From Microbacterium sp. Root61 (lineage in GTDB: Bacteria; Actinomycetota; Actinomycetes; Actinomycetales; Microbacteriaceae): DNA of 64,000 bases. Both the position numbers and the translations under genes were made by a program. Below are positions 1-64,000 of this stretch, one piece after another; the stretch's first letter is position 1, and every line of letters starts with the position of its first letter. The stretch is taken from positions 2,725,760-2,789,759 of the forward strand of contig NZ_LMGU01000001.1 of NCBI RefSeq assembly GCF_001427525.1. The letters run 5' to 3'. The notes below the pieces were generated by a model. It worked only from the letters and a program-made list of their open reading frames with translations, was not told the origin of the DNA and ran no database searches.

Positions 1-1150
1 CGAGCACTTCCCAGTTCACGTCGAGATCGGCCAGCAGCACGTCTTCGGCGAGGGAGATCTCGCCGAGTCCGCGCTGGAGGTTGTCCAGCGCGAGCAGCGA
101 GTGACCGAGGGCGACGCCGATGTTGCGCTGCGTGGTCGAGTCGGTGAGGTCGCGCTGCAGGCGGCTGGTGACCAGCGTCTGCGCGAGCGAGGCGAGCAGC
201 GCGCCGGCGATCTCGAGGTTCGCCTCGGCGTTCTCGAAGCGGATCGGGTTGATCTTGTGCGGCATCGTCGAGGATCCGGTGGCGCCGGCCACCGGGATCT
301 GCGTGAAGTAGCCGATCGAGATGTAGGTCCAGATGTCGGTCGCGAGGTTGTGCAGGATGCCGCCGACATGACGGACGCGGTCGTACAGCTCGACCTGCCA
401 GTCGTGCGACTCGATCTGGGTGGTCAGCGGGTTGAACCCGATGCCGAGGCCCTCGATGAACGTGCGGGTCAGTTCGGGCCAGTCCACGGACGGGTCCGCG
501 GCGACGTGCGCCGACCAGGTTCCGGTGGCTCCGGAGAACTTGGCGAGGAATTCGGATGCCTCGACCTGCGCCGCGACCCGCTCCAGGCGCCACGCGAACA
601 CCGCGAGCTCCTTGCCCATGGTCGAGGGCGTCGCCGGCTGGCCGTGGGTGCGCGAGAGCATCGCGGCATCCTTGTGCTGCACCGCGAGGGTGCGCAGCGT
701 GCCGATGACGGTCTGCAGCTTCGGCAGCCACACCTCGACGATCGCGCGCTGCACGGTGAGCGCGTAGGACGCGGAGTTGATGTCCTCGCTGGTCGCGGCG
801 AAGTGCGTGAGCTCGGCGATGCCGTCGAGTCCGAGCGCGGAGAGCCGATCGCGCACCAGGTACTCCACGGCCTTGACGTCGTGGCGGGTGACCGCTTCCT
901 TGTCGGCGAGCCAGTCGATCTCGGCCTGTCCGAAGTCGCGGTACAGGGCGCGCAGGCGCTCCTTGTCCTCCGCGGACAGCGGCGAGGTCTCGAACAGCGA
1001 CCGGTCGGTGAGGGTGATGAGCCATTCGACCTCGACCTCGACGCGGGCGCGGTTGAGGCCCGCCTCGGAGAGATAGTCGGCGAGCCCCGTCACCGCGGCG
1101 CGGTAGCGGCCGTCGAGGGGGCTGAGGGGCTGGGGGGGAAGAGAAGGCAC
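1..1150 (-). CDS. purB: Adenylosuccinate lyase (3' end outside window)
   Basis: Catalyses two fumarate-releasing steps of purine synthesis, SAICAR to AICAR and adenylosuccinate to AMP, as a cytosolic homotetramer. The protein opens with a PurB-like N-terminus (LSPLDGRYR, residues 9-17) and carries the fumarase/lyase superfamily signature SSTMPHKINP at about residues 293-302, whose serine is the flexible-loop catalytic residue in this family. The GTG at 1148-1150 is chosen because it directly precedes the conserved N-terminus; an AGGAC lies upstream. About 383 codons are visible, so the C-terminal part lies beyond base 1. The phosphatase gene upstream ends 14 bases before this start, so the two may share a transcript. 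Confidence 0.95.
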   Translation of the reverse strand, partial: MPSLPPQPLSPLDGRYRAAVTGLADYLSEAGLNRARVEVEVEWLITLTDRSLFETSPLSAEDKERLRALYRDFGQAEIDWLADKEAVTRHDVKAVEYLVRDRLSALGLDGIAELTHFAATSEDINSASYALTVQRAIVEVWLPKLQTVIGTLRTLAVQHKDAAMLSRTHGQPATPSTMGKELAVFAWRLERVAAQVEASEFLAKFSGATGTWSAHVAADPSVDWPELTRTFIEGLGIGFNPLTTQIESHDWQVELYDRVRHVGGILHNLATDIWTYISIGYFTQIPVAGATGSSTMPHKINPIRFENAEANLEIAGALLASLAQTLVTSRLQRDLTDSTTQRNIGVALGHSLLALDNLQRGLGEISLAEDVLLADLDVNWEVL

Positions 1151-1164
1151 GAGGGGCCGTCCTG

Positions 1165-1671
1165 TCAGATCGCGGGGCGGATCGCGGGTTCGAGCTGTCG
1201 GAAGAGCGAACGGCTCGCACTCTCGATCATACCGAGCACGTCATCGAACATCCCGGGCCCCGCGTAGTAGGGGTCGGGCACGTCGAGGGTCTGTGCGCTC
1301 GCGTCGAACGACATGAGCAGCGCGATCTTGTCGGCGTCCGCCTCGCTGCGGGCCCAGCCGTGCAGAATCCGCTCGTGGCTGCGGTCGAGCGCCACGATGA
1401 GGTCGTTGTTGGCGAAGTCGGCATGGGTGAACTGGCGGGCCCGATGCCGCGCGCCGTCGTACCCGCGCCGTTCGAGGGCCTCCAGTGTGCGCACATCGGC
1501 GCGCTCGCCGACGTGCCAGTCGCCGGTGCCCGCCGACGTCGAAGCCACGCGGTCTCGCAGGCCGGCGGCATCCGCGAACCAGCGGAACACGACGTCCGCC
1601 ATCGGGGAGCGGCAGATGTTGCCGGTGCATACGAAGACCACGCGGAACGGCTCGTCGGCGCTCGCGGTCAT
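1165..1671 (-). CDS. Low-molecular-weight protein-tyrosine phosphatase
   Basis: A 168-residue cytosolic phosphatase of the LMW-PTP/arsenate-reductase fold. The P-loop CTGNICRS gives nucleophile Cys15 and Arg21, and the general acid is Asp133 in the motif DPYY near the C-terminus. These are all the residues needed for a phosphocysteine mechanism, and the length is normal for the family. The ATG at 1669-1671 is used because it begins just before the P-loop strand; longer upstream extensions in frame are low-complexity Arg/Pro translation and not credible. It lies directly upstream of purB in the same direction. Whether its target is a tyrosine-phosphorylated protein or arsenate cannot be decided from sequence; the DPYY acid favours phosphatase. 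Confidence 0.9.
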   Translation of the reverse strand: MTASADEPFRVVFVCTGNICRSPMADVVFRWFADAAGLRDRVASTSAGTGDWHVGERADVRTLEALERRGYDGARHRARQFTHADFANNDLIVALDRSHERILHGWARSEADADKIALLMSFDASAQTLDVPDPYYAGPGMFDDVLGMIESASRSLFRQLEPAIRPAI

Positions 1672-1785
1672 CTCTCTATTCTTGCGCCGAGCGACGGCTC
1701 CTGCACACCGTCTGCCTCCACGAGGCCGATCCACAGCCCCGGTGCGGGTGTCCCCGTGGCTGCGCGACGGCGTCAGAGTGGGGGC

Positions 1786-2079
1786 ATGTCCCTGCTGATG
1801 TCGTGCGACCCGACCGCGATCGCGTGCCTCGACACGCTCGCGCGCGTGCGCCGACAGGTGGACGACGCCGCCGTCCGATTGCAGGCCGCGCACGCCCATG
1901 CACTCGCCCTGGCCGACGCGACGCGGTGGCAGACCGAGGCCGCGCGCCGGTTCCGCGACGTCACCGCGCAGTGGTGTCAGGATGTCGCGGCGCTCGCCGC
2001 CGAGGCCGCCGAGGTCGGCGACGACGTGAGTCGGCTGCATCATCGCGTGGCGCTGTTGATGGGGGATGCCGCGGGGTGA
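1786..2079 (+). CDS. Small alpha-helical protein of unknown function
   Basis: A 97-residue, Ala-rich, probably all-helical protein with two tryptophans (about residues 47 and 64) and no signal peptide or membrane segment. No family is recognised. Size and helical pattern recall the WXG100/LXG-type partner proteins of actinobacteria, but no W-x-G turn is present. Its TGA overlaps the GTG of the following alpha/beta-hydrolase gene in the sequence GTGA, so the two are translationally coupled and probably act together. Start chosen at the ATG at 1786, where the helical pattern begins. The function is not known. Confidence 0.6.
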   Translation: MSLLMSCDPTAIACLDTLARVRRQVDDAAVRLQAAHAHALALADATRWQTEAARRFRDVTAQWCQDVAALAAEAAEVGDDVSRLHHRVALLMGDAAG

Positions 2080-3461
2080 GCGACGACCTCGACATCCGCA
2101 GCGGCGGCGTGGTCGCCGTCGACACCGAGACGCTTCGCGAAGCGGCGGGCGGATTCGCGCGGTTGGGGCGCGAGCTCGAGGCGATCGTCGGGTTGGTCGG
2201 CTCGGCCGGTGCGCAGCTGTTCGCTCTCCCGCGGATCGCCTGGGACGTCTCGTCGCGGGTCGAGGAGCTGCGCCGCCGGGTAGGCGACGCCGTGGCACAC
2301 GCGCAGCGTGCCGACGCAGACCTGCGCGCGGCGGCCGCCGTCTACGAGGTCGTCGAGCTCCGCGCGGCGCACGGGGTGGCGGAGGCGGCGGGCGAGACGG
2401 CCACGCTCGCGGCGATCGAGGCGCGGATCGCCGTGCTCGCCGACGAGTATCCCGATGTCCTGGAGACGGCATCGCGAGGTCCCCTGGCGTGGGGGCTGGC
2501 CTGGCCGGCAGAGCTGACCGCTCAGGCCGGCGCGGCGCTGTGGTGGGCGCCACCGGGCATCGCGGTCGCCGCCGGGGTCGGGATGTTCGGGACGGCGCAG
2601 CTGGCGCGGCTGGTCGGCGCCGGAACGGTCCCGCAGGACGCGAGGCTGCGCGTCGCGTCGACCGCGATCATCGTCGCGCCCGTGCGGCGCGACACCCGAA
2701 CGGCGGCACCGACGACGCTCGCTGCGGCGGCCGCGCGCATCCCGGGCGGCGAGGGCTCCCGCATCCGCGTCGAGAAGTACACGATGGCCGACGGATCCCG
2801 GCAGTTCGCCGTCTACGTCACCGGCACGCAGTCCTTTGCTCCGGTGAGCAAGGACCCGTTCGACATGACTTCGAACGTGCAGCTGTACTCCGGGTCGACC
2901 TCGGCTTCGTACGACGCCACCCTCGCCGCCCTGCGCGAGTCGGGAGCCCGGCCGGGCGATGCCGTGCACGCGTTCGGCCACTCCCAGGGGGCGATGGTCA
3001 CCGCGCACATCGCGCTGGAGGGCGAGTTCGACACGCGCACGCTCGTGTCGTTCGGCCCACCCGTCGAGGCCGACATCGGAGCGGACACCCTCAGCGTCTC
3101 CCTGCGGCACACGGACGACCCCGTCGTCGCCCTGGAGGGCGGCGGTCACGACTATCCCGTGGGCGCGCCCGGGAGTTTCGTCGCGGAGCGCGTGGCCGAC
3201 CCCGACCCAGGGCTGCACGACGTCCGCCTGCCCGCGCACGGCATCGCCGCGTACACCGAGACGGCCCGGATGCTGGATGCCTCGACCGATCCGCGGATGG
3301 ATCCGGTGCGGGCGCTGCTGGACGAGCTGGGGGCCGCGGCATCCGTCGAGAGCGTCGAATACTCGGCGGAACGGGTCACGGCGCTCCCGGCGCCGACTCC
3401 GGGACCCGAGCCGGTCAGTCCTTCCGCTGCGGGCGGAGGATCAGCCCGAAGACCCAGTTGA
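2076..3461 (+). CDS. Alpha/beta-hydrolase-fold protein with N-terminal helical region
   Basis: A 461-residue protein with two parts. Residues 1 to about 130 are a long Ala/Glu/Arg-rich helical region, followed by a short hydrophobic stretch at about 150-185. The C-terminal half is an alpha/beta hydrolase: the nucleophile elbow GHSQGA places Ser303, an Asp (about 345) follows, and a late His is in LPAHGIAAY. This layout resembles DUF1023-type actinobacterial hydrolases. The substrate is unknown; lipase, esterase or peptidoglycan-associated roles are possible. The GTG start overlaps the stop of the small helical protein upstream. The last 47 bases overlap the convergent holin-like gene. Confidence 0.7.
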
Positions 3462-3807
3462 TGAGGGAGATGATGAGCGCCGCGACCACGCCCCACCAGA
3501 AGTCCTCGACCCGCAGACCCCAGTTCCACCAGTGCGTGAGCCAGGCCGTCAGCCACAGCAGGAACGCGTTGATGATGAGCGAGATGAGGCCCAGCGTGAG
3601 CACATAGAGGGGGAACGCCAGCACCTTGATGACGGTGCCGATGAGCGTGTTCACCAGAGCGAAGATGGCCGCGACGATCAGCAGTGTCAGGACGAACTGC
3701 AACGTCTCTCCGGGCGGGAACGGGATCACCGACACCATCAGTGCGGGGATCAGGGTCACCACCCAGATCGCAAAGGCGTTGATGACGACGCGGATGAGGA
3801 AGCGCAT
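3415..3807 (-). CDS. Phage-holin-like (PF04020-type) four-helix membrane protein
   Basis: A 130-residue membrane protein with four hydrophobic segments (about residues 3-25, 33-54, 60-88 and 98-122) and a short basic C-terminus ending RPQRKD. The pattern fits the widespread phage_holin_4_2 family found in ordinary chromosomes; despite the name it does not imply a prophage and no other phage gene is nearby. It probably sits in the cytoplasmic membrane; its role is unknown. The gene is convergent with the hydrolase gene and overlaps its 3' end by 47 bases. A 90-base gap separates its start from the divergent aminotransferase. Confidence 0.75.
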
Positions 3808-3884
3808 GTCGGTCAGTCTGACACGCCGCTCACAGCGGAGGAAGGCAATCCGCCGCGTGTGGGCGACGTGCGACGCATGCCTCC

Positions 3885-3890
3885 TAGACT
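3885..3890 (+). promoter_or_regulatory. -10 element TAGACT of the aminotransferase gene
   Basis: TAGACT ends seven bases before the GTG at 3898 and no Shine-Dalgarno sequence lies between, the arrangement expected of an actinobacterial leaderless transcript that begins at or next to the start codon. Confidence 0.6.
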
Positions 3891-3897
3891 CGGTCGG

Positions 3898-5019
3898 GTG
3901 ACCGACGCCACCGAGAGATCCGACGCTCCCGTCCGCATCCGCCCCGAGATCGCGGCCCTCCCGCCGTACAAGCAGGGCAAGCAGGCCGGTGCAGACGCGT
4001 TCAAGCTGTCGAGCAACGAGAATCCGTTCGACCCGCTGCCGAGCGTGGTCGAGGCCCTCCAGCGCACCGTCGAGATCAACCGGTATCCGGATGCCACGGC
4101 CAGCCGCCTGCGGCACCGCCTGGCCGCGCGTTTCGGCGTCACGCCCGAGGGCGTGCACATCGGCTCGGGCAGCGTCGCGATCCTCGCGCAGCTGATGCTC
4201 GCCGCGGCCGGTCCCGGCGACGAGGTCATCTACGCGTGGCGGTCGTTCGAGGCCTACCCGGGGCTCGCCCTGATCGCCGGCGGGACGCCGGTGCAGGTGC
4301 CGCTCACCCAGGACGCCCGCCACGACCTGCCCGCCATGGCCGCAGCCGTCACCGACCGCACCCGTGCCATCATCGTGTGCAGCCCGAACAACCCCACCGG
4401 CCCGATCGTCACCCAGGTCGAGTTCGACGAGTTCCTGGCGGCCGTGCCTCGCGATGTCCTGGTCATCCTCGACGAGGCCTACGTCGAGTTCGTCACCGAC
4501 CCGAGCGCCGTGGACGGGATGCGGGTGCTCGCTGTCTCCGGCCACGAGAACGTCGTCGTGCTGCGCACCTTCTCGAAGGCGTTCGGCCTGGCGGGCCTCC
4601 GGGTCGGCTACGCGATCGGTCACCCGCGGATCCTCGACGCCGCCCGCAGCACCAGCATCCCCCTGTCCGTCACGGCGCAGGCCGAAGAGGCGGCGCTGGC
4701 GAGCCTGGCCGCCGAGTCCGAGCTGCTCGAACGGGTGCGGGTCATCGCCGCCCGCCGCGACCGCCTGGTGGCGGGGCTGCGGGAGAGCGGATGGCGCGTG
4801 CCGGACGCCCAGGGCAACTTCGTGTGGCTGCCCGCCGGCGCCGAGACACTGCCGATCGCAGCCGCATTCGAGGAGGAGGGGCTGATCGTCCGCCCCTTCG
4901 CCGGTGACGGTGTGCGTATCTCGGTCGGCGAGGAAGAGTCTGTTGAGAAGGTCCTACGGATCGCGGCATCCGTTGTCCAGACTCTCCCAGAAGGCCACGC
5001 GGGGCGAGGGTTAGCGTAG
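3898..5019 (+). CDS. pat: Aromatic-amino-acid / histidinol-phosphate aminotransferase
   Basis: A 373-residue PLP-dependent fold-type I aminotransferase. The PLP lysine is Lys227 in [18 protein letters not shown] near residue 38, CSPNNPTGP at about 161 and the C-terminal arginine motif are present. Compared from memory with the two mycobacterial paralogues, the WRSFE segment, the QVPLT strand and the [19 protein letters not shown] run match the Pat (HisC2) branch better than HisC1, so a phenylalanine/tyrosine transaminase role is preferred; HisC activity is the alternative. No his genes are adjacent. The GTG at 3898 is chosen because TAGACT lies seven bases upstream; an in-frame ATG at 3877 would start inside the promoter. 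The next gene begins five bases after the stop codon. Confidence 0.8.
5012..5017 (+). promoter_or_regulatory. -10 element TAGCGT before the E1alpha gene
   Basis: TAGCGT overlaps the last codons of the aminotransferase gene and lies six bases before the GTG at 5024, with no ribosome binding site between. The spacing suggests a leaderless start that would uncouple the 2-oxoacid dehydrogenase genes from the gene upstream. Confidence 0.5.
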
Positions 5020-5023
5020 AAAA

Positions 5024-6154
5024 GTGACTCCGTCTGAAGACACCTCGCTTGTGCGCGTGCTGGCGGCCGATGGGTCGCTGGCCCCTACGGCGGCGGCTGA
5101 ACGCTACCTTCCGCTGATCGACGCGCTCGCCGAATCCGAGCTCGAGACCTTCTATCGCGACATGGTCGTGATCCGCGCGTTCGACCGCGAGGCCACCAAC
5201 CTGCAGCGTCAGGGGCAGCTCGCGCTGTGGCCGCCGAGCCTCGGCCAGGAGGCCGCGCAGGTCGGTTCCGCACGTGCGGCCCGCCCCCAGGACCACCTCT
5301 TCCCGTCCTACCGCGAGCACGTCGTGTGCACGATCCGCGGCGTCGATCCGGTCGACATCATCCGGGTCATGCGGGGGCTCACCCACGGTGGCTGGAACCC
5401 GTTCGATCCGAAGAACGGCAACACGCACGTCTACACGCTGGTGCTGGGCGCCCAGACGCCGCACTCGACCGGACTCGCGATGGGCATCACGCTGGACGGC
5501 CGCAGCGGCACCGGCGACCTCGAGCGCGACGAAGCCGTCATCGTCTACTACGGCGACGGCGCGTCCAGCCAGGGCGACGTCCACGAGTCGATGGTGTTCG
5601 CCGCCAGCTACCAGACGCCTCAGGTGTTCTTCCTGCAGAACAACCAGTGGGCGATCTCGGTCCCGGTCTCCACCCAGTCCCGTTCGCCGCTGTACCTGCG
5701 CGGCGAAGGGATCGGCATCCCGAGCGTCCAGGTCGACGGCAACGACGTCCTGGCCAGCTACGCGGTCTCGAAGGTCGCGCTCGACGAGGCGCGCGCCGGC
5801 GGCGGACCGCGGGCGATCGAGGCGCTGACGTACCGCATGGGTGCGCACACGACGAGCGACGACCCGACCAAGTACCGCACGAGCGACGAGGAGCGCTCCT
5901 GGGCCGAGCGCGACCCGATCGAGCGCATGCGCGTGTTCCTGCGCGGCCGCGGGGCATCCGACGCGTTCTTCGCCGACGTCGAGGCCGAGGGCCGTGCCCT
6001 CGCCGAGGACGTCCGGACGCGCACGACGGCCCTGGAGACGATCCCGGCCGACCTGATCTTCTCGAACGTGTACAGCGACCCGCATCCGCTCGTCGATGAG
6101 CAGCGCGCGTGGCTGGCCGGGTACGAGGCATCCTTCGAGGAGGACCCTTCGTGA
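5024..6154 (+). CDS. 2-oxoacid dehydrogenase E1 component, alpha subunit
   Basis: A 376-residue thiamine-diphosphate-binding subunit that decarboxylates a 2-oxoacid and passes the acyl group to lipoyl-E2. The ThDP/Mg motif runs from GDGASSQGD (residue 177) to QNNQWAIS about 30 residues later, and the family loop SYREH is at about residue 94. The alpha2beta2 type E1 is used by pyruvate and branched-chain dehydrogenases. Because actinobacteria usually run pyruvate through the single-chain AceE, a branched-chain 2-oxoacid dehydrogenase is the more likely role, supported weakly by the aminotransferase next door. No E3 gene is nearby. It is followed by E1beta with a GTGA overlap. Confidence 0.88.
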   Translation: MTPSEDTSLVRVLAADGSLAPTAAAERYLPLIDALAESELETFYRDMVVIRAFDREATNLQRQGQLALWPPSLGQEAAQVGSARAARPQDHLFPSYREHVVCTIRGVDPVDIIRVMRGLTHGGWNPFDPKNGNTHVYTLVLGAQTPHSTGLAMGITLDGRSGTGDLERDEAVIVYYGDGASSQGDVHESMVFAASYQTPQVFFLQNNQWAISVPVSTQSRSPLYLRGEGIGIPSVQVDGNDVLASYAVSKVALDEARAGGGPRAIEALTYRMGAHTTSDDPTKYRTSDEERSWAERDPIERMRVFLRGRGASDAFFADVEAEGRALAEDVRTRTTALETIPADLIFSNVYSDPHPLVDEQRAWLAGYEASFEEDPS

Positions 6155-7167
6155 GCGACGTGTCGACCACTGATGTCCCGACGGCCGAGGCCGTCACGAC
6201 GATGCCCTTCAGCCGCGCGCTGAACGCCGGACTGCGCAAGGCGCTCGCCGACTCCGACCGCGTCCTGCTCATGGGCGAGGACATCGGAAAGCTCGGCGGC
6301 GTGTTCCGCGTCACCGAGGGGCTGCAGGCGGAGTTCGGCGAACGTCGCGTGCTGGACACGCCGCTGGCCGAGTCCGCCATCATCGGCACCGCTATCGGAC
6401 TGGCGATGGGCGGGTTCCGTCCGGTGTGCGAGATCCAGTTCGACGGCTTCGTCTTCCCCGGATTCGACCAGATCACCTCGCAGCTCGCGAAGCTCACGTA
6501 CCGCCACGAGGGCGCGCTGCAGATGCCCGTCGTCATCCGCATCCCGTACGGCGGACACATCGGCGCTGTCGAGCACCACCAGGAGAGCCCGGAGGCGTAC
6601 TTCACGCACACGCCGGGCCTGCGCGTGGTCAGCCCGTCGACGCCGAACGACGCGTACTGGATGATCCAGGACGCGATCAGCTCCCCCGACCCGGTCATCT
6701 TCCTCGAGCCCAAGAGCCGCTACTGGCAGAAGGGCGAAGTGGATGCCTCGGCACGGGCGCTCCCGCTGCACGCGAGCCGGGTCGTCCGGCGCGGGACGGA
6801 CGTGACGATCGTCGCGCACGGCGCGATGGTCGCCACCGCACTGCAGGCCGCGGCGCTCGCCGAGGCCGAGGGCACGAGCTGCGAGGTCGTGGACCTGCGC
6901 TCGCTCTCCCCCATCGATTACGGGCCGATCCTGGACTCGGTGCGCCGCACCGGACGCATGGTCTACGCCCAGGAGGCGTCCGGGTTCACCTCGCTCGGCA
7001 GCGAAGTGGCCGCCACGGTCATGGAGCGCGCCTTCTACTCGCTCGAGGCCCCGGTGCTGCGGGTGTCGGGCTTCGACACCCCCTTCCCCCCGGCCAAGCT
7101 CGAGGGCATCTTCCTCCCGGACGCGGACCGCATCCTCGAAGCCGTCGACCGCACCCTCGCGTACTGA
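6151..7167 (+). CDS. 2-oxoacid dehydrogenase E1 component, beta subunit
   Basis: A 338-residue partner of the preceding gene, with the transketolase pyrimidine-binding domain first ([14 protein letters not shown] at about residue 43) and the transketolase C-terminal domain after about residue 200. [11 protein letters not shown] and DLRSLSPID are typical of E1beta subunits of the pyruvate/branched-chain class. The GTG at 6151 overlaps the TGA of E1alpha in GTGA and is preceded by GGAGGA, so translation is coupled and subunit supply is matched. An in-frame ATG further upstream would lie well inside E1alpha and is rejected. Confidence 0.9.
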
Positions 7168-7193
7168 CGGCACCCGTTCCGAAAGGACACCGG

Positions 7194-8525
7194 ATGAGCA
7201 CCCAGACCTTCCACCTCCCCGACGTCGGTGAGGGCCTCGCCGAGGCCGAGATCGTGTCGTGGCGCGTCGCGCCCGGCGACACGGTCGCGGTCAACGATGT
7301 CGTCGTCGAGATCGAGACGGCCAAGTCGCTCGTCGAGCTGCCGTCGCCGTTCGACGGCGTCGTGAGCGAACTGCTCGCGGCCGAGGGCGACACGGTGCTG
7401 GTCGGTGCACCGATCATCACCATCGCCGGAGCGGGCGTCGTCACCGACGTGCCCGAACCGGCCGAGCCCGCGGCGGACGCGAGCGGCTCGGTGCTGGTCG
7501 GATACGGCAGCCCTGGACACGTGCAGTCGCGCCGCCGGAAGCCGGCGGAACGCCCGGTCGCGGCATCCGTCGGTGTCGTCGCCAAGCCGCCGATCCGCAA
7601 GCTCGCCCGCGACCTCGACGTCGACCTGGCCGACGTCACGCCCAGCGGTCCCGCCGGTGAGATCACGCGCGACGACGTCGTCAAGCACGCCTCGCAGGCC
7701 AGCGTCTTCCGCAACATCGAGACGCCGGAGTGGGGTGCGCGCGAGCAGACCATCCCCGTGGCCCCCGTCGCCGTCGTGACGCCGCGTCCTGCGGCCGCAT
7801 CCTCCGCCTCCGTCTCGGCGGACGAGCGTGAAGAGACGATCCCGGTCAAGGGTGTGCGCAAGGCCACGGCGTCCGGCATGGTGCAGAGCGCATACTCGGC
7901 ACCGCACGTCACGGTGTGGACCGACGTGGACGCGAGCCGCACGATGGAGCTCGTCAAGCGACTCAAGGCCTCGCCCGACTTCGCCGACGTCAAGGTCTCG
8001 CCGTTGCTCATCATGGCCCGCGCCGTGATCTGGGCCGCGCGTCGCACGCCGATGGTGAACGCGGCCTGGGTCGACGGGGAGGGTGGCGCAGAGATCCGCG
8101 TCCGCCGCTACGTCAACCTCGGCATCGCCGCGGCCACGCCGCGCGGGCTGCTCGTGCCGAACATCAAGGACGCCCAGGACCTCAACATGCGCGGCCTGGC
8201 CAACGCGCTCGAGAAGCTCACGCTGACCGCGCGCGAGGGTAAGACGACCCCGGCCGATCAGCACGGCGGCACCATCACGATCACCAACATCGGCGTGTTC
8301 GGGATGGATGCCGGCACCCCGATCATCAACCCCGGCGAAGCCGGCATCATCGCGCTGGGCACGATCAAGCAGAAGCCGTGGGTCGTGGACGGCGAGGTGC
8401 GCCCGCGCTGGGTCACCACGGTCGCCGGGTCGTTCGATCACCGGGTCGTGGACGGCGACGGCATGAGCCGGTTCATCGCCGACGTCGCCTCGATCCTCGA
8501 AGAGCCCGCGCTCCTCCTCGACTGA
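7194..8525 (+). CDS. Dihydrolipoamide acyltransferase, E2 component
   Basis: A 443-residue core of the dehydrogenase complex that transfers the acyl group from lipoamide to CoA. Domains in order: one N-terminal lipoyl domain (lipoylated Lys44 in [11 protein letters not shown]), a linker, a peripheral-subunit-binding domain at about 131-166 that holds E1/E3, an Ala/Pro-rich linker, and the acyltransferase domain from about 210 with catalytic His416 and Asp420 in [12 protein letters not shown] single lipoyl domain is common in branched-chain E2. It lies 26 bases after E1beta with a GAAAGGA ribosome binding site at 7181-7187. No E3 (lpd) follows, so E3 must be supplied from elsewhere. Confidence 0.92.
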
Positions 8526-8590
8526 GGCGCACTCGGGATGCCCTCCGGCGTGGGCGGGCGCTCCGCGCTGGCGTAGACCGCTCTTGACCG

Positions 8591-8657
8591 CGAGACTGCA
8601 ACGGAGAGTCGAGACTGCGGGTATTACCCGCTGTCTCGACGTGCCACTGCAGTCTCG
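8591..8657. repeat. GAGACTGC palindromic intergenic repeat, copy 1
   Basis: A 67-base nested palindrome between the E2 gene and znuA. Outer arms CGAGACTGCA (8591-8600) and TGCAGTCTCG (8648-8657) enclose an inner hairpin at 8608-8640 whose 15-base arms have one mismatch and a 3-base loop. GAGACTGC occurs four times, twice in each orientation. A second copy lies at 19168-19232. The structure resembles REP/MITE-type extragenic palindromes; it may also act as a terminator for the E2 operon. Confidence 0.8.
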
Positions 8658-8766
8658 GCGGGGTGTGGCCGGGCGCACACGGGGGCCCGCACGCCGCACG
8701 GCACCGCGCGGGATGACGTGAGGCGCCGCGCAGACGGCGCGTAGCAACTGCCACCACCCTGCGAGC

Positions 8767-8795
8767 TTGAGAACGATTATCAATAGCGTTAGGGT
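8767..8795 (+). promoter_or_regulatory. znu promoter with overlapping Zur box
   Basis: TGAGAACGATTATCA at 8768-8782, within the larger near-palindrome TTGAGAACGATTATCAA, matches the actinobacterial Zur operator pattern. It covers a -35 element TTGAGA (8767-8772) that is 17 bases from a -10 TAGGGT (8790-8795), which lies six bases before the znuA ATG. Zinc-loaded Zur bound here would block RNA polymerase, so the zinc uptake genes should be switched on by zinc shortage. The regulator itself is encoded 2.8 kb downstream. Confidence 0.85.
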
Positions 8796-8801
8796 GGAGG
8801 C

Positions 8802-9785
8802 ATGACCTCCCGTCGCATCCTTCCCGTGCTCGCTCTCGCCGCTGCATCCGCCGTCGTTCTGGCCGGATGCGCGTCGACGGATGCCGGGGCCGACGACGGA
8901 CGCATCTCGATCGTCGCGTCGACCAACGTCTACGGGCAGATCGCGCAGGAGGTCGGCGGCGACCTCGTGGACGTCTCGGCGATCGTCTCGTCCGCCGCGC
9001 AGGACCCGCATTCGTTCGAGGCCAGCGCGCGCGATCAGCTCAGCGTCAACCGCGCCGACCTCATCATCGAGAACGGTGCCGGCTACGACGCGTTCATGGA
9101 TGCCCTGATCGAGTCGAGCGCGGCGGATGCCCCGGTCATCACGGCGGCCGAGCTGTCGCCCGAATGGCCCGCGGACGACCACGGCGACGACGCCGAGCAT
9201 GACGACCACGCCGACGACGATCACGGTCACGATGACCACGACCACATCGAGGGGTTCAACGAGCACGTCTGGTACGACCCGGCGACGATGGGTGCGCTCG
9301 CGACCGAGATCGCGCACGAGCTGGGCGAGCTCGACCCCGACAACGCCGCCACATTCGAGGCGAACGCCGCCACCTTCCAGAGCGGGATCGACGGCCTCGC
9401 CGCCGCGCTGGCGAAGGTAGAGGCATCCGCCGGGGGTGCCGGCGTCTTCGTGACCGAACCCGCCCCCGTGTACCTCCTGCTCGCCGCCGGGCTGACGGAT
9501 CTGACCCCTCCCGCGTTCAGCGAGTCGGTCGAGCAGGGGCAGGACGTGCCTCCGGCCACGCTGCTGGCCGCGCTCGACCTGCTGCGCTCGGGCGACGTGG
9601 ACGTGCTGATCGCCAACGCCCAGACCGGCGGAGCCGAGACGACGCAGGTCATCGACGAGGCCGAGACGCAGAAGATTCCGGTGCTCGAGTTCACAGAGAC
9701 CCTCCCGGACGGCGAGACTTACCTGCAATGGATGCAGCAGAACATCGACGCGCTGACCACGGCGCTGGCGCAGCCGGCCCCGTGA
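8802..9785 (+). CDS. znuA: Zinc ABC transporter substrate-binding lipoprotein
   Basis: A 327-residue extracytoplasmic binding protein of the cluster A-I metal family. The signal peptide ends in the lipobox LAGC with lipidated Cys23. A loop at about residues 124-157 is very rich in His and Asp (alternating HDDH and DHGHDDH), the zinc-scavenging loop typical of ZnuA rather than manganese-binding homologues. The fold otherwise matches the family, including FNEHVWYD just after the loop and FVTEPAPVYLL in the second lobe. It is first in a three-gene operon and begins six bases after a Zur-covered -10 element. Its stop overlaps the start of the ATPase gene. Confidence 0.92.
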   Translation: MTSRRILPVLALAAASAVVLAGCASTDAGADDGRISIVASTNVYGQIAQEVGGDLVDVSAIVSSAAQDPHSFEASARDQLSVNRADLIIENGAGYDAFMDALIESSAADAPVITAAELSPEWPADDHGDDAEHDDHADDDHGHDDHDHIEGFNEHVWYDPATMGALATEIAHELGELDPDNAATFEANAATFQSGIDGLAAALAKVEASAGGAGVFVTEPAPVYLLLAAGLTDLTPPAFSESVEQGQDVPPATLLAALDLLRSGDVDVLIANAQTGGAETTQVIDEAETQKIPVLEFTETLPDGETYLQWMQQNIDALTTALAQPAP

Positions 9786-10594
9786 CCGGCGACAACCCCC
9801 TCGAGATCACCGGCGCCGCCCTGCGCCGGGGCGACCGCGAACTGTGGTCGGGCCTGGACCTGACCGTCGCGCCGGGCGAGCTCATCGCCGTGCTCGGGCC
9901 CAGCGGGTCGGGCAAGACGACCCTGCTGCGCGCGATCCTCGGTCTGGAGCGACTCAGCGCGGGGCGCATCGTCGCTCTCGGTGAGGATGTCAAGGCCGCC
10001 GGCAACCGCCGCATCGGGTACATCCCGCAGCAGCGCCCACTGCCGCGCGACACTGCGCTGCGCGGCCGCGACCTCATCGCGCTCGGCGTCGACGGACACC
10101 GCTTCGGCTTCCCGATCCCGCGCAAGGGCGACAAGAAGCGCATCGACGCACTGATCGACGCGGTCGGGGCTCGGGGCTTCGCCGACCGCCCGGTCGGGCT
10201 GCTCTCCGGCGGCGAGCAGCAGCGACTGCGTACCGGTCAGGCCCTCGCCGACGACCCGCGCCTGCTGCTGTGCGACGAGCCGCTCACCAGCCTCGACCTC
10301 GCCAACCAGCAGGCCGTCGTCGGGCTCATCGACCGGCACCGCAAGGAGACCGGCGCCGCCGTGCTGCTGGTCACCCACGACATCAACCCCGTCCTGGGCA
10401 AGGTCGACCGCATCCTGTACCTGACCAACGGCCGGTTCACCCTCGGCACCCCCGACGAGGTGCTCAACTCGCGCGTGCTCACCGACCTCTACGGGGCACC
10501 CGTCTTCGTGCTGCGCGCCGGCGACCGGCTCGTGGTCGTCGGAGCACCGGATGCCGAGGCATCCCATCACCATCACGAGGGGGAACCCGCGTGA
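9782..10594 (+). CDS. znuC: Zinc ABC transporter ATP-binding protein
   Basis: A 270-residue ABC ATPase powering zinc import. Walker A is GPSGSGKTT with Lys45, the signature is LSGGEQQR at about 141-148, Walker B is LLLCDEP at about 160-166, and the switch His is in LVTHDIN. The C-terminus has a His cluster (SHHHHEG) that could bind metal. The GTG at 9782 overlaps the znuA stop in GTGA; in-frame codons further upstream lie inside znuA and encode no conserved sequence. The permease starts within the last four bases of this gene. One oddity is RTGQALADDPRLLL, with Thr-Gly where Arg-Ala-Ala-Leu is usual after the signature. Confidence 0.92.
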   Translation: MTGDNPLEITGAALRRGDRELWSGLDLTVAPGELIAVLGPSGSGKTTLLRAILGLERLSAGRIVALGEDVKAAGNRRIGYIPQQRPLPRDTALRGRDLIALGVDGHRFGFPIPRKGDKKRIDALIDAVGARGFADRPVGLLSGGEQQRLRTGQALADDPRLLLCDEPLTSLDLANQQAVVGLIDRHRKETGAAVLLVTHDINPVLGKVDRILYLTNGRFTLGTPDEVLNSRVLTDLYGAPVFVLRAGDRLVVVGAPDAEASHHHHEGEPA

Positions 10595-11457
10595 ACTGGC
10601 CCGATGTCTGGGACGCCATGTTCGGCGGGCTCTCCGATTACGGCGCGATCCTCGCGCTGGTGTCGAACTCGGTCATCGCCGGTGCGGTCCTCGGACTTGT
10701 CGGCGGACTCGTGGGCGTCTTCGTCATGCAGCGCGACATGGCGTTCGCGGTGCACGGCATCAGCGAGCTCTCGTTCGCCGGCGCGGCAGCCGCGCTCCTC
10801 ATCGGCGTCGACGTCGTGACCGGATCGATCATCGGGTCGCTCATCGCGGCCGCCGTGATCGGGGTGCTCGGCGCGCGGGCACGCGATCGCAACTCGATCA
10901 TCGGCGTGCTGATGCCCTTCGGTCTCGGCCTCGGCATCCTGTTCCTCTCGCTCTACGACGGACGCAGCGCGAACCGCTTCAGCCTGCTCACCGGCCAGAT
11001 CGTGTCGGTGCAGAACGACCAGCTCGGCTGGCTGATCGCGATCAGCGCGTTCGTCATGATCGGGATGCTGCTGATCTGGCGCCCGCTGCGCTTCGACTCC
11101 CTCGACCCGCAGTCCGCCGCCGCCCGAGGCGTGCCGACGACCGCGGTCTCGCTCGTGTTCATGCTGCTGCTCGGCCTGATCGTCGCCGTCAGCGTGCACA
11201 TCATCGGCGCGCTGCTCGTGATGGCGCTGGTGGTCACGCCGGCCGCCGCGGCCATGCGCATCGCCTCCGGCCCCCTGGCGGTGCCGCTGTGGGCCGCCCT
11301 GTTCGGCTTCGTGTCGGGCGTCGGCGGCATCCTGCTCGCGATCATGGGCACGCTGCCGGTGAGCCCGTACATCACGACCGTGTCGTTCGTCATCTACCTG
11401 GTGTGCCGCTTCATCGGCAACCGCCGCGACCGCGTCACGAGGTCGGCGCATGAGTGA
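10591..11457 (+). CDS. znuB: Zinc ABC transporter permease
   Basis: A 288-residue integral membrane protein of the ABC-3 permease family, with about eight or nine hydrophobic helices starting near residue 18. MQRDMAFAVHGISELSFAGAA near residues 46-66 is the family hallmark, and VVTPAAAAMRIA near 215 marks the ATPase-coupling region. Two copies would form the membrane channel with ZnuC. The GTG start overlaps the znuC stop in GTGA. It is the last gene of the znuACB operon; 121 bases follow before zur, which has its own -10 element. Confidence 0.92.
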   Translation: MNWPDVWDAMFGGLSDYGAILALVSNSVIAGAVLGLVGGLVGVFVMQRDMAFAVHGISELSFAGAAAALLIGVDVVTGSIIGSLIAAAVIGVLGARARDRNSIIGVLMPFGLGLGILFLSLYDGRSANRFSLLTGQIVSVQNDQLGWLIAISAFVMIGMLLIWRPLRFDSLDPQSAAARGVPTTAVSLVFMLLLGLIVAVSVHIIGALLVMALVVTPAAAAMRIASGPLAVPLWAALFGFVSGVGGILLAIMGTLPVSPYITTVSFVIYLVCRFIGNRRDRVTRSAHE

Positions 11458-11566
11458 GAGACGCGATTCCCGGACGGTCTGCCGTTTCTCGGCAGGGGTC
11501 GGGGTCTCGGTACGGGGCACGGCCGGTGCGAGGGCCCGCGTCGGGGCCGCACTCAGGCCCCGCGGG

Positions 11567-11572
11567 TAGGAT
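11567..11572 (+). promoter_or_regulatory. -10 element TAGGAT of zur
   Basis: TAGGAT ends six bases before the zur ATG, with no ribosome binding site between, again fitting a leaderless transcript. No Zur-type palindrome is visible in the 121-base gap before zur, so autoregulation is not supported. Confidence 0.5.
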
Positions 11573-11578
11573 TCGGGC

Positions 11579-11995
11579 ATGGTCGTTCAGCGGAACACGT
11601 GGCAGCGCGAGCGGGTGCGCGAAGCCCTCGCCGACGCGCGCGGCTTCGTCAGCGCGCAGAGCCTGCACGCGACCCTCCGCGACGAGAACACCGGCATCGG
11701 CCTGGCCACCGTCTACCGCGCCCTGGCCGGACTGACCGCCCAGGGCGAGGCGGATTCGCTGCAGAGTCCCGAGGGCGAGAGCCTCTACCGCGCGTGCGCG
11801 AGTCCGGGCCACCACCACCACCTGATCTGCCGCTCGTGCGGGCTGACCGTCGAGATCGAGGCCTCCGACGTCGAGCAGTGGGCGCGCCGGACGGCCGCCA
11901 CCCACGGGTTCAGCGAGGCCGAGCACGTTGTCGACATCTTCGGGCTGTGCAGTCCGTGCGCGCGGGCGCGGGCCAGTGAGCGTGACGCGGGATAG
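11579..11995 (+). CDS. zur: Zinc uptake regulator, Fur family
   Basis: A 138-residue DNA-binding repressor. The N-terminal winged helix (about residues 7-70) includes the recognition region TGIGLATVYRAL; a His run HHHH at 78-81 begins the dimerisation and metal domain, and structural zinc is held by Cys84/Cys87 and Cys124/Cys127. The location between znuACB and a zinc-linked permease, with a Zur box before znuA, favours Zur over Fur or PerR. It is expected to bind the znuA operator when zinc is sufficient. The downstream permease start lies inside its 3' end (20-base overlap). Confidence 0.92.
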   Translation: MVVQRNTWQRERVREALADARGFVSAQSLHATLRDENTGIGLATVYRALAGLTAQGEADSLQSPEGESLYRACASPGHHHHLICRSCGLTVEIEASDVEQWARRTAATHGFSEAEHVVDIFGLCSPCARARASERDAG

Positions 11996-13001
11996 CACGC
12001 TCGCCCCGACGCGCTCCGGGCCGGGGCGGGTCATCGGAGCAGTGGTCATCGGTGCCGCCGTCGTGGTGGGGCTGTTCGTCATCGACGCCGTCGCGCCGTC
12101 GCTGTTCGAGGCATCCCTCCCCACCCGTGCGCAGGACGGTCTGACGCTCGCGATCAGCGTGCTCATCGAGTCGATGCCGTTCGTGGCGCTCGGGGTGGTG
12201 CTGTCGATCGTCGTGCAGGTGTGGGTGCCACCGGGAGTGATCGAACGATGGATGCCGCGGCGCGCGTGGGCGCGACGCGCGGTGCTGTCGCTCCTGGGCA
12301 TGGTCGTGCCGGTGTGCGAGTGCGGCAACGTGCCGTTCGCGCGCGGGCTGATGATCCGTGGGTTCACCGTGCCCGAGACGATGACGTTCCTGATCGCGGC
12401 GCCCATCGTGAACCCCATCGTGATCATCACGACCCATCAGGCCTTCGGCTTCTCGGACGGCATCCTGATCGCCCGTCTCGTGGGCGGGTTCCTCATCGCG
12501 AACCTCATCGGCTGGCTGTACAGCCGCCACCCCGACCCCGACGGACTGCTCACCGACCGGTTCCGCGCGACGTGCGAGATCGTCACGCACGAACCGGGCA
12601 GCCGCGGCCGCCGCAGCCTGGCCCAGTTCGTCATCGAGCTGCGCGCGGTCATGCCGGCGCTCGTGATCGGCTCCGCGCTCGCCGGGGCCGTGCAGGTGCT
12701 GGTGCCGCGCGAGGCCCTCCTGGCGATCGGCTCGAACCCCGCCCTGTCGATCGTCGCGATGATGGCCCTCGCGATGGTCGTGTCGATCTGTTCCAACGTC
12801 GATTCGTTCTTCGCGCTGTCGTTCGCCTCCACCTTCACCCCCGGCGCGATCGTCGCGTTCCTCCTGGTCGGGCCACTGGTCGACGTGAAGATGCTCGCGC
12901 TGATGCGCACGACCTTCCGCACCCGCGTGCTGGTCGGGCTTGTCGTGATCGTGGTGCTGTCCGCCTTCGCCATCGGAGTGGTGGTGAATCTCCTTGCGTA
13001 G
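11976..13001 (+). CDS. ArsP/UPF0718-type permease
   Basis: A 341-residue membrane protein with about eight or nine helices from the PF03773 family, in which members move metals or metalloid compounds across the membrane. Conserved landmarks are VPVCECGNVPFARGL with Cys114 and Cys116, PIVNPIVIITT, and SNVDSFFALSF in the second half. In actinobacteria this family is paired with a TIGR03943 protein and often sits with Zur targets, as here, so zinc handling is the best guess; direction of transport is not clear. GTG codons at 11976 and 11982 are both possible starts; the first is given. The partner gene begins 8 bases before its stop codon ends. Confidence 0.8.
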   Translation: MSVTRDSTLAPTRSGPGRVIGAVVIGAAVVVGLFVIDAVAPSLFEASLPTRAQDGLTLAISVLIESMPFVALGVVLSIVVQVWVPPGVIERWMPRRAWARRAVLSLLGMVVPVCECGNVPFARGLMIRGFTVPETMTFLIAAPIVNPIVIITTHQAFGFSDGILIARLVGGFLIANLIGWLYSRHPDPDGLLTDRFRATCEIVTHEPGSRGRRSLAQFVIELRAVMPALVIGSALAGAVQVLVPREALLAIGSNPALSIVAMMALAMVVSICSNVDSFFALSFASTFTPGAIVAFLLVGPLVDVKMLALMRTTFRTRVLVGLVVIVVLSAFAIGVVVNLLA

Positions 13002-13836
13002 CGCGGGATGGATCGGCACCCGGTGGCTGGGCGTGGGGCTGGCCGCGATCCTCGCCGTCGTCACCCTCGGGCTGGCCGTCACCGGCCGGCTCGGGCTCTA
13101 CATCAACCCCGAATCGACGTGGTTCGCGGTGAGCATGTCGATCCTCGTGCTGATCGGCACGGTCGCGAGCTTCGCCCTGCCGCTCGGCGCCGAGGCCGAT
13201 CACGGACACGACCACGGCGCGGCGGAGCCGGACATCCACGCCGCGGCCGAGCTGGACACGCACGCCGCGGCCGACACCACGGGCGCTCTGCGCGGGGCCG
13301 TGCACGAGCACGACACGCACCCACGGATCACCCCGGGATTCGTCGCGGCCGTCGCCGGCGGGGTCGTCGCCTCCACCGTCGTGGTCTGCATCCTCGTCCT
13401 CCCGCCCGCGTCGCTGTCGGCCGAGCTCGCGATGTCGCGCGACACCGGCGCCGCGCCGCTGTTCGCGGGGCAGGATGCCGTCATCCTCGCCTCGACGGGC
13501 GATACCTCGTCGTTCGGGGTGGGCGATTGGGCCGGCGTCTTCGCGACCGCGACGAACCCGGATGCATTTGCCGGCGACCCCGTGACCCTGACCGGATTCG
13601 CGACGCCCGCCGCCGACGGCGCCGACGGATTCCAGCTGACGCGCCTGGTGATCACGCACTGCGTGATCGACGCGCAGCCCGCGAGCATCCCCGTCGTGGT
13701 CGCGGGTGCGACTCCGAGCACCGGCGAATGGGTGACGGTGACCGGCACGGTCCGCTCCGACCCGGACGGCGCGCTGTACATCGACGCGACCTCGGTCGAG
13801 TCGGTCCCCGAGCCGAAGAACCCGTATGAGTACTGA
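12994..13836 (+). CDS. TIGR03943-family permease partner protein
   Basis: A 280-residue membrane-anchored protein with three hydrophobic segments (about 9-29, 40-62 and 112-136) and a long extracytoplasmic C-terminal domain. A His/Asp-rich stretch (DHGHDHG, then EHDTH) between segments two and three looks metal binding. The C-terminal domain contains RLVITHCVIDAQP, the conserved Cys-Val-Ile-Asp motif of this family. It starts with TTG overlapping the stop of the permease gene, so the two are coupled and probably form one complex. The downstream gene starts within its last 11 bases. Confidence 0.78.
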   Translation: MRSAGWIGTRWLGVGLAAILAVVTLGLAVTGRLGLYINPESTWFAVSMSILVLIGTVASFALPLGAEADHGHDHGAAEPDIHAAAELDTHAAADTTGALRGAVHEHDTHPRITPGFVAAVAGGVVASTVVVCILVLPPASLSAELAMSRDTGAAPLFAGQDAVILASTGDTSSFGVGDWAGVFATATNPDAFAGDPVTLTGFATPAADGADGFQLTRLVITHCVIDAQPASIPVVVAGATPSTGEWVTVTGTVRSDPDGALYIDATSVESVPEPKNPYEY

Positions 13837-15259
13837 CGCCCCCACCCGCCGCACGACTGCGCGGAAGCGGCGCGGGCGCGCGTTCGTGCTGTCGTTCGCG
13901 GTCGTCGCGGTGGCGCTCGCCGTCGTCGGACTCGCGGGAGCCGCGGCGACCACGGCGCAGGGCCCCCGCGTGACGGACGTGCAGGTGGATCCGGCAGCCG
14001 CGGTCGCGGCATCCGGTTCTCGGATGATCCTCACCACGACCCAGTCGCTGCACGAGGTGGACGCGAGCCAGGTGACGGTGAGTCCCGCGACACCCTTCAC
14101 CGTGGACACCTCCGGGCGCAGCGTCGGCGTGCGGTTCCTGCTGCCGCTGCACGACGACACCGCGTACACGGTGCGCATCGACGATGTCGAAGGCCTCGGC
14201 GGCGGGCCCGCCGCGACGCTCTCCGAGTCGTTCCGCACTCCGCCCATCGAGGTGTTCCTGCTCACCCGCGGTGAACAGAGCGACACGATCTTCCGCACGG
14301 ATCTGAGTGGGGAGAGCGCCATCCCCGTCTTCACCGACGATCACATCGAAGACTTCCGGGCGACCTCCAGCCATCTCGTGGTGTCGGTCCGGACCCCCGA
14401 CGACATCGCCGAACTGATCGTCACCGACCTCGACGGCACCGGGCAGCGCACCCTGCCGCTGCCCGGCGACGGCGTCATCACGAACCTGCAGAGCGCCGAC
14501 CGCGGCGAGCTCATCGGGTACACCTACTCGGATGCCGACCTCAGCGACGCGGGAGGCCGGGAGAGTGCGCTGTACACCGCATCGCTGAAGGATGCCGCGG
14601 CCGACGACGCGCCCACCTCCGTGGCGATCACGGGGGCCGAGCCGCGGGTCGCCGAATGGCGTTTCGTGCCCGACACCGACAGCATCCTGCTCCTGGACTT
14701 CGCCGGGGCCTTGCTGCTGACCGATGCGACCGGGGCGGACCCGGTCTCGCTCGGAGCCGCCGTCGCGATCGACGGCATCGCCCGAGGATCCTCGCACGCG
14801 GTGATCCAACGCGCCGATGGACTCTTCGTGCTCGACCTCACCGACGGCACCGAGACGCCGCTGGTCGATCCGGTGAGCGACCTCGGCACTCCTCGGGCGG
14901 TGACGCCGCTCCCGGGCGAAGGCGCGGGGACGCTCCGCACGTTCTCCCTCGTGTACGAGAATGCCGCCGTGCTGTCCACGACCGTCGCACTCGTCGCGGA
15001 CGACGGCACCACCACCCCCGTCTTCGAGGTCGACCCTGCCGATGCCGTGCTGCAGACGTGCACCTCGCCCAGCGGGCGCTACGCGGCGATCCTGGTTGCC
15101 CCCGACATCGTCGACAACCGCTACGACACCTACATGCTGCCGATCCCGCGGAAGGTGCAGACGCATGTCGTCGAACTGGGCGACGTGCCCGAGGCGGAGC
15201 GCGAAGTCGTCGCGATGACGGGCTTCGACATCTCGTGGTGCCAGGTGCCCCCGCGATGA
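13826..15259 (+). CDS. Membrane-anchored protein with predicted beta-propeller-like domain
   Basis: A 477-residue protein with a short basic cytoplasmic tail, one signal-anchor helix at about residues 18-42 and a large extracytoplasmic part. The exported region alternates short beta-strand units such as SHLVVSVRTPDD, ELIVTDLDGTG and GLFVLDLTDGT, a TolB/propeller-like pattern, preceded by an Ig-like segment at about 50-135. No catalytic motif is seen and no named family is recognised. It is coupled to the zinc-related genes upstream and to the glycosylase gene downstream by overlaps, so it may be part of that operon without sharing a function. Confidence 0.6.
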   Translation: MSTDAPTRRTTARKRRGRAFVLSFAVVAVALAVVGLAGAAATTAQGPRVTDVQVDPAAAVAASGSRMILTTTQSLHEVDASQVTVSPATPFTVDTSGRSVGVRFLLPLHDDTAYTVRIDDVEGLGGGPAATLSESFRTPPIEVFLLTRGEQSDTIFRTDLSGESAIPVFTDDHIEDFRATSSHLVVSVRTPDDIAELIVTDLDGTGQRTLPLPGDGVITNLQSADRGELIGYTYSDADLSDAGGRESALYTASLKDAAADDAPTSVAITGAEPRVAEWRFVPDTDSILLLDFAGALLLTDATGADPVSLGAAVAIDGIARGSSHAVIQRADGLFVLDLTDGTETPLVDPVSDLGTPRAVTPLPGEGAGTLRTFSLVYENAAVLSTTVALVADDGTTTPVFEVDPADAVLQTCTSPSGRYAAILVAPDIVDNRYDTYMLPIPRKVQTHVVELGDVPEAEREVVAMTGFDISWCQVPPR

Positions 15260-15921
15260 ACGACGCGCTGCGCCCGGCGACGCGCGAGGACCTCGCCGGC
15301 CTGCCGGTGGAGGTGGCTCCGCGCCTGCTCGGTGCGCACCTGACGACGCTCGTGGACGGCGAGTCGGTCACCCTGCGCCTCACCGAGGTGGAGGCCTATC
15401 ACGGCCTCGGTACCGGGCCGGTGGCCGATCCCGGCTCGCACGCCCGTATGGGGCAGACGGCACGCAACGCCACCATGTGGGGTGAACCCGGGCATCTGTA
15501 CGTCTACCTCAGTCACGGCATCCACTCCTGCGTCAACGTCGTCTGCGGCCCCGAGGGCGTCGCCGGAGGAATCCTGCTGCGCGCCGGCGAGGTGATCGAC
15601 GGGACGGATGCCGCCACCCGCCGTCGCCCCGCCGCGCAGCGGCAGCGCGACCTGGCCCGCGGGCCGGGGCGTCTCGGCGACGCCGTCGGGCTGCGGCATC
15701 CGCGTCACGACGGCATCGACGCCATCACCGGTGCGGTGCTGCACGGTGCCTCGGCCCGCCTCGTGCTGCGCGCGTCGCCCCTGCCGACGATCTCGACCGG
15801 CCCGCGCGTCGGTGTCGCGGGCGCAGCCGGCACGGCCGAGTTCCCGTGGCGGTTCTGGATCACCGGCGATCCGACGGTGTCGGCGTTCCGCTGGGGACGC
15901 GGCGCGGGGCCGATCGACTGA
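15256..15921 (+). CDS. mpg: DNA-3-methyladenine glycosylase (Mpg/AAG type)
   Basis: A 221-residue base-excision-repair enzyme that removes alkylated purines from DNA. It has the AAG landmarks: catalytic Glu in RLTEVEAYHG at about 43-52, HARMGQTARNATMW around 62-75 with the base-flipping region, HLYVYLSHGIHSCVNVV at about 78-94, and GPRVGVAGAA near the C-terminus. The length is normal. ATG overlaps the stop of the previous gene in ATGA. It is the last gene of the rightward run, ending 10 bases from the convergent TetR gene. Confidence 0.93.
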   Translation: MNDALRPATREDLAGLPVEVAPRLLGAHLTTLVDGESVTLRLTEVEAYHGLGTGPVADPGSHARMGQTARNATMWGEPGHLYVYLSHGIHSCVNVVCGPEGVAGGILLRAGEVIDGTDAATRRRPAAQRQRDLARGPGRLGDAVGLRHPRHDGIDAITGAVLHGASARLVLRASPLPTISTGPRVGVAGAAGTAEFPWRFWITGDPTVSAFRWGRGAGPID

Positions 15922-15931
15922 ACTTGTCGGC

Positions 15932-16558
15932 TCAGTCCTCGAGGATCAGCCGGTGGACGGCCCGCGTCAGCCAGGTCCGGTAGGCGGACATCGTCCATCC
16001 GGCATCCGTGACGAGCTGCGTGTAGCTCTCCGGCGAGATCAGGAACGAGAGCGCTTCGGCCAGCTCGGCATCCGTACGAGCGCTGTGGCACAGGCCCTTC
16101 TCGCGGTACACGGCGATCGAGCTGAGCATGTCGTAGCGCCGATTGCCCTGCATCTCGTGCAGTCTCCGCGCCACATCGGCGTCGCTCGCGGCCGCCTCGA
16201 GCAGGCGCGGCCACAGTCGTCCGACGCGCGCGTTCGCGGAGGCCACGAAGTCGATGTGGAAGGCCAGCATCTCCTCGCCCTCCAGGACCGCGGCCTCGGC
16301 GCCGAGCTCGCGGTGGTGCAGCGGCCCTTCACCGACGTGCCCGGCGAAGGCGATGTCGAAGCTGGCGAGCAGCAGTGAGGACTTGGGGCCGTTCTGCTTG
16401 ACGGTCTCCAGCGAGACACCGGCCTCCTTGGCGATGGCCGCCAGGGAGGCTCCCGCGTAGCCGGATTCGCCGAAGACCTTGCCGGCGGCGTCGAGGATGC
16501 GGCGACGTGTCTGCGCCGCCTGCGCCTCGCGCAACGGAGAAACATAGGGAGGGGCCAT
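15932..16558 (-). CDS. TetR-family transcriptional regulator
   Basis: A 208-residue regulator. The N-terminal helix-turn-helix (about 16-62) reads RRRILDAAGKVFGESGYAGAS followed by IAKEAGVSLETVK, typical TetR; the C-terminal ligand domain is not assignable. It is divergent from a flavin-dependent oxidase with 171 bases between, so it probably represses that gene and itself, released by a small molecule handled by the oxidase. A candidate operator, ACACT-N5-AGTGT, lies 24-38 bases upstream of its start. Confidence 0.85.
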   Translation of the reverse strand: MAPPYVSPLREAQAAQTRRRILDAAGKVFGESGYAGASLAAIAKEAGVSLETVKQNGPKSSLLLASFDIAFAGHVGEGPLHHRELGAEAAVLEGEEMLAFHIDFVASANARVGRLWPRLLEAAASDADVARRLHEMQGNRRYDMLSSIAVYREKGLCHSARTDAELAEALSFLISPESYTQLVTDAGWTMSAYRTWLTRAVHRLILED

Positions 16559-16581
16559 TGACTTTCCTCACAGGGTAGTGA

Positions 16582-16596
16582 ACACTTCCAGAGTGT
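16582..16596. promoter_or_regulatory. Candidate TetR operator ACACT-N5-AGTGT
   Basis: A perfect 5-base inverted repeat with a 5-base spacer lies in the shared upstream region of the TetR gene and the flavin oxidase gene. Position and size suit a TetR dimer, but no second copy is seen and binding is inferred. Confidence 0.4.
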
Positions 16597-16729
16597 CATC
16601 AACATCCTACACACCCAGCGGTCTTGGCCACGGTCGGTATCAGCCCGACACTGAGCGACCTCATGACCGTCGCGGCCATCTGACTCCGCACTGCCGAATC
16701 CCTTCCATGTGAAAGAGAACGACCTTCCT

Positions 16730-18127
16730 ATGACTATTTCCTCACCCCGACCGTCGGTGTCGGCCACGGTTCTTCCCGGTGAACACCTCGAACGCCTGCG
16801 CGCCGCCCTGCACGGCGATCTCCTGCTTCCTCGTGATGACGGCTGGGATGCGGCCCGTCGGCCCTGGCAGCTCCTGGTCGACCAGGACCCGGTCGCCGTG
16901 GTCGTGGCCGTGGACGTGGACGACGTGGTCGCCACGGTGCGCGCCGCGCGCGAGCTCGGACTGCACGTCGCCCCGCAGTCCACGGGCCACGGCGCCGGGG
17001 CTATCGCGTCGCTGTCCGAGACGATCCTGCTGCGCACCGGGCGCCTGAACCACGTCACGATCGATCCCGACGCACGGACGGCGCGGGTGGGGTCCGGGGC
17101 GGTCTGGGGGGATGTCGCGGCTCTGGCGGCCGAGCACGGCCTGGCCGCCGTGGCGGGGATGTCGTCCACGGTCGGCGTTGCAGGACTTCTGCTCGGCGGC
17201 GGACTGGGCTGGTTCGCCCGTTCGCACGGCGTGGGTGCCAACAGCATCCTGTCCCTGGAGGTCGTCGACGCGCTGGGGCGCACGATGACCGTCGACGCCG
17301 ACAACCACAGCGACCTGTTCTGGGCGGCACGTGGGGGCGCGGCGCCCGTGGTGGTCACGGAGCTGCTGATCCAGCTCCACTCCGCGGCAGACCTGCACGG
17401 CGGCGCCCTGATGTGGCCGATCGACCGCGCGGCCGATGTGGCGCACGCGTGGCGGGAATGGATCGCCGGCGTACCCGACAGCGTCACCTCGCTGGCCCGG
17501 GTGCTGCGGTTCCCGCCGATCCCCGAGATCCCCGAGCCTCTGCGCGGGCGCTCGTTCGTGGCCGTCGAGGCGGCGATGCAGGCGGATGCCGCGACCGTTG
17601 CCGAGCTGCTGCATCCGCTGCGTGCGCTCGGGCCCGAGATGGACACCGTGCGCCCGCTCTCACCCGACGAGCTCGGCGCACTGCACGGGGACCCGCCGCA
17701 GCCGTCCCCGGGGTATGGCACCGCAGTGGTCCTGTCCGAGATCTCGGTCGCGTCGATGGGTGCCTTGCTGGACGCCGCGCTGGCCCCGTCGTCGGCCCCG
17801 CTGGTCTCGGTCGAGCTGCGCCATCTCGGCGGTCAGCTCACGCCGGGGCGCGTGGAAGGCGGCGCCGTGTCCGCGATCGCGGGTGCCGGCCTCGTCTTCG
17901 CCGTGGGGATCGCGCCGGTGCCGGAGGCGCTCGAGGCCGTGAAAGCGGCCGCCGACGCACTGTCGCACGCGCTGCGTCCCTACGCGGCACCCACCCTCGT
18001 CAAGAACTTCACCGAACGGCCGGTGACAGCATCCGCGCTCTATGGGGAAGACGCGGAGCGGCTGCGTCGGGTCATCGGGGCCTGGGACCCGGAGCGGATC
18101 ATCTGCTTCGGGCACCCGATCGACTGA
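16730..18127 (+). CDS. FAD-binding oxidoreductase, PCMH/BBE-like
   Basis: A 465-residue flavoprotein oxidase or dehydrogenase. The PCMH-type FAD domain covers about 45-230: VAPQSTGHGAGA near residue 86 carries the His that is often covalently linked to FAD, and LLGGGLGWFARSHGVGANS near 156 is the second FAD loop. The usual Cys of bicovalent BBE enzymes is absent, and the C-terminal BBE segment is short and lacks its usual Tyr-Asn motif. The substrate is unknown. ATG 16730 is used rather than a GTG seven codons upstream because it begins the conserved region. Probably controlled by the divergent TetR gene. Confidence 0.82.
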   Translation: MTISSPRPSVSATVLPGEHLERLRAALHGDLLLPRDDGWDAARRPWQLLVDQDPVAVVVAVDVDDVVATVRAARELGLHVAPQSTGHGAGAIASLSETILLRTGRLNHVTIDPDARTARVGSGAVWGDVAALAAEHGLAAVAGMSSTVGVAGLLLGGGLGWFARSHGVGANSILSLEVVDALGRTMTVDADNHSDLFWAARGGAAPVVVTELLIQLHSAADLHGGALMWPIDRAADVAHAWREWIAGVPDSVTSLARVLRFPPIPEIPEPLRGRSFVAVEAAMQADAATVAELLHPLRALGPEMDTVRPLSPDELGALHGDPPQPSPGYGTAVVLSEISVASMGALLDAALAPSSAPLVSVELRHLGGQLTPGRVEGGAVSAIAGAGLVFAVGIAPVPEALEAVKAAADALSHALRPYAAPTLVKNFTERPVTASALYGEDAERLRRVIGAWDPERIICFGHPID

Positions 18128-18140
18128 CGACGCCGCGACG

Positions 18141-18190
18141 CGGGCCGAGGCATCCGCACCGCCATGAGCGGCGGGGGATGCCCCGGCCCG
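18141..18190 (+). terminator. Hairpin after the flavin oxidase gene
   Basis: Fifteen-base arms (18141-18155 and 18176-18190) pair with one mismatch; the 20-base loop holds a small CCGC/GCGG stem. There is no T-run, as is usual for actinobacterial terminators. Confidence 0.5.
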
Positions 18191-18229
18191 CTCCATGCGC
18201 ACTCCGTCAAGGCGACACGCCGCCCGTGC

Positions 18230-18235
18230 TAGACT
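18230..18235 (+). promoter_or_regulatory. -10 element TAGACT of the rpmB operon
   Basis: TAGACT identical to that before the aminotransferase gene, placed 137 bases before the rpmB ATG, giving a long leader. No Zur-type palindrome is visible around it. Confidence 0.6.
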
Positions 18236-18241
18236 GACTCT

Positions 18242-18352
18242 TTGTCTGCGCGCACCCCAGCGTGCAGTTCGCATCCCACACCGCACAACAGAGTCTTTCT
18301 GCTGTGCGCGGGGTGCAGACAAGGGATCTTGGGTGAGGCCGTCCGGCCTCAC
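18242..18352 (+). promoter_or_regulatory. Structured 5' leader of rpmB-rpmG-rpsN
   Basis: TTGTCTGC at 18242-18249 followed by GCACCCC at 18252-18258 can pair with GGGGTGCAGACAA at 18310-18322, enclosing about 50 bases. A second perfect stem GTGAGGCC (18333-18340)/GGCCTCAC (18345-18352) with a 4-base loop lies 20 bases before the rpmB start, just ahead of the ribosome binding site AGGGAGA. The layout suits an attenuator or ribosomal-protein feedback leader, which is inferred only. Confidence 0.45.
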
Positions 18353-18372
18353 GGTATTAGGGAGAAATCACT

Positions 18373-18609
18373 ATGGCAGCAGTGTGCCAGGTGACTGGAG
18401 CTATTCCCGGCTTCGGTCACAGCATCTCGCACTCGCACCGCCGGACGAAGCGTCGCTTCGACCCGAACGTGCAGAAGAAGACCTATTTCGTGCCGTCGCT
18501 CGGCCGGAAGATCACGCTCAACGTTTCGGCGAAGGGCATCAAGGTCATTGACGTACGCGGCATCGAGTCCGTCGTCAAGGACCTCCTCGCGAAGGGTGTG
18601 AAGCTCTAA
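18373..18609 (+). CDS. rpmB: Ribosomal protein L28 (bL28), zinc-free form
   Basis: A 78-residue large-subunit ribosomal protein, basic throughout, with the bL28 N-terminus MAAVCQVTG, the SHRRTKRRF region at about 21-29 and the IKVID strand. Only one Cys (Cys5) is present, so it lacks the zinc ribbon of the C+ form and should not need zinc. An AGGGAGA ribosome binding site precedes the ATG. Its TAA overlaps the rpmG ATG by one base (TAATG). In several actinobacteria C- paralogues are Zur targets; here no Zur box is visible, so this may be the main housekeeping copy. Confidence 0.96.
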
Positions 18610-18779
18610 TGGCGAAGAAGGCTCAGGACGTACGTCCGATCATCAAGCTTCGTTCGACCGCAGGCACGGGTTACACCTACGTCACGCGCAAGAACCGTCG
18701 CAACAACCCCGACCGCATCGTGCTGAAGAAGTACGACCCGGTCATCCGCAAGCACGTCGACTTCCGAGAGGAGCGCTAA
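18609..18779 (+). CDS. rpmG: Ribosomal protein L33 (bL33), zinc-free form
   Basis: A 56-residue basic protein with the bL33 pattern [19 protein letters not shown], then [19 protein letters not shown] and a C-terminus ending HVDFREER. It contains no cysteine, so it is the C- type that does not bind zinc. It begins with ATG overlapping the rpmB stop and ends two bases before rpsN; the GAGAGGAG near its end serves as the rpsN ribosome binding site. Confidence 0.96.
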
Positions 18780-18781
18780 GC

Positions 18782-19087
18782 ATGGCCAAGAAGAGCAAGA
18801 TCGCGCGCAACGAGCAGCGCAAGGTGATCGTCGATCGCTACGCCGCGAAGCGCGCCGAGCTGAAGAAGGCGCTCATCGCCCCGACCTCGACCGACGAAGA
18901 GCGCGAAGCCGCTCGCATCGGCCTGCAGAAGCTGCCGAAGAACGCTTCGCCGGTGCGCGTGCGCTCGCGCGACGTCATCGACGGACGCCCCCGCGGTGTC
19001 CTCACGAAGTTCGGCATCTCCCGTGTGCGTTTCCGCGACATGGCCCACCGTGGCGAGCTGCCCGGTGTGACCAAGTCCAGCTGGTAA
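18782..19087 (+). CDS. rpsN: Ribosomal protein S14 (uS14), long zinc-free form
   Basis: A 101-residue small-subunit protein of the long S14 class: [14 protein letters not shown] at the start, [21 protein letters not shown] near residue 69 and the C-terminal SSW. The short zinc-binding class has four Cys; this one has none. Together with the two preceding genes it forms a set of three ribosomal proteins that all avoid zinc, and it is followed by a strong terminator, so the operon is just these three genes. Confidence 0.96.
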
Positions 19088-19103
19088 CCCATAGCAGACG
19101 TCG

Positions 19104-19137
19104 AAAGGGCGGGAGTTCCTCGGAACTCCCGCCCTTT
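19104..19137 (+). terminator. Terminator of the rpmB-rpmG-rpsN operon
   Basis: A perfect 16-base inverted repeat (19104-19119 with 19122-19137) and 2-base loop, ending in TTT on the plus strand, 17 bases after the rpsN stop. Confidence 0.9.
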
Positions 19138-19167
19138 CTCGTTCCCCGGCGCCACCTCGATGGCCGT

Positions 19168-19232
19168 GAGACTGCACGTGAAGGTCGAGACTGCGGGTAA
19201 TCCCCGCAGTCTCGACCTCCCACTGCAGTCTC
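19168..19232. repeat. GAGACTGC palindromic intergenic repeat, copy 2
   Basis: Same plan as the copy at 8591-8657. Outer arms GAGACTGCA (19168-19176) and TGCAGTCTC (19224-19232) enclose a perfect 16-base hairpin at 19182-19218 with a 5-base loop. The hairpin arms are better preserved than in copy 1. It lies just after the rpsN terminator, between convergent operons. Confidence 0.85.
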
Positions 19233-19240
19233 GACGTCAG

Positions 19241-19300
19241 GCCGGTTCGAACCACGCGCCGGTTCGAACCGCGCCGGCTTTTACCGCGCCGGCTCGAACT
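19241..19300. repeat. Four imperfect tandem units of GCCGGTTCGAACC
   Basis: Units begin at 19241, 19258, 19273 and 19288, so the period is 15-17 bases. The first two are identical over 13 bases, the third has TTTTA in the middle and the fourth is GCCGGCTCGAACT. They lie between the palindromic repeat and the end of the esterase gene; no coding sequence is seen in them. Confidence 0.6.
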
Positions 19301-19352
19301 CACGCGGGAGCGAACCCTGGCCGACTTTCCCGGCGCGGCCGGGCTGCGGCGG

Positions 19353-20909
19353 CTAGCTGACGCTCACGCCCGTGGTCAGCAGCATCCGCACGTCCGCGAA
19401 TGCGTCGGACTGCACGGATGAGGCGGGGTCGTCGAACACGCGGGCCTCGCGATCCGTGTTGTTCCACGCGGGCCAGTCCGCCGCGGCATCCCGCACCAGT
19501 GCCAGCACGCCGCCGTGGACGTCGTCCGCGAGCACCTGCGACGGCGTGGGCCCGGTGACGCCCTCGACGCGTTCGGCGTCGAGCGTGTCGAAGAAGAACG
19601 GCACGTCGAGGCAGTGGCATGCGCTGCCCATCGTGGGGGAGGCCCAGGCGAACCGGTACAGCCAGGTCCTCGCCGCCGAGGGATCCTCCACGGCGAACCG
19701 GGCCCGCGCCTCGGCCACGTCCACCGCCGGGGCACGGAACATGTGGTCGGTGAGGTACTGCCCGACCGCATCGGCCGTGTCGAACCCTTCGTGTGCGGCG
19801 AGATAGCTGTCGACGACCTCGGGTGAGGTGGCCAGCCGGCCGAGCAGGGCCGCGGGCGGCACCTCGGCCAGCGACTCCTTGGCGCCGGCCAGCACCATGT
19901 TGAACTCCTGGTCGGTGGCGCCCAGGACCAGTGCCTTGTCGGCGCCGATCCCGGCCGCGTACGCCTCACGGCTCGGCAGCGGGATGAGATCGCCGTCCAC
20001 GACTGGCCCCAGGACCAGCCCGCCGCTGACGAGCGAGACGAGCCCCGCCACGGGGTCTGACGGATCGCCGGCCATGTTCATCGGCGAGGCCTCGGCCTGG
20101 AGCTCGAGGATGCGCGCCTCCGGCAGGGAGCGCAGTCCAGCCAGCGTCGGTGCCACACCGCCACGCTCCGCGAGCGCGCGTCCGGCGGCCTCCGCCGCCT
20201 CGAGGGTGACCGCCGTGGGCACGCCCGAGATCGACCACACGCCCCGGAACAGGTGCTGGGCGCGAGGAATGCCGAGCAGGGTGAGCACCGCGCCACCACC
20301 GGCGGACTGGCCGGACAGCGCGACCCGTCTCGGGTCTCCGCCGAACGCGGCGATGTTCTGCTGCACCCACTCCAGGGCCAGCAGCCAGTCGAGCACGCCG
20401 CGGTTCATCGGGGCGTCCTCGATGAATCCGAACCCGTCGAAGCCGAGGCGGTACGACACCGACACGACGATGACGCCGTCGCGGTTGAATGCGGCCCCGT
20501 CGTACCAGGGGCTGGACGGCGACCCCGAGACGTACCCGCCGCCGTGGATGTAGACGAGCACGGGGAGACCGGCGGATGCCGCGGCATCCGCTCCCGCCGT
20601 CACCGGCGCGGGCGTGAAGACGTTCACGTTCAGCGTCGACTCGCCGGGGAACGCCGGCTCCGGGATGAGCGTCATCTCGCCGACGACCGCGCGATGCGGC
20701 GTCGCGCCGAACTCGACGGCGTCACGCACCCCCTCCCAAGGCCCGTGCGGCACCGGGGCGGCGAAGCGCAGGTCGCCGACCGGCGGCTCGGCGAACGGGA
20801 TGCCGAGGAAGGCGGCCGAGGGCGAGCCCGTGGCGTCCGTGGGCTCGCGCCAGAAGCCGCGCACGATGCCGGCAGTGGTCTGGACTTCGGGAGGGGTGAG
20901 CGTGGTCAT
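19353..20909 (-). CDS. Type B carboxylesterase
   Basis: A 518-residue alpha/beta-hydrolase of the carboxylesterase/lipase family. The oxyanion hole is HGGGY at 122-126, the nucleophile elbow is GQSAGG with Ser202, and the family N-terminus LGIPFAEPPVGDLRF is intact at 35-49. No signal peptide is seen, so it acts in the cytoplasm. The ATG at 20907-20909 lies eight bases after the stop of the MFS gene upstream on the same strand, so uptake and hydrolysis of the same ester or glycoside-ester are likely linked. The natural substrate is unknown. Confidence 0.9.
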   Translation of the reverse strand: MTTLTPPEVQTTAGIVRGFWREPTDATGSPSAAFLGIPFAEPPVGDLRFAAPVPHGPWEGVRDAVEFGATPHRAVVGEMTLIPEPAFPGESTLNVNVFTPAPVTAGADAAASAGLPVLVYIHGGGYVSGSPSSPWYDGAAFNRDGVIVVSVSYRLGFDGFGFIEDAPMNRGVLDWLLALEWVQQNIAAFGGDPRRVALSGQSAGGGAVLTLLGIPRAQHLFRGVWSISGVPTAVTLEAAEAAGRALAERGGVAPTLAGLRSLPEARILELQAEASPMNMAGDPSDPVAGLVSLVSGGLVLGPVVDGDLIPLPSREAYAAGIGADKALVLGATDQEFNMVLAGAKESLAEVPPAALLGRLATSPEVVDSYLAAHEGFDTADAVGQYLTDHMFRAPAVDVAEARARFAVEDPSAARTWLYRFAWASPTMGSACHCLDVPFFFDTLDAERVEGVTGPTPSQVLADDVHGGVLALVRDAAADWPAWNNTDREARVFDDPASSVQSDAFADVRMLLTTGVSVS

Positions 20910-20917
20910 GTGTTCTC

Positions 20918-22207
20918 CTATCGAACGCTCTTGATGGGCATCAGCACGAACGCCGCCGCCGTGACCGAGATCATCGCGAAGACGAACAGTCCGGGGTAGC
21001 CGCCGACGTAGGTGATGATGAGGCCGGCGACGGCCGGGCTCAGCGCCTGCGGGATGTTGGTCGCCACGTTCAGGATGCCGAGGTCCTTGCCGGCCGCAGC
21101 ACCGCCGCCGGGCAGCACCTCGGTCATGAGCGCGGCGTCGCAGGCCATGTACAGGCCGAACCCGAAGCCGCTGATGATGTTCATGATGAGCATGCCGGTG
21201 AAGGTGGGCATGATCAGCGGGAAGACCAAGGCGAGCACCATGATGACGGTGGCGGCATAGATGAACACCTTGCGGCGACCGATCTTGTCGCTCCACCAGC
21301 CGGCGAGCGAGATCGACAGCAGGATCGGGATCAGACCGGCCGCGGCGATGATCGCCGCGGAACCGGCGGCCTCCGTGATGTCCATGCCGATGTAGTCGGT
21401 GAGGATGTACAGGTTGAAGGCCGAGATCACGAAGTAGCCGAGGATGAAGAGGAATCGTGCGGCGAAGGCCCACGCGAAGTCGGGCTCCTTCTTCGGGTTG
21501 ATCCAGAATCCTGTGGCGAAGCGCTTCCAGCTCCACGGCTCGATGCTCACGCCGACGCTCGAGTAGTCGCGGTTGAACAGCACGTACAGGACCGCGGCGA
21601 CCATGACGCCGACGCCGAAGATCGTGTAGCCGATGCCGACGCTGGTGACGAACTGCGCGGCGATGATCGTGCCGACGACGCCGCCGACCATGGCGCCGAT
21701 GCCCGACATGGCTGAGGCGATGCCACGACGCGAACGCGGGAAGCGGTCCGGGACGACCGCGGTCAGCGGCCCCTGGAGGGCGTTCAGTGACACCTGGATG
21801 ATGACCCAGAAGACCGTGATCAAGGCGATGTTCTGCATGCCGCCGAGACCGAGCAGGAAGATCATCGCGACGGCGGCGCCGATCAGCATCCAGGGAGCGC
21901 GACGCCCCATGCGCGAACGGGTGCGGTCACTGAATGCGCCGACGATCGGCTGCGTGAACAGCGTGAAGATGAACGACACCGTGCTCACGATCGCGAGGTT
22001 GGCGATCTTGTTGTCGGCGTCGATGGCGGCGACCTGCGCCGGGAGCAGGATGCCGATCAGGCCGCTGTAGGTGGCGAACAGGAACATCGACAGCACCGCG
22101 ATCGACGGCAGCAGCCGCTTGTTCGCGATGGGGCTGCGCATCGCCGTGGCGATCGTCGCGGTGCGGCCGTCGTCGTCGAGCTCAGGAGTGGGGGATGGAA
22201 TGGACAC
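20918..22207 (-). CDS. MFS transporter
   Basis: A 429-residue major-facilitator protein with about 12 membrane helices and the loop 2-3 motif GAFSDRTRSRMGRR, repeated as WWSDKIGRRK in the second half. A broad resemblance to sugar-type MFS carriers is noted but no substrate can be assigned. GTG at 22207 is preferred because AGGAG lies a few bases upstream; an in-frame ATG at 22222 overlaps that site and has none of its own. It is the first gene of a two-gene operon with the esterase. Confidence 0.85.
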   Translation of the reverse strand: MSIPSPTPELDDDGRTATIATAMRSPIANKRLLPSIAVLSMFLFATYSGLIGILLPAQVAAIDADNKIANLAIVSTVSFIFTLFTQPIVGAFSDRTRSRMGRRAPWMLIGAAVAMIFLLGLGGMQNIALITVFWVIIQVSLNALQGPLTAVVPDRFPRSRRGIASAMSGIGAMVGGVVGTIIAAQFVTSVGIGYTIFGVGVMVAAVLYVLFNRDYSSVGVSIEPWSWKRFATGFWINPKKEPDFAWAFAARFLFILGYFVISAFNLYILTDYIGMDITEAAGSAAIIAAAGLIPILLSISLAGWWSDKIGRRKVFIYAATVIMVLALVFPLIMPTFTGMLIMNIISGFGFGLYMACDAALMTEVLPGGGAAAGKDLGILNVATNIPQALSPAVAGLIITYVGGYPGLFVFAMISVTAAAFVLMPIKSVR

Positions 22208-22547
22208 GACTCTCCTCTTCATTGAGAAACAGTGGTGAAACGGGGGGAACGGGATGTAGCCACCCGCGCCGCAGGACAGTCAAAACCAAGCGGCGATAGG
22301 TAATGAGTATGTAACCACACGGTCGAATCGGCAAGTGAGAATCCCGTGCACGGGGGTCACTTCGGCACCACGAATCACTCCAGTTACCCCGACACGCCGT
22401 CGATTTCGTCGAAGTTGGCCATAGATCCGCGGATTTCTGCGGAATCTGGGTATATTCAAGGCGGTCGATCCGACCAGCCGGGGGGCACACGCCATCCGGT
22501 CCGAGCAATGAAAAGGCGGCGATTCGGCCGCCTTGGAGGACAACCAC
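22208..22547. other. 340-base intergenic region between MFS/esterase and hup operons
   Basis: Non-coding region with divergent promoters. It contains a perfect 12-base palindrome CCCGTGCACGGG at 22343-22354, a TATATT at 22451-22456 that is the best -10 candidate for hup, and the hup leader hairpin at 22513-22534. The palindrome sits about 140 bases upstream of the MFS start and could be an operator for that operon. No RNA gene is recognised. Confidence 0.6.
22513..22534 (+). promoter_or_regulatory. Perfect hairpin in the hup leader next to its ribosome binding site
   Basis: AAGGCGGC (22513-22520) and GCCGCCTT (22527-22534) form an 8-base stem with a 6-base loop. GGAGGA at 22535-22540 follows at once, so folding or unfolding of the stem could change access to the hup ribosome binding site. 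Confidence 0.6.
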
Positions 22548-22835
22548 ATGGCTGACAAGTCCATCACCAAGACCGAGCTCGTCGCGAGCATCGCGAGCGC
22601 GACCGGCCAGAGCCAGGCCGCTGTGTCCGGTGTGCTCGACTCCCTCTTCGCCACCGTCTCCGAGGCAGTCGCCAAGGGCAGCAAGGTCTCGATCCCGGGC
22701 TGGATCGCGTTCGAGCAGGTCGAGACTTCGGCTCGTACCGGCCGCAACCCGCAGACCGGCGCCGAGATCCAGATCCCCGCGGGCAAGCGCGTCAAGGTGA
22801 CCGCCGGCTCGAAGCTGAAGGCAGCGGTCAAGTAA
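22548..22835 (+). CDS. hup: HU-family DNA-binding protein
   Basis: A 95-residue nucleoid protein: N-terminal helices KSITKTELVASIA with the dimer core, then VSIPGWIAFEQVE and the DNA-clamping beta arm with RTGRNPQTGAEIQIPAGK and the usual arm proline. It bends DNA non-specifically and compacts the chromosome. It lacks the Lys/Ala-rich C-terminal tail of mycobacterial HupB. GGAGGA ends seven bases before the ATG at 22548. A strong terminator follows. Confidence 0.96.
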   Translation: MADKSITKTELVASIASATGQSQAAVSGVLDSLFATVSEAVAKGSKVSIPGWIAFEQVETSARTGRNPQTGAEIQIPAGKRVKVTAGSKLKAAVK

Positions 22836-22848
22836 GACCGTTCGTCAC

Positions 22849-22881
22849 AGAAGGGGGGATGCCACGGCATCCCCCCTTCTT
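22849..22881 (+). terminator. Terminator of hup
   Basis: A perfect 15-base inverted repeat (22849-22863 with 22866-22880) with a 2-base loop and short T tract, 13 bases after the hup stop. Confidence 0.9.
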
Positions 22882-22913
22882 CGTGCCCGGGCGGGTGCGC
22901 AGCCGGTCCCGCT

Positions 22914-22919
22914 TAGGCT
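22914..22919 (+). promoter_or_regulatory. -10 element TAGGCT of the CopD-CtaG gene
   Basis: TAGGCT ends six bases before the GTG at 22926; no ribosome binding site is present between them, so a leaderless mRNA is likely. Confidence 0.55.
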
Positions 22920-22925
22920 TAGAGG

Positions 22926-24962
22926 GTGATCCCCTCTTCCTCGTCACAGGCCACCGGCGCGCCGCTGAGCCCGGCCGCGGGGCGCATGGGCTCTCCCCGC
23001 GCACTGCGGGTCGTCGGGCCGCTGATCCTGCTGGGGGTCGCGCTCGCGGTGCTCGTGTGGGGACTGGCCTTCGGCGGAGGCGCGGCGCCGCTCGCGCTCG
23101 CCGACCCCGGGGCCTTCGTGCGCTGGGGACTGCCCACCGCCACGCTCGTCGTCAACCTGTCCGCCGCGGGGATGCTCGGCTGCCTCGTCGTGGCGCTGTA
23201 CTCCCTGCGTGCGGGCGAGCGCGAGTTCGACGCGGCACTGGATGCGGCATCCGTCTCGGCCTCGATCTTCACCGTCGCAGCCGGCGCGACCGGATTCCTG
23301 ACGTTCCTCAACGTGATCCCGGCGGCCGTCACCCTGGACGCCGCCTTCGGCGAGCAGCTCGGGCGATTCCTCGTGGACACCGAACCGGGCCGCGGCTGGC
23401 TCATCACGACCGTCGCCGGCGCCGCGCTCACCGTCCTGACGTTCGCGGTGCGGTCGTGGACCGCCACCTTCTTCGTCGCGATCCTCGCGGCGGCCGCGCT
23501 GGTCCCGATGGCGACCCTCGGCCACTCCGGCGAAGAGGCGAATCACAACGCGGCCGTGATGGCGCTCCTGCTGCACATGGTCGCGGCCGCCGTCTGGCTC
23601 GGCGGACTCCTGCTCATGGTGATCCTCCGTCCGATCCTCGACCGGGACCGCATGACGGCGACGATGCTGCGGTACTCCAGCATCGCGCTGGTCGCCTTCG
23701 TCGTGGTGGCGATCTCCGGCACGGTGCGCGCGGTCATCGGCCTGGGCGACTGGAGCGCGCTCGCCTCGCCCTACGGCGTGCTGCTGCTCATCAAGGTCGG
23801 CGCGTTGCTGGCGATCGGCGCCCTGGGCGCCTGGTATCGCCGCCGACTGATCGGACGGATGCGGGAGGACAAATCGTCCGGCCGCTTCTGGGGGCTGATC
23901 ACCCTCGAGCTCGCGTTCATGGGGATCGCGAGCGGTGCCGCCGTCGCCCTCGCGCGCACCCCTCCACCCGTCGAGAACGTGCTGAGCGATCGGACCCCGG
24001 CGATCCGCCTTACCGGTTCACCGCTGCCCCCCGAGCTCACGTTCGACCGCTGGTTCACCGCGTGGGACATCGACCTGCTGTGGGCCTTCGCCGTCGGCTT
24101 CGGGGTGTTCTTCTACCTCGTCGGCGTGTGGCGTCTGCACCGTCGTGGCGACAAGTGGCCGATCTACCGCACCGTCTTCTGGGTGCTCGGCATGATCCTG
24201 CTGCTGTGGGTCACGAGCGGCCCGATCAACGCGTACCAGGACTACCTGTTCAGCGTGCACATGGTTGGGCACATGCTGCTGACGATGGCGATCCCGTTGC
24301 TGATGGTCGCCGGCGCACCGGTGACGCTCGCCGCCCGTGCGATCCGCAAACGGGATGACGGCACCCGCGGTGGCCGTGAGTGGATCCTGTGGGCCGTGCA
24401 TTCACCGGTCAGCAAGGTCCTGACCAACCCGTTCGTCGCGGCCGGGCTGTTCGTCGGCTCGCTGTGGATCTTCTACTTCACCGATCTGTTCCGCTGGTCG
24501 CTGTACGACCACATCGGGCACGAATGGATGGTGGCGCACTTCCTCATCACGGGCTACCTGTTCGTGCTGTCGCTCATCGGCATCGATCCGGTGCCGTATC
24601 GCCTGCCCTATCCGGGTCGGCTGGTCCTGCTCATCGCCGTCATGGCCATGCACGCCTTCTTCGGCATCGCCATCATGATGCAGTCCGGACTGATGGTGTC
24701 CGAATGGTTCGGGGCGATGGGGCGCACATGGGGCGTCACGCCCATGGAGGACCAGTACATCGGCGGCGGTGTGGCGTGGTCGGTCGGCGAGATCCCGACA
24801 CTGATCGTCGCGATCACTGTGGCGATCCAGTGGAGCCGCAGCGACGACCGGATCCAGCGCCGCCGTGACCGGCACATCGATCGGGCCGGCGACGCCGAGC
24901 TGGACGAGTACAACGCGAAGCTCGCGGCCCTCGCCGAACGGGACGCCCGCGCCGGACTCTGA
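22926..24962 (+). CDS. CopD-CtaG fusion: copper import and cytochrome oxidase assembly protein
   Basis: A 678-residue membrane protein with about 14-15 helices made of two known domains. Residues 1 to about 330 match the copper resistance D (CopD) family, and residues about 370-650 match the caa3-type CtaG family, with HMVGHM and the Met/His-rich helix MQSGLMVSEW. In actinobacteria this fusion is thought to bring copper to cytochrome c oxidase. The C-terminus is a charged cytoplasmic tail. It starts with GTG just after a -10 element, so it is transcribed independently of hup. No copper regulator site is recognised. Confidence 0.85.
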   Translation: MIPSSSSQATGAPLSPAAGRMGSPRALRVVGPLILLGVALAVLVWGLAFGGGAAPLALADPGAFVRWGLPTATLVVNLSAAGMLGCLVVALYSLRAGEREFDAALDAASVSASIFTVAAGATGFLTFLNVIPAAVTLDAAFGEQLGRFLVDTEPGRGWLITTVAGAALTVLTFAVRSWTATFFVAILAAAALVPMATLGHSGEEANHNAAVMALLLHMVAAAVWLGGLLLMVILRPILDRDRMTATMLRYSSIALVAFVVVAISGTVRAVIGLGDWSALASPYGVLLLIKVGALLAIGALGAWYRRRLIGRMREDKSSGRFWGLITLELAFMGIASGAAVALARTPPPVENVLSDRTPAIRLTGSPLPPELTFDRWFTAWDIDLLWAFAVGFGVFFYLVGVWRLHRRGDKWPIYRTVFWVLGMILLLWVTSGPINAYQDYLFSVHMVGHMLLTMAIPLLMVAGAPVTLAARAIRKRDDGTRGGREWILWAVHSPVSKVLTNPFVAAGLFVGSLWIFYFTDLFRWSLYDHIGHEWMVAHFLITGYLFVLSLIGIDPVPYRLPYPGRLVLLIAVMAMHAFFGIAIMMQSGLMVSEWFGAMGRTWGVTPMEDQYIGGGVAWSVGEIPTLIVAITVAIQWSRSDDRIQRRRDRHIDRAGDAELDEYNAKLAALAERDARAGL

Positions 24963-25051
24963 GGCTGGGCCGGCGGGTCGGGCTTGTGCTCGTACCGGTG
25001 CGCGGGTGTCGGCGGGTCGAGCGGATGCCGGGCGTGCGGCCGCGGCGTCCG

Positions 25052-26167
25052 TCAGTCCGGCTCGGGACCGCTGACCGTGATGGAAGCCGTACCGTCGGGT
25101 AGGACGGCGATCTTGCCGGTGACGATGAACGGGACGTCTTCGGAGACCTGGCGGACCGAGCCGTCGAACAGGGAGCGGATCTCCACCTCGATGTGCGCGA
25201 CGGCATCGGCGGCCGGGATGCGCCAGGCGGCTCCGTCGGGGACGATCGAGATCGCCGGCTGCGAGATGATCGACCAGGTCGGCGGCGAGACGATGCGGTC
25301 CTGCACGGGGAAGCCGAAGGGGCACGCCGTCGGCTGCAGCACCTCCTGCGTCGCGCATTCGTTGAGGAAGCCCTCGACGCGTTCGGTCACGACCGAGACG
25401 AACTGCTCGGTCGGCAGCGCCTGCAGTGACACGGGGACCGTCGTCAGCGGGCTGTCGGAGAGCACCGCGACGCCTTGCGTCGAGGCGAGCAGCGAGTCGA
25501 CCGTCACCGAGTACACCCCGGGGGAGAACACCAGCAGCGGCACCGCCGCCGCCGGGTCGGCGTCCACCCCGTCGGGCGAGACCTGGCGCTTGTCGATCTG
25601 GAACCCGTTGACGTCGAACGTCATCGAGCCGAGCACCGTCAGGTCCACGACGGCCAGGGGGCTCTTCGCGAACCGCCAGGTCGGGGCGACGCCCACCATG
25701 CCGTTCGGCTCCACCGCGAAGGTGGTCGTCCCCGGGTAGGAGCCGGCCTTGTACGCGACAGTCACGTGCGTGACGCCGTCGTCGACGCGTTCGGACACGA
25801 CCTTGATGTCGCTCAGCGGCGCGAGCGCGACCTGGCGCAGGAGTGCGTCGGACGCCGTGCTGGGCATGCCCGCCGACTCGAGCTCGGCGGAGTCGACCGA
25901 CACCCCTGGCAGGGCGAGCGCGTTGGCCGCCTGGCCGTCGGCCAGCATTCCGACATATCGCTCGACGAACGCCGAGGCGCTGTAGAACTCGCGGTACAGG
26001 GCCGCAGCGCCGGCGCCCAGCGCGGCGATCAGCAGGACGCCGACCACGGCGAGGATCGTCAGGTCGGAGGCGAGACGTCCGCGGCGGCGGGGCGGCTGAA
26101 CGGTCTCCGATGAGACCGGAGTCGCCGCTGCGCGACTCGGAACCGTGCCCACTGCGCCTTGGCTCAC
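25052..26167 (-). CDS. Membrane-anchored protein of unknown function
   Basis: A 371-residue protein with a Pro/Arg-rich cytoplasmic start, one transmembrane helix at about 34-57, and an extracytoplasmic region of about 310 residues. The first exported part (about 60-150) resembles a DUF4878-like alpha-beta fold (SASAFVERYVGMLADG), followed by beta-rich repeats. Two Cys about 12 residues apart (NECATQEVLQPTACPFG) could form a disulfide. The GTG at 26167 is chosen because TACACT lies six bases upstream; a longer frame opens at an ATG at 26254 but would begin inside the helicase promoter. It is divergent from the helicase gene. Confidence 0.65.
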   Translation of the reverse strand: MSQGAVGTVPSRAAATPVSSETVQPPRRRGRLASDLTILAVVGVLLIAALGAGAAALYREFYSASAFVERYVGMLADGQAANALALPGVSVDSAELESAGMPSTASDALLRQVALAPLSDIKVVSERVDDGVTHVTVAYKAGSYPGTTTFAVEPNGMVGVAPTWRFAKSPLAVVDLTVLGSMTFDVNGFQIDKRQVSPDGVDADPAAAVPLLVFSPGVYSVTVDSLLASTQGVAVLSDSPLTTVPVSLQALPTEQFVSVVTERVEGFLNECATQEVLQPTACPFGFPVQDRIVSPPTWSIISQPAISIVPDGAAWRIPAADAVAHIEVEIRSLFDGSVRQVSEDVPFIVTGKIAVLPDGTASITVSGPEPD

Positions 26168-26173
26168 CGTTCC

Positions 26174-26179
26174 AGTGTA
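26174..26179 (-). promoter_or_regulatory. -10 element TACACT of the membrane-anchored protein gene
   Basis: On the minus strand TACACT lies six bases before the GTG at 26167, the same leaderless spacing found at several genes here. Confidence 0.5.
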
Positions 26180-26248
26180 GGAAACCCCGCCCGAGAGACT
26201 CCCGAGTGCGTCATCCACCGTGATGTCCCGTCCGGCGCGCGCGCGAAC

Positions 26249-26254
26249 TAGCAT
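26249..26254 (+). promoter_or_regulatory. -10 element TAGCAT of the helicase gene
   Basis: TAGCAT lies six bases before the GTG at 26261 with no ribosome binding site; a leaderless transcript is likely. Confidence 0.5.
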
Positions 26255-26260
26255 GAATCA

Positions 26261-27625
26261 GTGATCACGCCGCCGCTCTCTGCCGAACAGGAGGCGCTGT
26301 TCCGACTCATCGAAGACACGCGGGAGCACGTCTTCGTTACCGGACGGGCGGGAACGGGCAAGTCGACGCTGCTGCAGCACCTCGCCTGGAACACGTCGAA
26401 GCAGATCGCGGTGTGCGCGCCGACCGGCGTCGCGGCGCTGAATGTCGAGGGTCAGACGATCCATTCGCTGTTCCGGCTCCCGATCGGGCTCATCGCCGGC
26501 GGCACGATCGATCAGTCGGACGCGACGCGCAAGATCCTCAATGCGATCGACACGCTCGTCATCGATGAGATCTCGATGGTCAACGCCGACCTGATGGACG
26601 GCATCGACCGTTCGCTGCGGCAGGCGCGCGGGCGCAAGTCCGAGCCCTTCGGCGGCGCGCAGATCGTCATGTTCGGCGACCCGTACCAGCTCGCCCCGGT
26701 GCCGCCGCGCGGCGACGAGCTGCGGTACATCAACGACCACTACCGCTCGTTCTGGTTCTTCGACGCGAAGGTGTGGGCCGGGGCCGCCGACGAGGACGGC
26801 CTGATCGATGTCGGCCGATACGGCGCCGACCTGCACATCCGCGAACTGATCGACATCCACCGTCAGGCCGATCCCGGGTTCAAGGCGATGCTCAACGCCG
26901 TGCGCTACGGCGCGGTGACGGCCGAGATCGCCGGGATGCTCAACGAGGCCGGGGCGCGGACACCGCCGCCGCCCGTGGACGGCGAGCACCCGATCATCAC
27001 GCTCGCGACGCGCAACGACATCGTCAACAACATCAACCGCCGACACCTGGCCGAGCTGGTCGGCCGGGAGCAGACCGCGAACGCCGAGATCAGCGGCGAC
27101 TTCGGGCGGGGGGATGCCTCGTACCCGGCCGACGCCGAGCTCAAGCTCAAGGTCGGGGCACAGGTGATGTTCCTGCGCAACGACACCGGCTCGTTCGGCG
27201 AACCGCCGCGCTGGGTGAACGGCACGATCGGCACGGTGACGCGCATCGCCGGCGACACGGTCCGGGTCGAGGTGGACGGCGAGACGCACGAGGTCGAGCC
27301 CGCCGTGTGGGAGAGGTACCGGTACGCCTACAACCCCGGCTCCAAGTCGCTGTCGCGCGAGATCGTGGCGGAGTTCACCCAGTTCCCGCTCCGCCTCGCC
27401 TGGGCCGTCACGATCCACAAGTCGCAGGGCAGGACGTACGACCGCGCGGTCGTCGATCTCGGCTCGGGTGCCTTCGCCCCGGGGCAGACGTACGTGGCGC
27501 TGTCGCGCCTGACCTCGCTGGACGGCCTGTACCTGTCGCGTCCGCTGCGACCCAGCGACATCCGTGTGGACCCCGACGTGCAGCGGTTCATGGCCGCCGT
27601 CCGCGCCGGCTCGATGCGCTCCTGA
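26261..27625 (+). CDS. Pif1/RecD2-like SF1B helicase
   Basis: A 454-residue ATP-dependent DNA helicase. Walker A is GRAGTGKST with Lys34, Walker B is DEIS at 102-105, motif III is FGDPYQLAPV at about 143, and the C-terminal 2A domain has motif VI as TIHKSQGRTYDRAVVDLG followed by QTYVALSR. A small beta-barrel insert at about 295-360 resembles the Pif1/RecD2 SH3-like element. The protein is shorter than RecD2 because it has no N-terminal helix-hairpin-helix region. It probably acts 5' to 3' in replication restart or repair. No neighbour suggests a specific partner. Confidence 0.85.
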   Translation: MITPPLSAEQEALFRLIEDTREHVFVTGRAGTGKSTLLQHLAWNTSKQIAVCAPTGVAALNVEGQTIHSLFRLPIGLIAGGTIDQSDATRKILNAIDTLVIDEISMVNADLMDGIDRSLRQARGRKSEPFGGAQIVMFGDPYQLAPVPPRGDELRYINDHYRSFWFFDAKVWAGAADEDGLIDVGRYGADLHIRELIDIHRQADPGFKAMLNAVRYGAVTAEIAGMLNEAGARTPPPPVDGEHPIITLATRNDIVNNINRRHLAELVGREQTANAEISGDFGRGDASYPADAELKLKVGAQVMFLRNDTGSFGEPPRWVNGTIGTVTRIAGDTVRVEVDGETHEVEPAVWERYRYAYNPGSKSLSREIVAEFTQFPLRLAWAVTIHKSQGRTYDRAVVDLGSGAFAPGQTYVALSRLTSLDGLYLSRPLRPSDIRVDPDVQRFMAAVRAGSMRS

Positions 27626-27647
27626 TCCGGGCGCCGCACGGGGGCGA

Positions 27648-27693
27648 CGACGACGCCGCGAGCCCCTCGGCGGAGGGAGTCGCGGCGTCGTCG
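27648..27693. terminator. Bidirectional terminator between helicase and heme oxygenase genes
   Basis: Perfect 14-base arms (27648-27661 and 27680-27693) separated by 18 bases that can form a further small stem, located between two convergent stop codons. Confidence 0.8.
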
Positions 27694-27703
27694 TTGGTGA
27701 GAC

Positions 27704-28357
27704 TCAGGCGACCTGGGCAGCTTTCGCGGCAGCGAGGTCGGTGAACAGGTCGGTGTTGAACTGGTACGCCACGAGGACCTCGTCGATGACGCGCTCCTGC
27801 TCCGCGGCATCCCACGGCGCAGCGTCGAGCTGCTCGCGGTAGACCTCCTTGAACGCCTTCGGGTCGGCGATGTCGCCGAAGATGTAGAACCCGATCCCGT
27901 TGGTCTCGAAGCCGAACTGGCGCGCCATCAGGCGTCCGATGAACAGGCCACCGGACAGGTCGCCGAGGTAGCGCGTGTAGTGGTGCGCGACGAAGCCGCC
28001 CGCCCATGTCGCGCCGACGGCGTTGATGCGGTCGACGTAGCGCTGCGTGGTCGGCAGCGGCGTGATGCTCTCGCGCCAGTCGGGTCCGATGAGGAACTCG
28101 AGGTCGGCTTCGAGCGCAGGCAGCCGGGTCAGCTTGTCGCTGATGAACGGCGATGCCACGGGGTCCAGTCGCATCCGCTCGGCGGCCGCTTCCAGCGCCT
28201 CGTAGATGAACCAGTGCTGGACCACGAGCGCGACGTAGTCGTCGCGGGTGCCCTTGCCCTGCATCAGGTCTGCCATGAATCCGGAGTGCTCGCTGCCGGA
28301 GTGCGCGCCGCTGGAGCGCTCGCGGAGCGCTGCGGAGAAGGAGATCGGGTCGGCCAT
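27704..28357 (-). CDS. hmuO: Heme oxygenase (biliverdin-producing)
   Basis: A 217-residue enzyme that opens heme to release iron, CO and biliverdin. The proximal His is His19 in GAHSGSEHSGF, matching the AHEKAEH motif of corynebacterial HmuO, and the distal helix is YTRYLGDLSGG with the conserved Gly and Asp. Length is normal. ATG 28357 is preferred to the ATG three codons upstream because TAGTAT lies seven bases before it; both encode the same domain. A DtxR-type iron box at 28374-28392 overlaps the promoter, so expression should rise when iron is scarce. The DUF2470 gene lies 42 bases upstream. Confidence 0.93.
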   Translation of the reverse strand: MADPISFSAALRERSSGAHSGSEHSGFMADLMQGKGTRDDYVALVVQHWFIYEALEAAAERMRLDPVASPFISDKLTRLPALEADLEFLIGPDWRESITPLPTTQRYVDRINAVGATWAGGFVAHHYTRYLGDLSGGLFIGRLMARQFGFETNGIGFYIFGDIADPKAFKEVYREQLDAAPWDAAEQERVIDEVLVAYQFNTDLFTDLAAAKAAQVA

Positions 28358-28365
28358 AACCTTCA

Positions 28366-28371
28366 TACTAG
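28366..28371 (-). promoter_or_regulatory. -10 element TAGTAT of the heme oxygenase gene
   Basis: On the minus strand TAGTAT lies seven bases before ATG 28357 and directly beside the iron box, consistent with repression by a DtxR/IdeR protein. Confidence 0.5.
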
Positions 28372-28373
28372 CT

Positions 28374-28392
28374 CAAGGTAAGGCCTGCCTAA
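28374..28392 (-). promoter_or_regulatory. DtxR/IdeR iron box upstream of the heme oxygenase gene
   Basis: TTAGGCAGGCCTTACCTTG on the minus strand matches 13 of 19 positions of the DtxR/IdeR consensus, including TTAGG, GCCT and ACCT. It fills the gap between the DUF2470 and heme oxygenase genes. In corynebacteria the heme oxygenase gene is a known DtxR target, which supports the reading. Confidence 0.75.
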
Positions 28393-28399
28393 GTACCTG

Positions 28400-28711
28400 T
28401 TACTCGTGCGGGCGGGGCTCGACGCCGAGTCGGCGGCAGGATTCGTCGTACAGCGCGACGATCTCGCGGCGCACTTCGCGGCGCTCGGTGATCGCGCCAC
28501 CTGGCCACGGGACGCGCACCGGCAGGGTCGAGCCGTCGGCCAGCTCGGCCACCCACTCGCCGCCGTCGCCGTCGAAGGCGGTCATCGACGCCGCGACGAT
28601 TTCCGCATCGGTCGTGAACGCGCGTGCGATCAGCAGGCTGTCCTCGGGGTGGTCGTTGTTCATGTGCCCGAGCACTCCGGCACGTGCGGCATCGTCGAAG
28701 AGGTGAGTCAT
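28400..28711 (-). CDS. DUF2470-domain protein, heme-related
   Basis: A 103-residue protein with the DUF2470 pattern: GHMNNDHPEDSLLIARAF near the start, then MTAFDGDGGEWVAEL and PGGAITERREVRREIVALY. The domain is found at the C-terminus of HugZ-type heme-utilisation proteins and alone next to heme oxygenase genes in actinobacteria; a role in heme handling or delivery is inferred. It precedes the heme oxygenase gene on the same strand but the iron box lies between them, so the latter can be driven separately. TAGGCT lies six bases before its ATG. Confidence 0.82.
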   Translation of the reverse strand: MTHLFDDAARAGVLGHMNNDHPEDSLLIARAFTTDAEIVAASMTAFDGDGGEWVAELADGSTLPVRVPWPGGAITERREVRREIVALYDESCRRLGVEPRPHE

Positions 28712-28717
28712 TCCTCC

Positions 28718-28723
28718 AGCCTA
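28718..28723 (-). promoter_or_regulatory. -10 element TAGGCT of the DUF2470 gene
   Basis: TAGGCT on the minus strand lies six bases before ATG 28711. GGAGGA fills those six bases and touches the ATG, too close to act as a normal ribosome binding site, which favours a leaderless start. Confidence 0.45.
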
Positions 28724-28791
28724 GGGACGTCGCGTCGCAGCGGGCGCGCCGGGTGTGTTTGAATGCATTGCACAATCATCGGGGGGTGAGC

Positions 28792-30090
28792 ATGCGGGCC
28801 CGACCCAGACGACACCGCGCCATCGCGGCACTTTCTGGTGCCTTGATACTGGCTCTCGCCCTCACCGCGTGCGGTCCGACCGGCGAGATCGCGATCGACG
28901 TTCCCACTCAGGTGGACCAAGCGCTGCCCGAGGAGACCGTGCAGCAGCTGCAGGATGCCGTGACCTCCGCGATGACGGCGGCCGGGGCATCCGGTGCCGT
29001 CGTCGGCGTGTGGGCTCCCTGGAGCGGCACGTGGGTCACCGGCCTCGGCACGCAATCGGTCGGAGGATCGACCGAGGTCGCCGCGAACTCCGAGTTCCGC
29101 GTCGCCCGCGTCACCCGTTCGATGACGTGCGATGTCCTGTACGCCGTCGCCGCGCAGGGCACGGTGAAGCTGAACGACCCCGTCACGACGTGGGTGTCCG
29201 GTGTCCCCGACCTCAGCGACGTCACCCTCGACGACCTGTGCGACGGCACCTCCGGCATCGGCTCGTACGGCAGTCAGCTCACCGGCATGTGGTTGACCAA
29301 CCCCACGCGCGTGTGGAACCCCCGCGAGCTCGCCAGCTACGGACTCGGCCAGCCCCGCACCGGCACTCCCGGCGACGCCTGGAGGGATTCGGATGCCGGC
29401 TACGTGCTGCTCGGACTCGCCCTGGAGCGCGCGACGGGACAGAGCGCCGCGCAGCTGCTGCAGCAGTACGTGTTCGGCCCGCTGGATCTGAGCTCGATGG
29501 CCCTCCCCGGAGAGAAGGCCGCCAAGCCGGCCGGCCGCGCACCGGCGAAGCGTCCGGCGCTCGACGGCTACCAGTCGATGCCCGGCGAGGGCGGCGCGTT
29601 GAACTGCGTCGAACCGCTGAATCTGACCACCCTCTCCGCCAGCGTCGGGTACACCGACTCCGGCGTGGTTTCCGACATCACCGACCTCGGCCGGTATGCG
29701 CAGGCGCTCGCCGCCGGGACGCTCATGCCGAAGGACACCAAGCGGTTCGCGAATCCGCTGCCCGCGTATGAGGGTGCCCCGTCGTGGCTCACGACCACGG
29801 GCGGTGCCGTGCAGGCAGGCTCCCTGATCGGTCAGTACGGGTCGATCCCCGGCTACCTCACCGCCACGTTCGCCGACCCGAAGACGGGACTCACCGTCGC
29901 CGTCGTGCTGAACAACTCCGCTATCGGGGCGGATGTCGCCGCCTACCTCGCGTGGGAGCTCGCCGCCATCGCGTCCAAGGCGCCGGCGGCGTCGGGCCAG
30001 ACCGCCCCCGAAGCCGGACTGCCGTGGACCGCCGCGCAGCAGCACGACCTGATCGCCGGACGCGCGATCTGTGCTGCACCCGCTCCCTGA
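28792..30090 (+). CDS. Serine-hydrolase-like lipoprotein lacking catalytic residues
   Basis: A 432-residue lipoprotein with signal peptide and lipobox LTAC (lipidated Cys27), carrying a class C beta-lactamase/DD-peptidase-like fold. Each of the three active-site motifs is degenerate: the Ser-x-x-Lys site after FRVA reads Arg106-Val-Thr-Arg109, the Tyr-x-Asn site before AGYVLLG reads Asp199-Ser-Asp201, and the His/Lys-Thr-Gly site reads Gln348-Tyr-Gly350. The fold around them is well kept (AGYVLLGLALERATG, IPGYLTATFADP). It is therefore probably a non-catalytic binding protein at the outer face of the membrane. A GTG two codons upstream is an alternative start; GGGGGTGAG precedes the ATG. Confidence 0.8.
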   Translation: MRARPRRHRAIAALSGALILALALTACGPTGEIAIDVPTQVDQALPEETVQQLQDAVTSAMTAAGASGAVVGVWAPWSGTWVTGLGTQSVGGSTEVAANSEFRVARVTRSMTCDVLYAVAAQGTVKLNDPVTTWVSGVPDLSDVTLDDLCDGTSGIGSYGSQLTGMWLTNPTRVWNPRELASYGLGQPRTGTPGDAWRDSDAGYVLLGLALERATGQSAAQLLQQYVFGPLDLSSMALPGEKAAKPAGRAPAKRPALDGYQSMPGEGGALNCVEPLNLTTLSASVGYTDSGVVSDITDLGRYAQALAAGTLMPKDTKRFANPLPAYEGAPSWLTTTGGAVQAGSLIGQYGSIPGYLTATFADPKTGLTVAVVLNNSAIGADVAAYLAWELAAIASKAPAASGQTAPEAGLPWTAAQQHDLIAGRAICAAPAP

Positions 30091-30120
30091 GTGCCGTGAG
30101 CGGCTGATCGCCGTGCTGCG

Positions 30121-30996
30121 GTGACGACTCGTTCGGGGACGACCCCCGCCATCGTGCTCGTCGTGGTGGGACTCGCGTGCCAGGAGGTCGGGGCATCCCT
30201 CGCCGTTCTGCTGTTCCCGTACCTCGGGCCGCTCGGCATGGTCATGCTGCGCCTGGTCTTCTCGGCCGTCATCCTGCTGCTGATCGCGCGGCCGAAGCTG
30301 CGCGGGCACACCGCTGCCGGATGGCGCGCGGTCGTGCTGTTCGGCGCGGTCCTGTTCGCGATGAACTCGCTGTTCTACCTGGCCCTGGAGCGGCTGCCGC
30401 TCGGCGTCACCGTGACGATCGAGGTGCTCGGTCCGCTGGTGCTGTCCATCGTCGCGAGTCGGCGCGCATCGGCCTGGCTTTGGGCGCTGCTCGCGTTCGC
30501 CGGAGTGCTCGCCCTCGGTGGCGGCGGCTGGGAGAACCTCGATGTGCTCGGAGTGCTGTTCGCCCTCGGCGCGGCGGCGAGCTGGGCGTTCTACATCCTG
30601 GCCGCCGCCCGCGTCGGTCGGGAGTTCCCCAAGCTCGACGGGCTCGCGCTCGCGATGGTCGCCGGCGCTGTGCTCTCGCTCCCGTTGGGCATCCTGGACG
30701 CCGGTGAATCGCTGCTCCGGCTGGACCTGCTGGCGCTCGGCGCGGCGGTCGCGGTGCTGTCCTCGACGGTCCCGTACGCGCTCGAGCTCATCGCCCTGCG
30801 GCGCCTGCCCGCCGCGGTGTTCGCCATCCTGATGGCCATCTCCCCCGCGACGGCGGCGCTCGCCGGCTTCCTCCTGCTCGGCCAGCACCTGACCTGGATC
30901 GAACTGGTCGGCATCGCGCTGGTCATCGCGGCGAGCATCGGCGCCGTACGGGCGTCCGGCCGGGCCGCACGGGAGACCGCCGAACCGCTCGGCTGA
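30121..30996 (+). CDS. EamA-family exporter (RhtA-like)
   Basis: A 291-residue drug/metabolite-superfamily transporter with about ten membrane helices in two EamA repeats (about 10-135 and 145-280). The first repeat has FYLALERLPLGVTVTIEVLGPL, which resembles the RhtA threonine/homoserine exporter branch; amino acid export is therefore the best guess. GTG at 30121 follows the lipoprotein gene by 30 bases. The substrate is not provable from sequence. Confidence 0.8.
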   Translation: MTTRSGTTPAIVLVVVGLACQEVGASLAVLLFPYLGPLGMVMLRLVFSAVILLLIARPKLRGHTAAGWRAVVLFGAVLFAMNSLFYLALERLPLGVTVTIEVLGPLVLSIVASRRASAWLWALLAFAGVLALGGGGWENLDVLGVLFALGAAASWAFYILAAARVGREFPKLDGLALAMVAGAVLSLPLGILDAGESLLRLDLLALGAAVAVLSSTVPYALELIALRRLPAAVFAILMAISPATAALAGFLLLGQHLTWIELVGIALVIAASIGAVRASGRAARETAEPLG

Positions 30997-31060
30997 AAGG
31001 CGCCACCCAGGTTGCGCCGAGCGAGCAGACGTAGGCTGGATGTGCCGAAAGGAGACCCTT

Positions 31061-32773
31061 GTGAACCACGAGATCGACCGGTCAGACGAGCGTCCCTGGC
31101 TTTCGGCGTACGCCGAGGGCGTGCCCGCCGACATCGACGACGTGACCGAGACCCTGGTCGACATGCTCGACGCGTCGGTGAAGAAGTTCCACTCGCACGT
31201 CGCGCTCGAGTTCTTCGGCTCCGAGACGCGGTATCGCGACCTCGGCGATCGGGTCGCCCGCGCCGCGGAGGGACTGCGCCGACTCGGCGTCTCGCATGGT
31301 GACCGCGTCGCGCTGGTCCTGCCGAACTGCCCGCAGCACGTCATCGCGTTCTACGCGGTGCTCCGGCTCGGCGCCATCGTCGTCGAGCACAACCCGCTGT
31401 ACACGGCGCGCGAGCTTCGGCACCAGTTCGAGGATCACGGTGCGAAGGTCGCGATCGTGTGGGACAAGACCGCCGACGTCGTGGCCGACTTCCCGCAGGA
31501 CGTGCGGCCGGCGAAGATCGTGTCGGTCGACCTCACCGAGGCGATGCCCTTCGTGACGCGCGTCGCGCTGCGCCTGCCGGTCTCGCGCGCCCGTTCGTCC
31601 CGACAGGCGCTGACGACGCGGCCGAAGGCGAAGGGGCTGGTCTCCTGGGACACCGTGGTCTCTGCGAAGCGGATCTCGAAGCGGATGCCGCGGCCAAGGC
31701 TGGATGACATCGCGCTGCTGCAGTACACCAGCGGCACCACGGGGCATCCGAAGGGCGCCATCCTCACCCACCGCAACCTGCGTGCGAACGCCGCACAGGG
31801 GCGTGCCTGGGTGCCGGGGCTGCGCGAGGGCGAGGAAGTCTTCTACGGCGTGCTCCCGCTGTTCCACGCGTACGGGATGACGCTGTGCCTGACCTTCGCG
31901 ATGAGCATCGGTGCGCGGCTCGTGCTGTTCCCGAAGTTCGATCTCGAGCTGGTCCTCAAGGCCGCGCGCACGTCTCCGCCCACGTTCCTGCCCGCGGTGC
32001 CGCCGATCTACGACGCCCTCGCCCGGGCCTCGACCCGCAAAGACGTCGACCTCACCAGCATCCGCTTCGCCATCTCCGGCGCGATGAGTCTGCCCGTGCA
32101 GACGGTCACGCGCTGGGAGGAGGCCACCGGAGGACTGCTCGTCGAGGGCTACGGGATGACCGAGACCTCACCTGTCGCGCTCGGCAACCCGATCGGTCAC
32201 TCGCGGCGGCCGGGCACCGTCGGCGTGCCGTTCCCGAGCACGCGGATCCGCGTCGTGACGGTCGATGACCCCACGGTCGAGGTGGCGCAGGGTGAACCCG
32301 GCGAGCTGCTCATCCAGGGGCCGCAGGTCTTCCAGGGGTACTGGGGGCGTCCGGACGAGACCCGCGCCGTGCTGCTCCCGGGCGGCTGGCTGCGCACCGG
32401 CGACATCGTCACCGAGTCGCACGACGGTTTCGTCACGGTCGTCGACCGCATCAAGGAGCTCATCATCACCGGCGGCTTCAACGTCAGTCCGTCCGAGGTC
32501 GAGGACGTCCTCATGACGCACCCGGACGTCGTGGAGGCGGCGGTCGTCGGGCTGCCGCGGGCCTCCGGCGGCGAGGACGTCACGGCGGCCGTCGTGCTCA
32601 AGTCGGGCTCCGCCTTCGACGCCGAGGCGCTGCGGGACTTCTGCCGCACGCGCCTGACGGCGTACAAGGTGCCCAAGCGCGTCGTGCAGCTGGACGAGCT
32701 GCCACGTTCCCTGGTCGGCAAGGTGCAGCGCCGCATGGTGCGCGACGAGCTCGTGGCGGCGCCTCCGTCGTAG
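31061..32773 (+). CDS. Long-chain acyl-CoA synthetase (AMP-forming)
   Basis: A 570-residue ANL-superfamily ligase that activates a carboxylic acid through an acyl-adenylate. The phosphate loop is YTSGTTGHPKG at 222-232, the core motif GYGMTETSP lies at about 363-371, the hinge DRIKELIITGGFNVSP near 466, and the catalytic C-terminal Lys is Lys554 in VGKVQRR. Sequence around the active site fits the FadD long-chain type. GTG 31061 has GAAAGGAG upstream at a good distance. It stands apart from the catabolic island further right but could supply it. Confidence 0.88.
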   Translation: MNHEIDRSDERPWLSAYAEGVPADIDDVTETLVDMLDASVKKFHSHVALEFFGSETRYRDLGDRVARAAEGLRRLGVSHGDRVALVLPNCPQHVIAFYAVLRLGAIVVEHNPLYTARELRHQFEDHGAKVAIVWDKTADVVADFPQDVRPAKIVSVDLTEAMPFVTRVALRLPVSRARSSRQALTTRPKAKGLVSWDTVVSAKRISKRMPRPRLDDIALLQYTSGTTGHPKGAILTHRNLRANAAQGRAWVPGLREGEEVFYGVLPLFHAYGMTLCLTFAMSIGARLVLFPKFDLELVLKAARTSPPTFLPAVPPIYDALARASTRKDVDLTSIRFAISGAMSLPVQTVTRWEEATGGLLVEGYGMTETSPVALGNPIGHSRRPGTVGVPFPSTRIRVVTVDDPTVEVAQGEPGELLIQGPQVFQGYWGRPDETRAVLLPGGWLRTGDIVTESHDGFVTVVDRIKELIITGGFNVSPSEVEDVLMTHPDVVEAAVVGLPRASGGEDVTAAVVLKSGSAFDAEALRDFCRTRLTAYKVPKRVVQLDELPRSLVGKVQRRMVRDELVAAPPS

Positions 32774-32810
32774 AGTGAAAGCGATATCGTGCGTCGGCAG
32801 GAGGTAGCGC

Positions 32811-33428
32811 GTGACGGAAGACCCCCGGCTCGAGGCCGCGCGGTACCTGGTCGAGCGCCTCGCCCGTGAGAACCCCGGTGATGAGCCGGAGTCGGATGCC
32901 GCGCCCGATGCGGAGACCGCTCCGGAGCCCCCGGCATCCGCTCCTCCCCGACATCTCGTCGCGACGGATCGGTCCGCGTACATCGAGACCTCGATCCAGC
33001 AGGCGATCCGGCGCGGGGAGTTCGACGACCTGCCGGGCGCGGGCAAGCCGCTGCCCGATCTGGGCGACCATCACGATCCCGACTGGTGGATCCGCCGCAA
33101 GATCCAGACCGAGCAGCTCACCGGACTCGGTCCGCCGGCGCTGACGCTCCGTGTGGAAGCCGCGGAGCTGCCGGATCGACTCGACGAGATGAGTCGCGAG
33201 GAGGAGGTCCGGCAGTGCATCGAGGACTTCAACAAGCGCGTCATCCAGGCGCGTATGCAGTTGCAGGGCGGCCCGCCGGTCGTGACGCCGACGCGGGCCG
33301 TCGAGGCGGAGGTCATCGCCTGGCGCGAGCGGCGCACCGCGCGGGCCGCAGCCGAGGAGCGCGACCGACTCGAGGCGGAGCAGGAGCACACCCGCACGCG
33401 ACGGTGGTGGCGGCGCACGGCACCGTGA
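32811..33428 (+). CDS. DUF1992 (DnaJ-homologue C28-like) protein
   Basis: A 205-residue protein with the DUF1992 core SIQQAIRRGEFDDLPGAGKPLP at about 62-83, where the conserved Asp-Leu-Pro-Gly-x-Gly-Lys-Pro is intact, preceded by an acidic linker and followed by a Glu/Arg-rich helix ending RRWWRRTAP. The function of the family is unknown. AGGAGG precedes the GTG. It is the last gene before the catabolic island. Confidence 0.8.
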   Translation: MTEDPRLEAARYLVERLARENPGDEPESDAAPDAETAPEPPASAPPRHLVATDRSAYIETSIQQAIRRGEFDDLPGAGKPLPDLGDHHDPDWWIRRKIQTEQLTGLGPPALTLRVEAAELPDRLDEMSREEEVRQCIEDFNKRVIQARMQLQGGPPVVTPTRAVEAEVIAWRERRTARAAAEERDRLEAEQEHTRTRRWWRRTAP

Positions 33429-33501
33429 CTTTGCGTGCTGGCGCGGCACAGTCCGGCCCCTGGCCACGCACCTCAGCCTGACAGGAGTGCGGCGCCCACC
33501 T

Positions 33502-33581
33502 GGCACATCGTGCCTATCGTTCGGTTAGCCAGATCGACTGCGTTTTCCATTGACGGGCATATCCCGCCTGGCGTGCAATGG
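33502..33581 (+). promoter_or_regulatory. Inverted repeats upstream of the first binding-protein gene
   Basis: GGCAC-ATC-GTGCC at 33502-33514 and a wider pair CCATTG (33548-33553)/CAATGG (33576-33581) enclosing CGGG/CCCG lie in the 201-base gap before the binding-protein gene. A CTATCG lies at 33515-33520. They are candidate regulator sites; the regulator is not known. Confidence 0.35.
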
Positions 33582-33629
33582 CGATGCTCGTGCACGACGA
33601 AGTGTTCCCGCAATCAGGAGGTTCTTTTC

Positions 33630-34736
33630 ATGCTCAAACCTATTCGTACCCGCGCAGCTGCAGCAGCTGTCGTGGCTACGCTCGCTGTCCTGCTCGCCAG
33701 CTGCGCAGGAGGTGCGCCTACGGCGGCCGCCCCGGAACCGGAAGGCTCGGGGGATGCGACCAATGCGCTGTGCCCGACACCCGAGACCGCGGGCACGATC
33801 AAGCTGGTCAACCCGGCCAACCTCGGAGTCTTCGCCTCCGTCTACATGGCGTACTACAACGACATGTTCAAGGACGCCGGCATCGACGTGCAGATGGAGA
33901 AGCTGCCGTCCGTTGACGCGCTCCCGCTGCTGGCACAGGGGCAGGTCGACCTGTTGATGACGTCGTACTCCGCGGCGCAGTTCAACGGGGTCGAGCAGGG
34001 CGTCGAATTCCAGTGGGTCATGCCCTTCGACTTCGGTCAGGAGACCGACCCCAACGCGCCCGTGCCGGGCTTCTGGGGGCGAGTGGATGTCGTCGGGGAT
34101 GCTGATGACATGGACCTGTCGGCGCTCAAGGGTCAGACGGTCAGCTCGCCGACGGCGGGTACAGGCGTCGCCGGCATGATCCTCGACAATGCACTCGCGG
34201 AAGACGGGATCGGGTTCGAGGATGTCGTCATGACACGCCTGAGCGGCCCCGACGCACTGCTCGGCCTGCAGAACGGTGCTGTGTCGGCCGCATGGATCGC
34301 CGCCCCCCTCGAAGCGGAAGCAGCAAAGGACCCCTCGCTCGTTCCGATCGCCGGTTATGCGCCGGGCGTTACGGGGACGGCCATCATCGCCGGGCCTACC
34401 GGTATGAAGGACGAGCAGCTGCTGGTCGGGTTCATCCAGGTCGTGAACGCGGCGATCCAGGAGTACCTCACCGGTGACTGGCGAGAGGACGATGAGGTCG
34501 TCGCGCAGCTCTCGGGGATCCTCGAGACGAGCGAAGACATCATCCGCAACTCGCCCCTGCTGGTCTTCGACCCGATGACGATGGACGGCGTGGGAGAGTT
34601 CCTCACCGATCTTCAGACGTTCCAGATCGATCAGGGGCAGCTCGACTACACCGAGCCGCAGGACGTGAACGACCTCTTCTCGCCTCAGTACGTCGAGGCC
34701 GCGCTCACCTGCTCGACGGACTGGATGAACAAGTAG
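33630..34736 (+). CDS. NMT1/SsuA-type ABC substrate-binding lipoprotein 1
   Basis: A 368-residue extracytoplasmic binding protein with lipobox LASC (Cys25). The fold matches the NMT1/THI5/SsuA group that captures sulfonates, nitrate, pyrimidine precursors and, in many actinobacteria, aromatic or other carboxylates. It shares the motif SSPTAGTGVAGMILDNAL with the second binding protein at 35.1-36.2 kb (SPTGGTGAGGMVLDKAL), so the two are paralogues. No permease is adjacent; the likely permease and ATPase are at 60.9-62.6 kb. AGGAGG precedes the ATG, and a strong terminator follows, so it is a single-gene unit. Confidence 0.88.
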   Translation: MLKPIRTRAAAAAVVATLAVLLASCAGGAPTAAAPEPEGSGDATNALCPTPETAGTIKLVNPANLGVFASVYMAYYNDMFKDAGIDVQMEKLPSVDALPLLAQGQVDLLMTSYSAAQFNGVEQGVEFQWVMPFDFGQETDPNAPVPGFWGRVDVVGDADDMDLSALKGQTVSSPTAGTGVAGMILDNALAEDGIGFEDVVMTRLSGPDALLGLQNGAVSAAWIAAPLEAEAAKDPSLVPIAGYAPGVTGTAIIAGPTGMKDEQLLVGFIQVVNAAIQEYLTGDWREDDEVVAQLSGILETSEDIIRNSPLLVFDPMTMDGVGEFLTDLQTFQIDQGQLDYTEPQDVNDLFSPQYVEAALTCSTDWMNK

Positions 34737-34761
34737 TCGATCACAGCGCGCTCAGCACGCA

Positions 34762-34801
34762 GAAGGTGCTGCTGGAGGACGTTGCCTCCAGCAGCACCTT
34801 C
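34762..34801 (+). terminator. Terminator of binding-protein gene 1
   Basis: A perfect 17-base inverted repeat (34762-34778 with 34785-34801) and 6-base loop, 25 bases after the stop codon. Confidence 0.88.
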
Positions 34802-35006
34802 GTCGTTGTAGGGGGCCGCCCTTCGAGGCCGCCGTCCCGCCGGTGAGCGGGTATCGCCCGGCGAGCGCAGGCCTCGAGAACGGGGTGGCGCGGCCCGGGG
34901 GCAGAGGACCGTCCGCGCTCAGTGGCGGTGATGCCCCGACCCTTCTCATCGATCGCACGAGTCTTGCGGAAGCCGCACGAGGGCGTCTGCACACGCAGGC
35001 AAAGAG

Positions 35007-35041
35007 CGAGGGTGTCACCGGAGCTCCCGGTGACACCCTCG
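35007..35041 (-). terminator. Terminator of binding-protein gene 2
   Basis: A perfect 15-base inverted repeat (35007-35021 with 35027-35041) with a 5-base loop, about 45 bases after the stop of the minus-strand gene. It could work in both directions. Confidence 0.85.
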
Positions 35042-35084
35042 TTTCGACGTTCGTGATCGTCAGATCGCGAACTCCCAGGCGGCG

Positions 35085-36167
35085 CTAACCGAGGCAGCTC
35101 GCTGCCTTCGCGGCGAACTCCGCCGCGATGAGCTTGTCCGGTGCGAGGTTCTCGGCGTAGTCGAGTCCTCCGGTGCGGCGCATGAACTCCTGCAGATCGT
35201 CGACATAGGTGGCGGCATCCGTCATGTCCAGTGTGGGGTCGAAGATGAACGGTACGCCGGCCTTGATCGACTCTTCGGACTGCTCGAGGCCCTTCGCCAG
35301 GTAGGCGACCGCCTCTGCATTGTCGTGGTAGTCGCCTTGGAGGTACTTCTCGTTCGTCTCTGCCAGCACCTGCAACAGCTTCACGAGAACCTCGGGTCGC
35401 TCGATGAGGCTCGGACCGATGATGATCCCTGAACCGTTGATCCCCGTTGCGTAAGTCGCTGCGAGGCGAAGGTCTGGGTTCGACGCAGCCGTCTGGTTGA
35501 ACGGGGCGGACAGCCACGCTCCGCCGACAGCGCCGTTCTCAAGGGCGATCAATGCATCTCCACCCGAGGCGGTCGTGAATGCCACATCGTCGATCGACAG
35601 GCCCTCCGACTCGAGCGCCTTGTCCAGCACCATTCCACCAGCCCCGGTGCCTCCGGTCGGGGAAGCGATCGTCTGCCCTTCCAGCCCGGCGAGATCGGGC
35701 TTGGCGCCCGTCCCGACGAGGTCGGTCCGCGCCCAGTAACCCGGGAGCGGCTGTCCGGAGTCGGCCGAAGGGAGCTCGTAGAACGGTGCGACCCACAGCA
35801 TGTCGACGCCGCTCGCGACGGCATTCATGTTGCCCACGCTGTAGGACGTGAGCTGACCGTCCAGTCGCCCCTGTCCGATCTGCGCCAGCGAGTCAGCCGC
35901 CGAGATCTTCTCTACCGAGACATCGAGTCCAGCCTCCTCGAATGCGCCGCTCTGCATCGCGATGACGAGCGGGGCGAAGCCTTCGATCAGCGTGCTGACG
36001 GTGAGCACGACCTTGTCTCCGGCGAGGGTCGTGGTGCAATGATCGTCGCCCGAAGTGGGGGCCGGTGTCGGGTCTCCGGTCGGGGCGCCGGATGACGCGC
36101 ATCCAGCCAGCGTCGTGAGTAGTAGTGCGAGTCCGAGAGCGGGAACGCCCTTGTTCGTCAATCCCAT
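35085..36167 (-). CDS. NMT1/SsuA-type ABC substrate-binding lipoprotein 2
   Basis: A 360-residue paralogue of the preceding binding protein, with lipobox LAGC (Cys23), a Thr/Pro-rich linker, then the two-lobe fold including PTGGTGAGGMVLDKAL and ENGAVGGAWLSAPF. The same positions in protein 1 read QNGAVSAAWIAAPL. Differences in the binding-cleft segments suggest different but related ligands. GAGGAGG precedes the ATG. It is divergent from the thiolase that opens the first catabolic operon, so uptake and breakdown may share a control region. Confidence 0.88.
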   Translation of the reverse strand: MGLTNKGVPALGLALLLTTLAGCASSGAPTGDPTPAPTSGDDHCTTTLAGDKVVLTVSTLIEGFAPLVIAMQSGAFEEAGLDVSVEKISAADSLAQIGQGRLDGQLTSYSVGNMNAVASGVDMLWVAPFYELPSADSGQPLPGYWARTDLVGTGAKPDLAGLEGQTIASPTGGTGAGGMVLDKALESEGLSIDDVAFTTASGGDALIALENGAVGGAWLSAPFNQTAASNPDLRLAATYATGINGSGIIIGPSLIERPEVLVKLLQVLAETNEKYLQGDYHDNAEAVAYLAKGLEQSEESIKAGVPFIFDPTLDMTDAATYVDDLQEFMRRTGGLDYAENLAPDKLIAAEFAAKAASCLG

Positions 36168-36183
36168 AGGTCTGCCTCCTCAG

Positions 36184-36236
36184 ATGGCGGTCTGCGGTGA
36201 TCGCCATGTCGCCAGGCTGGCTGGCCCCGTACGGGG
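36184..36236. promoter_or_regulatory. Inverted repeats between binding protein 2 and the thiolase operon
   Basis: ATGGCG (36184-36189)/CGCCAT (36202-36207) and a perfect 12-base palindrome CCCCGTACGGGG (36225-36236) lie just upstream of the binding-protein gene in the 252-base divergent region. Further on, TTGAAT (36379-36384) and CTATCG (36389-36394) lie near the thiolase start. These are candidate operator and promoter elements. Confidence 0.4.
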
Positions 36237-36419
36237 GTGTCAATGCTCGTGTCGGGTCGCCTCGCGGCCCTACTCGTCTCAAGAAACGCGCCCTGATCTG
36301 CATCTTATCGGAGAAGGATAGGCGCCCCTTTCGGAGCCCAGTGGCAAATACGCATTGTCGCATCCGGGGGTGAGGTCCTTGAATCAAGCTATCGATCACG
36401 CCGTCTAGGAGAGGTCCCC

Positions 36420-37579
36420 ATGCGCGATGCCGTCATAGTCGAGGCCGTACGAACACCCGTCGGTCGAGTTCGCGGACAGTTCCGAAATGTGCACCCCGCC
36501 GATCTGTCGGCGCATGTGCTCGGTTCGCTGGCCGAACGCACGGGGTTGGACCCGGTGAGCATCGACGACGTGCTGTGGGGATGCGTTTCGCAGGCGGGTG
36601 AGCAGGCCGGCAACATCGGTCGAAGCGCCGTGCTCGGCGCCGGGTGGCCGGATTCCGTGCCGGCCACAACGGTCGATCGCCAGTGCGGTTCGTCGCAGCA
36701 GAGCGTCGAGTTCGCTGCCGCGCTGGTGATGTCGGGACTACGGGATGTGGTCGTCGCGGGTGGTGTGGAGTCGATGTCGCGCGTGCCGATGGGCAGCGCC
36801 CGCATGGATGTCGAGAGTCCGTTCGGCGCGGGAGTGGAGGCGCGGTACGGCGTCACCAAGTTCAGTCAAGGATGGGGCGCGGACGAGATCGCGCGACGTG
36901 GGGGAATACCCCGTGAACGGCTGGACGCGTTTTCGCAGCAGTCGCATGTCCGGGCGGCCGAAGCAACGGACTCCGGACGGTTCGATCGCGAGATCGTTGC
37001 GACCGACGGCCATAGCAAGGAAGGGCTCGCGATTCGGGCGACAGCGGACGAGGGTATTCGACGCACCACCACGCGCGAGGCGCTGGCGGGGCTGAATGCC
37101 GCGTTCGGAGACGATGGGCTTCACACGGCCGGATCGTCATCCCAGATGTCGGATGGCGCCGCTGCGATGCTGATCATGACCTCCGAGCGCGCGGCAGAGC
37201 TCGGCCTGAGGCCGCTTGTGCGCATTCACTCGTCGGCCGTGGTCGGCGTTGATCCGGTCACGATGCTCACCGGTCCAGCCCCGGCGACCGCGCGAGTGCT
37301 CCGCAACGCAGGGCTCTCCCTCGCGGACATAGGAACGTTCGAGATCAACGAAGCGTTCGCCAGCATCGTGCTGTCGTGGATCGACGAGACCGGAGCGGAC
37401 GAGCGGCGGACCAATCCCGATGGGGGCGCCATCGCACTGGGACACCCCTTGGGTGGTTCGGGGGCTCGATTGATGACAACGCTGGTGCATCGCATGGTCG
37501 CCGACGGCACCCGCTATGGACTGCAGTCCATGTGCGAAGGCGGCGGAATGGCGAATGCCACGATCCTGGAGCTGATCGA

Positions 37580-37583
<4 letters not shown>
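36420..37583 (+). CDS. Acetyl-CoA acyltransferase (thiolase)
   Basis: A 387-residue degradative-type thiolase that cleaves a 3-oxoacyl-CoA. Catalytic residues are all present: Cys89 in DRQCGSSQQ, His342 in GHPLGGSG and Cys372 in CEGGGMAN. The loop after the first half is short, as in FadA6-like thiolases of ring-derived acyl-CoA pathways rather than long-chain FadA. AGGAGAGG precedes the ATG. It opens a six-gene string joined by 4-base overlaps, so all six proteins are made together. A similar thiolase is encoded at 58.5-59.7 kb. Confidence 0.92.
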
Positions 37584-40156
<2,573 letters not shown>

Positions 40157-40160
<4 letters not shown>

Positions 40161-41203
40161 GCGGCCCGCTGGAGGGGATCACCGTCGTCGAACTCGGTGG
40201 GATCGGCCCGACACCGTTCTGCGGGATGATGCTCTCCGATCTGGGCGCGTCGGTCACGGTCATCGCGCGTGCCGGCCGGTCGCAGCATCCGATTCTGGAT
40301 CGAGGTAAAACAGTAGTTTCAGCCAACCTCAAAGACGAAGCGGATGCCGCACGCGTGCGCGCACTCATCGCATCGGCCGATGCGGTCATCGAGGGATTTC
40401 GGCCCGGGGTTGCAGAACGACTGGGCTTCGGTCCCGAGGACGTCGCCGGGTGGAACCCGGCGATCGTCTACGGCAGGATCACGGGATTCGGCCGGACGGG
40501 CCCGCTTGCGCTGCGCGCGGGACACGACATCAATTACGTGGCGCTGTCCGGTGCGCTCGGGGTGATGGGACCGAAGGACGGCCCACCGGTGCCAGCACTC
40601 AACCTCGTCGCCGACTTCGGTGGCGGAGGGCTCCTCCTCGCGCTGGGCGTCGTTTCAGCCCTGCTGCGCAGTCGAGTCACGGGTGAAGGGGAAGTCGTCG
40701 ACACTGCGATGGTGGATGGCTCGGCGCTCCTGATGAGCATGATCTACGGCTTCCACGCTCTCGGACGCTGGAGTACTGAGCGAGGAACGAATCTGCTCGA
40801 TGGCGGCGCGCCCTACTACCAGACCTACGAATGCGCTGATGGGCGTCACATCGCAGTGGGAGCTCTCGAACCCGAGTTCTTCCTCACTCTCGTGCACGGA
40901 CTCGGGCTGCGGGAACAGGTCGATGTGAGCAGGCAGGACGATCGACGCTATTGGCCGGAACTGCGCGACCTGCTCGAACACGCGTTCCTCACCCGACCAC
41001 GAGATCACTGGGCGGCATTGTTCGCCGATGTGGACGCGTGCGTGACACCCGTCCTTGCCGTGGACGAAACCGCGCACCATCCCCACAACGCGGCGCGAGC
41101 AACATTTACGCCGATACCAGGTGGCATGGCTCCGGCTCCGTCGCCCCACTTCGCGCCCCTACCGCAGACACTGACCCCGATCTTGGAGACTTCGCCACGA
41201 TGA
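40157..41203 (+). CDS. Alpha-methylacyl-CoA racemase, CaiB/BaiF family
   Basis: A 348-residue family III CoA-transferase-fold protein. It carries the racemase residues His123 (in AGHDINYVALSG), Asp153 and Glu238 (in VGALEPEFF), matching His126, Asp156 and Glu241 of mycobacterial MCR with a constant offset of three. It should interconvert 2R- and 2S-methylacyl-CoA so that an S-specific acyl-CoA dehydrogenase can act, which points to an alpha-methyl-branched substrate such as an isoprenoid or steroid side chain. Start and stop overlap both neighbours by four bases. Confidence 0.92.
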
Positions 41204-42354
41204 CCCGCAGCACGATCTACCGTCCCGAGCACGACGAGTTCCGGACGCTCGTCCGCAGTTTTCTGGAGCGCGAGGTGGTCCCGCGGTTCCCGGAGTGGGA
41301 GAAGCAGGGCCTCGTCCCTCACGACTTCTATCTTGCAGTCGGGGAGCTCGGATTCTTCGGGCTGCGCGCACCGGAAGAGTTCGGCGGCTCCGACCTGGGG
41401 CAGCGGAGCTTCCTCTATTCCTCGATCTGGACCGAGGAATGCTCCCGCGCCGGGGTTTCTCTCGGTGGAGCCGCAACGCACGTGAATCTCGTGATGCCGT
41501 ACATCCTCGCGCTGGGCACAGCGGAGCAGAAGCAGCGATGGATCCCACCGATGGTCGAAGGCAGGCTGATGGGGTCGATCGCGATGAGCGAGCCCGAGAC
41601 GGGATCCGACCTCGCCGGGATGAAGACGCGCGCACGGCGTGAGGGCGACCGATGGATCCTCGATGGAGCGAAGACCTTCATCACGGGAGGCATCAACGCG
41701 GACCTCATCGTCGTCGTGGCCCGGACGAGCGATCACGACAACCGGAGGGACGGGCTTTCCCTGTTCGTCGTCGAGGGGACCGCAGCGGGTTTCGCTCGAG
41801 GACGAAACCTCGAGAAGATCGGGCTCAAAGCGACCGACACCGCGGAACTCTTCTTCGAAAGCGTCGAGCTCCGTGATGATGCTCTCCTCGGTGAGGAGGG
41901 CAAGGCATTCAGTTACCTCGCGCAGAACCTCGTTCAGGAGCGGCTCGGCATCGCCCTCGGCGCGCAGGTCTCCGCCGAGACGGCCCTGGAGATCACTGTC
42001 GATTACGTGACCCAGCGCAAAGCTTTCGGGCAGCCGGTGAGCTCGTTCCAGAACACCAAGTTCCAGCTGGCGACCTGCAGACTGGAGATCGCGGCCGGCC
42101 GGGCACTCATCGACCTGTACATGCTGAGTCACGAACGAGGGGAGCTCACCGCCGTCGAGGCATCTATGGCGAAGGTCTACTGCACGGAGCTGCAGAACCG
42201 TGTGATCGATGTCTGCCTGCAACTGCACGGCGGCTACGGATTCATGTCGGACTACCGCATCGGCAAGATGTATACCGACGCGCGCATCAGCCGTATCTAC
42301 GGCGGTACCAACGAGGTTCAGCGAGGCATCATCGCCAAGTCGCTCGGCCTGTGA
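41200..42354 (+). CDS. Acyl-CoA dehydrogenase, long/branched-chain type
   Basis: A 384-residue FAD enzyme oxidising an acyl-CoA at C2-C3. FAD and substrate motifs are IAMSEPETGSDLAG (about 127-140) and FITGGINADL (about 160). The catalytic base sits in the helix after QERL as Glu260, the position used by LCAD and isovaleryl-CoA dehydrogenase, while the MCAD-type site in IYGGTNE is Gly368. This suits branched or bulky substrates. It closes the six-gene coupled string; a LysR gene follows after 56 bases in the same direction. Confidence 0.92.
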   Translation: MTRSTIYRPEHDEFRTLVRSFLEREVVPRFPEWEKQGLVPHDFYLAVGELGFFGLRAPEEFGGSDLGQRSFLYSSIWTEECSRAGVSLGGAATHVNLVMPYILALGTAEQKQRWIPPMVEGRLMGSIAMSEPETGSDLAGMKTRARREGDRWILDGAKTFITGGINADLIVVVARTSDHDNRRDGLSLFVVEGTAAGFARGRNLEKIGLKATDTAELFFESVELRDDALLGEEGKAFSYLAQNLVQERLGIALGAQVSAETALEITVDYVTQRKAFGQPVSSFQNTKFQLATCRLEIAAGRALIDLYMLSHERGELTAVEASMAKVYCTELQNRVIDVCLQLHGGYGFMSDYRIGKMYTDARISRIYGGTNEVQRGIIAKSLGL

Positions 42355-42410
42355 CCCGGTAGCATCCTGGGCAGGCGTGCATTCGCGTCCCCGGCAGAGG
42401 AGCCCATCGA

Positions 42411-43370
42411 ATGGACCTGCAGCAGCTGCGGTACTTCACAGCGGTCGCCACGCATGGGAGCATTAGTGCCGGTGCGACCGCGGTCGGGGTGACCCAACCC
42501 ACGATCTCGCAGGCGCTGCAGGGTCTCGAGCATGAGATGAAGACCCAGCTGTTCGCTCGCGTCGGACGCGGGATGGTGCTGACCTCCGCCGGCTACGCGC
42601 TCCTCGGGCCCGCACGTCGGGTTCTTCGTGCGTCTGGCGCCGCACGAGACACCCTCAACAATCGGGGCCGAGGATTGGCCGGTCGCCTTGATGTCTCCAT
42701 GTCACCTTCCGCGCTCGCCGGCGTCGTTCCGCGGATGCTGTCCACATTCCTTCGCGGGAATAAGGGCGTCACTCTGAATGCGCGCGCACTCGTTGGCGAT
42801 GCGGAGATCCCCGCTGTCCTGCATGAGCGGTTGGCGGACGTGGTCTTCACACGTCTTCCTCTGACCGCGGACCCCGCTCTGGGACAGGACCAGCATCCTT
42901 TGACCGTTCTGGAAGTCGGTTCCAGCGAGGTGCTCTTCGCCGAGCCGCCCGGGGACTCGCCGCCGGACCCACTCGATGACGAGCCCGTTCCCTGGCACGG
43001 CCGCGGTACGTCGCGCAGGATCCTCGCACCGCCGTCCGACTACGCGAACTCCGCGCTGAACGGACCCATTTCCGCGCTCGGCGTCGGTGATCTTCCGCCC
43101 GTCGTGGCGGCGCGTCGCGAGACGCGGCTCGCGCTGGTGGCCGCCGGGGTCGGCGCGACCTACATCGGCGCGTCACTGGCTTCGACGTCACGGCGCCACG
43201 GAGTCGGGGTCCGCACCATGGAGCCGCCGCTGATCCATCGGATCGGGATGGTCTACGACGCGGCAGGCCTGTCCGACGTCGCTGCGGCCTTCGTCGCGGT
43301 GGTTCGTTCTGAGGCGAATGCGAGGGACAGGAATGCATCGGCGGCCGGTGACGGTGGACCGTCCCGATAG
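42411..43370 (+). CDS. LysR-family regulator 1
   Basis: A 319-residue LysR regulator with the N-terminal winged helix (MDLQQLRYFTAVATHGSISA, then VGVTQPTISQALQGLE) and a two-subdomain effector region from about residue 90. It follows the first catabolic string on the same strand, and its last 118 bases overlap the 3' end of the convergent second LysR gene, so C-terminal tails of both are specified by the same DNA. It probably responds to a pathway acid or CoA ester. Confidence 0.9.
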   Translation: MDLQQLRYFTAVATHGSISAGATAVGVTQPTISQALQGLEHEMKTQLFARVGRGMVLTSAGYALLGPARRVLRASGAARDTLNNRGRGLAGRLDVSMSPSALAGVVPRMLSTFLRGNKGVTLNARALVGDAEIPAVLHERLADVVFTRLPLTADPALGQDQHPLTVLEVGSSEVLFAEPPGDSPPDPLDDEPVPWHGRGTSRRILAPPSDYANSALNGPISALGVGDLPPVVAARRETRLALVAAGVGATYIGASLASTSRRHGVGVRTMEPPLIHRIGMVYDAAGLSDVAAAFVAVVRSEANARDRNASAAGDGGPSR

Positions 43371-44170
43371 GCGATCCCGATCTCGCGCATGACTGGCGGA
43401 TCGACCCTGTAGAGCGGCACGCCGGGAAGCATCACATCGGCGACGCGTTCGGGGATGAATGTGGCGACCGCGCCGCCCTGCACGAGTTCCCACAGGAGCT
43501 GGCGGTCCATGCAGGTGGCGCGGATGTCGCCGAGCAATCCCGCGATGGTGCGGAGGCTGGGAGTGTGGCCGCCCTCGTCCCGGGACACGATCCCCATTGG
43601 CAGCCGTGAGATCGCCGACGCGGGGATGCGACCTCCGTACCCGGCGAGGGCTGTCACGGTCCCGGCGACGAGCAGCTCCTCGACACCGAACCGCTCGGCG
43701 ATGATCGAGGACTCCGCGACCGGGAGTTCCACGAGAGCGGCATCGGCGGCACCGGAGCGCAACAGCGATATCGCGTGCGATGACGTTCCGACATCCTCGA
43801 TGTGCACGCTCACCCGCGGGTGGCACCGGAGGAAGGCGTCGACCAGACCGGCGAGCGGATGGATGGCGAGCGTGGATGCCGCGGCGATCGTCAGCCGTCC
43901 GGCGCGCAGCTCGACGACGTTGCGCACACGATCCGATGCATCGTCGACGAGTGCCAGAACATCACGAAGCGACTCCGCCAGCGCAAGGCCCTCGGACGTG
44001 GGTCGCAGCTCACGTCCCACACGGTCGAAGAGGAGGGTGTCGAACTGGGATTCGAGCGTCCTGATCGCCTGCGAAAGCGATGGCTGGGAGATGAAAAGCT
44101 CGCGGGCTGCACGAGTAATCCCCCCGTGATCGACGACCGCCAGGAAGTAGCGCATCTGGCGCAGCTCCAT
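43253..44170 (-). CDS. LysR-family regulator 2
   Basis: A 305-residue LysR regulator with HTH MELRQMRYFLAVVDHGGITR then FISQPSLSQAIRTLE. It is divergent from the second catabolic string (starting at 44299), the usual layout for a LysR gene and its target. ATG 44170 is chosen at the conserved start; an in-frame ATG 21 codons upstream adds non-conserved residues and would cover the direct repeats at 44179-44205. Its 3' end overlaps that of LysR 1 by 118 bases. Confidence 0.9.
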   Translation of the reverse strand: MELRQMRYFLAVVDHGGITRAARELFISQPSLSQAIRTLESQFDTLLFDRVGRELRPTSEGLALAESLRDVLALVDDASDRVRNVVELRAGRLTIAAASTLAIHPLAGLVDAFLRCHPRVSVHIEDVGTSSHAISLLRSGAADAALVELPVAESSIIAERFGVEELLVAGTVTALAGYGGRIPASAISRLPMGIVSRDEGGHTPSLRTIAGLLGDIRATCMDRQLLWELVQGGAVATFIPERVADVMLPGVPLYRVDPPVMREIGIAYRDGPPSPAADAFLSLAFASERTTATKAAATSDRPAAS

Positions 44171-44178
44171 GCCCTCAC

Positions 44179-44205
44179 GATAGCGGTTGCGCTCGATAGG
44201 TTGCG
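44179..44205. promoter_or_regulatory. Direct repeats GATAG(CG)GTTGCG next to LysR 2
   Basis: GATAGCGGTTGCG at 44179-44191 and GATAGGTTGCG at 44195-44205 form a head-to-tail pair starting nine bases upstream of the LysR 2 ATG, in the 128-base gap to the divergent operon. Position suits autoregulation or activation of the operon; protein binding is inferred. Confidence 0.45.
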
Positions 44206-44298
44206 TCGAAGACCCCGAGTGGCAGTGGGACATTGTTTGGTCACCTCGTACCGGTCATGGTGGAAACCAGGGCCCGACGACGATGTGGAGATGACCCG

Positions 44299-45369
44299 GT
44301 GAAGGCAACGAGCGAACGGCAGGCGACAGCCTGGGCTCGACGGATCGCACCGGCGCCGGAAGAGGTCCGGCCGGGGCTGTGGGCCATCGCCCTACCCGCC
44401 GGGGGCAACCCGATCGCGTACACGATCGACTATGTCTTCATCACCGATGACGGGATCGCCCTGGTCGACACAGGCTGGGCCACGGAGGCGTCCGCTACCG
44501 CACTGGCGAAGGAACTGGCGGCCATCGGCTACTCCATCACCGACATCTCCGCCATCCTCATCACCCACATGCACCCTGATCATTTCGGTCTGGTTCCGAG
44601 GATCCTGCGGGCGAATCCGGATTGCCGATTGTTCATGCACGACGCGGATCTGCGGCTTGTGGACGGGCGATCAGACGCGCTGCGCCAGCGGACAACTCCT
44701 CGCTGGCAGGAACTCATGGTCTCCGTCGGTGCGCCGGGTTCCTACGAGATCACGACCCGCGCCATGGTGACCAACCGGGTCGACGACGACATAGCATCCC
44801 AGGTTGTCACGCTGGCGCCCGACCAGGTGATCACGCTGGGCAGTTGGTCGATTCGCGCGTTGTGGACGCCGGGACACACCCCGGGCCACCTCTGCTTCCT
44901 CGTGGAGGATCATGCGTTGCTGATCTCCGGAGACCACATCCTCCCGACGATCACTCCGCAGGTGACGCAGCTGTCCGATCCCGCGGATGACATTCTCGGC
45001 AACTACCTCTCCTCCCTGCGGGCTCTGCGATCGCTGGACGTGGTCGAAGTGCTGCCCGCGCATCAGTACCGCTTCACCGGCCTCGTAGAGCGCATAGATG
45101 AGCTGCTCGCACATCACGAGCGCCGCTTCGCGCTGCTTGAGAACGCGGCCGCGCGCTCGCCTGGACTGACCTGCTACGACCTCGCGCACGCCCTGGATTG
45201 GCGGGATCCGCTGGTGCGGATGCCGACGGATCAGGCGCGGATGGCGGTGAAAGAGACCCTGGCCCACTTGGTGCACATGCAGGGCGCGGGGCGGATATCA
45301 GCACGAATCGGGCCGCCGACGACCTGGTGGGCGGCCGATGTGATGACGACGAGAAGAGGAATTCGATGA
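44299..45369 (+). CDS. Metallo-beta-lactamase-fold hydrolase
   Basis: A 356-residue binuclear metal hydrolase. The metal motif THMHPDHFG gives His90, His92, Asp94 and His95; further ligands are the His of GHTPGHLCF, the Asp of LISGDHIL and the His of LPAHQYRF. A winged-helix-like C-terminal segment follows from about 270, as in the glyoxalase-II/LACTB2 branch. A thioesterase or ring-lactone hydrolase for a CoA intermediate fits the operon. GTG 44299 is used with GTGGAG upstream; an in-frame ATG at 44257 is possible. It opens a ten-gene string. Confidence 0.85.
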   Translation: MKATSERQATAWARRIAPAPEEVRPGLWAIALPAGGNPIAYTIDYVFITDDGIALVDTGWATEASATALAKELAAIGYSITDISAILITHMHPDHFGLVPRILRANPDCRLFMHDADLRLVDGRSDALRQRTTPRWQELMVSVGAPGSYEITTRAMVTNRVDDDIASQVVTLAPDQVITLGSWSIRALWTPGHTPGHLCFLVEDHALLISGDHILPTITPQVTQLSDPADDILGNYLSSLRALRSLDVVEVLPAHQYRFTGLVERIDELLAHHERRFALLENAAARSPGLTCYDLAHALDWRDPLVRMPTDQARMAVKETLAHLVHMQGAGRISARIGPPTTWWAADVMTTRRGIR

Positions 45370-46277
45370 CGACGGATCGACACTGCGAAGGCCGGGTGGC
45401 GATTGTCACCGGAGCGGGTCAGGGCCTCGGTGCTGCCCATGCGCGGCGTCTGGCTCGAGCGGGAGCGATGGTGGTCGTGAACGACCTCGGTGTCCTGCTC
45501 GACGGCGGCCAGGATGCCGACAAGCCGGCCGTGCGCCTCGTCGAAGAGATCCGTGCGGACGGCGGGGAAGCGGTGCTGAGCGCACACGACGTCTCCCGGT
45601 GGGACCAGGCTGGCGAATTGGTGCGCACGGCGATCGAAGCATTCGGACGACTCGACATCCTCGTGAACAATGCGGGAGTTCTGCGTGATCGCTCACTTGC
45701 CCGCCTGACGGAGGCGGAGTGGGACGCCGTCATTGCGGTCCATCTGAAGGGGACAGCGGCGACCATGCACCACGCTGCAGAGCACTGGCGCAGCCTTGCC
45801 TCGGACGACGAGCATCCGTTGGATGCCCGCATCATCAACACGACATCGGTCGCGGGCCTATTCGGCAATCCCGGTCAGACGAACTATGCCGCGGCGAAGG
45901 CAGGCATCGTCGCGATGACGCTGGTAGCGGCCCTCGAGCTGTCCCAGCACGGTGTCACAGCAAATTGCATCAGCCCGGGAGCGGCGACCCGGATGACAGC
46001 GTCGATCCCCGGTCGCGACGCGCAGGCGATGTCGGTGGATGACACGTTCTCCCCACGGTGGCCGGCGGCGATCGTCGAATGGCTCGCCTCCCCGATGTCC
46101 GCCGGCGTGACGGGGCGGGTGTTCATGACATCCGGCCGAAGCCTGGGGATCGCGCAGGGATGGGAGCGCGGCCCGTCGACGGCACCGGTCGAAGACGTCG
46201 CCGATGTCGACACCGCATTGCGTGGACTCTTGGCGGAAGCGCGTTCGAACTCGGCCATGCGAGGCGGGACTTGGTGA
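45366..46277 (+). CDS. SDR-family (3R)-hydroxyacyl-CoA dehydrogenase, MFE2-like
   Basis: A 303-residue short-chain dehydrogenase. The NAD loop is TGAGQGLG at 15-22, NNAG is intact near 101, and the active site is Tyr174-x3-Lys178. After the loop the segment VVVNDLGVLLDGG with an extended acidic insert matches the dehydrogenase half of peroxisomal multifunctional enzyme type 2 and its bacterial side-chain-oxidising relatives. Together with the following MaoC gene it would complete one (R)-specific hydration and oxidation round. Start overlaps the previous stop in ATGA. Confidence 0.88.
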   Translation: MTTDRHCEGRVAIVTGAGQGLGAAHARRLARAGAMVVVNDLGVLLDGGQDADKPAVRLVEEIRADGGEAVLSAHDVSRWDQAGELVRTAIEAFGRLDILVNNAGVLRDRSLARLTEAEWDAVIAVHLKGTAATMHHAAEHWRSLASDDEHPLDARIINTTSVAGLFGNPGQTNYAAAKAGIVAMTLVAALELSQHGVTANCISPGAATRMTASIPGRDAQAMSVDDTFSPRWPAAIVEWLASPMSAGVTGRVFMTSGRSLGIAQGWERGPSTAPVEDVADVDTALRGLLAEARSNSAMRGGTW

Positions 46278-47125
46278 TCAATGCCGACGCGGTCGGGGAA
46301 ACGACAGAGCCTCGCCGACACTCCTGGTCCGCCGATGACACGCTTCTGTACGCACTTGCGGTCGGTGCCGGCGCCGACGAACTCGAGTTGACGACTGAGA
46401 ACACGGACGGCGTCGACCTCATCGCAATCCCCACCTTTGCGGCGGTCCTGGGGGGAGGCGCCGGAGAGCTGCGATCGCGCCTCGGCTCGTGGGCGCCCGG
46501 CGCGGTCGTACACGGCACGCAATTCATCGAGTTCGACTCGCCGCTGACGGTCTCCGGCGACATCGAGATCGTGGGTCGCGTGGCGGCCGTCGAGGACAAG
46601 GGCACAGGGGCGCTGGTGGAGATCGAGTCGCGAGCAGTGGATGCGGCGACCGGTGCATCCTTGTTCACCTCCACCACTGGGTTGTTCATCCGTGGCGAAG
46701 GTGGTTTCGGCGGGTCACGATCGCACGGCTCCAGTGTTCTGCCCAAGGCGGGGCACGATCGCGAGCCCGACCTCGTCCTCGCCGCTTCTACGAGGACGGA
46801 CCAAGCGCTGCTCTACCGGTTGTGCGGCGACCGCAACCCCCTCCACTCGGATCCCGGCTTTGCGAAACGCGCAGGGTTCCCTCGCCCGATTCTGCACGGT
46901 CTGTGCACGTGGGGCATCACTGCGCGAGTACTCGGGCGCGCGGCCACCGACGGTGACTTTTCGCGCATCGCCGCATTCGGGGGTCGCTTCCGGGGCCCGG
47001 TGCTTCCTGGCGATGAGTTGAGGATCGACGCGTGGCGCTCGTCGGACGCCGAAATCCACTTCCGTGTGCGTGTCGACGATCGCGTGGTCATCGAGGCCGG
47101 GCTGCTCAGATTGGCCGACCGATGA
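46274..47125 (+). CDS. MaoC-type (R)-enoyl-CoA hydratase
   Basis: A 283-residue double-hotdog hydratase of the MFE2/hydratase-2 type. The second half has the complete motif YRLCGDRNPLHSDP with catalytic Asp186 and His191; the first hotdog half (about 20-150) lacks it and probably binds CoA substrate, as in eukaryotic hydratase 2. It acts on 2-enoyl-CoA to give (3R)-hydroxyacyl-CoA, pairing with the preceding dehydrogenase. GTG start overlaps the SDR stop, and its own stop overlaps the DUF35 gene. Confidence 0.92.
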   Translation: MINADAVGETTEPRRHSWSADDTLLYALAVGAGADELELTTENTDGVDLIAIPTFAAVLGGGAGELRSRLGSWAPGAVVHGTQFIEFDSPLTVSGDIEIVGRVAAVEDKGTGALVEIESRAVDAATGASLFTSTTGLFIRGEGGFGGSRSHGSSVLPKAGHDREPDLVLAASTRTDQALLYRLCGDRNPLHSDPGFAKRAGFPRPILHGLCTWGITARVLGRAATDGDFSRIAAFGGRFRGPVLPGDELRIDAWRSSDAEIHFRVRVDDRVVIEAGLLRLADR

Positions 47126-47541
47126 CCGCGGTCCTGTTGCCGGTGCCCCACCCGACGCCCGAGACGCAGCCGTTCTGGGACGGCACGGCGCAGCGCAAGC
47201 TCGTGATCCAGCAGTGCGCGGAATGCTCGATGTGGGTGTTCCATCCGCGTCTGCGCTGCGATCGCTGCGGATGTGACGCGCTGGTGTGGACGGATGCATC
47301 CGGTCGTGGTCGGCTGTGGTCCTACATCATCGTGCACCGGCCCGAGCCAGGGTTCGAGGATCGTGCACCCTACGCCCTCGGCATCATCGAACTCGCAGAG
47401 GGGCCTCATCTGATGGGCTCGCTCGCGATGGTCGATCCGACGCCGGAGTCACTTCGGATCGACATGCCGGTGGTCGTCGACTTCGAGCCGCGCGGCGAGA
47501 TGTTCGTTCCCGTGTGGCGCGTGGACGAGGCAGCATCATGA
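47122..47541 (+). CDS. DUF35 (rubredoxin zinc ribbon plus OB-fold) protein
   Basis: A 139-residue protein with an N-terminal helix (FWDGTAQRKLVIQQC), a zinc ribbon Cys32-x2-Cys35...Cys46-x2-Cys49, and an OB-fold that probably binds CoA. Small DUF35 proteins work as obligatory partners of thiolase-like enzymes, as in Ltp2/ChsH2 aldolases of steroid side-chain breakdown and the BbsA/BbsB thiolase. The thiolase-like gene comes next with an ATGA overlap, so the two surely form one complex. Confidence 0.9.
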   Translation: MTAVLLPVPHPTPETQPFWDGTAQRKLVIQQCAECSMWVFHPRLRCDRCGCDALVWTDASGRGRLWSYIIVHRPEPGFEDRAPYALGIIELAEGPHLMGSLAMVDPTPESLRIDMPVVVDFEPRGEMFVPVWRVDEAAS

Positions 47542-48668
47542 CCGGGTGCGTGATCGTCGGCGCTGCCGAGACAGACCGGATCGGCGTCGTGCCCGACCGG
47601 TCGGTGCTGGCGTTGAACGTCGAGGCCGGCTGGCGTGCGCTCGAGGATGCAGGGCTGTCCATCGCGGACATCGACGGCATCGCCGGGGCCTACTCGCCGC
47701 ACGGCGTCGCTGACGCGATGGGAATCTCGCCCACGTGGGTCGATTCGACGAACGTCGGTGGGTGCTCGTTCATGATTCACGTCCGGCATGCGGTCGCTGC
47801 GATCCGCGCGGGCTACGCGACCCGGGTGCTCATCACCCACGGCGAGTCCGGCCGATCGCGCGTCGGGGTCCCACCGCGTCCGCGCGATCCGGCTTCGATG
47901 ACGGGTCAGTTCGAGGAGCCCTACGGGGCACGGGCGCCCTACACGAAGTTCACACTGCCGGCGCTGCGGTACATGCACCAGCACGGCCTGGACGAGACCG
48001 ATCTGGCCGAAGTGACCGTGGCGCAGCGTCGATGGTCGCATCGAAACCCGCGCGCGGGCCGAAAGGGCTTGCTCACGACCGAGGAGGTTCTCGCCGCGCC
48101 GCTGGTCGCGTACCCGTTTCGCGCGCCAGAGGTGTGCATGCTCACCGATGGGGGCGGCGCGCTCGTGGTCACCGCGAGGGATGACGCACCGCCGTCGACG
48201 CGCGGTCGGGCGGTGGACATTCTCGGCACGGGGGAGGGAACGGACTCACTCCTCATCTCCGAACAGCGTGATCCCGGTGTATCCAGAGCGATCAGAGCCG
48301 CTGCTGATTCCGCGTTCGCGGAGGCGCGACTGCGGCGCGAAGAGATCCAGCACGTGATGTCCTACGACGCGTTCGCCCACCTGCCATGGATCGGGTTGGA
48401 GAGTATGCGCCTGGTGGCACCCGGCGGTGCGGCGGAACTGATCCGAAGCGGCGCGACGTCGCCTGGCGGCACGCTCCCCCTGAACACCAACGGCGGCGGG
48501 TTGGCATACACCCACACCGGAATGTACGGAATGTTCGCGATCCAGGAATCAGTGCGGCAAGTCCGTGGTGAAGCAGCGGCCCAAGTACCGGGAGTTCGCG
48601 TAAGCCTCGCCCTGGGCCTGGGCGGCATGCAGTCCGCTGCCGGCGTGCTGGTACTCGGTCGAATCTGA
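47538..48668 (+). CDS. Thiolase-like (SCP2/Ltp2-type) protein, partner of DUF35
   Basis: A 376-residue thiolase-fold protein of the lipid-transfer-protein branch. STNVGGCSFMIHVRHA places Cys76 near the usual nucleophile region; NTNGGGLAYTHTG carries the His loop; but the final Cys-x-Gly of true thiolases is replaced by GLGGMQSAAG. Loss of that acid/base Cys, and pairing with a DUF35 protein, are features of Ltp2-type retro-aldolases that split a 3-hydroxy-acyl-CoA into a ketone or aldehyde and a short acyl-CoA. A retro-Claisen thiolase of the BbsB type is the alternative. Confidence 0.85.
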   Translation: MTGCVIVGAAETDRIGVVPDRSVLALNVEAGWRALEDAGLSIADIDGIAGAYSPHGVADAMGISPTWVDSTNVGGCSFMIHVRHAVAAIRAGYATRVLITHGESGRSRVGVPPRPRDPASMTGQFEEPYGARAPYTKFTLPALRYMHQHGLDETDLAEVTVAQRRWSHRNPRAGRKGLLTTEEVLAAPLVAYPFRAPEVCMLTDGGGALVVTARDDAPPSTRGRAVDILGTGEGTDSLLISEQRDPGVSRAIRAAADSAFAEARLRREEIQHVMSYDAFAHLPWIGLESMRLVAPGGAAELIRSGATSPGGTLPLNTNGGGLAYTHTGMYGMFAIQESVRQVRGEAAAQVPGVRVSLALGLGGMQSAAGVLVLGRI

Positions 48669-48680
48669 AATGAGGAAAGC

Positions 48681-49490
48681 ATGACAACTGATGAGTCCAT
48701 CCGTATAGAGCACCAGGGGCCGATCGCGGTCGTTTGGCTGAACCGCCCGGAGGAGCGCAACGCGTACACGCCCGATATGGCGGTGCGCCTTCAGCGCGCG
48801 CTGGTGGAGAGCGACCGCGACGAGTCGATTCGCGCGATCGTGGTGACCGGAGCCGGCGACAACTTCGGCGTCGGCGCAGACTTCGGAATCGATTGGCGTG
48901 ACCCCGAAGCGCACGCAGTCGAATCGATGAGCCGCCCCGAGGAAGCCCCGTGGAATCTCGACACCCCCATCATCGCGGCCATCAACGGTGATGCGATCGG
49001 CGTGCACCTGACGTGGGCGATGCAGTCCGACATCCGTCTCGTCGCCGACGACGCGCGCATCGCCTTCTCCTTCAACCGAGTGGGGATCATTCCCGATCGC
49101 AACTCGATGTGGCTTCTCCCACGGCTGGCAGGATTCGGGCCGGCCATGGACCTCCTGCTTACGGGGAGGACGATTTCCGGAGAGCGCATGGCCCAGTGGG
49201 GGATGGCATCGGAGTCGCTGCCGCGGGAGGAGGTCCTCACCCGTGCATTGGCGATGGCGCACGAGATCGCCGAGCGCTGTGCGCCCGCGTCGGTCACAGT
49301 GACCAAGCGCCTCATGTACGAATTCCTTGAAGAGACCGACCGACTCAAGGCGTACAACCGGGAACGCCGGACTCTGAACTGGGTCCGTACGCTGGGCGAG
49401 ACCCTCCGCGGGATCGAGGCGTTCAAGACGCGCTCTCGACCTGAGTGGGGCTCGACGAAGAAGGTGCGCCTCCCCTCGGAGCTGCGATGA
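48681..49490 (+). CDS. Crotonase-family protein without hydratase glutamates (2)
   Basis: A 269-residue enoyl-CoA hydratase/isomerase family protein. The oxyanion regions FGVGADFGID and IGVHLTWAMQSD are recognisable, but the two hydratase glutamate positions are Thr111 and Phe131, so water addition by the usual mechanism is excluded. The segment FNRVGIIPDRNSMWLLPRL resembles the isomerase/PaaG-like and ring-processing members. It begins 12 bases after the thiolase-like gene with GAGGAAAG as ribosome binding site; its stop overlaps the synthetase start. Confidence 0.88.
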   Translation: MTTDESIRIEHQGPIAVVWLNRPEERNAYTPDMAVRLQRALVESDRDESIRAIVVTGAGDNFGVGADFGIDWRDPEAHAVESMSRPEEAPWNLDTPIIAAINGDAIGVHLTWAMQSDIRLVADDARIAFSFNRVGIIPDRNSMWLLPRLAGFGPAMDLLLTGRTISGERMAQWGMASESLPREEVLTRALAMAHEIAERCAPASVTVTKRLMYEFLEETDRLKAYNRERRTLNWVRTLGETLRGIEAFKTRSRPEWGSTKKVRLPSELR

Positions 49491-51415
49491 CGAACGTGAA
49501 TGTGGAGACCCTGCTCGCCCCGGCGCGCGTCGCGATCATCGGCTCGACTTCCAAAGACTCGGGGCTCGGTCGTCGTGTCGTCCGCCATCTAGAGGTCGCA
49601 GCGTTCGCCGGCGAGATCGTGGTGGCGGACCCGACGGTTCCGTTGGAGGCGGTGGTGGATGTCGCCGCCATCGCGGTGCCTGCTGAGCACGTTCAGGGCG
49701 TACTGGACCGGCTCGAAGGCCATGCTCGCCACGCGCTCGTGATGAGCTCGGGATTCGAAGAGTCCGGACGCGCCGCGCTCCGCGCTCCCGAAGGCGTCTC
49801 GCTGATTGGTCCGAACTCCGTCGGCGTGTACTGCGCCGAGACCCGGCTCGTCCTCACGTTCGCGCAGGCGTTCGACGACCTCGTGGACTGCGCTCCCGGA
49901 CAGGGCGCGTTCCTGATCTCGCAGAGCGGCGCCTTCGGCGTACGCATCGCACGCGCGGCCCGCGCGAGTGGGTTCGCGCTGGACGGGCTGGTCGCCACGG
50001 GCAACGAGACGTCCGTGAACGCGACCGAGTTCGGACGTGCGCTACTGGCGTCCGCCCGCCGGCCCAAGGTTTTGATGATGTATCTGGAAACCGTGCGCGA
50101 GGTCGAGTCGCTCGTCGAACTCCTCATCGAGGCGCGCTCGGCCGGTGTGGCCGTGGTGGTGTTGTACGGCGGGCGCACTCGTGCCGGCGCCGCGGCCGCA
50201 GCCTCGCACACAAGTGCGCTCTCCACCGACTTCGACGTGCTCGCCGAGCTGCTGCGTTCGCTCGGTGCCCACCTCGTGCGCACCGATCGCGAACTGCTGA
50301 TCGCCGCGCGGGCCCGTGCCCACGCTGGCGTCGCGGCGGGACGGCGCGTCGCCGTCGTAACGGGCTCCGGTGGGGCGGGTGTCGTCGCCGCGGACGCACT
50401 CGAGGAGATCGGGGCCATCGTGCCGCCTCTCAGCCCGAGTCTGCAGGCGGAAGTCATGGCGCTGCTGCCGCCGTTCGCCTCGGCGGGCAACCCTGTGGAT
50501 GTCACGGCACAAGCGGTTGGGGATGCGGCGCTGATCGGTGCGGTCTGCCGAGTGATCGCGCGCAGCGGTGAGGTCGACGCGGTCCTGAGCATCGGCCGAG
50601 CTGAGTTCGAGCCCGAGCTCCGCGGCAACGAAGGGATCCCGATGGTCCTGGGTCTGCTCGACGGGATGGATGTCGGCCCCGGAGGGGATGGCGTGACCGT
50701 CGTCGGGGATATCGACAGCGCTGCGGTGGCCGTCGCGGCCGTCGTCGCCGACGGGGGCGATCCGTCCGGAGACTTTCGGCTGGTTCGGCCGACACCTGCG
50801 CTCCGAGGCACCGTTCCGACCGCGAGTGACAGTCTCCGGATCTTCGCTGAAGCCGGCATCGACGCGGCGCCCTGGGCCGGTGCGGGCACCGTCGACGAGG
50901 CGCGCATCCACGCTGAACGGCTCGGATGGCCGGTCGTCCTGAAGATCGACGGCGACGCGTCGACGCACAAAGCACTCGCCGGCGGTGTGCGCCTGAACGT
51001 CGGGCCTGACGACATCGCGGCGGAAGCCGGGCGACTCCTCGCCGCGAGCGGGCGCATCATCGTCGCATCCCAGCTGTCGGCATCTCTGGAGCTTTTCGTT
51101 GGCGTCCGCGACGACGAGCGATTCGGTCTCGTCGTGACCGCCGGTCTCGGAGGATCGCACGTCGAGTTGACGGGGCGCACGGTGACGGTGCCCGCCGGAG
51201 TCTCGTCTGAGAAGCTGGCGGCGCGACTCGCCGAGGTCGTCTTCGACCGCGGCGGCGACCGGTATCGCGGACTCGGACAAGGCTTGGCCCGCATCGCTGC
51301 GCGCATGGTGGAGACTGCCGGGCAGGGGTATGCACTGGTCGAGGCCAATCCGATCGGTGTCGTCGACGGCGCACTGATCGCCCTGGACGCGAGGGTGGTC
51401 GGTCACGATGAGTGA
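49487..51415 (+). CDS. NDP-forming acyl-CoA synthetase family protein
   Basis: A 642-residue single-chain ligase of the ACD type. Order: CoA-binding Rossmann domain (about 8-130, ARVAIIGSTSKDSGLG), a succinyl-CoA-ligase-like domain (SQSGAFG near 144, AAASHTSALSTDFD with the conserved His), and the ATP-grasp domain from about 440 (WPVVLKIDGDASTHK). It could make or hydrolyse a CoA thioester with ADP/ATP, giving a second route of activation besides the AMP-forming ligase at the end of the string. It is slightly shorter than the usual 700 residues. Overlaps the next gene by 8 bases. Confidence 0.85.
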   Translation: MTNVNVETLLAPARVAIIGSTSKDSGLGRRVVRHLEVAAFAGEIVVADPTVPLEAVVDVAAIAVPAEHVQGVLDRLEGHARHALVMSSGFEESGRAALRAPEGVSLIGPNSVGVYCAETRLVLTFAQAFDDLVDCAPGQGAFLISQSGAFGVRIARAARASGFALDGLVATGNETSVNATEFGRALLASARRPKVLMMYLETVREVESLVELLIEARSAGVAVVVLYGGRTRAGAAAAASHTSALSTDFDVLAELLRSLGAHLVRTDRELLIAARARAHAGVAAGRRVAVVTGSGGAGVVAADALEEIGAIVPPLSPSLQAEVMALLPPFASAGNPVDVTAQAVGDAALIGAVCRVIARSGEVDAVLSIGRAEFEPELRGNEGIPMVLGLLDGMDVGPGGDGVTVVGDIDSAAVAVAAVVADGGDPSGDFRLVRPTPALRGTVPTASDSLRIFAEAGIDAAPWAGAGTVDEARIHAERLGWPVVLKIDGDASTHKALAGGVRLNVGPDDIAAEAGRLLAASGRIIVASQLSASLELFVGVRDDERFGLVVTAGLGGSHVELTGRTVTVPAGVSSEKLAARLAEVVFDRGGDRYRGLGQGLARIAARMVETAGQGYALVEANPIGVVDGALIALDARVVGHDE

Positions 51416-52658
51416 TGTGACCCAACCACTGGTCGAACTTCTGTCGAGCGCGCTCCCGGTCGAGTGGGTGCGCGCGGTGCGCACGCAGGATGACGAGGCC
51501 TTGGCGGATGCGTCCGCCGATCAGCAGACCGCGCGGGCCGCTGCCGCAGCCGCAGCCGTCGAAGGGTGGCTGACCCCCGAATGGCCACGACGCTACGGCG
51601 GGCGTGAGCTGGATGCCGACTCCGCTGTGCACGTGCGCCGGACCCTCGCGCGGTGGCGGGTCGGACTCGTGGAGAGCGCCATCGGGGCCGGATGGCTGGG
51701 TCCGGCGATCCTGCAGTTCGGCAACGACGATCAGCGCGATCGGCTGTTGCCTCGGATCGCTCGCAACGAAGACCTCTGGTGCCAGCTGTTCAGCGAGACC
51801 GAAGCGGGGAGCGACCTCGCCTCCGTTCGCACGACGGCGCGCCGCGACGGGGACTCGTGGGTCATCGACGGGGGCAAGATCTGGACAAGCCGGGCCGACC
51901 TTGCGTCCTGGGGATTGGCGGTGACGCGCACGGACGGCTCTGTGCGCAAGCACGCGGGTCTCACGTGCTTCTGCATTCCCATGGGAGCTGAAGGAGTGGA
52001 GATCCGACCCATTCGTCAGATGACGGGGGACGCCGAGTTCTTCGAGGTCAGGCTCGACGGCGTGCGTGTGCCGGACAGCGACCGCATCGGATCGGAGGGG
52101 CAGGGGTGGGAGATCGTCCGGGCCGTTCTGGCGTTCGAGCGGCGTGCCGGTTCGGGTGCGGGGGCGGCCACTCCCGGATCCGTGGTGGGACGGGGTGTCG
52201 AGCAGCTCCTCGACCGACACCTGCCGACAGCAGGTCCCTGGGCGCGTACCCGCTTGATCGACACGTGGGTTGAGGCGACGCTGATCGGATTGAACAACGA
52301 ACGCAACGCGGCCTTGGCAGCGGCCGGTCGCGAGCTTCTCGGACGCGGATCTCCGGTCAACAAGGTCCTGCAGGCCGAACATACCAAGCGCCTGCAAGCG
52401 CTGCGGATGGAGCTCGGAGGCCTGGCCGCCGTGGCGCCCGGTCTCGAGGACGAGGTGGCGGTCCGCGATCAGTGGGCGTACCTGCGGGCCCAGCCCAAGA
52501 CCGTCGCCGGCGGCACCAGCGAGGTGCTGCGGGATCAGATCGCCGAGCGCGGGCTGGGGATGCCGCGGTCCGTCGACCCGAGTCGACGTGTCGCGTGGGA
52601 CGAGTTCGTGTCCGGCGCAGGTCGAACGGAAGGTGCAACCGATGTGGCTCCCCAGTGA
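51408..52658 (+). CDS. Acyl-CoA dehydrogenase, first subunit of a two-gene enzyme
   Basis: A 416-residue acyl-CoA dehydrogenase. FSETEAGSDLASVRTTA, the WTSRADLASWG strand and the C-terminal VAGGTSEVLRDQIAERGLGMPR are typical of the larger subunit of alpha2beta2 enzymes such as ChsE1-ChsE2 (FadE28/29) that oxidise steroid side-chain acyl-CoAs. The overlapping next gene encodes a shorter dehydrogenase, which supports a heteromer. No independent promoter is seen. Confidence 0.88.
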   Translation: MSDVTQPLVELLSSALPVEWVRAVRTQDDEALADASADQQTARAAAAAAAVEGWLTPEWPRRYGGRELDADSAVHVRRTLARWRVGLVESAIGAGWLGPAILQFGNDDQRDRLLPRIARNEDLWCQLFSETEAGSDLASVRTTARRDGDSWVIDGGKIWTSRADLASWGLAVTRTDGSVRKHAGLTCFCIPMGAEGVEIRPIRQMTGDAEFFEVRLDGVRVPDSDRIGSEGQGWEIVRAVLAFERRAGSGAGAATPGSVVGRGVEQLLDRHLPTAGPWARTRLIDTWVEATLIGLNNERNAALAAAGRELLGRGSPVNKVLQAEHTKRLQALRMELGGLAAVAPGLEDEVAVRDQWAYLRAQPKTVAGGTSEVLRDQIAERGLGMPRSVDPSRRVAWDEFVSGAGRTEGATDVAPQ

Positions 52659-53688
52659 AGAAGAAGCCGTGTTCGGCGCGACGGTCACGGATCTCCTGGC
52701 CGAACGCGGTGCGGTGGCCGCCACGAGGGCCGGTGCGGATCGCGCCGAGGCGTGGAACGAGGCCTTGTGGCGTGACCTCGAGCAGATGGGCGTCGCCGAA
52801 CTCTTGGCCGAGGGTGAGCTCGGCGCGGCGTTGTCGGTGGCCGACGCGCTCGGACGCCATCCGGCGAATGTACCGGCGCTGTCTACGGCGGTCCTTGCGC
52901 CCGCGCTCGCGCAGAGCGCCGGCTTCGAGCTGCCTTCCGGATCGACCTGGGCGGTCGGCCCCTTCGATGAGGCGGGGCGGCTGTCGCGTTCGCCCTTGAC
53001 GATCGAGCCGGACGGTCGCGTCACAGGGATGCTGCCGCTCACACTGGGCGCGGCGTGGGCGGAGGCCGTGATCACCGTGGATGCAGACGGATCATCCGTC
53101 CGTGCGATCGACCTGCGTCAAGAGGGCGTGCGAGTGCGTCCTCGAGCAGCTCTGGACACGACGCTGCCGTTCGCGGATGTCGAGTTCGACAGCGCCTCCT
53201 CGCGGGTACTCGCCGTCTGCACCTCGGGCGTTGCGCAGCGCAGCATTGCCCATGCCGAGGCGATCGGCGCGCTGTGGTTGTCGGCCGGGGAGATCGGCAC
53301 GGCCCAGCAGCTCCTCGATATGGCAGTCACCTACGCCGGCCAACGGGTGCAGTTCGGGATGCGGATCGGGGAGCGTCAGGCGATCACCCATAAGTGCGCG
53401 GACCTGCTGATGCTGATCGAATCAGCGAGATCCGCGCTGTGGGCCGCTGTAGACGTCGATCCGGATGGCGAGGATTGGCCGCGCGCCATCTCCCTCCTGC
53501 GACTGGCCAGCAGCCGTGCTGTCGACGCCGCCGCACAGCAGTCCTTCCAGATCCACGGGGGGATCGGGTTCACCTGGGAACACGATCTGCACCTCCTCTT
53601 CAAACGCGCGATTGCGTCACGCCTGATCTTCGGCGGCGACGAGTTGCATCGAGATCGCCTGTTCACAACACTGATGGAGAAGAAATGA
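52642..53688 (+). CDS. Acyl-CoA dehydrogenase, second (smaller) subunit
   Basis: A 348-residue acyl-CoA dehydrogenase homologue. The N-terminal and middle domains are shortened and the usual FAD-loop motif is hardly recognisable, while the C-terminal helical domain is intact (QFGMRIGERQAITHKCADL, then QIHGGIGFTWEHDLHLLFKRA). This division fits the smaller subunit of a heteromeric enzyme whose FAD sites lie at subunit interfaces. ATG 52642 has GGAAGG upstream and overlaps the previous gene by 17 bases. Confidence 0.85.
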   Translation: MWLPSEEEAVFGATVTDLLAERGAVAATRAGADRAEAWNEALWRDLEQMGVAELLAEGELGAALSVADALGRHPANVPALSTAVLAPALAQSAGFELPSGSTWAVGPFDEAGRLSRSPLTIEPDGRVTGMLPLTLGAAWAEAVITVDADGSSVRAIDLRQEGVRVRPRAALDTTLPFADVEFDSASSRVLAVCTSGVAQRSIAHAEAIGALWLSAGEIGTAQQLLDMAVTYAGQRVQFGMRIGERQAITHKCADLLMLIESARSALWAAVDVDPDGEDWPRAISLLRLASSRAVDAAAQQSFQIHGGIGFTWEHDLHLLFKRAIASRLIFGGDELHRDRLFTTLMEKK

Positions 53689-55229
53689 CTCGGTCGTTCC
53701 CGAACTATGTAGACGCGTTCCCCGAACGTGCCGCGATCATCAGTGACGGTGGCCGGGTGCACACCTATCGCGATGTGGCCATCCGGGCCAACAAGATCGG
53801 CCATCTCCTTGAGAAGGTCGGATACATCGAGGGCGATGTCGTCTGCGCGCTGCTGCCGAACGGCCCCGACATGTTGATCGTGCAGCGTGGCATCCTGCAG
53901 TTGCCGGTCTACTTCTCGACGATCAATTGGCACCTCACCCCCCCCGAAGCCGCATACATCCTTCAGGACTCCCACGTTCGCCTGTTCTTCACGACGTCGG
54001 CGCTGGAGGAGACCTCACGTGCAGCCATGGAACTGGCCGGCATCAGCGCGGACGTCATCGTCATCGTCGACGGTGCCGAGGACGATCCTCGATCGCTCGA
54101 CGCGCTTATCGCGGACCTCCCGGCCGAACGACTGCATAGTGCGAAGGCCGGCACTCGACGCCTCTATACGTCCGGCACGACCGGTCGGCCGAAGGCCGTC
54201 CGCCGTCCGCTCGCAGGAATCTCTCCCGAAACGGCTGCTGCAGCCCACGTCACCAGGGCTGCGTTGTACGGCGTCGATCACGAGGAGGGCGTGTACTTGA
54301 GTGTTGCGCCGATGTACCACGCTGCCCCGCTCTCGTATGCCGACCAAGCCCTCGAACTCGGGCACACTGTCGTGATCATGCCCAAATGGGGGGCCCAAAC
54401 CGCCATCGCTGCGATCGAGCAATACGGCGTGACATGGACCTACATGGTGCCGCTGATGTTCCAAGAGATGCTCGCGCTGCCCTCGGAGTCGCGATCGGGC
54501 GTGGGCACACTCCGTGCCATCGTGCACACCGCCGCACCGTGCCCGCCCCTGGTAAAGCGCGCCATGATCGAGTGGGTCGGCCCGATCCTGACCGAGCTTT
54601 ACGGCGGGACTGAAGGAAGTGCCACTGTCATCCGCTCCGACGAATGGCTGGATCACCCTGGGAGCGTCGGTCGCGCGCGGCCGGGCGTTCGGATGGAGAT
54701 CCGCGACGACGACAGCCACGTGTTGCCGCCCCGAGAGATCGGTCACATCTATTTCGAGAACGAGGCGGCGGCGTTCGTCTACGACAACGACGACGCTAAG
54801 ACGGCGTCGACGCGTGTCGGGTCTGCTGTCACGCTCGGAGACATCGGGTACATCGATGAAGACGGCTATCTCTTCCTGTGCGACCGCAAGGCCGACGTCG
54901 TGATCAGCGGGGGCGTGAACATCTACCCCGCTGAGACGGAGCACGCGCTGAAAGAGATCGAGTGGGTTCTCGATGCGTGTGTCATCGGCGTCCCCGACGA
55001 GCGATGGGGCGAGTCCCTGCACGCCGTGGTGGTCACGAGTGCAGACGCGCCAGCAGACGAGGAACAGCGCACGGAGGAACTCACTGCTGCACTGCGCACC
55101 CGCATCGCGGGCTTCAAAGTGCCTCGATCCTTCGAGTATGCCGACGAGATTCCCTACTCGGAAGCGGGCAAGATGCTCAGGAAGGTCGTCCGCGATGCCC
55201 GCGCCGGCGTCACCGTGTTGCAGCGCTGA
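53685..55229 (+). CDS. AMP-forming acyl-CoA synthetase
   Basis: A 514-residue ANL ligase. Phosphate loop YTSGTTGRPKA starts at Tyr161, ELYGGTEGS lies near 305, DRKADVVISGGVNIYPAE near 402, and the catalytic Lys is Lys496 in EAGKMLRK. Sequence resembles FadD3/FadD13- or cyclohexanecarboxylate-type ligases for bulky acids. It ends the ten-gene string, with ATG overlapping the previous stop and GGAG upstream. A strong terminator follows. Confidence 0.9.
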   Translation: MTRSFPNYVDAFPERAAIISDGGRVHTYRDVAIRANKIGHLLEKVGYIEGDVVCALLPNGPDMLIVQRGILQLPVYFSTINWHLTPPEAAYILQDSHVRLFFTTSALEETSRAAMELAGISADVIVIVDGAEDDPRSLDALIADLPAERLHSAKAGTRRLYTSGTTGRPKAVRRPLAGISPETAAAAHVTRAALYGVDHEEGVYLSVAPMYHAAPLSYADQALELGHTVVIMPKWGAQTAIAAIEQYGVTWTYMVPLMFQEMLALPSESRSGVGTLRAIVHTAAPCPPLVKRAMIEWVGPILTELYGGTEGSATVIRSDEWLDHPGSVGRARPGVRMEIRDDDSHVLPPREIGHIYFENEAAAFVYDNDDAKTASTRVGSAVTLGDIGYIDEDGYLFLCDRKADVVISGGVNIYPAETEHALKEIEWVLDACVIGVPDERWGESLHAVVVTSADAPADEEQRTEELTAALRTRIAGFKVPRSFEYADEIPYSEAGKMLRKVVRDARAGVTVLQR

Positions 55230-55245
55230 CATCAACGAGACGAAC

Positions 55246-55275
55246 AAGAGCGGGCCGCCGTGGCGGCCCGCTCTT
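55246..55275. terminator. Bidirectional terminator between the two catabolic strings
   Basis: A perfect 14-base inverted repeat (55246-55259 with 55262-55275) with a 2-base loop between the convergent stop codons of the synthetase and the minus-strand dehydrogenase. Confidence 0.88.
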
Positions 55276-55290
55276 CATCTTGCCGCCGAG

Positions 55291-56463
55291 TCAGAGACCG
55301 ATGGACTTCGCGATGATCGTCTTCATGATCTCGCTCGTTCCCCCGTAGATGCGAGCGACCCGCGCATCGGCATAGAGGCGACCGATCGGGTGATCCTGCA
55401 TGTAGCCATACCCGCCGAAGAGCTGCAGGCAGGAGTCGACGACCTCACCGTGCAGCTCGGTGGTGAACAGCTTCACCTGCGCGGCCTCCGACGGGTGGAG
55501 CTCGGCGCGATCGTGACGTCGGATCGCGCGATCGAGCATGGCCTGTCCAGCCGAGATCCGGGCCGCCAGTCCGGCCAGCACGAATCGGGTGTTCTGGAAC
55601 GTGGCGAGCGGCTTTCCGAACACATCGCGGTCACGCACGTGCGCGATCGTGACGTCGAGCGCCGCGACGGATTGCGCCTGTGAATTCACCGCGATCGACA
55701 GCCGCTCCTGAGCGAGATTCTCGCTGAGGTAGTCGAAGGCGCGCCCTACGTCGCCCAGGATGTTCTCGTCGGGGACGCGCACGTCCTCGAAGAAGAGGTC
55801 GCACGTGTCCTGGGAGTGCAGTCCCAGCTTGCGTTGCGCCGTCCCGCGGGTGAAGCCCGCCATGCCCGGCTCGACGACAGCCAGCGCCAGCCCCCGGCGC
55901 CGATCGCCGTCGGATCCGCTGCGTGCAACCACGATGATGAGGTCGCTCTGCGTGCCGCCCGTGATGAAGGTCTTGGAGCCGTTCAGTACCCACCCATGGG
56001 CACCCCGCTTCAGTGAGGTGCGGATTCCTGCGAGGTCACTGCCGGTCGCCGGCTCGGTCATCGCGATCGATGCCATCCGTTCGCCCGTGAGTAAGGCGGG
56101 GAGCCATCTGTCGCGCTGTTCGGGCGTGCCCAAGCGGTAGATGTACGGCAGCACCACGTCCATGTGCACCCGTAGAGACCCGAAGGACGCCAGGGCATAG
56201 GCGACCTGCTCGGTCACCACGCAGTTGTACGAGAACGGAGCTCCGCCACCGCCATGCTCCTCGGGGACGGAGAGTCCGATGAGCCCGACCGCTCCGGCGG
56301 CGCGGTAGGCCGAGCGTGGCACCGCGCCGGCGTCCGTCCACTCACGTTGGAACGGCACGACGTCGCGCCGCAGCATCGCGGCGACGCTCTCGCCGAAGTC
56401 GCGGTGCTCCTCGCCATAGGCATCGCGGTCCTCCCAGGCGAGGACCGATGGCTGCTCAGCCAC
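55291..56463 (-). CDS. Acyl-CoA dehydrogenase with unusual active-site positions
   Basis: A 390-residue acyl-CoA dehydrogenase related to the enzyme at 41.2-42.4 kb (both have QERL and YGGT segments and end IIAKS-GL). FAD motifs IAMTEPATGSDLAG and FITGGTQSDLIIV are normal. The residue aligned with the helix Glu of LCAD is Val266, and the MCAD-type site is Gly374, so neither known base position is acidic. Another residue may serve, or the chemistry may differ. The GTG start overlaps the previous gene by 8 bases. Last gene of the minus-strand string. Confidence 0.88.
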   Translation of the reverse strand: MAEQPSVLAWEDRDAYGEEHRDFGESVAAMLRRDVVPFQREWTDAGAVPRSAYRAAGAVGLIGLSVPEEHGGGGAPFSYNCVVTEQVAYALASFGSLRVHMDVVLPYIYRLGTPEQRDRWLPALLTGERMASIAMTEPATGSDLAGIRTSLKRGAHGWVLNGSKTFITGGTQSDLIIVVARSGSDGDRRRGLALAVVEPGMAGFTRGTAQRKLGLHSQDTCDLFFEDVRVPDENILGDVGRAFDYLSENLAQERLSIAVNSQAQSVAALDVTIAHVRDRDVFGKPLATFQNTRFVLAGLAARISAGQAMLDRAIRRHDRAELHPSEAAQVKLFTTELHGEVVDSCLQLFGGYGYMQDHPIGRLYADARVARIYGGTSEIMKTIIAKSIGL

Positions 56464-57715
56464 GCCGCTGACTCGTCCTCGTGCCCAAGACGGTACCGGC
56501 GATCATGTTGCGCATCACTTCTGCGGTGCCGCCGCCGATCGCGAGCCCGCGACCGTCGCGGAACATACGCTCCACGGGCCAGCGACGGGAGTACCCGCGC
56601 GCACCGAGCATCTGGATCGCGTTGTTCGTGACCCGCTGCACCATCTCGCTGCTGTGGAGCTTCGCCGTGATGGTCGACCATTGGTCGGGGAACCCGTCCA
56701 CGCCTGAGCGGGCGGCCCGCCACATAAGCATGCGCGCCATTTCGATGTCCAGCGCCATATCGGCGACCTTCCACTGCAGGCCCTGGAACTCGGAGAGGCG
56801 GCGTCCGAACTGCTGACGAGTACGTAGGTAGCCGGTCGACGCGTCGAGTGCCCCCTGGGCGAGCCCGATGCACATCGCTGCGTTGCCGCACCGCTCCGGG
56901 TTGAACTGCTGCACCAGGATACGCGCTCCGTTCTTGCTGTCGGCGACAGGGTCGATCAGTACGTCCTCACGCGGAATCCACACATCGTCGAACCGGATCG
57001 CGGCCTCCGGCACTCCCCGGATACCCATCTTCGAGTCGGTTTCCGGCTCCCTCATGCCCTCGGGGCGTCCGTTGATCACGACGGCACCGATGCCGTAGGG
57101 GCCTTCGCTGTCGGGGTGTCGCCCGAACACGATCATCGTGTCGGCAACGGACCCACCCGTCATCCAGGCCTTGAAACCGGTCAGGCGGAACCCGTCTCCG
57201 TCGGGACGGATCTCCGTTCGCAGGTCCGTCCCCGCGCTCCCCGCGCCGGGTTCGCTCATGCCGATCGCGAAGTGGCGTGATCCGTCTGCCACGCCCGGCA
57301 GCAGGCGGTGGCTGAGCTCGTCAGTACCGAGTTCGTGGATCGCCCGCCACGGACCGTTGAGATAGGGCTGCACTGCCATGGCGCTCGAAAGGCATACGCG
57401 TGCCAGTTCCTCCACGACGATGCATCCCTCCAGAAGGGACTTCCCTTGCCCGCCGTACTCCTCCGGGATGCACAGGTCCAGCAGCCCGGCATCCCGCACC
57501 GCCTCGAGGGAGCGACGCGGGAATTCCTCGGTCTCGTCCCAGTGCGCAGCCCACGGCCGAAGCTCTTGGACGGCCACATCGCGCGCCCGACGGCGAAGCT
57601 CGTTCTGATCGTCGGTGAGCTCCGCCCACATCCCGGTCTCCGGTGCGGGAGGGTCGAGGTGCACCGGCTCCCACGAGTCGCGTTCGATGTCCAGGAAGCG
57701 GTCTGCCCCGGTCAT
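56456..57715 (-). CDS. Acyl-CoA dehydrogenase
   Basis: A 419-residue acyl-CoA dehydrogenase with an N-terminal extension of about 30 residues. MSEPGAGSAGTDLRTE near 155 and AWMTGGSVADTMIVF near 184 form the FAD and substrate site; ERMFRDGRGLAIGGGTAEVMRN closes the protein. The MCAD-type glutamate is Gly here as well. Members of this branch act on cyclic or branched acyl-CoAs, but the substrate is not assignable. Its start overlaps the stop of the preceding SDR gene in ATGA. Confidence 0.9.
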   Translation of the reverse strand: MTGADRFLDIERDSWEPVHLDPPAPETGMWAELTDDQNELRRRARDVAVQELRPWAAHWDETEEFPRRSLEAVRDAGLLDLCIPEEYGGQGKSLLEGCIVVEELARVCLSSAMAVQPYLNGPWRAIHELGTDELSHRLLPGVADGSRHFAIGMSEPGAGSAGTDLRTEIRPDGDGFRLTGFKAWMTGGSVADTMIVFGRHPDSEGPYGIGAVVINGRPEGMREPETDSKMGIRGVPEAAIRFDDVWIPREDVLIDPVADSKNGARILVQQFNPERCGNAAMCIGLAQGALDASTGYLRTRQQFGRRLSEFQGLQWKVADMALDIEMARMLMWRAARSGVDGFPDQWSTITAKLHSSEMVQRVTNNAIQMLGARGYSRRWPVERMFRDGRGLAIGGGTAEVMRNMIAGTVLGTRTSQRRG

Positions 57716-58476
57716 CGTGCAGCCATCCGCAGTGCGCCGTCCAGCCGGATCGTCTCGCCGTTCAGCATCGGGTTGGCCACGATGTGTGCCGCCAGTGCGG
57801 CGTACTCGTCGGCCGATCCGAGGCGATGTGGATGCGGGACCGAGTCGGCCAGTCGCTGTCGGGCCTCGTCGCCGAGCCTTCCCAGAATGGGAGTGTCGAA
57901 GAGCCCGGGGGCGATGGTGCAGACGCGGATTCCCTTGCTGGCGAGGTCGCGTGCCGCGACGATCGTCATGCCGACCACGCCCGCCTTGGAAGCCGCGTAG
58001 GGGATCTGTCCGATCTGACCCTCGAACGCGGCAACGGATGCCGTGAGGATGATCGCTCCTCGTTCGCCGTCGACGGGCTCGTTCTTGGCCATCGCAGCTG
58101 CCGCGAACCGAAGGACGTTGAACGACCCCACCAGATTGACGCCCACGACGGCGTTGAAAGTTTCCAGAGAGCCGGGGTTGCCGTCACGATCGACGAGTCG
58201 GATCGCACCCCCACGACCGGCGCAGTGGACGACGGCGCGCAGCGGCGCCTCCGATCCGGCCAGTTCGACGGCTCGTGCGACCGCGTCCGGGTCGACGACG
58301 TCGGCCGGGGCGAAGCGTGTTCCCGAACCGAGCTCCGCGGCGACCTGCTCTCCCGCGGAGGTGGGGAGGTCCAACAGGGTCACGTGCGCACCGGCAGCGA
58401 TCAGCGCCTCTGCAGTCGCCCTCCCCAGTCCGGATGCGCCGCCGGTGACGAGCGCGGCATTGCCTGAGATATCCAT
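57712..58476 (-). CDS. SDR-family 3-hydroxyacyl-CoA dehydrogenase (type II-like)
   Basis: A 254-residue short-chain dehydrogenase. The NAD motif is TGGASGLG at 11-18 followed by the acidic LLDL, and the active site is Tyr160-x3-Lys164 in PYAASKAG. The pattern MDISGNAALVTGGASGLG and PILGRLGDEARQRLADSVPHP resembles HSD17B10/type II 3-hydroxyacyl-CoA dehydrogenases, which fits between an acyl-CoA dehydrogenase and a thiolase. ATG 58476 is used because GAAGGGAAAG precedes it; an in-frame ATG five codons upstream lies inside that site. Confidence 0.88.
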   Translation of the reverse strand: MDISGNAALVTGGASGLGRATAEALIAAGAHVTLLDLPTSAGEQVAAELGSGTRFAPADVVDPDAVARAVELAGSEAPLRAVVHCAGRGGAIRLVDRDGNPGSLETFNAVVGVNLVGSFNVLRFAAAAMAKNEPVDGERGAIILTASVAAFEGQIGQIPYAASKAGVVGMTIVAARDLASKGIRVCTIAPGLFDTPILGRLGDEARQRLADSVPHPHRLGSADEYAALAAHIVANPMLNGETIRLDGALRMAAR

Positions 58477-58487
58477 GTACTTTCCCT

Positions 58488-59678
58488 TCATTTCTCGCGG
58501 GCGACGGCGAAGGCGTTGGCCATGCCGCCCGCTTCACACATCGTCTGAATTCCGACATCGCCGCCGGTCTGCTCGAGGTGGTTGAGCAGCGTCGTGAACA
58601 GGCGTGCTCCTGACGCCCCGAGCGGGTGTCCCAGCGCGATCGCGCCACCCCGTGGATTGACGCGGTCCAGGTCCACTCCGAGAGTGTTCGCCAAGGCGAG
58701 AGGGACGCACGCGAAGGCTTCGTTCACCTCGAACGCATCCACGTCGTCGATGGAGAGCCCGGTGCGTTCCAGGAGGCGTTGCGTCGCGGGGATCGGAGCC
58801 GTGAGCATCAGTTCCGGATCGTCGCCGCGGACGACGGCATCGATGATCGTGGCCCGCGGTCGCAACCCCAGTTCGTCGGCGCGGCGGCGCGACATCACCA
58901 GCACGGCGCTGGCGCCGTCGGTCAATTGGGATGAGTTGCCCGCGGTGACGCCCCACGGGATGTCAGGGAAGCGTGACAACCACGGCTCCTGCGCGAATGC
59001 CGGCGCCAGCGCGGAGAGGCCATCCACACTCGACTGGGCGCGAATCGTCTCGTCTTCTGTGACGACTGTGCCGTCCGGAAGGGTGATCGGCACGATCTCG
59101 TCGGCGAATCCGCCGGTCTCAGCTGTGCGCGCAGCGCGTTGGTGTGAACGGACGCTGTACTCGTCCATCGCGCGCCGATCGATACCGTAGAGCGCTGCGA
59201 CCCGCTCCGCGGCCACGCCCTGCGGGGCCAGCGCGGGAAAACGTGAGCGCAGTCGATCGCCGTACCCGTCCTGATCCAGCTTCGCCGCACCCATCGGCAC
59301 CCGACTCATCGATTCGACGCCGCCGGCGATGACGATGTCCTGCATGCCCGACGCGATGGCCTGTGCGGCGAACACGATCGCCTGCTGGCCGGACCCGCAC
59401 TTGCGCTCGATCGTCGCCGCGGGCACCTCGACGGGCAGCCCCGCCGACAACCAGGCCATCCGACCGATGCCGGCGGCCTGTTCACCTGCCTGGGTCACGC
59501 ATCCGACGAGGACGTCGTCGACGCTGGTGGGGTCGAGGTCTGTTCGTTCGATGAGGGCGCGCAGTACCTGTCCGAGCAGCTCGGCCGGGTGAAGCCCGGT
59601 CAACGCACCGCTCGATCGGCCACGGCCCATGGGGGAGCGCACCGCATCGACGATGACGACATCGGCCAAGCCGGTCAT
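58488..59678 (-). CDS. Acetyl-CoA acyltransferase (thiolase)
   Basis: A 396-residue degradative thiolase with Cys94 (ERKCGSGQQ), His351 (GHPLGASG) and Cys381 (CEAGGMAN) all present. It is a close relative of the thiolase at 36.4-37.6 kb, sharing GGVESMSRVPMG, so the island contains two parallel 3-oxoacyl-CoA-cleaving enzymes with possibly different chain or branch preference. The ATG overlaps the stop of the dehydrogenase gene upstream; the SDR gene follows after 11 bases. Confidence 0.93.
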   Translation of the reverse strand: MTGLADVVIVDAVRSPMGRGRSSGALTGLHPAELLGQVLRALIERTDLDPTSVDDVLVGCVTQAGEQAAGIGRMAWLSAGLPVEVPAATIERKCGSGQQAIVFAAQAIASGMQDIVIAGGVESMSRVPMGAAKLDQDGYGDRLRSRFPALAPQGVAAERVAALYGIDRRAMDEYSVRSHQRAARTAETGGFADEIVPITLPDGTVVTEDETIRAQSSVDGLSALAPAFAQEPWLSRFPDIPWGVTAGNSSQLTDGASAVLVMSRRRADELGLRPRATIIDAVVRGDDPELMLTAPIPATQRLLERTGLSIDDVDAFEVNEAFACVPLALANTLGVDLDRVNPRGGAIALGHPLGASGARLFTTLLNHLEQTGGDVGIQTMCEAGGMANAFAVAREK

Positions 59679-60844
59679 CCGGCCACCGCCGGGCGCTGGC
59701 TCACGCTGCGACCGAGGAGCTCGGAGGCGATGCGCATCTTCTGAATGGCCGGCGTTCCGCCAGCCAGGGCCCAACCGTGGCTGTCTCGGTGGAATCGCTC
59801 CAACTCGAACTCCTCGGTGTACCCGTTGCCTCCGTGCAGCTCGATGGCCTTGGCCGTGACCACCCGAGCCATCTCGTTGGCGGCGCACTTCGCGAGCGAC
59901 ACCTCCAGAACGCTGAGCTCTCCCCGATCCAGGCTCTCCACGGCCCGGTCGCGAAGCAGTCGCGCGGACTCCACGGCGATCAGCATGTCGGCGAGCGTCA
60001 ACTGCACGGCCTGGAAGTCGGCGATCGGACGACCGAACTGTTCGCGCTCCTGGACGTAGCGGACCGTGCGGTCGAGTGCCTCCTGGGCGAGGGCGATGCT
60101 CATCGTCGTATTGCCGAGGCGTTCGATGGAGAATGCCCCGAAGAGCTTCTTGAATCCGTCTGGTGGACGCACGACGAGGTTCTCGAGCGGGACCTCGACA
60201 TCGTCGAAGACGACGTCCGCGCTCGGAACGGTGCGAAACCCCATCAGGCGCTCCCGCTCCCCGAAAGACAGGCCAGGTGTTCCGGCATCCACGACTACGG
60301 CACCGATGCCGCGAGACCCCGGCGCATCGCTCATGCGGGCGTACACGAGGTAGGCGTCAGCCTCCCCGCCGTTCGAGATCCAACGCTTCCTGCCGTTCAA
60401 GACGATCCGGTCGCCCTTGATCTCGGCTTTGGTGCGCATGTCGGTCGCCGCCGAACCCGCGTCGGGCTCGGAGATGGCCACGGCCATGGTGACCTCGCCA
60501 CGCGCGATCGCGGGGAGGTACCGCTGCTTCAGCTCTTCGGTGCCCCACGCGAGGATCGCTTGGGCCGGGCCGGTGTTGGCCTCGAACACCTGGAATGCGG
60601 CGGATGCATAGACCCGACCGAGCTCCTCGACCACGACGAGAGCCTCCTGATACTTGCCTCCGCTCCCGCCGTACGCTTCGGGGATGGCGATGCCGAGATA
60701 TCCCTGCTGGCCAAGGAACAGCCGCTCCTCGGCGGTGACAGGCTGGCGGGCGGCGTCCCACTCCCGCGCACGATCCGCATAGCGGGCGTGGGCGAATCTG
60801 CGGACCTCTTCGCGGAGTTGGACGAGTTCGTCGGCGGGCACCAT
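59675..60844 (-). CDS. Acyl-CoA dehydrogenase
   Basis: A 389-residue acyl-CoA dehydrogenase. SEPDAGSAATDMRTKA near 136 and KRWISNGGEADAYLVY near 162 form the FAD site, and IELHGGNGYTEEFELERFHRD is the C-terminal signature. The MCAD glutamate position reads AGGT. It follows the ABC permease gene by 46 bases with AAAGGGGA as ribosome binding site, so it is probably transcribed with the transporter and opens the enzyme part of the minus-strand string. Confidence 0.9.
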   Translation of the reverse strand: MVPADELVQLREEVRRFAHARYADRAREWDAARQPVTAEERLFLGQQGYLGIAIPEAYGGSGGKYQEALVVVEELGRVYASAAFQVFEANTGPAQAILAWGTEELKQRYLPAIARGEVTMAVAISEPDAGSAATDMRTKAEIKGDRIVLNGRKRWISNGGEADAYLVYARMSDAPGSRGIGAVVVDAGTPGLSFGERERLMGFRTVPSADVVFDDVEVPLENLVVRPPDGFKKLFGAFSIERLGNTTMSIALAQEALDRTVRYVQEREQFGRPIADFQAVQLTLADMLIAVESARLLRDRAVESLDRGELSVLEVSLAKCAANEMARVVTAKAIELHGGNGYTEEFELERFHRDSHGWALAGGTPAIQKMRIASELLGRSVSQRPAVAG

Positions 60845-60890
60845 AAGTAATCCCCTTTCTAGGGAAGCAGCGCGGAATGCGTGGTGGGGT

Positions 60891-61766
60891 CTATCGGGTC
60901 TGGTTGTATTCGCTCTCGGCCCACCGCACGGCGCGAGCGCCCAGGGCACCGACAAGGAGGCTGAACAGCACGCCGACCATCGAGATCAGGATGATCCCGA
61001 CATACATCCGGTCAGGAATGAACAGCTCCCACGCGTGCCAGGTGTAGAACCCGAGCCCTTCGCGTGCCTGTACGAACTCGACCGCGACCACGAGCAGCAT
61101 CGAGATGCCCGACGCCAGTCGCAGGCTCGAGATGATCTGCGGCATGCTCGCGGGGACGATCAGCCAGCGGAAGCGCTGGAACCAGCTCAGTCCATACGAG
61201 CGTGCAACCTCGTGATACGAAGTCGGGATCATCATCGCCGCAGCAAGGGTGGTGAACGCGACGATGTAGAACGTACCGAGCGCGACGAAGACCACCTTCG
61301 GCAGTTCACCCAGGCCGAACAGGAGCAGGAAGATGGGCAGCAGGGCAAGCTTCGGGATGACGTACAGTGCGCGGATGAGCGGCTCAAGAGCCCACCGCAC
61401 CAGCTTGATCTGGCTCATGACGAGACCGACGATGATTCCGCTGATCGAGCCGATCACGTAGCCCAAGAGGAGTCGCTGCACGGTGATGAGCAGTTCTCCG
61501 ACGATGAGGTTCGCCTGCATGTCCTCGATGAATCGTGTGGCGATGGCCGTCGGCTGACTGAAGAAGCGCGGATCGATCCAGCCCAGTTGGGCAGCGACCT
61601 CCCAGAGCACGAGGCCGAGTATCGGGATAGAGAGTCCCAAGAGGATCTGGGTGGTCCGGTCGATGCGTGCTTTCTTGTCCACATCCGCGAGTGCCGGATC
61701 GGGAAGGATGCTGATGCGCTCGGCGGGGGACGCCACGGGGGCGTGCGTCGGCACTGTCGTGGTCAT
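60891..61766 (-). CDS. ABC transporter permease (SsuC/TauC type)
   Basis: A 291-residue membrane protein with an N-terminal tail of about 35 residues and about six helices. The ATPase-coupling EAA-like loop is HEVARSYGLSWFQRFRWLIVPASMPQI at about 190-216, typical of the BPD-type permeases that partner NMT1/SsuA binding proteins. It therefore fits the two lipoprotein binding proteins at 33.6-36.2 kb, although they lie about 25 kb away. Start overlaps the ATPase stop in ATGA. Confidence 0.9.
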   Translation of the reverse strand: MTTTVPTHAPVASPAERISILPDPALADVDKKARIDRTTQILLGLSIPILGLVLWEVAAQLGWIDPRFFSQPTAIATRFIEDMQANLIVGELLITVQRLLLGYVIGSISGIIVGLVMSQIKLVRWALEPLIRALYVIPKLALLPIFLLLFGLGELPKVVFVALGTFYIVAFTTLAAAMMIPTSYHEVARSYGLSWFQRFRWLIVPASMPQIISSLRLASGISMLLVVAVEFVQAREGLGFYTWHAWELFIPDRMYVGIILISMVGVLFSLLVGALGARAVRWAESEYNQTR

Positions 61767-62599
61767 TTCGTCTCCTGCTCGATTGCGGTCGTGACCTCGC
61801 CGCGGAGGTCGCCCCAGATCTGTTCCTCCAGTGCGACGAACCGCGGATCGCTGCGCAGCTCAGGGCCACGGGGATACCCGAACGGGACGTCGTACGTCCC
61901 GCGGACGCGGCCGGGGCGGGCGCTCATCAGGACGATCCGGTCCGAGAGCAGGATCGCCTCATCGATGTTGTGCGTGACGAAGAACACCGTGTAGGACTGC
62001 TCCTGGCAGATCGCGAGGAGCTCGTCTTGGAGCACTTGCCGTAGCTGCGCGTCGAGCGCGGCGAACGGCTCGTCCATCAAGAGGATCTCCGGCTCCATGA
62101 CGAATGCTCTCGCCAGAGCCACCCGCTGCTTCATGCCACCGGAGAGGTTGGACGGATAGGAGTCCTCGAAGCCCGCGAGTCCCACACGGCCGATCCAATC
62201 CGCAACCCGGCGCTCGATGTCGGCCTTCGGCACGTGGGCGGCTTGAAGTCCGAGCGCCACATTGTCCTTCACCGTCCGCCACGGGAAGATGCTGTACTCC
62301 TGGAAGACCGGAGCCACGAGTGCGCGGCCGGACCCGGTCGAGTCGATGTAGACCGCGCCGGAGGTCGGTCGCTGGAGCCGTGCCAAGATGCGCAGGAGCG
62401 TCGACTTGCCGCAGCCCGACGGTCCGACGACCGAGACGAACTCGCCTTCGCGGATCGTGAGGTCGATGTCGGTGAGCGCCTGGACCTCTGCGCGACGCGC
62501 GTGGCGATACGAGAACGACATGTGTTCGATTGAGATCTTGGCGGGCTTCTCATCGATGGCGGTGCCGATACTTCTGTCGTCTGCGTGAACCTGATTCAT
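61763..62599 (-). CDS. ABC transporter ATP-binding protein (SsuB/TauB type)
   Basis: A 278-residue ABC ATPase with Walker A GPSGCGKST (Lys65), Q-loop VFQEYSIFPWRTV, signature LSGGMKQR, Walker B ILLMDEPF and switch His in FVTHNIDEA. The pattern is that of nitrate/sulfonate/taurine importers. It is the first gene of the minus-strand string, facing a 143-base upstream gap that contains two inverted repeats. The short N-terminal extension of about 20 residues is not conserved in the family. Confidence 0.92.
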   Translation of the reverse strand: MNQVHADDRSIGTAIDEKPAKISIEHMSFSYRHARRAEVQALTDIDLTIREGEFVSVVGPSGCGKSTLLRILARLQRPTSGAVYIDSTGSGRALVAPVFQEYSIFPWRTVKDNVALGLQAAHVPKADIERRVADWIGRVGLAGFEDSYPSNLSGGMKQRVALARAFVMEPEILLMDEPFAALDAQLRQVLQDELLAICQEQSYTVFFVTHNIDEAILLSDRIVLMSARPGRVRGTYDVPFGYPRGPELRSDPRFVALEEQIWGDLRGEVTTAIEQETK

Positions 62600-62680
62600 C
62601 GGAACGGGGAGCCTCTCGTGTCGTCGTTGACGAGGTCTAGTGGGCGTTGTGGTCTGTTAAGAAGCTAAGTTCGCGGCGTA

Positions 62681-62727
62681 GTGGGAATCAAGATTTCCAC
62701 CCACTCAATGGCCGATGGACGCCATTG
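62681..62727. promoter_or_regulatory. Two inverted repeats upstream of the ABC operon
   Basis: GTGGGAATCAAGATTTCCAC at 62681-62700 is a near-perfect dyad (only one mismatch per arm around AA), and CAATGGC (62706-62712)/GCCATTG (62721-62727) is a perfect 7-base inverted repeat with an 8-base loop. Both lie between the aldehyde dehydrogenase stop and the ATPase start. The first suits a regulator operator, the second a terminator or further site. A TAGACC at 62639-62634 on the minus strand is a possible -10 for the ABC genes. Confidence 0.5.
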
Positions 62728-62742
62728 GAACAACTGAGGGCG

Positions 62743-64000
62743 TCACTCAGGATCCTCCGACACGAGCGCCTGAAGGTCTGTGTACGTATCGAGTGCGTAC
62801 GTCCCGCCGGTCCGTCCGATTCCACTCATCTTGTTGCCGCCGAACGGTGCGCCGGGGTGTCGCCGTATGGTGTTGATTCCCACCTGCGCGGATTCCAACC
62901 TGCCGGCCAGACGTTCGGCGGCCGCACGATCCGCCGAGAACACGTAGTCGTACAGGCCGTAGCGCGTTGCGTTGGCGACCTCCACCGCGTGATCGTCGCT
63001 GTCCACCGCCATGACGCTGATGACCGGGCCGAACACCTCCTCGCGCATGATCTCCGCGTCCGGTCGTGCATTGCTGACCAGCGTGGCCGGGTAGTGAAAT
63101 CCCCCGCCGGGAACCCCGGCGCTCTGATGCACGTCCATTCCGGCTTCTCGTGCCCGCTCGACCATGCCCCCGATCCGGTGGCGTTGGGCGGCGGTGATAA
63201 TGGGGGCGACGTCTGTCGCAGTGTCGCGCGGGTCGCCGTGGCGCAGTTGCTTCAGCACGTCCTTCAGTGCCGCGACGACCTCGGCGTATCGAGACGAATG
63301 CACGAGGATGCGGGATGGCGTGAGGCAGACCTGTCCGGCGTGATAGGTCCACGCCCGGGTGACGGCGGGAAGGACGGCGTCCAATGACGTGTCCGCTCGA
63401 ACGATCAGCGCCCCCTTTCCCCCGAGCTCGAGCAGGAGGCGTTTCATATGCGGTGCGGCGGATCGATAGATCTCGGTGCCGACAGCGGTGCTGCCTGTGA
63501 AGCTGACCGCCCCTACAGCGGGATGCTCGACAAGCTCTTGTCCGGGTGCAGGCGAGGCCCCCGGGACGAAGCTCACGACTCCCGTATCCGCCCTCACCGT
63601 TCGCAGCCCCGCAGCCAATCCCTCGGCGAGATGACCGACCAGCAGGGGGTCCTGGGGTGCGGGCTTCATGATCACTGCGTTGCCGGAGAACAGCGCCGGT
63701 GCCACTTTTGCGACCATTGCCAGCAGAGGGAAGTTGTACGGGCTGATGCATGCCACGACGCCGACGGGCTGGCGGCGGACGCGGGCGGACACTCGACCGC
63801 TCGGATGCGGCGACTGAAGGTCGAGGAGATCCGCGGGTGCGTCGGCCCACGCCCGCAGCCGCTCGATGGCAGCGCGCACCTGCATGTCTCCGGCGACGCT
63901 GCGACGCGAGCCGGTGTCGGCTATGGCCAACTCGATGAGTTCGCTCTCGCGCGCGGCGAGGTGGTCGGCCGCCACCCGCAGCACCTCCCGGCGCGTGTCG
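62743..64000 (-). CDS. Aldehyde dehydrogenase (5' end outside window)
   Basis: At least 419 codons of an NAD(P)-dependent aldehyde dehydrogenase. ISPYNFPLLAMVAKVAPAL, SFTGSTAVGTEIYRSA, the catalytic Glu in LLELGGKGALIV, the catalytic Cys in YHAGQVCLTPSR and the Glu-Phe-Gly-Pro motif EEVFGPVISV are present. The reading frame continues past base 64000 and the missing part corresponds to the usual N-terminal arm. It would oxidise an aldehyde to an acid or, in the acylating branch, to a CoA ester; the presence of the Glu base favours the acid. It lies 143 bases upstream of the ABC operon on the same strand and may be an enzyme for an aldehyde released or taken up in the pathway. Confidence 0.9.
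   Translation of the reverse strand, partial: DTRREVLRVAADHLAARESELIELAIADTGSRRSVAGDMQVRAAIERLRAWADAPADLLDLQSPHPSGRVSARVRRQPVGVVACISPYNFPLLAMVAKVAPALFSGNAVIMKPAPQDPLLVGHLAEGLAAGLRTVRADTGVVSFVPGASPAPGQELVEHPAVGAVSFTGSTAVGTEIYRSAAPHMKRLLLELGGKGALIVRADTSLDAVLPAVTRAWTYHAGQVCLTPSRILVHSSRYAEVVAALKDVLKQLRHGDPRDTATDVAPIITAAQRHRIGGMVERAREAGMDVHQSAGVPGGGFHYPATLVSNARPDAEIMREEVFGPVISVMAVDSDDHAVEVANATRYGLYDYVFSADRAAAERLAGRLESAQVGINTIRRHPGAPFGGNKMSGIGRTGGTYALDTYTDLQALVSEDPE

Follow-up and report, generated by a model that had tools for sequence, protein, structure and literature searches.

A Gly-Tyr-His thiolase-fold protein of Microbacterium sp. Root61 as a predicted DUF35-dependent retro-aldolase, igr-like in working but not igr

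Our best reading of the gene at 47538-48668 of the window (the whole 64-kb stretch of Microbacterium sp. Root61 DNA that was analysed) is that it encodes a retro-aldolase that depends on DUF35, has a third type of catalytic arrangement and would work in the manner of the igr system without being igr. Judging from the sequences compared, we give a probability of about 0.55 to the proposal that this protein, in complex with a DUF35 partner, cleaves a (3R)-hydroxyacyl-CoA supplied by a MaoC hydratase, within a 30-gene island that degrades a branched or alicyclic acid other than a steroid.

The island spans ~33 kb (33.4 to ~66.4 kb), differs in GC3 (0.80 vs 0.90) and holds the nine genes first noted. 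The original prediction had treated these nine as a module of their own, a view that gave way to the 30-gene unit to which they belong. The genes that it named are all present as open, overlapping plus-strand frames from the SDR (45366-46277) to ACAD2 (52642-53688), and its list had passed over the crotonase and the NDP-forming acid-CoA ligase between the aldolase gene and ACAD1. Island queries were 31 open frames, one of which, a 91-aa frame (33153-33428), was not counted because it is part of the flanking gene 32811-33428. The 30 island genes are as follows.

33435..34736, plus: NMT1-type ABC substrate-binding protein SBP1 (Pfam NMT1), left end of the island, homologue in 5/5 clusters
35085..36167, minus: NMT1-type substrate-binding protein SBP2 (Pfam NMT1_2), among the five clusters found elsewhere only in the second Microbacterium and Rhodococcus
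36420..37583, plus: ordinary thiolase Thl1, Cys nucleophile present (RQCGSS; Pfam Thiolase_N/C, motif)
37580..38383, plus: crotonase ECHb (Pfam ECH_1)
38371..39399, plus: NMO/FabK-like flavoprotein (Pfam NMO; FabK model below cut-off)
39396..40160, plus: crotonase ECHc (Pfam ECH_1)
40145..41203, plus: class III CoA-transferase, CaiB-like (Pfam CoA_transf_3)
41200..42354, plus: acyl-CoA dehydrogenase ACADf (Pfam)
42411..43370, plus: LysR-type regulator (sequence-based name; homologues in 5/5 clusters, 31-63%)
43253..44170, minus: LysR-type regulator, convergent (sequence-based name; homologues in 5/5 clusters)
44299..45369, plus: metallo-beta-lactamase-fold hydrolase (Pfam Lactamase_B; 4/5 clusters including the window)
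45366..46277, plus: MFE-2-like short-chain dehydrogenase (SDR), PRK07791 type, YAAAK intact, conserved in 5 clusters
46274..47125, plus: MaoC / MFE-2 hydratase-2 type enoyl-CoA hydratase, D186-N188-H191 intact
47122..47541, plus: DUF35 protein, zinc ribbon and OB fold, presumed partner of the thiolase-like protein (Pfam zf-ChsH2/OB_ChsH2_C)
47538..48668, plus: thiolase-fold protein without nucleophile, predicted retro-aldolase (Gly75, Tyr276, His326)
48681..49490, plus: crotonase ECH, opening the ECH-ligase-ACAD1-ACAD2 block (scans, five-cluster comparison)
49487..51415, plus: NDP-forming acid-CoA ligase, fused subunits (Pfam Succ_CoA_lig/ATP-grasp_5)
51408..52658, plus: ACAD1, subunit of a two-gene acyl-CoA dehydrogenase (Glu244 in FER; solved-chain match)
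52642..53688, plus: ACAD2, second subunit (NCBIfam IpdE2 below cut-off; adjoins ACAD1 in 5/5 clusters)
53685..55229, plus: AMP-forming acyl-CoA ligase, directly 3' of the thiolase-like gene in 3/5 clusters
55291..56463, minus: acyl-CoA dehydrogenase ACADc
56456..57715, minus: acyl-CoA dehydrogenase ACADd
57712..58491, minus: short-chain dehydrogenase SDRb
58488..59678, minus: ordinary thiolase Thl2, Cys nucleophile present (RKCGSG; motif)
59675..60844, minus: acyl-CoA dehydrogenase ACADe
60891..61766, minus: ABC transporter permease (Pfam BPD_transp_1)
61763..62599, minus: ABC transporter ATPase (Pfam ABC_tran)
62743..64000, running on to 64185 beyond the window, minus: aldehyde dehydrogenase, ALDH (Pfam Aldedh)
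64188-65261, beyond the window, minus: ADH (Pfam ADH_zinc_N)
65439-66386, beyond the window, minus: luciferase-like oxidoreductase (Pfam Bac_luciferase)

A second Microbacterium has all 30 genes, and Rhodococcus phenolicus, a Nocardioides and a Thermomonospora each carry 26/30; the island is a conserved and probably horizontally acquired actinobacterial gene cluster. Among 20 relatives (own genome counted), the left flank gene was found in 14 and the right in 3, with no clean empty site, and no tRNA was found in the 64-kb window or in stretch L005. In the five-cluster alignment the R. phenolicus DUF35 row is incomplete, which leaves gene content unaffected; a DUF35-aldolase gene fusion considered for that organism was rejected, the two being separate frames there. 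Scans of the island genes, which covered all but the two LysR genes, found no P450 or Rieske families. A description of the whole cluster as oxygenase-free was nevertheless withdrawn, since monooxygenases occur in the families of both the NMO-like and the luciferase-like flavoprotein. The luciferase-like protein gave weak matches to F420/MER-like models, and a Baeyer-Villiger role and an F420 requirement were considered for it; the CofH model stayed below cut-off in its own genome and had 0 matches in the second, cluster-carrying Microbacterium.

The thiolase-like protein has Gly75 in place of the nucleophilic cysteine and Tyr276 in place of the histidine (YDAF for HDxF), and its thiolase-type His326 is aligned with TcLtp2 Tyr344, CtSal Gln352 and the GHP histidine of thiolases. 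Neither the nucleophilic Cys nor the HDxF of SCP2-type (PF22691) thiolases is present, and what is found instead is the set seen in retro-aldolases of the Sal/Ltp2 kind: loss of the cysteine, a tyrosine in YDxF/Y and a DUF35 neighbour. The known catalytic acids Cys304 (Sal) and Tyr344 (Ltp2) are missing, their columns being occupied by Ala278 and His326, and the protein is therefore filed neither as Sal nor as Ltp2. Gly75, Tyr276, Ala278 and His326 show no variation among the best 120 homologues listed (window protein included) and also occur in 80/80 genome loci, which were retrieved by the peptide patterns HTGMYGM or MxYDAFAH, so that in these loci the selection itself partly accounts for Tyr, Ala and His. 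The original prediction had leaned on the lack of a terminal Cys-x-Gly. That motif is indeed missing (LGLGGMQSAAG), but its absence was rejected as evidence for an aldolase because it is uninformative in this family: 13/13 cysteine-nucleophile relatives compared lack it too in the aligned segment. Fold comparison was also rejected as a discriminator, with aldolases, TbSLP and a true thiolase tying within about 1.5 Z.

In a 53-row tree with rows labelled by motif, the 13 cysteine thiolases lie on one side (100/100) and the 40 nucleophile-less rows, including CtSal and TcLtp2, on the other. The 30 Tyr-His rows together with 4u4e form one side of a further branch (99/95), and TcLtp2 groups with L107 and the YDGF rows. 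The window protein is thus placed with the Sal/Ltp2 retro-aldolases, within its own Tyr-His group and apart from the cysteine thiolases; the phylogeny that had been named as a possible refutation did not move it among true thiolases. The tree comprised neither L004 (same gene as L003) and 7pxp (partial sequence) nor L103, L106, L109 and L112, which are distant and unclassified and gave no DUF35 match at any.

The DUF35 protein is a separate chain of 139 aa with cysteines 32, 35, 46 and 49 present, and its nearest solved chains are 9myr_B (CtShy DUF35) and 6ok1_B (ChsH2 DUF35). Its gene lies directly upstream of the thiolase-like gene in 79/80 loci, the exception being truncated at a contig end. 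A single DUF35 query against the retrieved stretches matched at 17/17 Tyr-His loci, 8/8 other nucleophile-less loci and 1/12 cysteine-thiolase loci. Loss of the nucleophile, tree placement and the near-constant DUF35 neighbour together favour aldolytic rather than thiolytic chemistry, as had been suggested. The MaoC protein is one chain with MFE-2_hydrat-2_N and MaoC domains; its Asp186 and His191 are intact, as first noted, as is Asn188, and GDRNPLHSDP is invariant in five clusters.

This gene order, SDR-MaoC-DUF35-thiolase, with the SDR active site intact (Y174AAAK), would also suit ordinary MFE-2/SCP-x beta-oxidation, in which MaoC and SDR would form a 3-ketoacyl-CoA that is cut thiolytically via Cys76 or without a covalent intermediate. 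DUF35-type proteins, moreover, also pair with thiolases that keep their cysteine, as in BbsAB and the archaeal thiolase complex. However, among the best 120 homologues listed position 76 holds Thr (79), Cys (39), Gly (1) or Ser (1), so that Cys76 is not conserved beside an invariant Gly75. The change of HDxF to YDAF, the separation from cysteine thiolases in the tree and the two Cys thiolases already in the cluster likewise make thiolytic cleavage by this protein quite unlikely.

We regard as unlikely, too, that the protein carries out some other Cys-free reaction, such as hydrolytic retro-Claisen cleavage or decarboxylation, or that it serves with DUF35 as a CoA-binding scaffold. The thiolase-type histidine could activate water, and the literature searched yielded no aldolase assay for the Tyr-His group. 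The nucleophile-less TbSLP has only weak malonyl-CoA decarboxylase activity, whereas CtSal has none (PMC12329534). That Gly75, Tyr276 and His326 never vary in the best 120 homologues listed speaks against a mere scaffold.

It appears very unlikely that the module acts on steroid or bile-acid side chains in a strain that spares the rings. Steroid enzymes are among the closest characterised relatives of the DUF35 and aldolase-like proteins, and the nearest solved chain to ACAD1 is Tcur3483 (135 bits), a Thermomonospora curvata subunit that we take to be a steroid enzyme; the genome also has nine P450 match places, all outside the cluster. Against this, KshA_C (PF19298) had 0 matches in the whole genome (99.9% completeness), compared with 8 and 5 matches in two further genomes of actinobacteria in the same search. 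HsaC-type BphC_D1 (PF22632) gave one match, below cut-off; two further genomes with the gene show several KshA_C and several BphC_D1 matches each. The combination of KshA and HsaC that characterises 9,10-seco steroid degradation was not found in this genome, and the cluster, which brings a complete beta-oxidation gene set of its own, is found as a unit in five genomes with no steroid-ring genes recognised inside it. These searches, which the original prediction had called for, lend support to its proposal of a non-steroid role, the hsaC part with the one sub-threshold domain match. The pairing of the two dehydrogenases also stood, as ACAD1 and ACAD2 are neighbours in 5/5 clusters. Its likening of the module to igr did not: MaoC is a single chain of the MFE-2 hydratase-2 type, DUF35 is free-standing, the aldolase-like protein has other residues and is not part of the Ltp2 group, and the ACAD pair goes with the crotonase and acid-CoA ligase, separate from the aldolase block in 3/5 clusters.

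If the protein is a retro-aldolase, a carboxylic acid (or its alcohol or aldehyde) would be taken up via the ABC system, activated with CoA, alpha,beta-dehydrogenated and then hydrated by MaoC to the (3R)-hydroxyacyl-CoA. Tyr276 would accept the beta-hydroxyl proton, the C-alpha/C-beta bond would break, and His326, at the place of the Ltp2 catalytic acid, would protonate the enolate to leave a short acyl-CoA plus an aldehyde or ketone. The product could re-enter the pathway through aldehyde dehydrogenase and acyl-CoA ligase, and the SDR and a true cluster thiolase might handle intermediates oxidisable to a 3-keto acid. In 2 clusters AMP ligase, ADH and ALDH genes follow SDR-MaoC-DUF35-aldolase on the same strand, an order that corresponds to the Shy-Sal-Sad-ligase logic, in which, as far as the accessible texts describe it, the aldehyde needs oxidation and re-activation (PMC8399759, PMC12329534).

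More tentatively, and at somewhat less than even odds, Gly-Tyr-His thiolase-fold retro-aldolases with a free-standing DUF35 protein may form a third, undescribed class, here removing a chain or ring side chain from a non-steroid branched or alicyclic acid without P450 or Rieske enzymes. The class probably runs to thousands of members, many of them currently annotated as acetyl-CoA acetyltransferase. One concrete candidate for the activity of the cluster's aldolase is 1-hydroxycyclohexylacetyl-CoA lyase, reported in 1982 for an Arthrobacter growing on cyclohexaneacetate, for which we know of no gene. Literature on cyclohexaneacetate catabolism and on the cluster-carrying organisms did not show the pathway in titles or abstract beginnings among the matches listed, and that on DUF35, thiolases and retro-aldol cleavage was, among the matches listed, mostly on steroid pathways. 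If the retro-aldolase reading is true, aldolytic chain shortening would be a widespread bacterial option rather than a steroid speciality, suited to acids in which the beta-carbon cannot be turned into a ketone; a large group of misnamed proteins would gain a testable reaction, and the Tyr-His arrangement would offer a new start for CoA-dependent aldol biocatalysis. The conserved cluster gives the search for the substrate a defined set of genes to work with.

Among known systems, the chcpca cluster of Rhodococcus aetherivorans BCP1, for cyclohexane- and cyclopentanecarboxylate, resembles the island as actinobacterial alicyclic-acid beta-oxidation with ligase, dehydrogenases and hydratase, but has, in the accessible text, eight genes and a BadI-like hydrolase (PMC5906575); the words thiolase and aldolase are absent from the main text of that paper. 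The igr type, with Ltp2-ChsH2(DUF35) (6OK1), has a two-gene acyl-CoA dehydrogenase, there ChsE1-ChsE2, as the island has one of its own. It differs in Tyr344 and YDHF of Ltp2 versus His326 and YDAF, and in a ChsH1-ChsH2 pair with DUF35 fused to ChsH2 versus one double-hotdog MaoC chain, and no steroid-ring genes were recognised in the 30-gene island. Atf1-ChsH4 of Mycolicibacterium neoaurum likewise combines an aldolase with a free-standing DUF35 protein, but in a sterol side-chain pathway; Hsd4A competes there for the same beta-hydroxyacyl-CoA, as the island SDR might, and Atf1 is 56% identical to Sal1 and therefore a Sal-type enzyme (PMC10398937).

The bile-acid aldolase Sal-Shy(DUF35) of Comamonas testosteroni (9MYR; PMC12329534) shares the thiolase fold, Gly at the nucleophile position, the YDxF/Y tyrosine, a DUF35 partner, a neighbouring hydratase and an aldehyde dehydrogenase acting on the product. 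Its acid is Cys304 (YDCY), where the window protein has Ala278, and its Gln352 stands against the thiolase-type His326; CtSal also falls outside the Tyr-His group in the tree, and in the island DUF35 is not fused to MaoC and there is no steroid context. 4U4E, a putative thiolase of Sphaerobacter thermophilus whose entry title states no function, differs in YDSF versus YDAFAH, but with its motifs GGSSF, YDSF and YTHPGMYG it is the best PDB sequence match of the thiolase-like protein and belongs to the same Tyr-His group (99/98 with the window group).

The thiolase-like gene (window 47538-48668, + strand) lies in a stretch of lowered GC3 in the genome of Microbacterium sp. Root61 (4.02 Mb, two contigs, 99.9% complete). 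For called genes of at least 600 bases, mean GC3 was 0.904 (24 genes) to the left of 33.4 kb and 0.804 (27 genes) to the right of it inside the window. The low-GC3 stretch (33400-64000) extends beyond the window to about 66.4 kb (L005:3646, L005 being the fetched continuation past the right end). Judged by this base composition, these roughly 33 kb are probably a horizontally acquired island. No tRNA was found in the window or L005. The island comprises 30 genes.

Gene content of the island
NMT1-type ABC system: four genes
LysR genes: two
Metallo-hydrolase: one
CoA activation, three routes: AMP ligase, NDP-forming ligase, CaiB
Acyl-CoA dehydrogenase (ACAD) genes: six
Crotonases: three
MaoC: one
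SDRs: two
Ordinary thiolases: two
DUF35 and thiolase-like protein: one each
NMO/FabK-like flavoprotein: one
ADH, ALDH and luciferase-like oxidoreductase: one each

The genes listed in the original prediction of an igr-like module were indeed present, contiguous and overlapping, but that list left out two genes, for a crotonase and an NDP-forming acid-CoA ligase, that separate the thiolase-like gene from the dehydrogenase pair. Scanning 28 genes (the 30 less the two LysR genes) for protein families gave neither a P450 nor a Rieske oxygenase, which is not equivalent to oxygen independence because the families of the two flavoproteins (NMO/FabK-like and luciferase-like) include monooxygenases. 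The luciferase-like (MER/F420-like) oxidoreductase is located at the island end (L005:2699-3646, window coordinate 65439-66386) and is present in four of the five clusters described below; CofH had no match in one of the genomes whose cluster contains it.

A second Microbacterium genome has matches to all 30 island genes within 40 kb, and 26 of these form a single uninterrupted colinear run. Rhodococcus phenolicus carries 26 of the 30 on a 54.7 kb contig that starts inside ACADd and is devoid of ACADe, the ABC permease, the ATPase and the luciferase-like gene; these four may lie beyond the contig start. A Nocardioides and a Thermomonospora genome each have 26 of the 30 in 60 kb in rearranged order, and same-strand AMP ligase, ADH and ALDH genes follow the thiolase-like gene, in Nocardioides with a 1.3 kb gap ahead of ADH. 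Gene order is constant across the five clusters in two blocks, SDR-MaoC-DUF35-thiolase-like and crotonase-NDP ligase-ACAD1-ACAD2. They lie apart from each other in the three genomes outside Microbacterium, and hence the link between the dehydrogenase pair and the aldolase-like gene is looser than an igr-like module would imply.

At this level of similarity the thiolase-like gene is rare: it was detected at E 1e-130 in 3 of 394 class-sampled genomes, and any match at 1e-60 occurred in 15 of 295 genus genomes (own genome included in both counts), one of the other genus matches having 72% identity and the rest 40-56%. A recurrent, different arrangement of the same parts is seen in Nonomuraea and related actinobacteria (loci L014, L016, L017, L020, L021, L022, L027, L037 and L061), where the DUF35-thiolase-like pair has NDP-forming ligase, ACAD, MaoC and SDR genes next to it on the opposite strand. 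Adjoining the Thermomonospora cluster (genome G532, fetched region 32599-50200, L140 and L141) is a further acyl-CoA cluster. Sequence matches, the only basis for naming its genes, point to several ligase-like, luciferase-like and ACAD-like members together with one distant thiolase-like gene.

Pfam assigned only Thiolase_C_1 to the thiolase-like protein. Among solved sequences, 4u4e (putative thiolase from Sphaerobacter thermophilus) is the nearest to it, followed by CtSal (9myr), Ltp2 (6ok1) and BbsB (7pxp). Gly75 occupies the position of the nucleophilic cysteine of thiolases, and Tyr276 that of the HDxF histidine of SCP2-type thiolases. His326 corresponds to the GHP histidine of thiolases and shares its column with CtSal Gln352 and TcLtp2 Tyr344, the latter catalytic (residue roles from excerpts of PMC12329534). 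Nucleophile-less proteins with these three residues are referred to here as the Tyr-His group. Gly75, Tyr276, Ala278, His281, Tyr324 and His326, though not Cys76, were invariant in the 120 best-listed proteins (the best of 7994 at E <= 1e-20 among 8000 scored, the window's own included). The six were also invariant in 80 loci, where the match to HTGMYGM or MxYDAFAH required for retrieval partly fixes positions 276-281 and 326 in advance; Gly75 and Tyr324 lie outside these patterns. The wider family is large. His281 (YDAFAH) is absent from 4u4e and from the own-genome paralogue, and may mark a substrate subgroup or be a second candidate acid. Lack of the terminal Cys-x-Gly, previously proposed as diagnostic of an aldolase, has no such value, as it is also missing from the aligned segment in 13 of 13 cysteine-nucleophile relatives compared.

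A tree of 53 rows, after removal of six, was calculated from PF22691 paralogues of the own genome, R. phenolicus, Thermomonospora and Parvibaculum, genes at the loci of nine congeners, eleven homologues, the window protein and four solved sequences; group labels were assigned from motifs whose columns were kept in the alignment. The 13 cysteine thiolases formed one side of a 100/100 branch, which sets the thiolase-like protein apart from true thiolases, as originally predicted. CtSal, TcLtp2, a YDGF group and the Tyr-His group were among the remaining 40 rows. The Tyr-His group (30 rows) formed one side of a 99/95 branch, and a single change was needed for it in 99% of bootstrap trees; the window protein sits in it and is therefore not an Ltp2. 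Rows labelled Sal/Ltp2-like were not a single group, and CtSal was a long branch. A second Tyr-His gene of the own genome (L001, G000:C1:2050338-2051459; 40% identical, with a DUF35 frame in the fetched stretch) falls on a different branch of the group. The nucleophile-less YDGF proteins (L113, L114, L116, L118) are a separate group with DUF35 in the fetched stretch and arginine in the His/Tyr/Gln column, possibly yet another catalytic arrangement.

A DUF35 frame overlapped the thiolase-like gene or ended less than 200 bases upstream in 79 of the 80 loci; in the one exception the contig begins 177 bases ahead of the match. With the window's DUF35 as query, which distant DUF35 proteins would escape, the fetched stretch contained DUF35 at all 17 Tyr-His loci (nine of them obtained via the window protein and hence not independent), at all 8 other nucleophile-less loci and at 1 of the 12 cysteine-thiolase loci.

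MaoC Asp186 and His191 proved intact as predicted, together with Asn188 in a GDRNPLHSDP motif invariant in the five clusters. MaoC resembles MFE-2 hydratase-2 proteins (3khp, 1s9c) and a few of its homologues are named HtdY by their sources, so that it is not of the two-chain ChsH1-ChsH2 kind. The SDR retains YxAAK and ACAD1 a glutamate in (F/L)ER, which we take to be the catalytic base by analogy with isovaleryl-CoA dehydrogenase. Two steroid-ring domains were searched for across the whole genome: KshA_C was without a match, against 8 and 5 matches in two further genomes carrying the thiolase-like gene, and BphC_D1 (HsaC-type dioxygenases) matched once, below cut-off (5 and 3 above cut-off in those two genomes). 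None of the nine P450 match places in the own genome, which include pieces of the same gene, lies within the island. From these gene searches a steroid nucleus is unlikely as growth substrate.

Residue states, tree position, partner gene and conservation come straight from the sequence comparisons, and from there on we infer the complex, its chemistry, the acid residue, the order of steps and the substrate. The substrate would pass from dehydrogenase to hydratase, then to a DUF35-bound aldolase, an aldehyde dehydrogenase and a CoA ligase. The main weakness of the aldolase reading is that CtSal lost activity when its motif cysteine was replaced by alanine (excerpts of PMC12329534); therefore a different acid, or else a different reaction, must be assumed for the Tyr-His family. 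Sal, Ltp2, SLP and SCP2 clades are described in excerpts of PMC12329534, PMC10398937, PMC8399759, PMC5906575 and PMC12502768, and no description of a Tyr-His class was met in such excerpts among the matches listed for open-access literature on thiolase-fold retro-aldolases and DUF35. The proposed order of steps would follow the logic of bile-acid side-chain degradation, in which thiolysis would have spared the second ligation (PMC8399759, in part). The SDR beside the aldolase-like gene is reminiscent of Mycolicibacterium neoaurum, in which one beta-hydroxyacyl-CoA is the substrate of both Hsd4A and the aldolase Atf1 (PMC10398937, in part).
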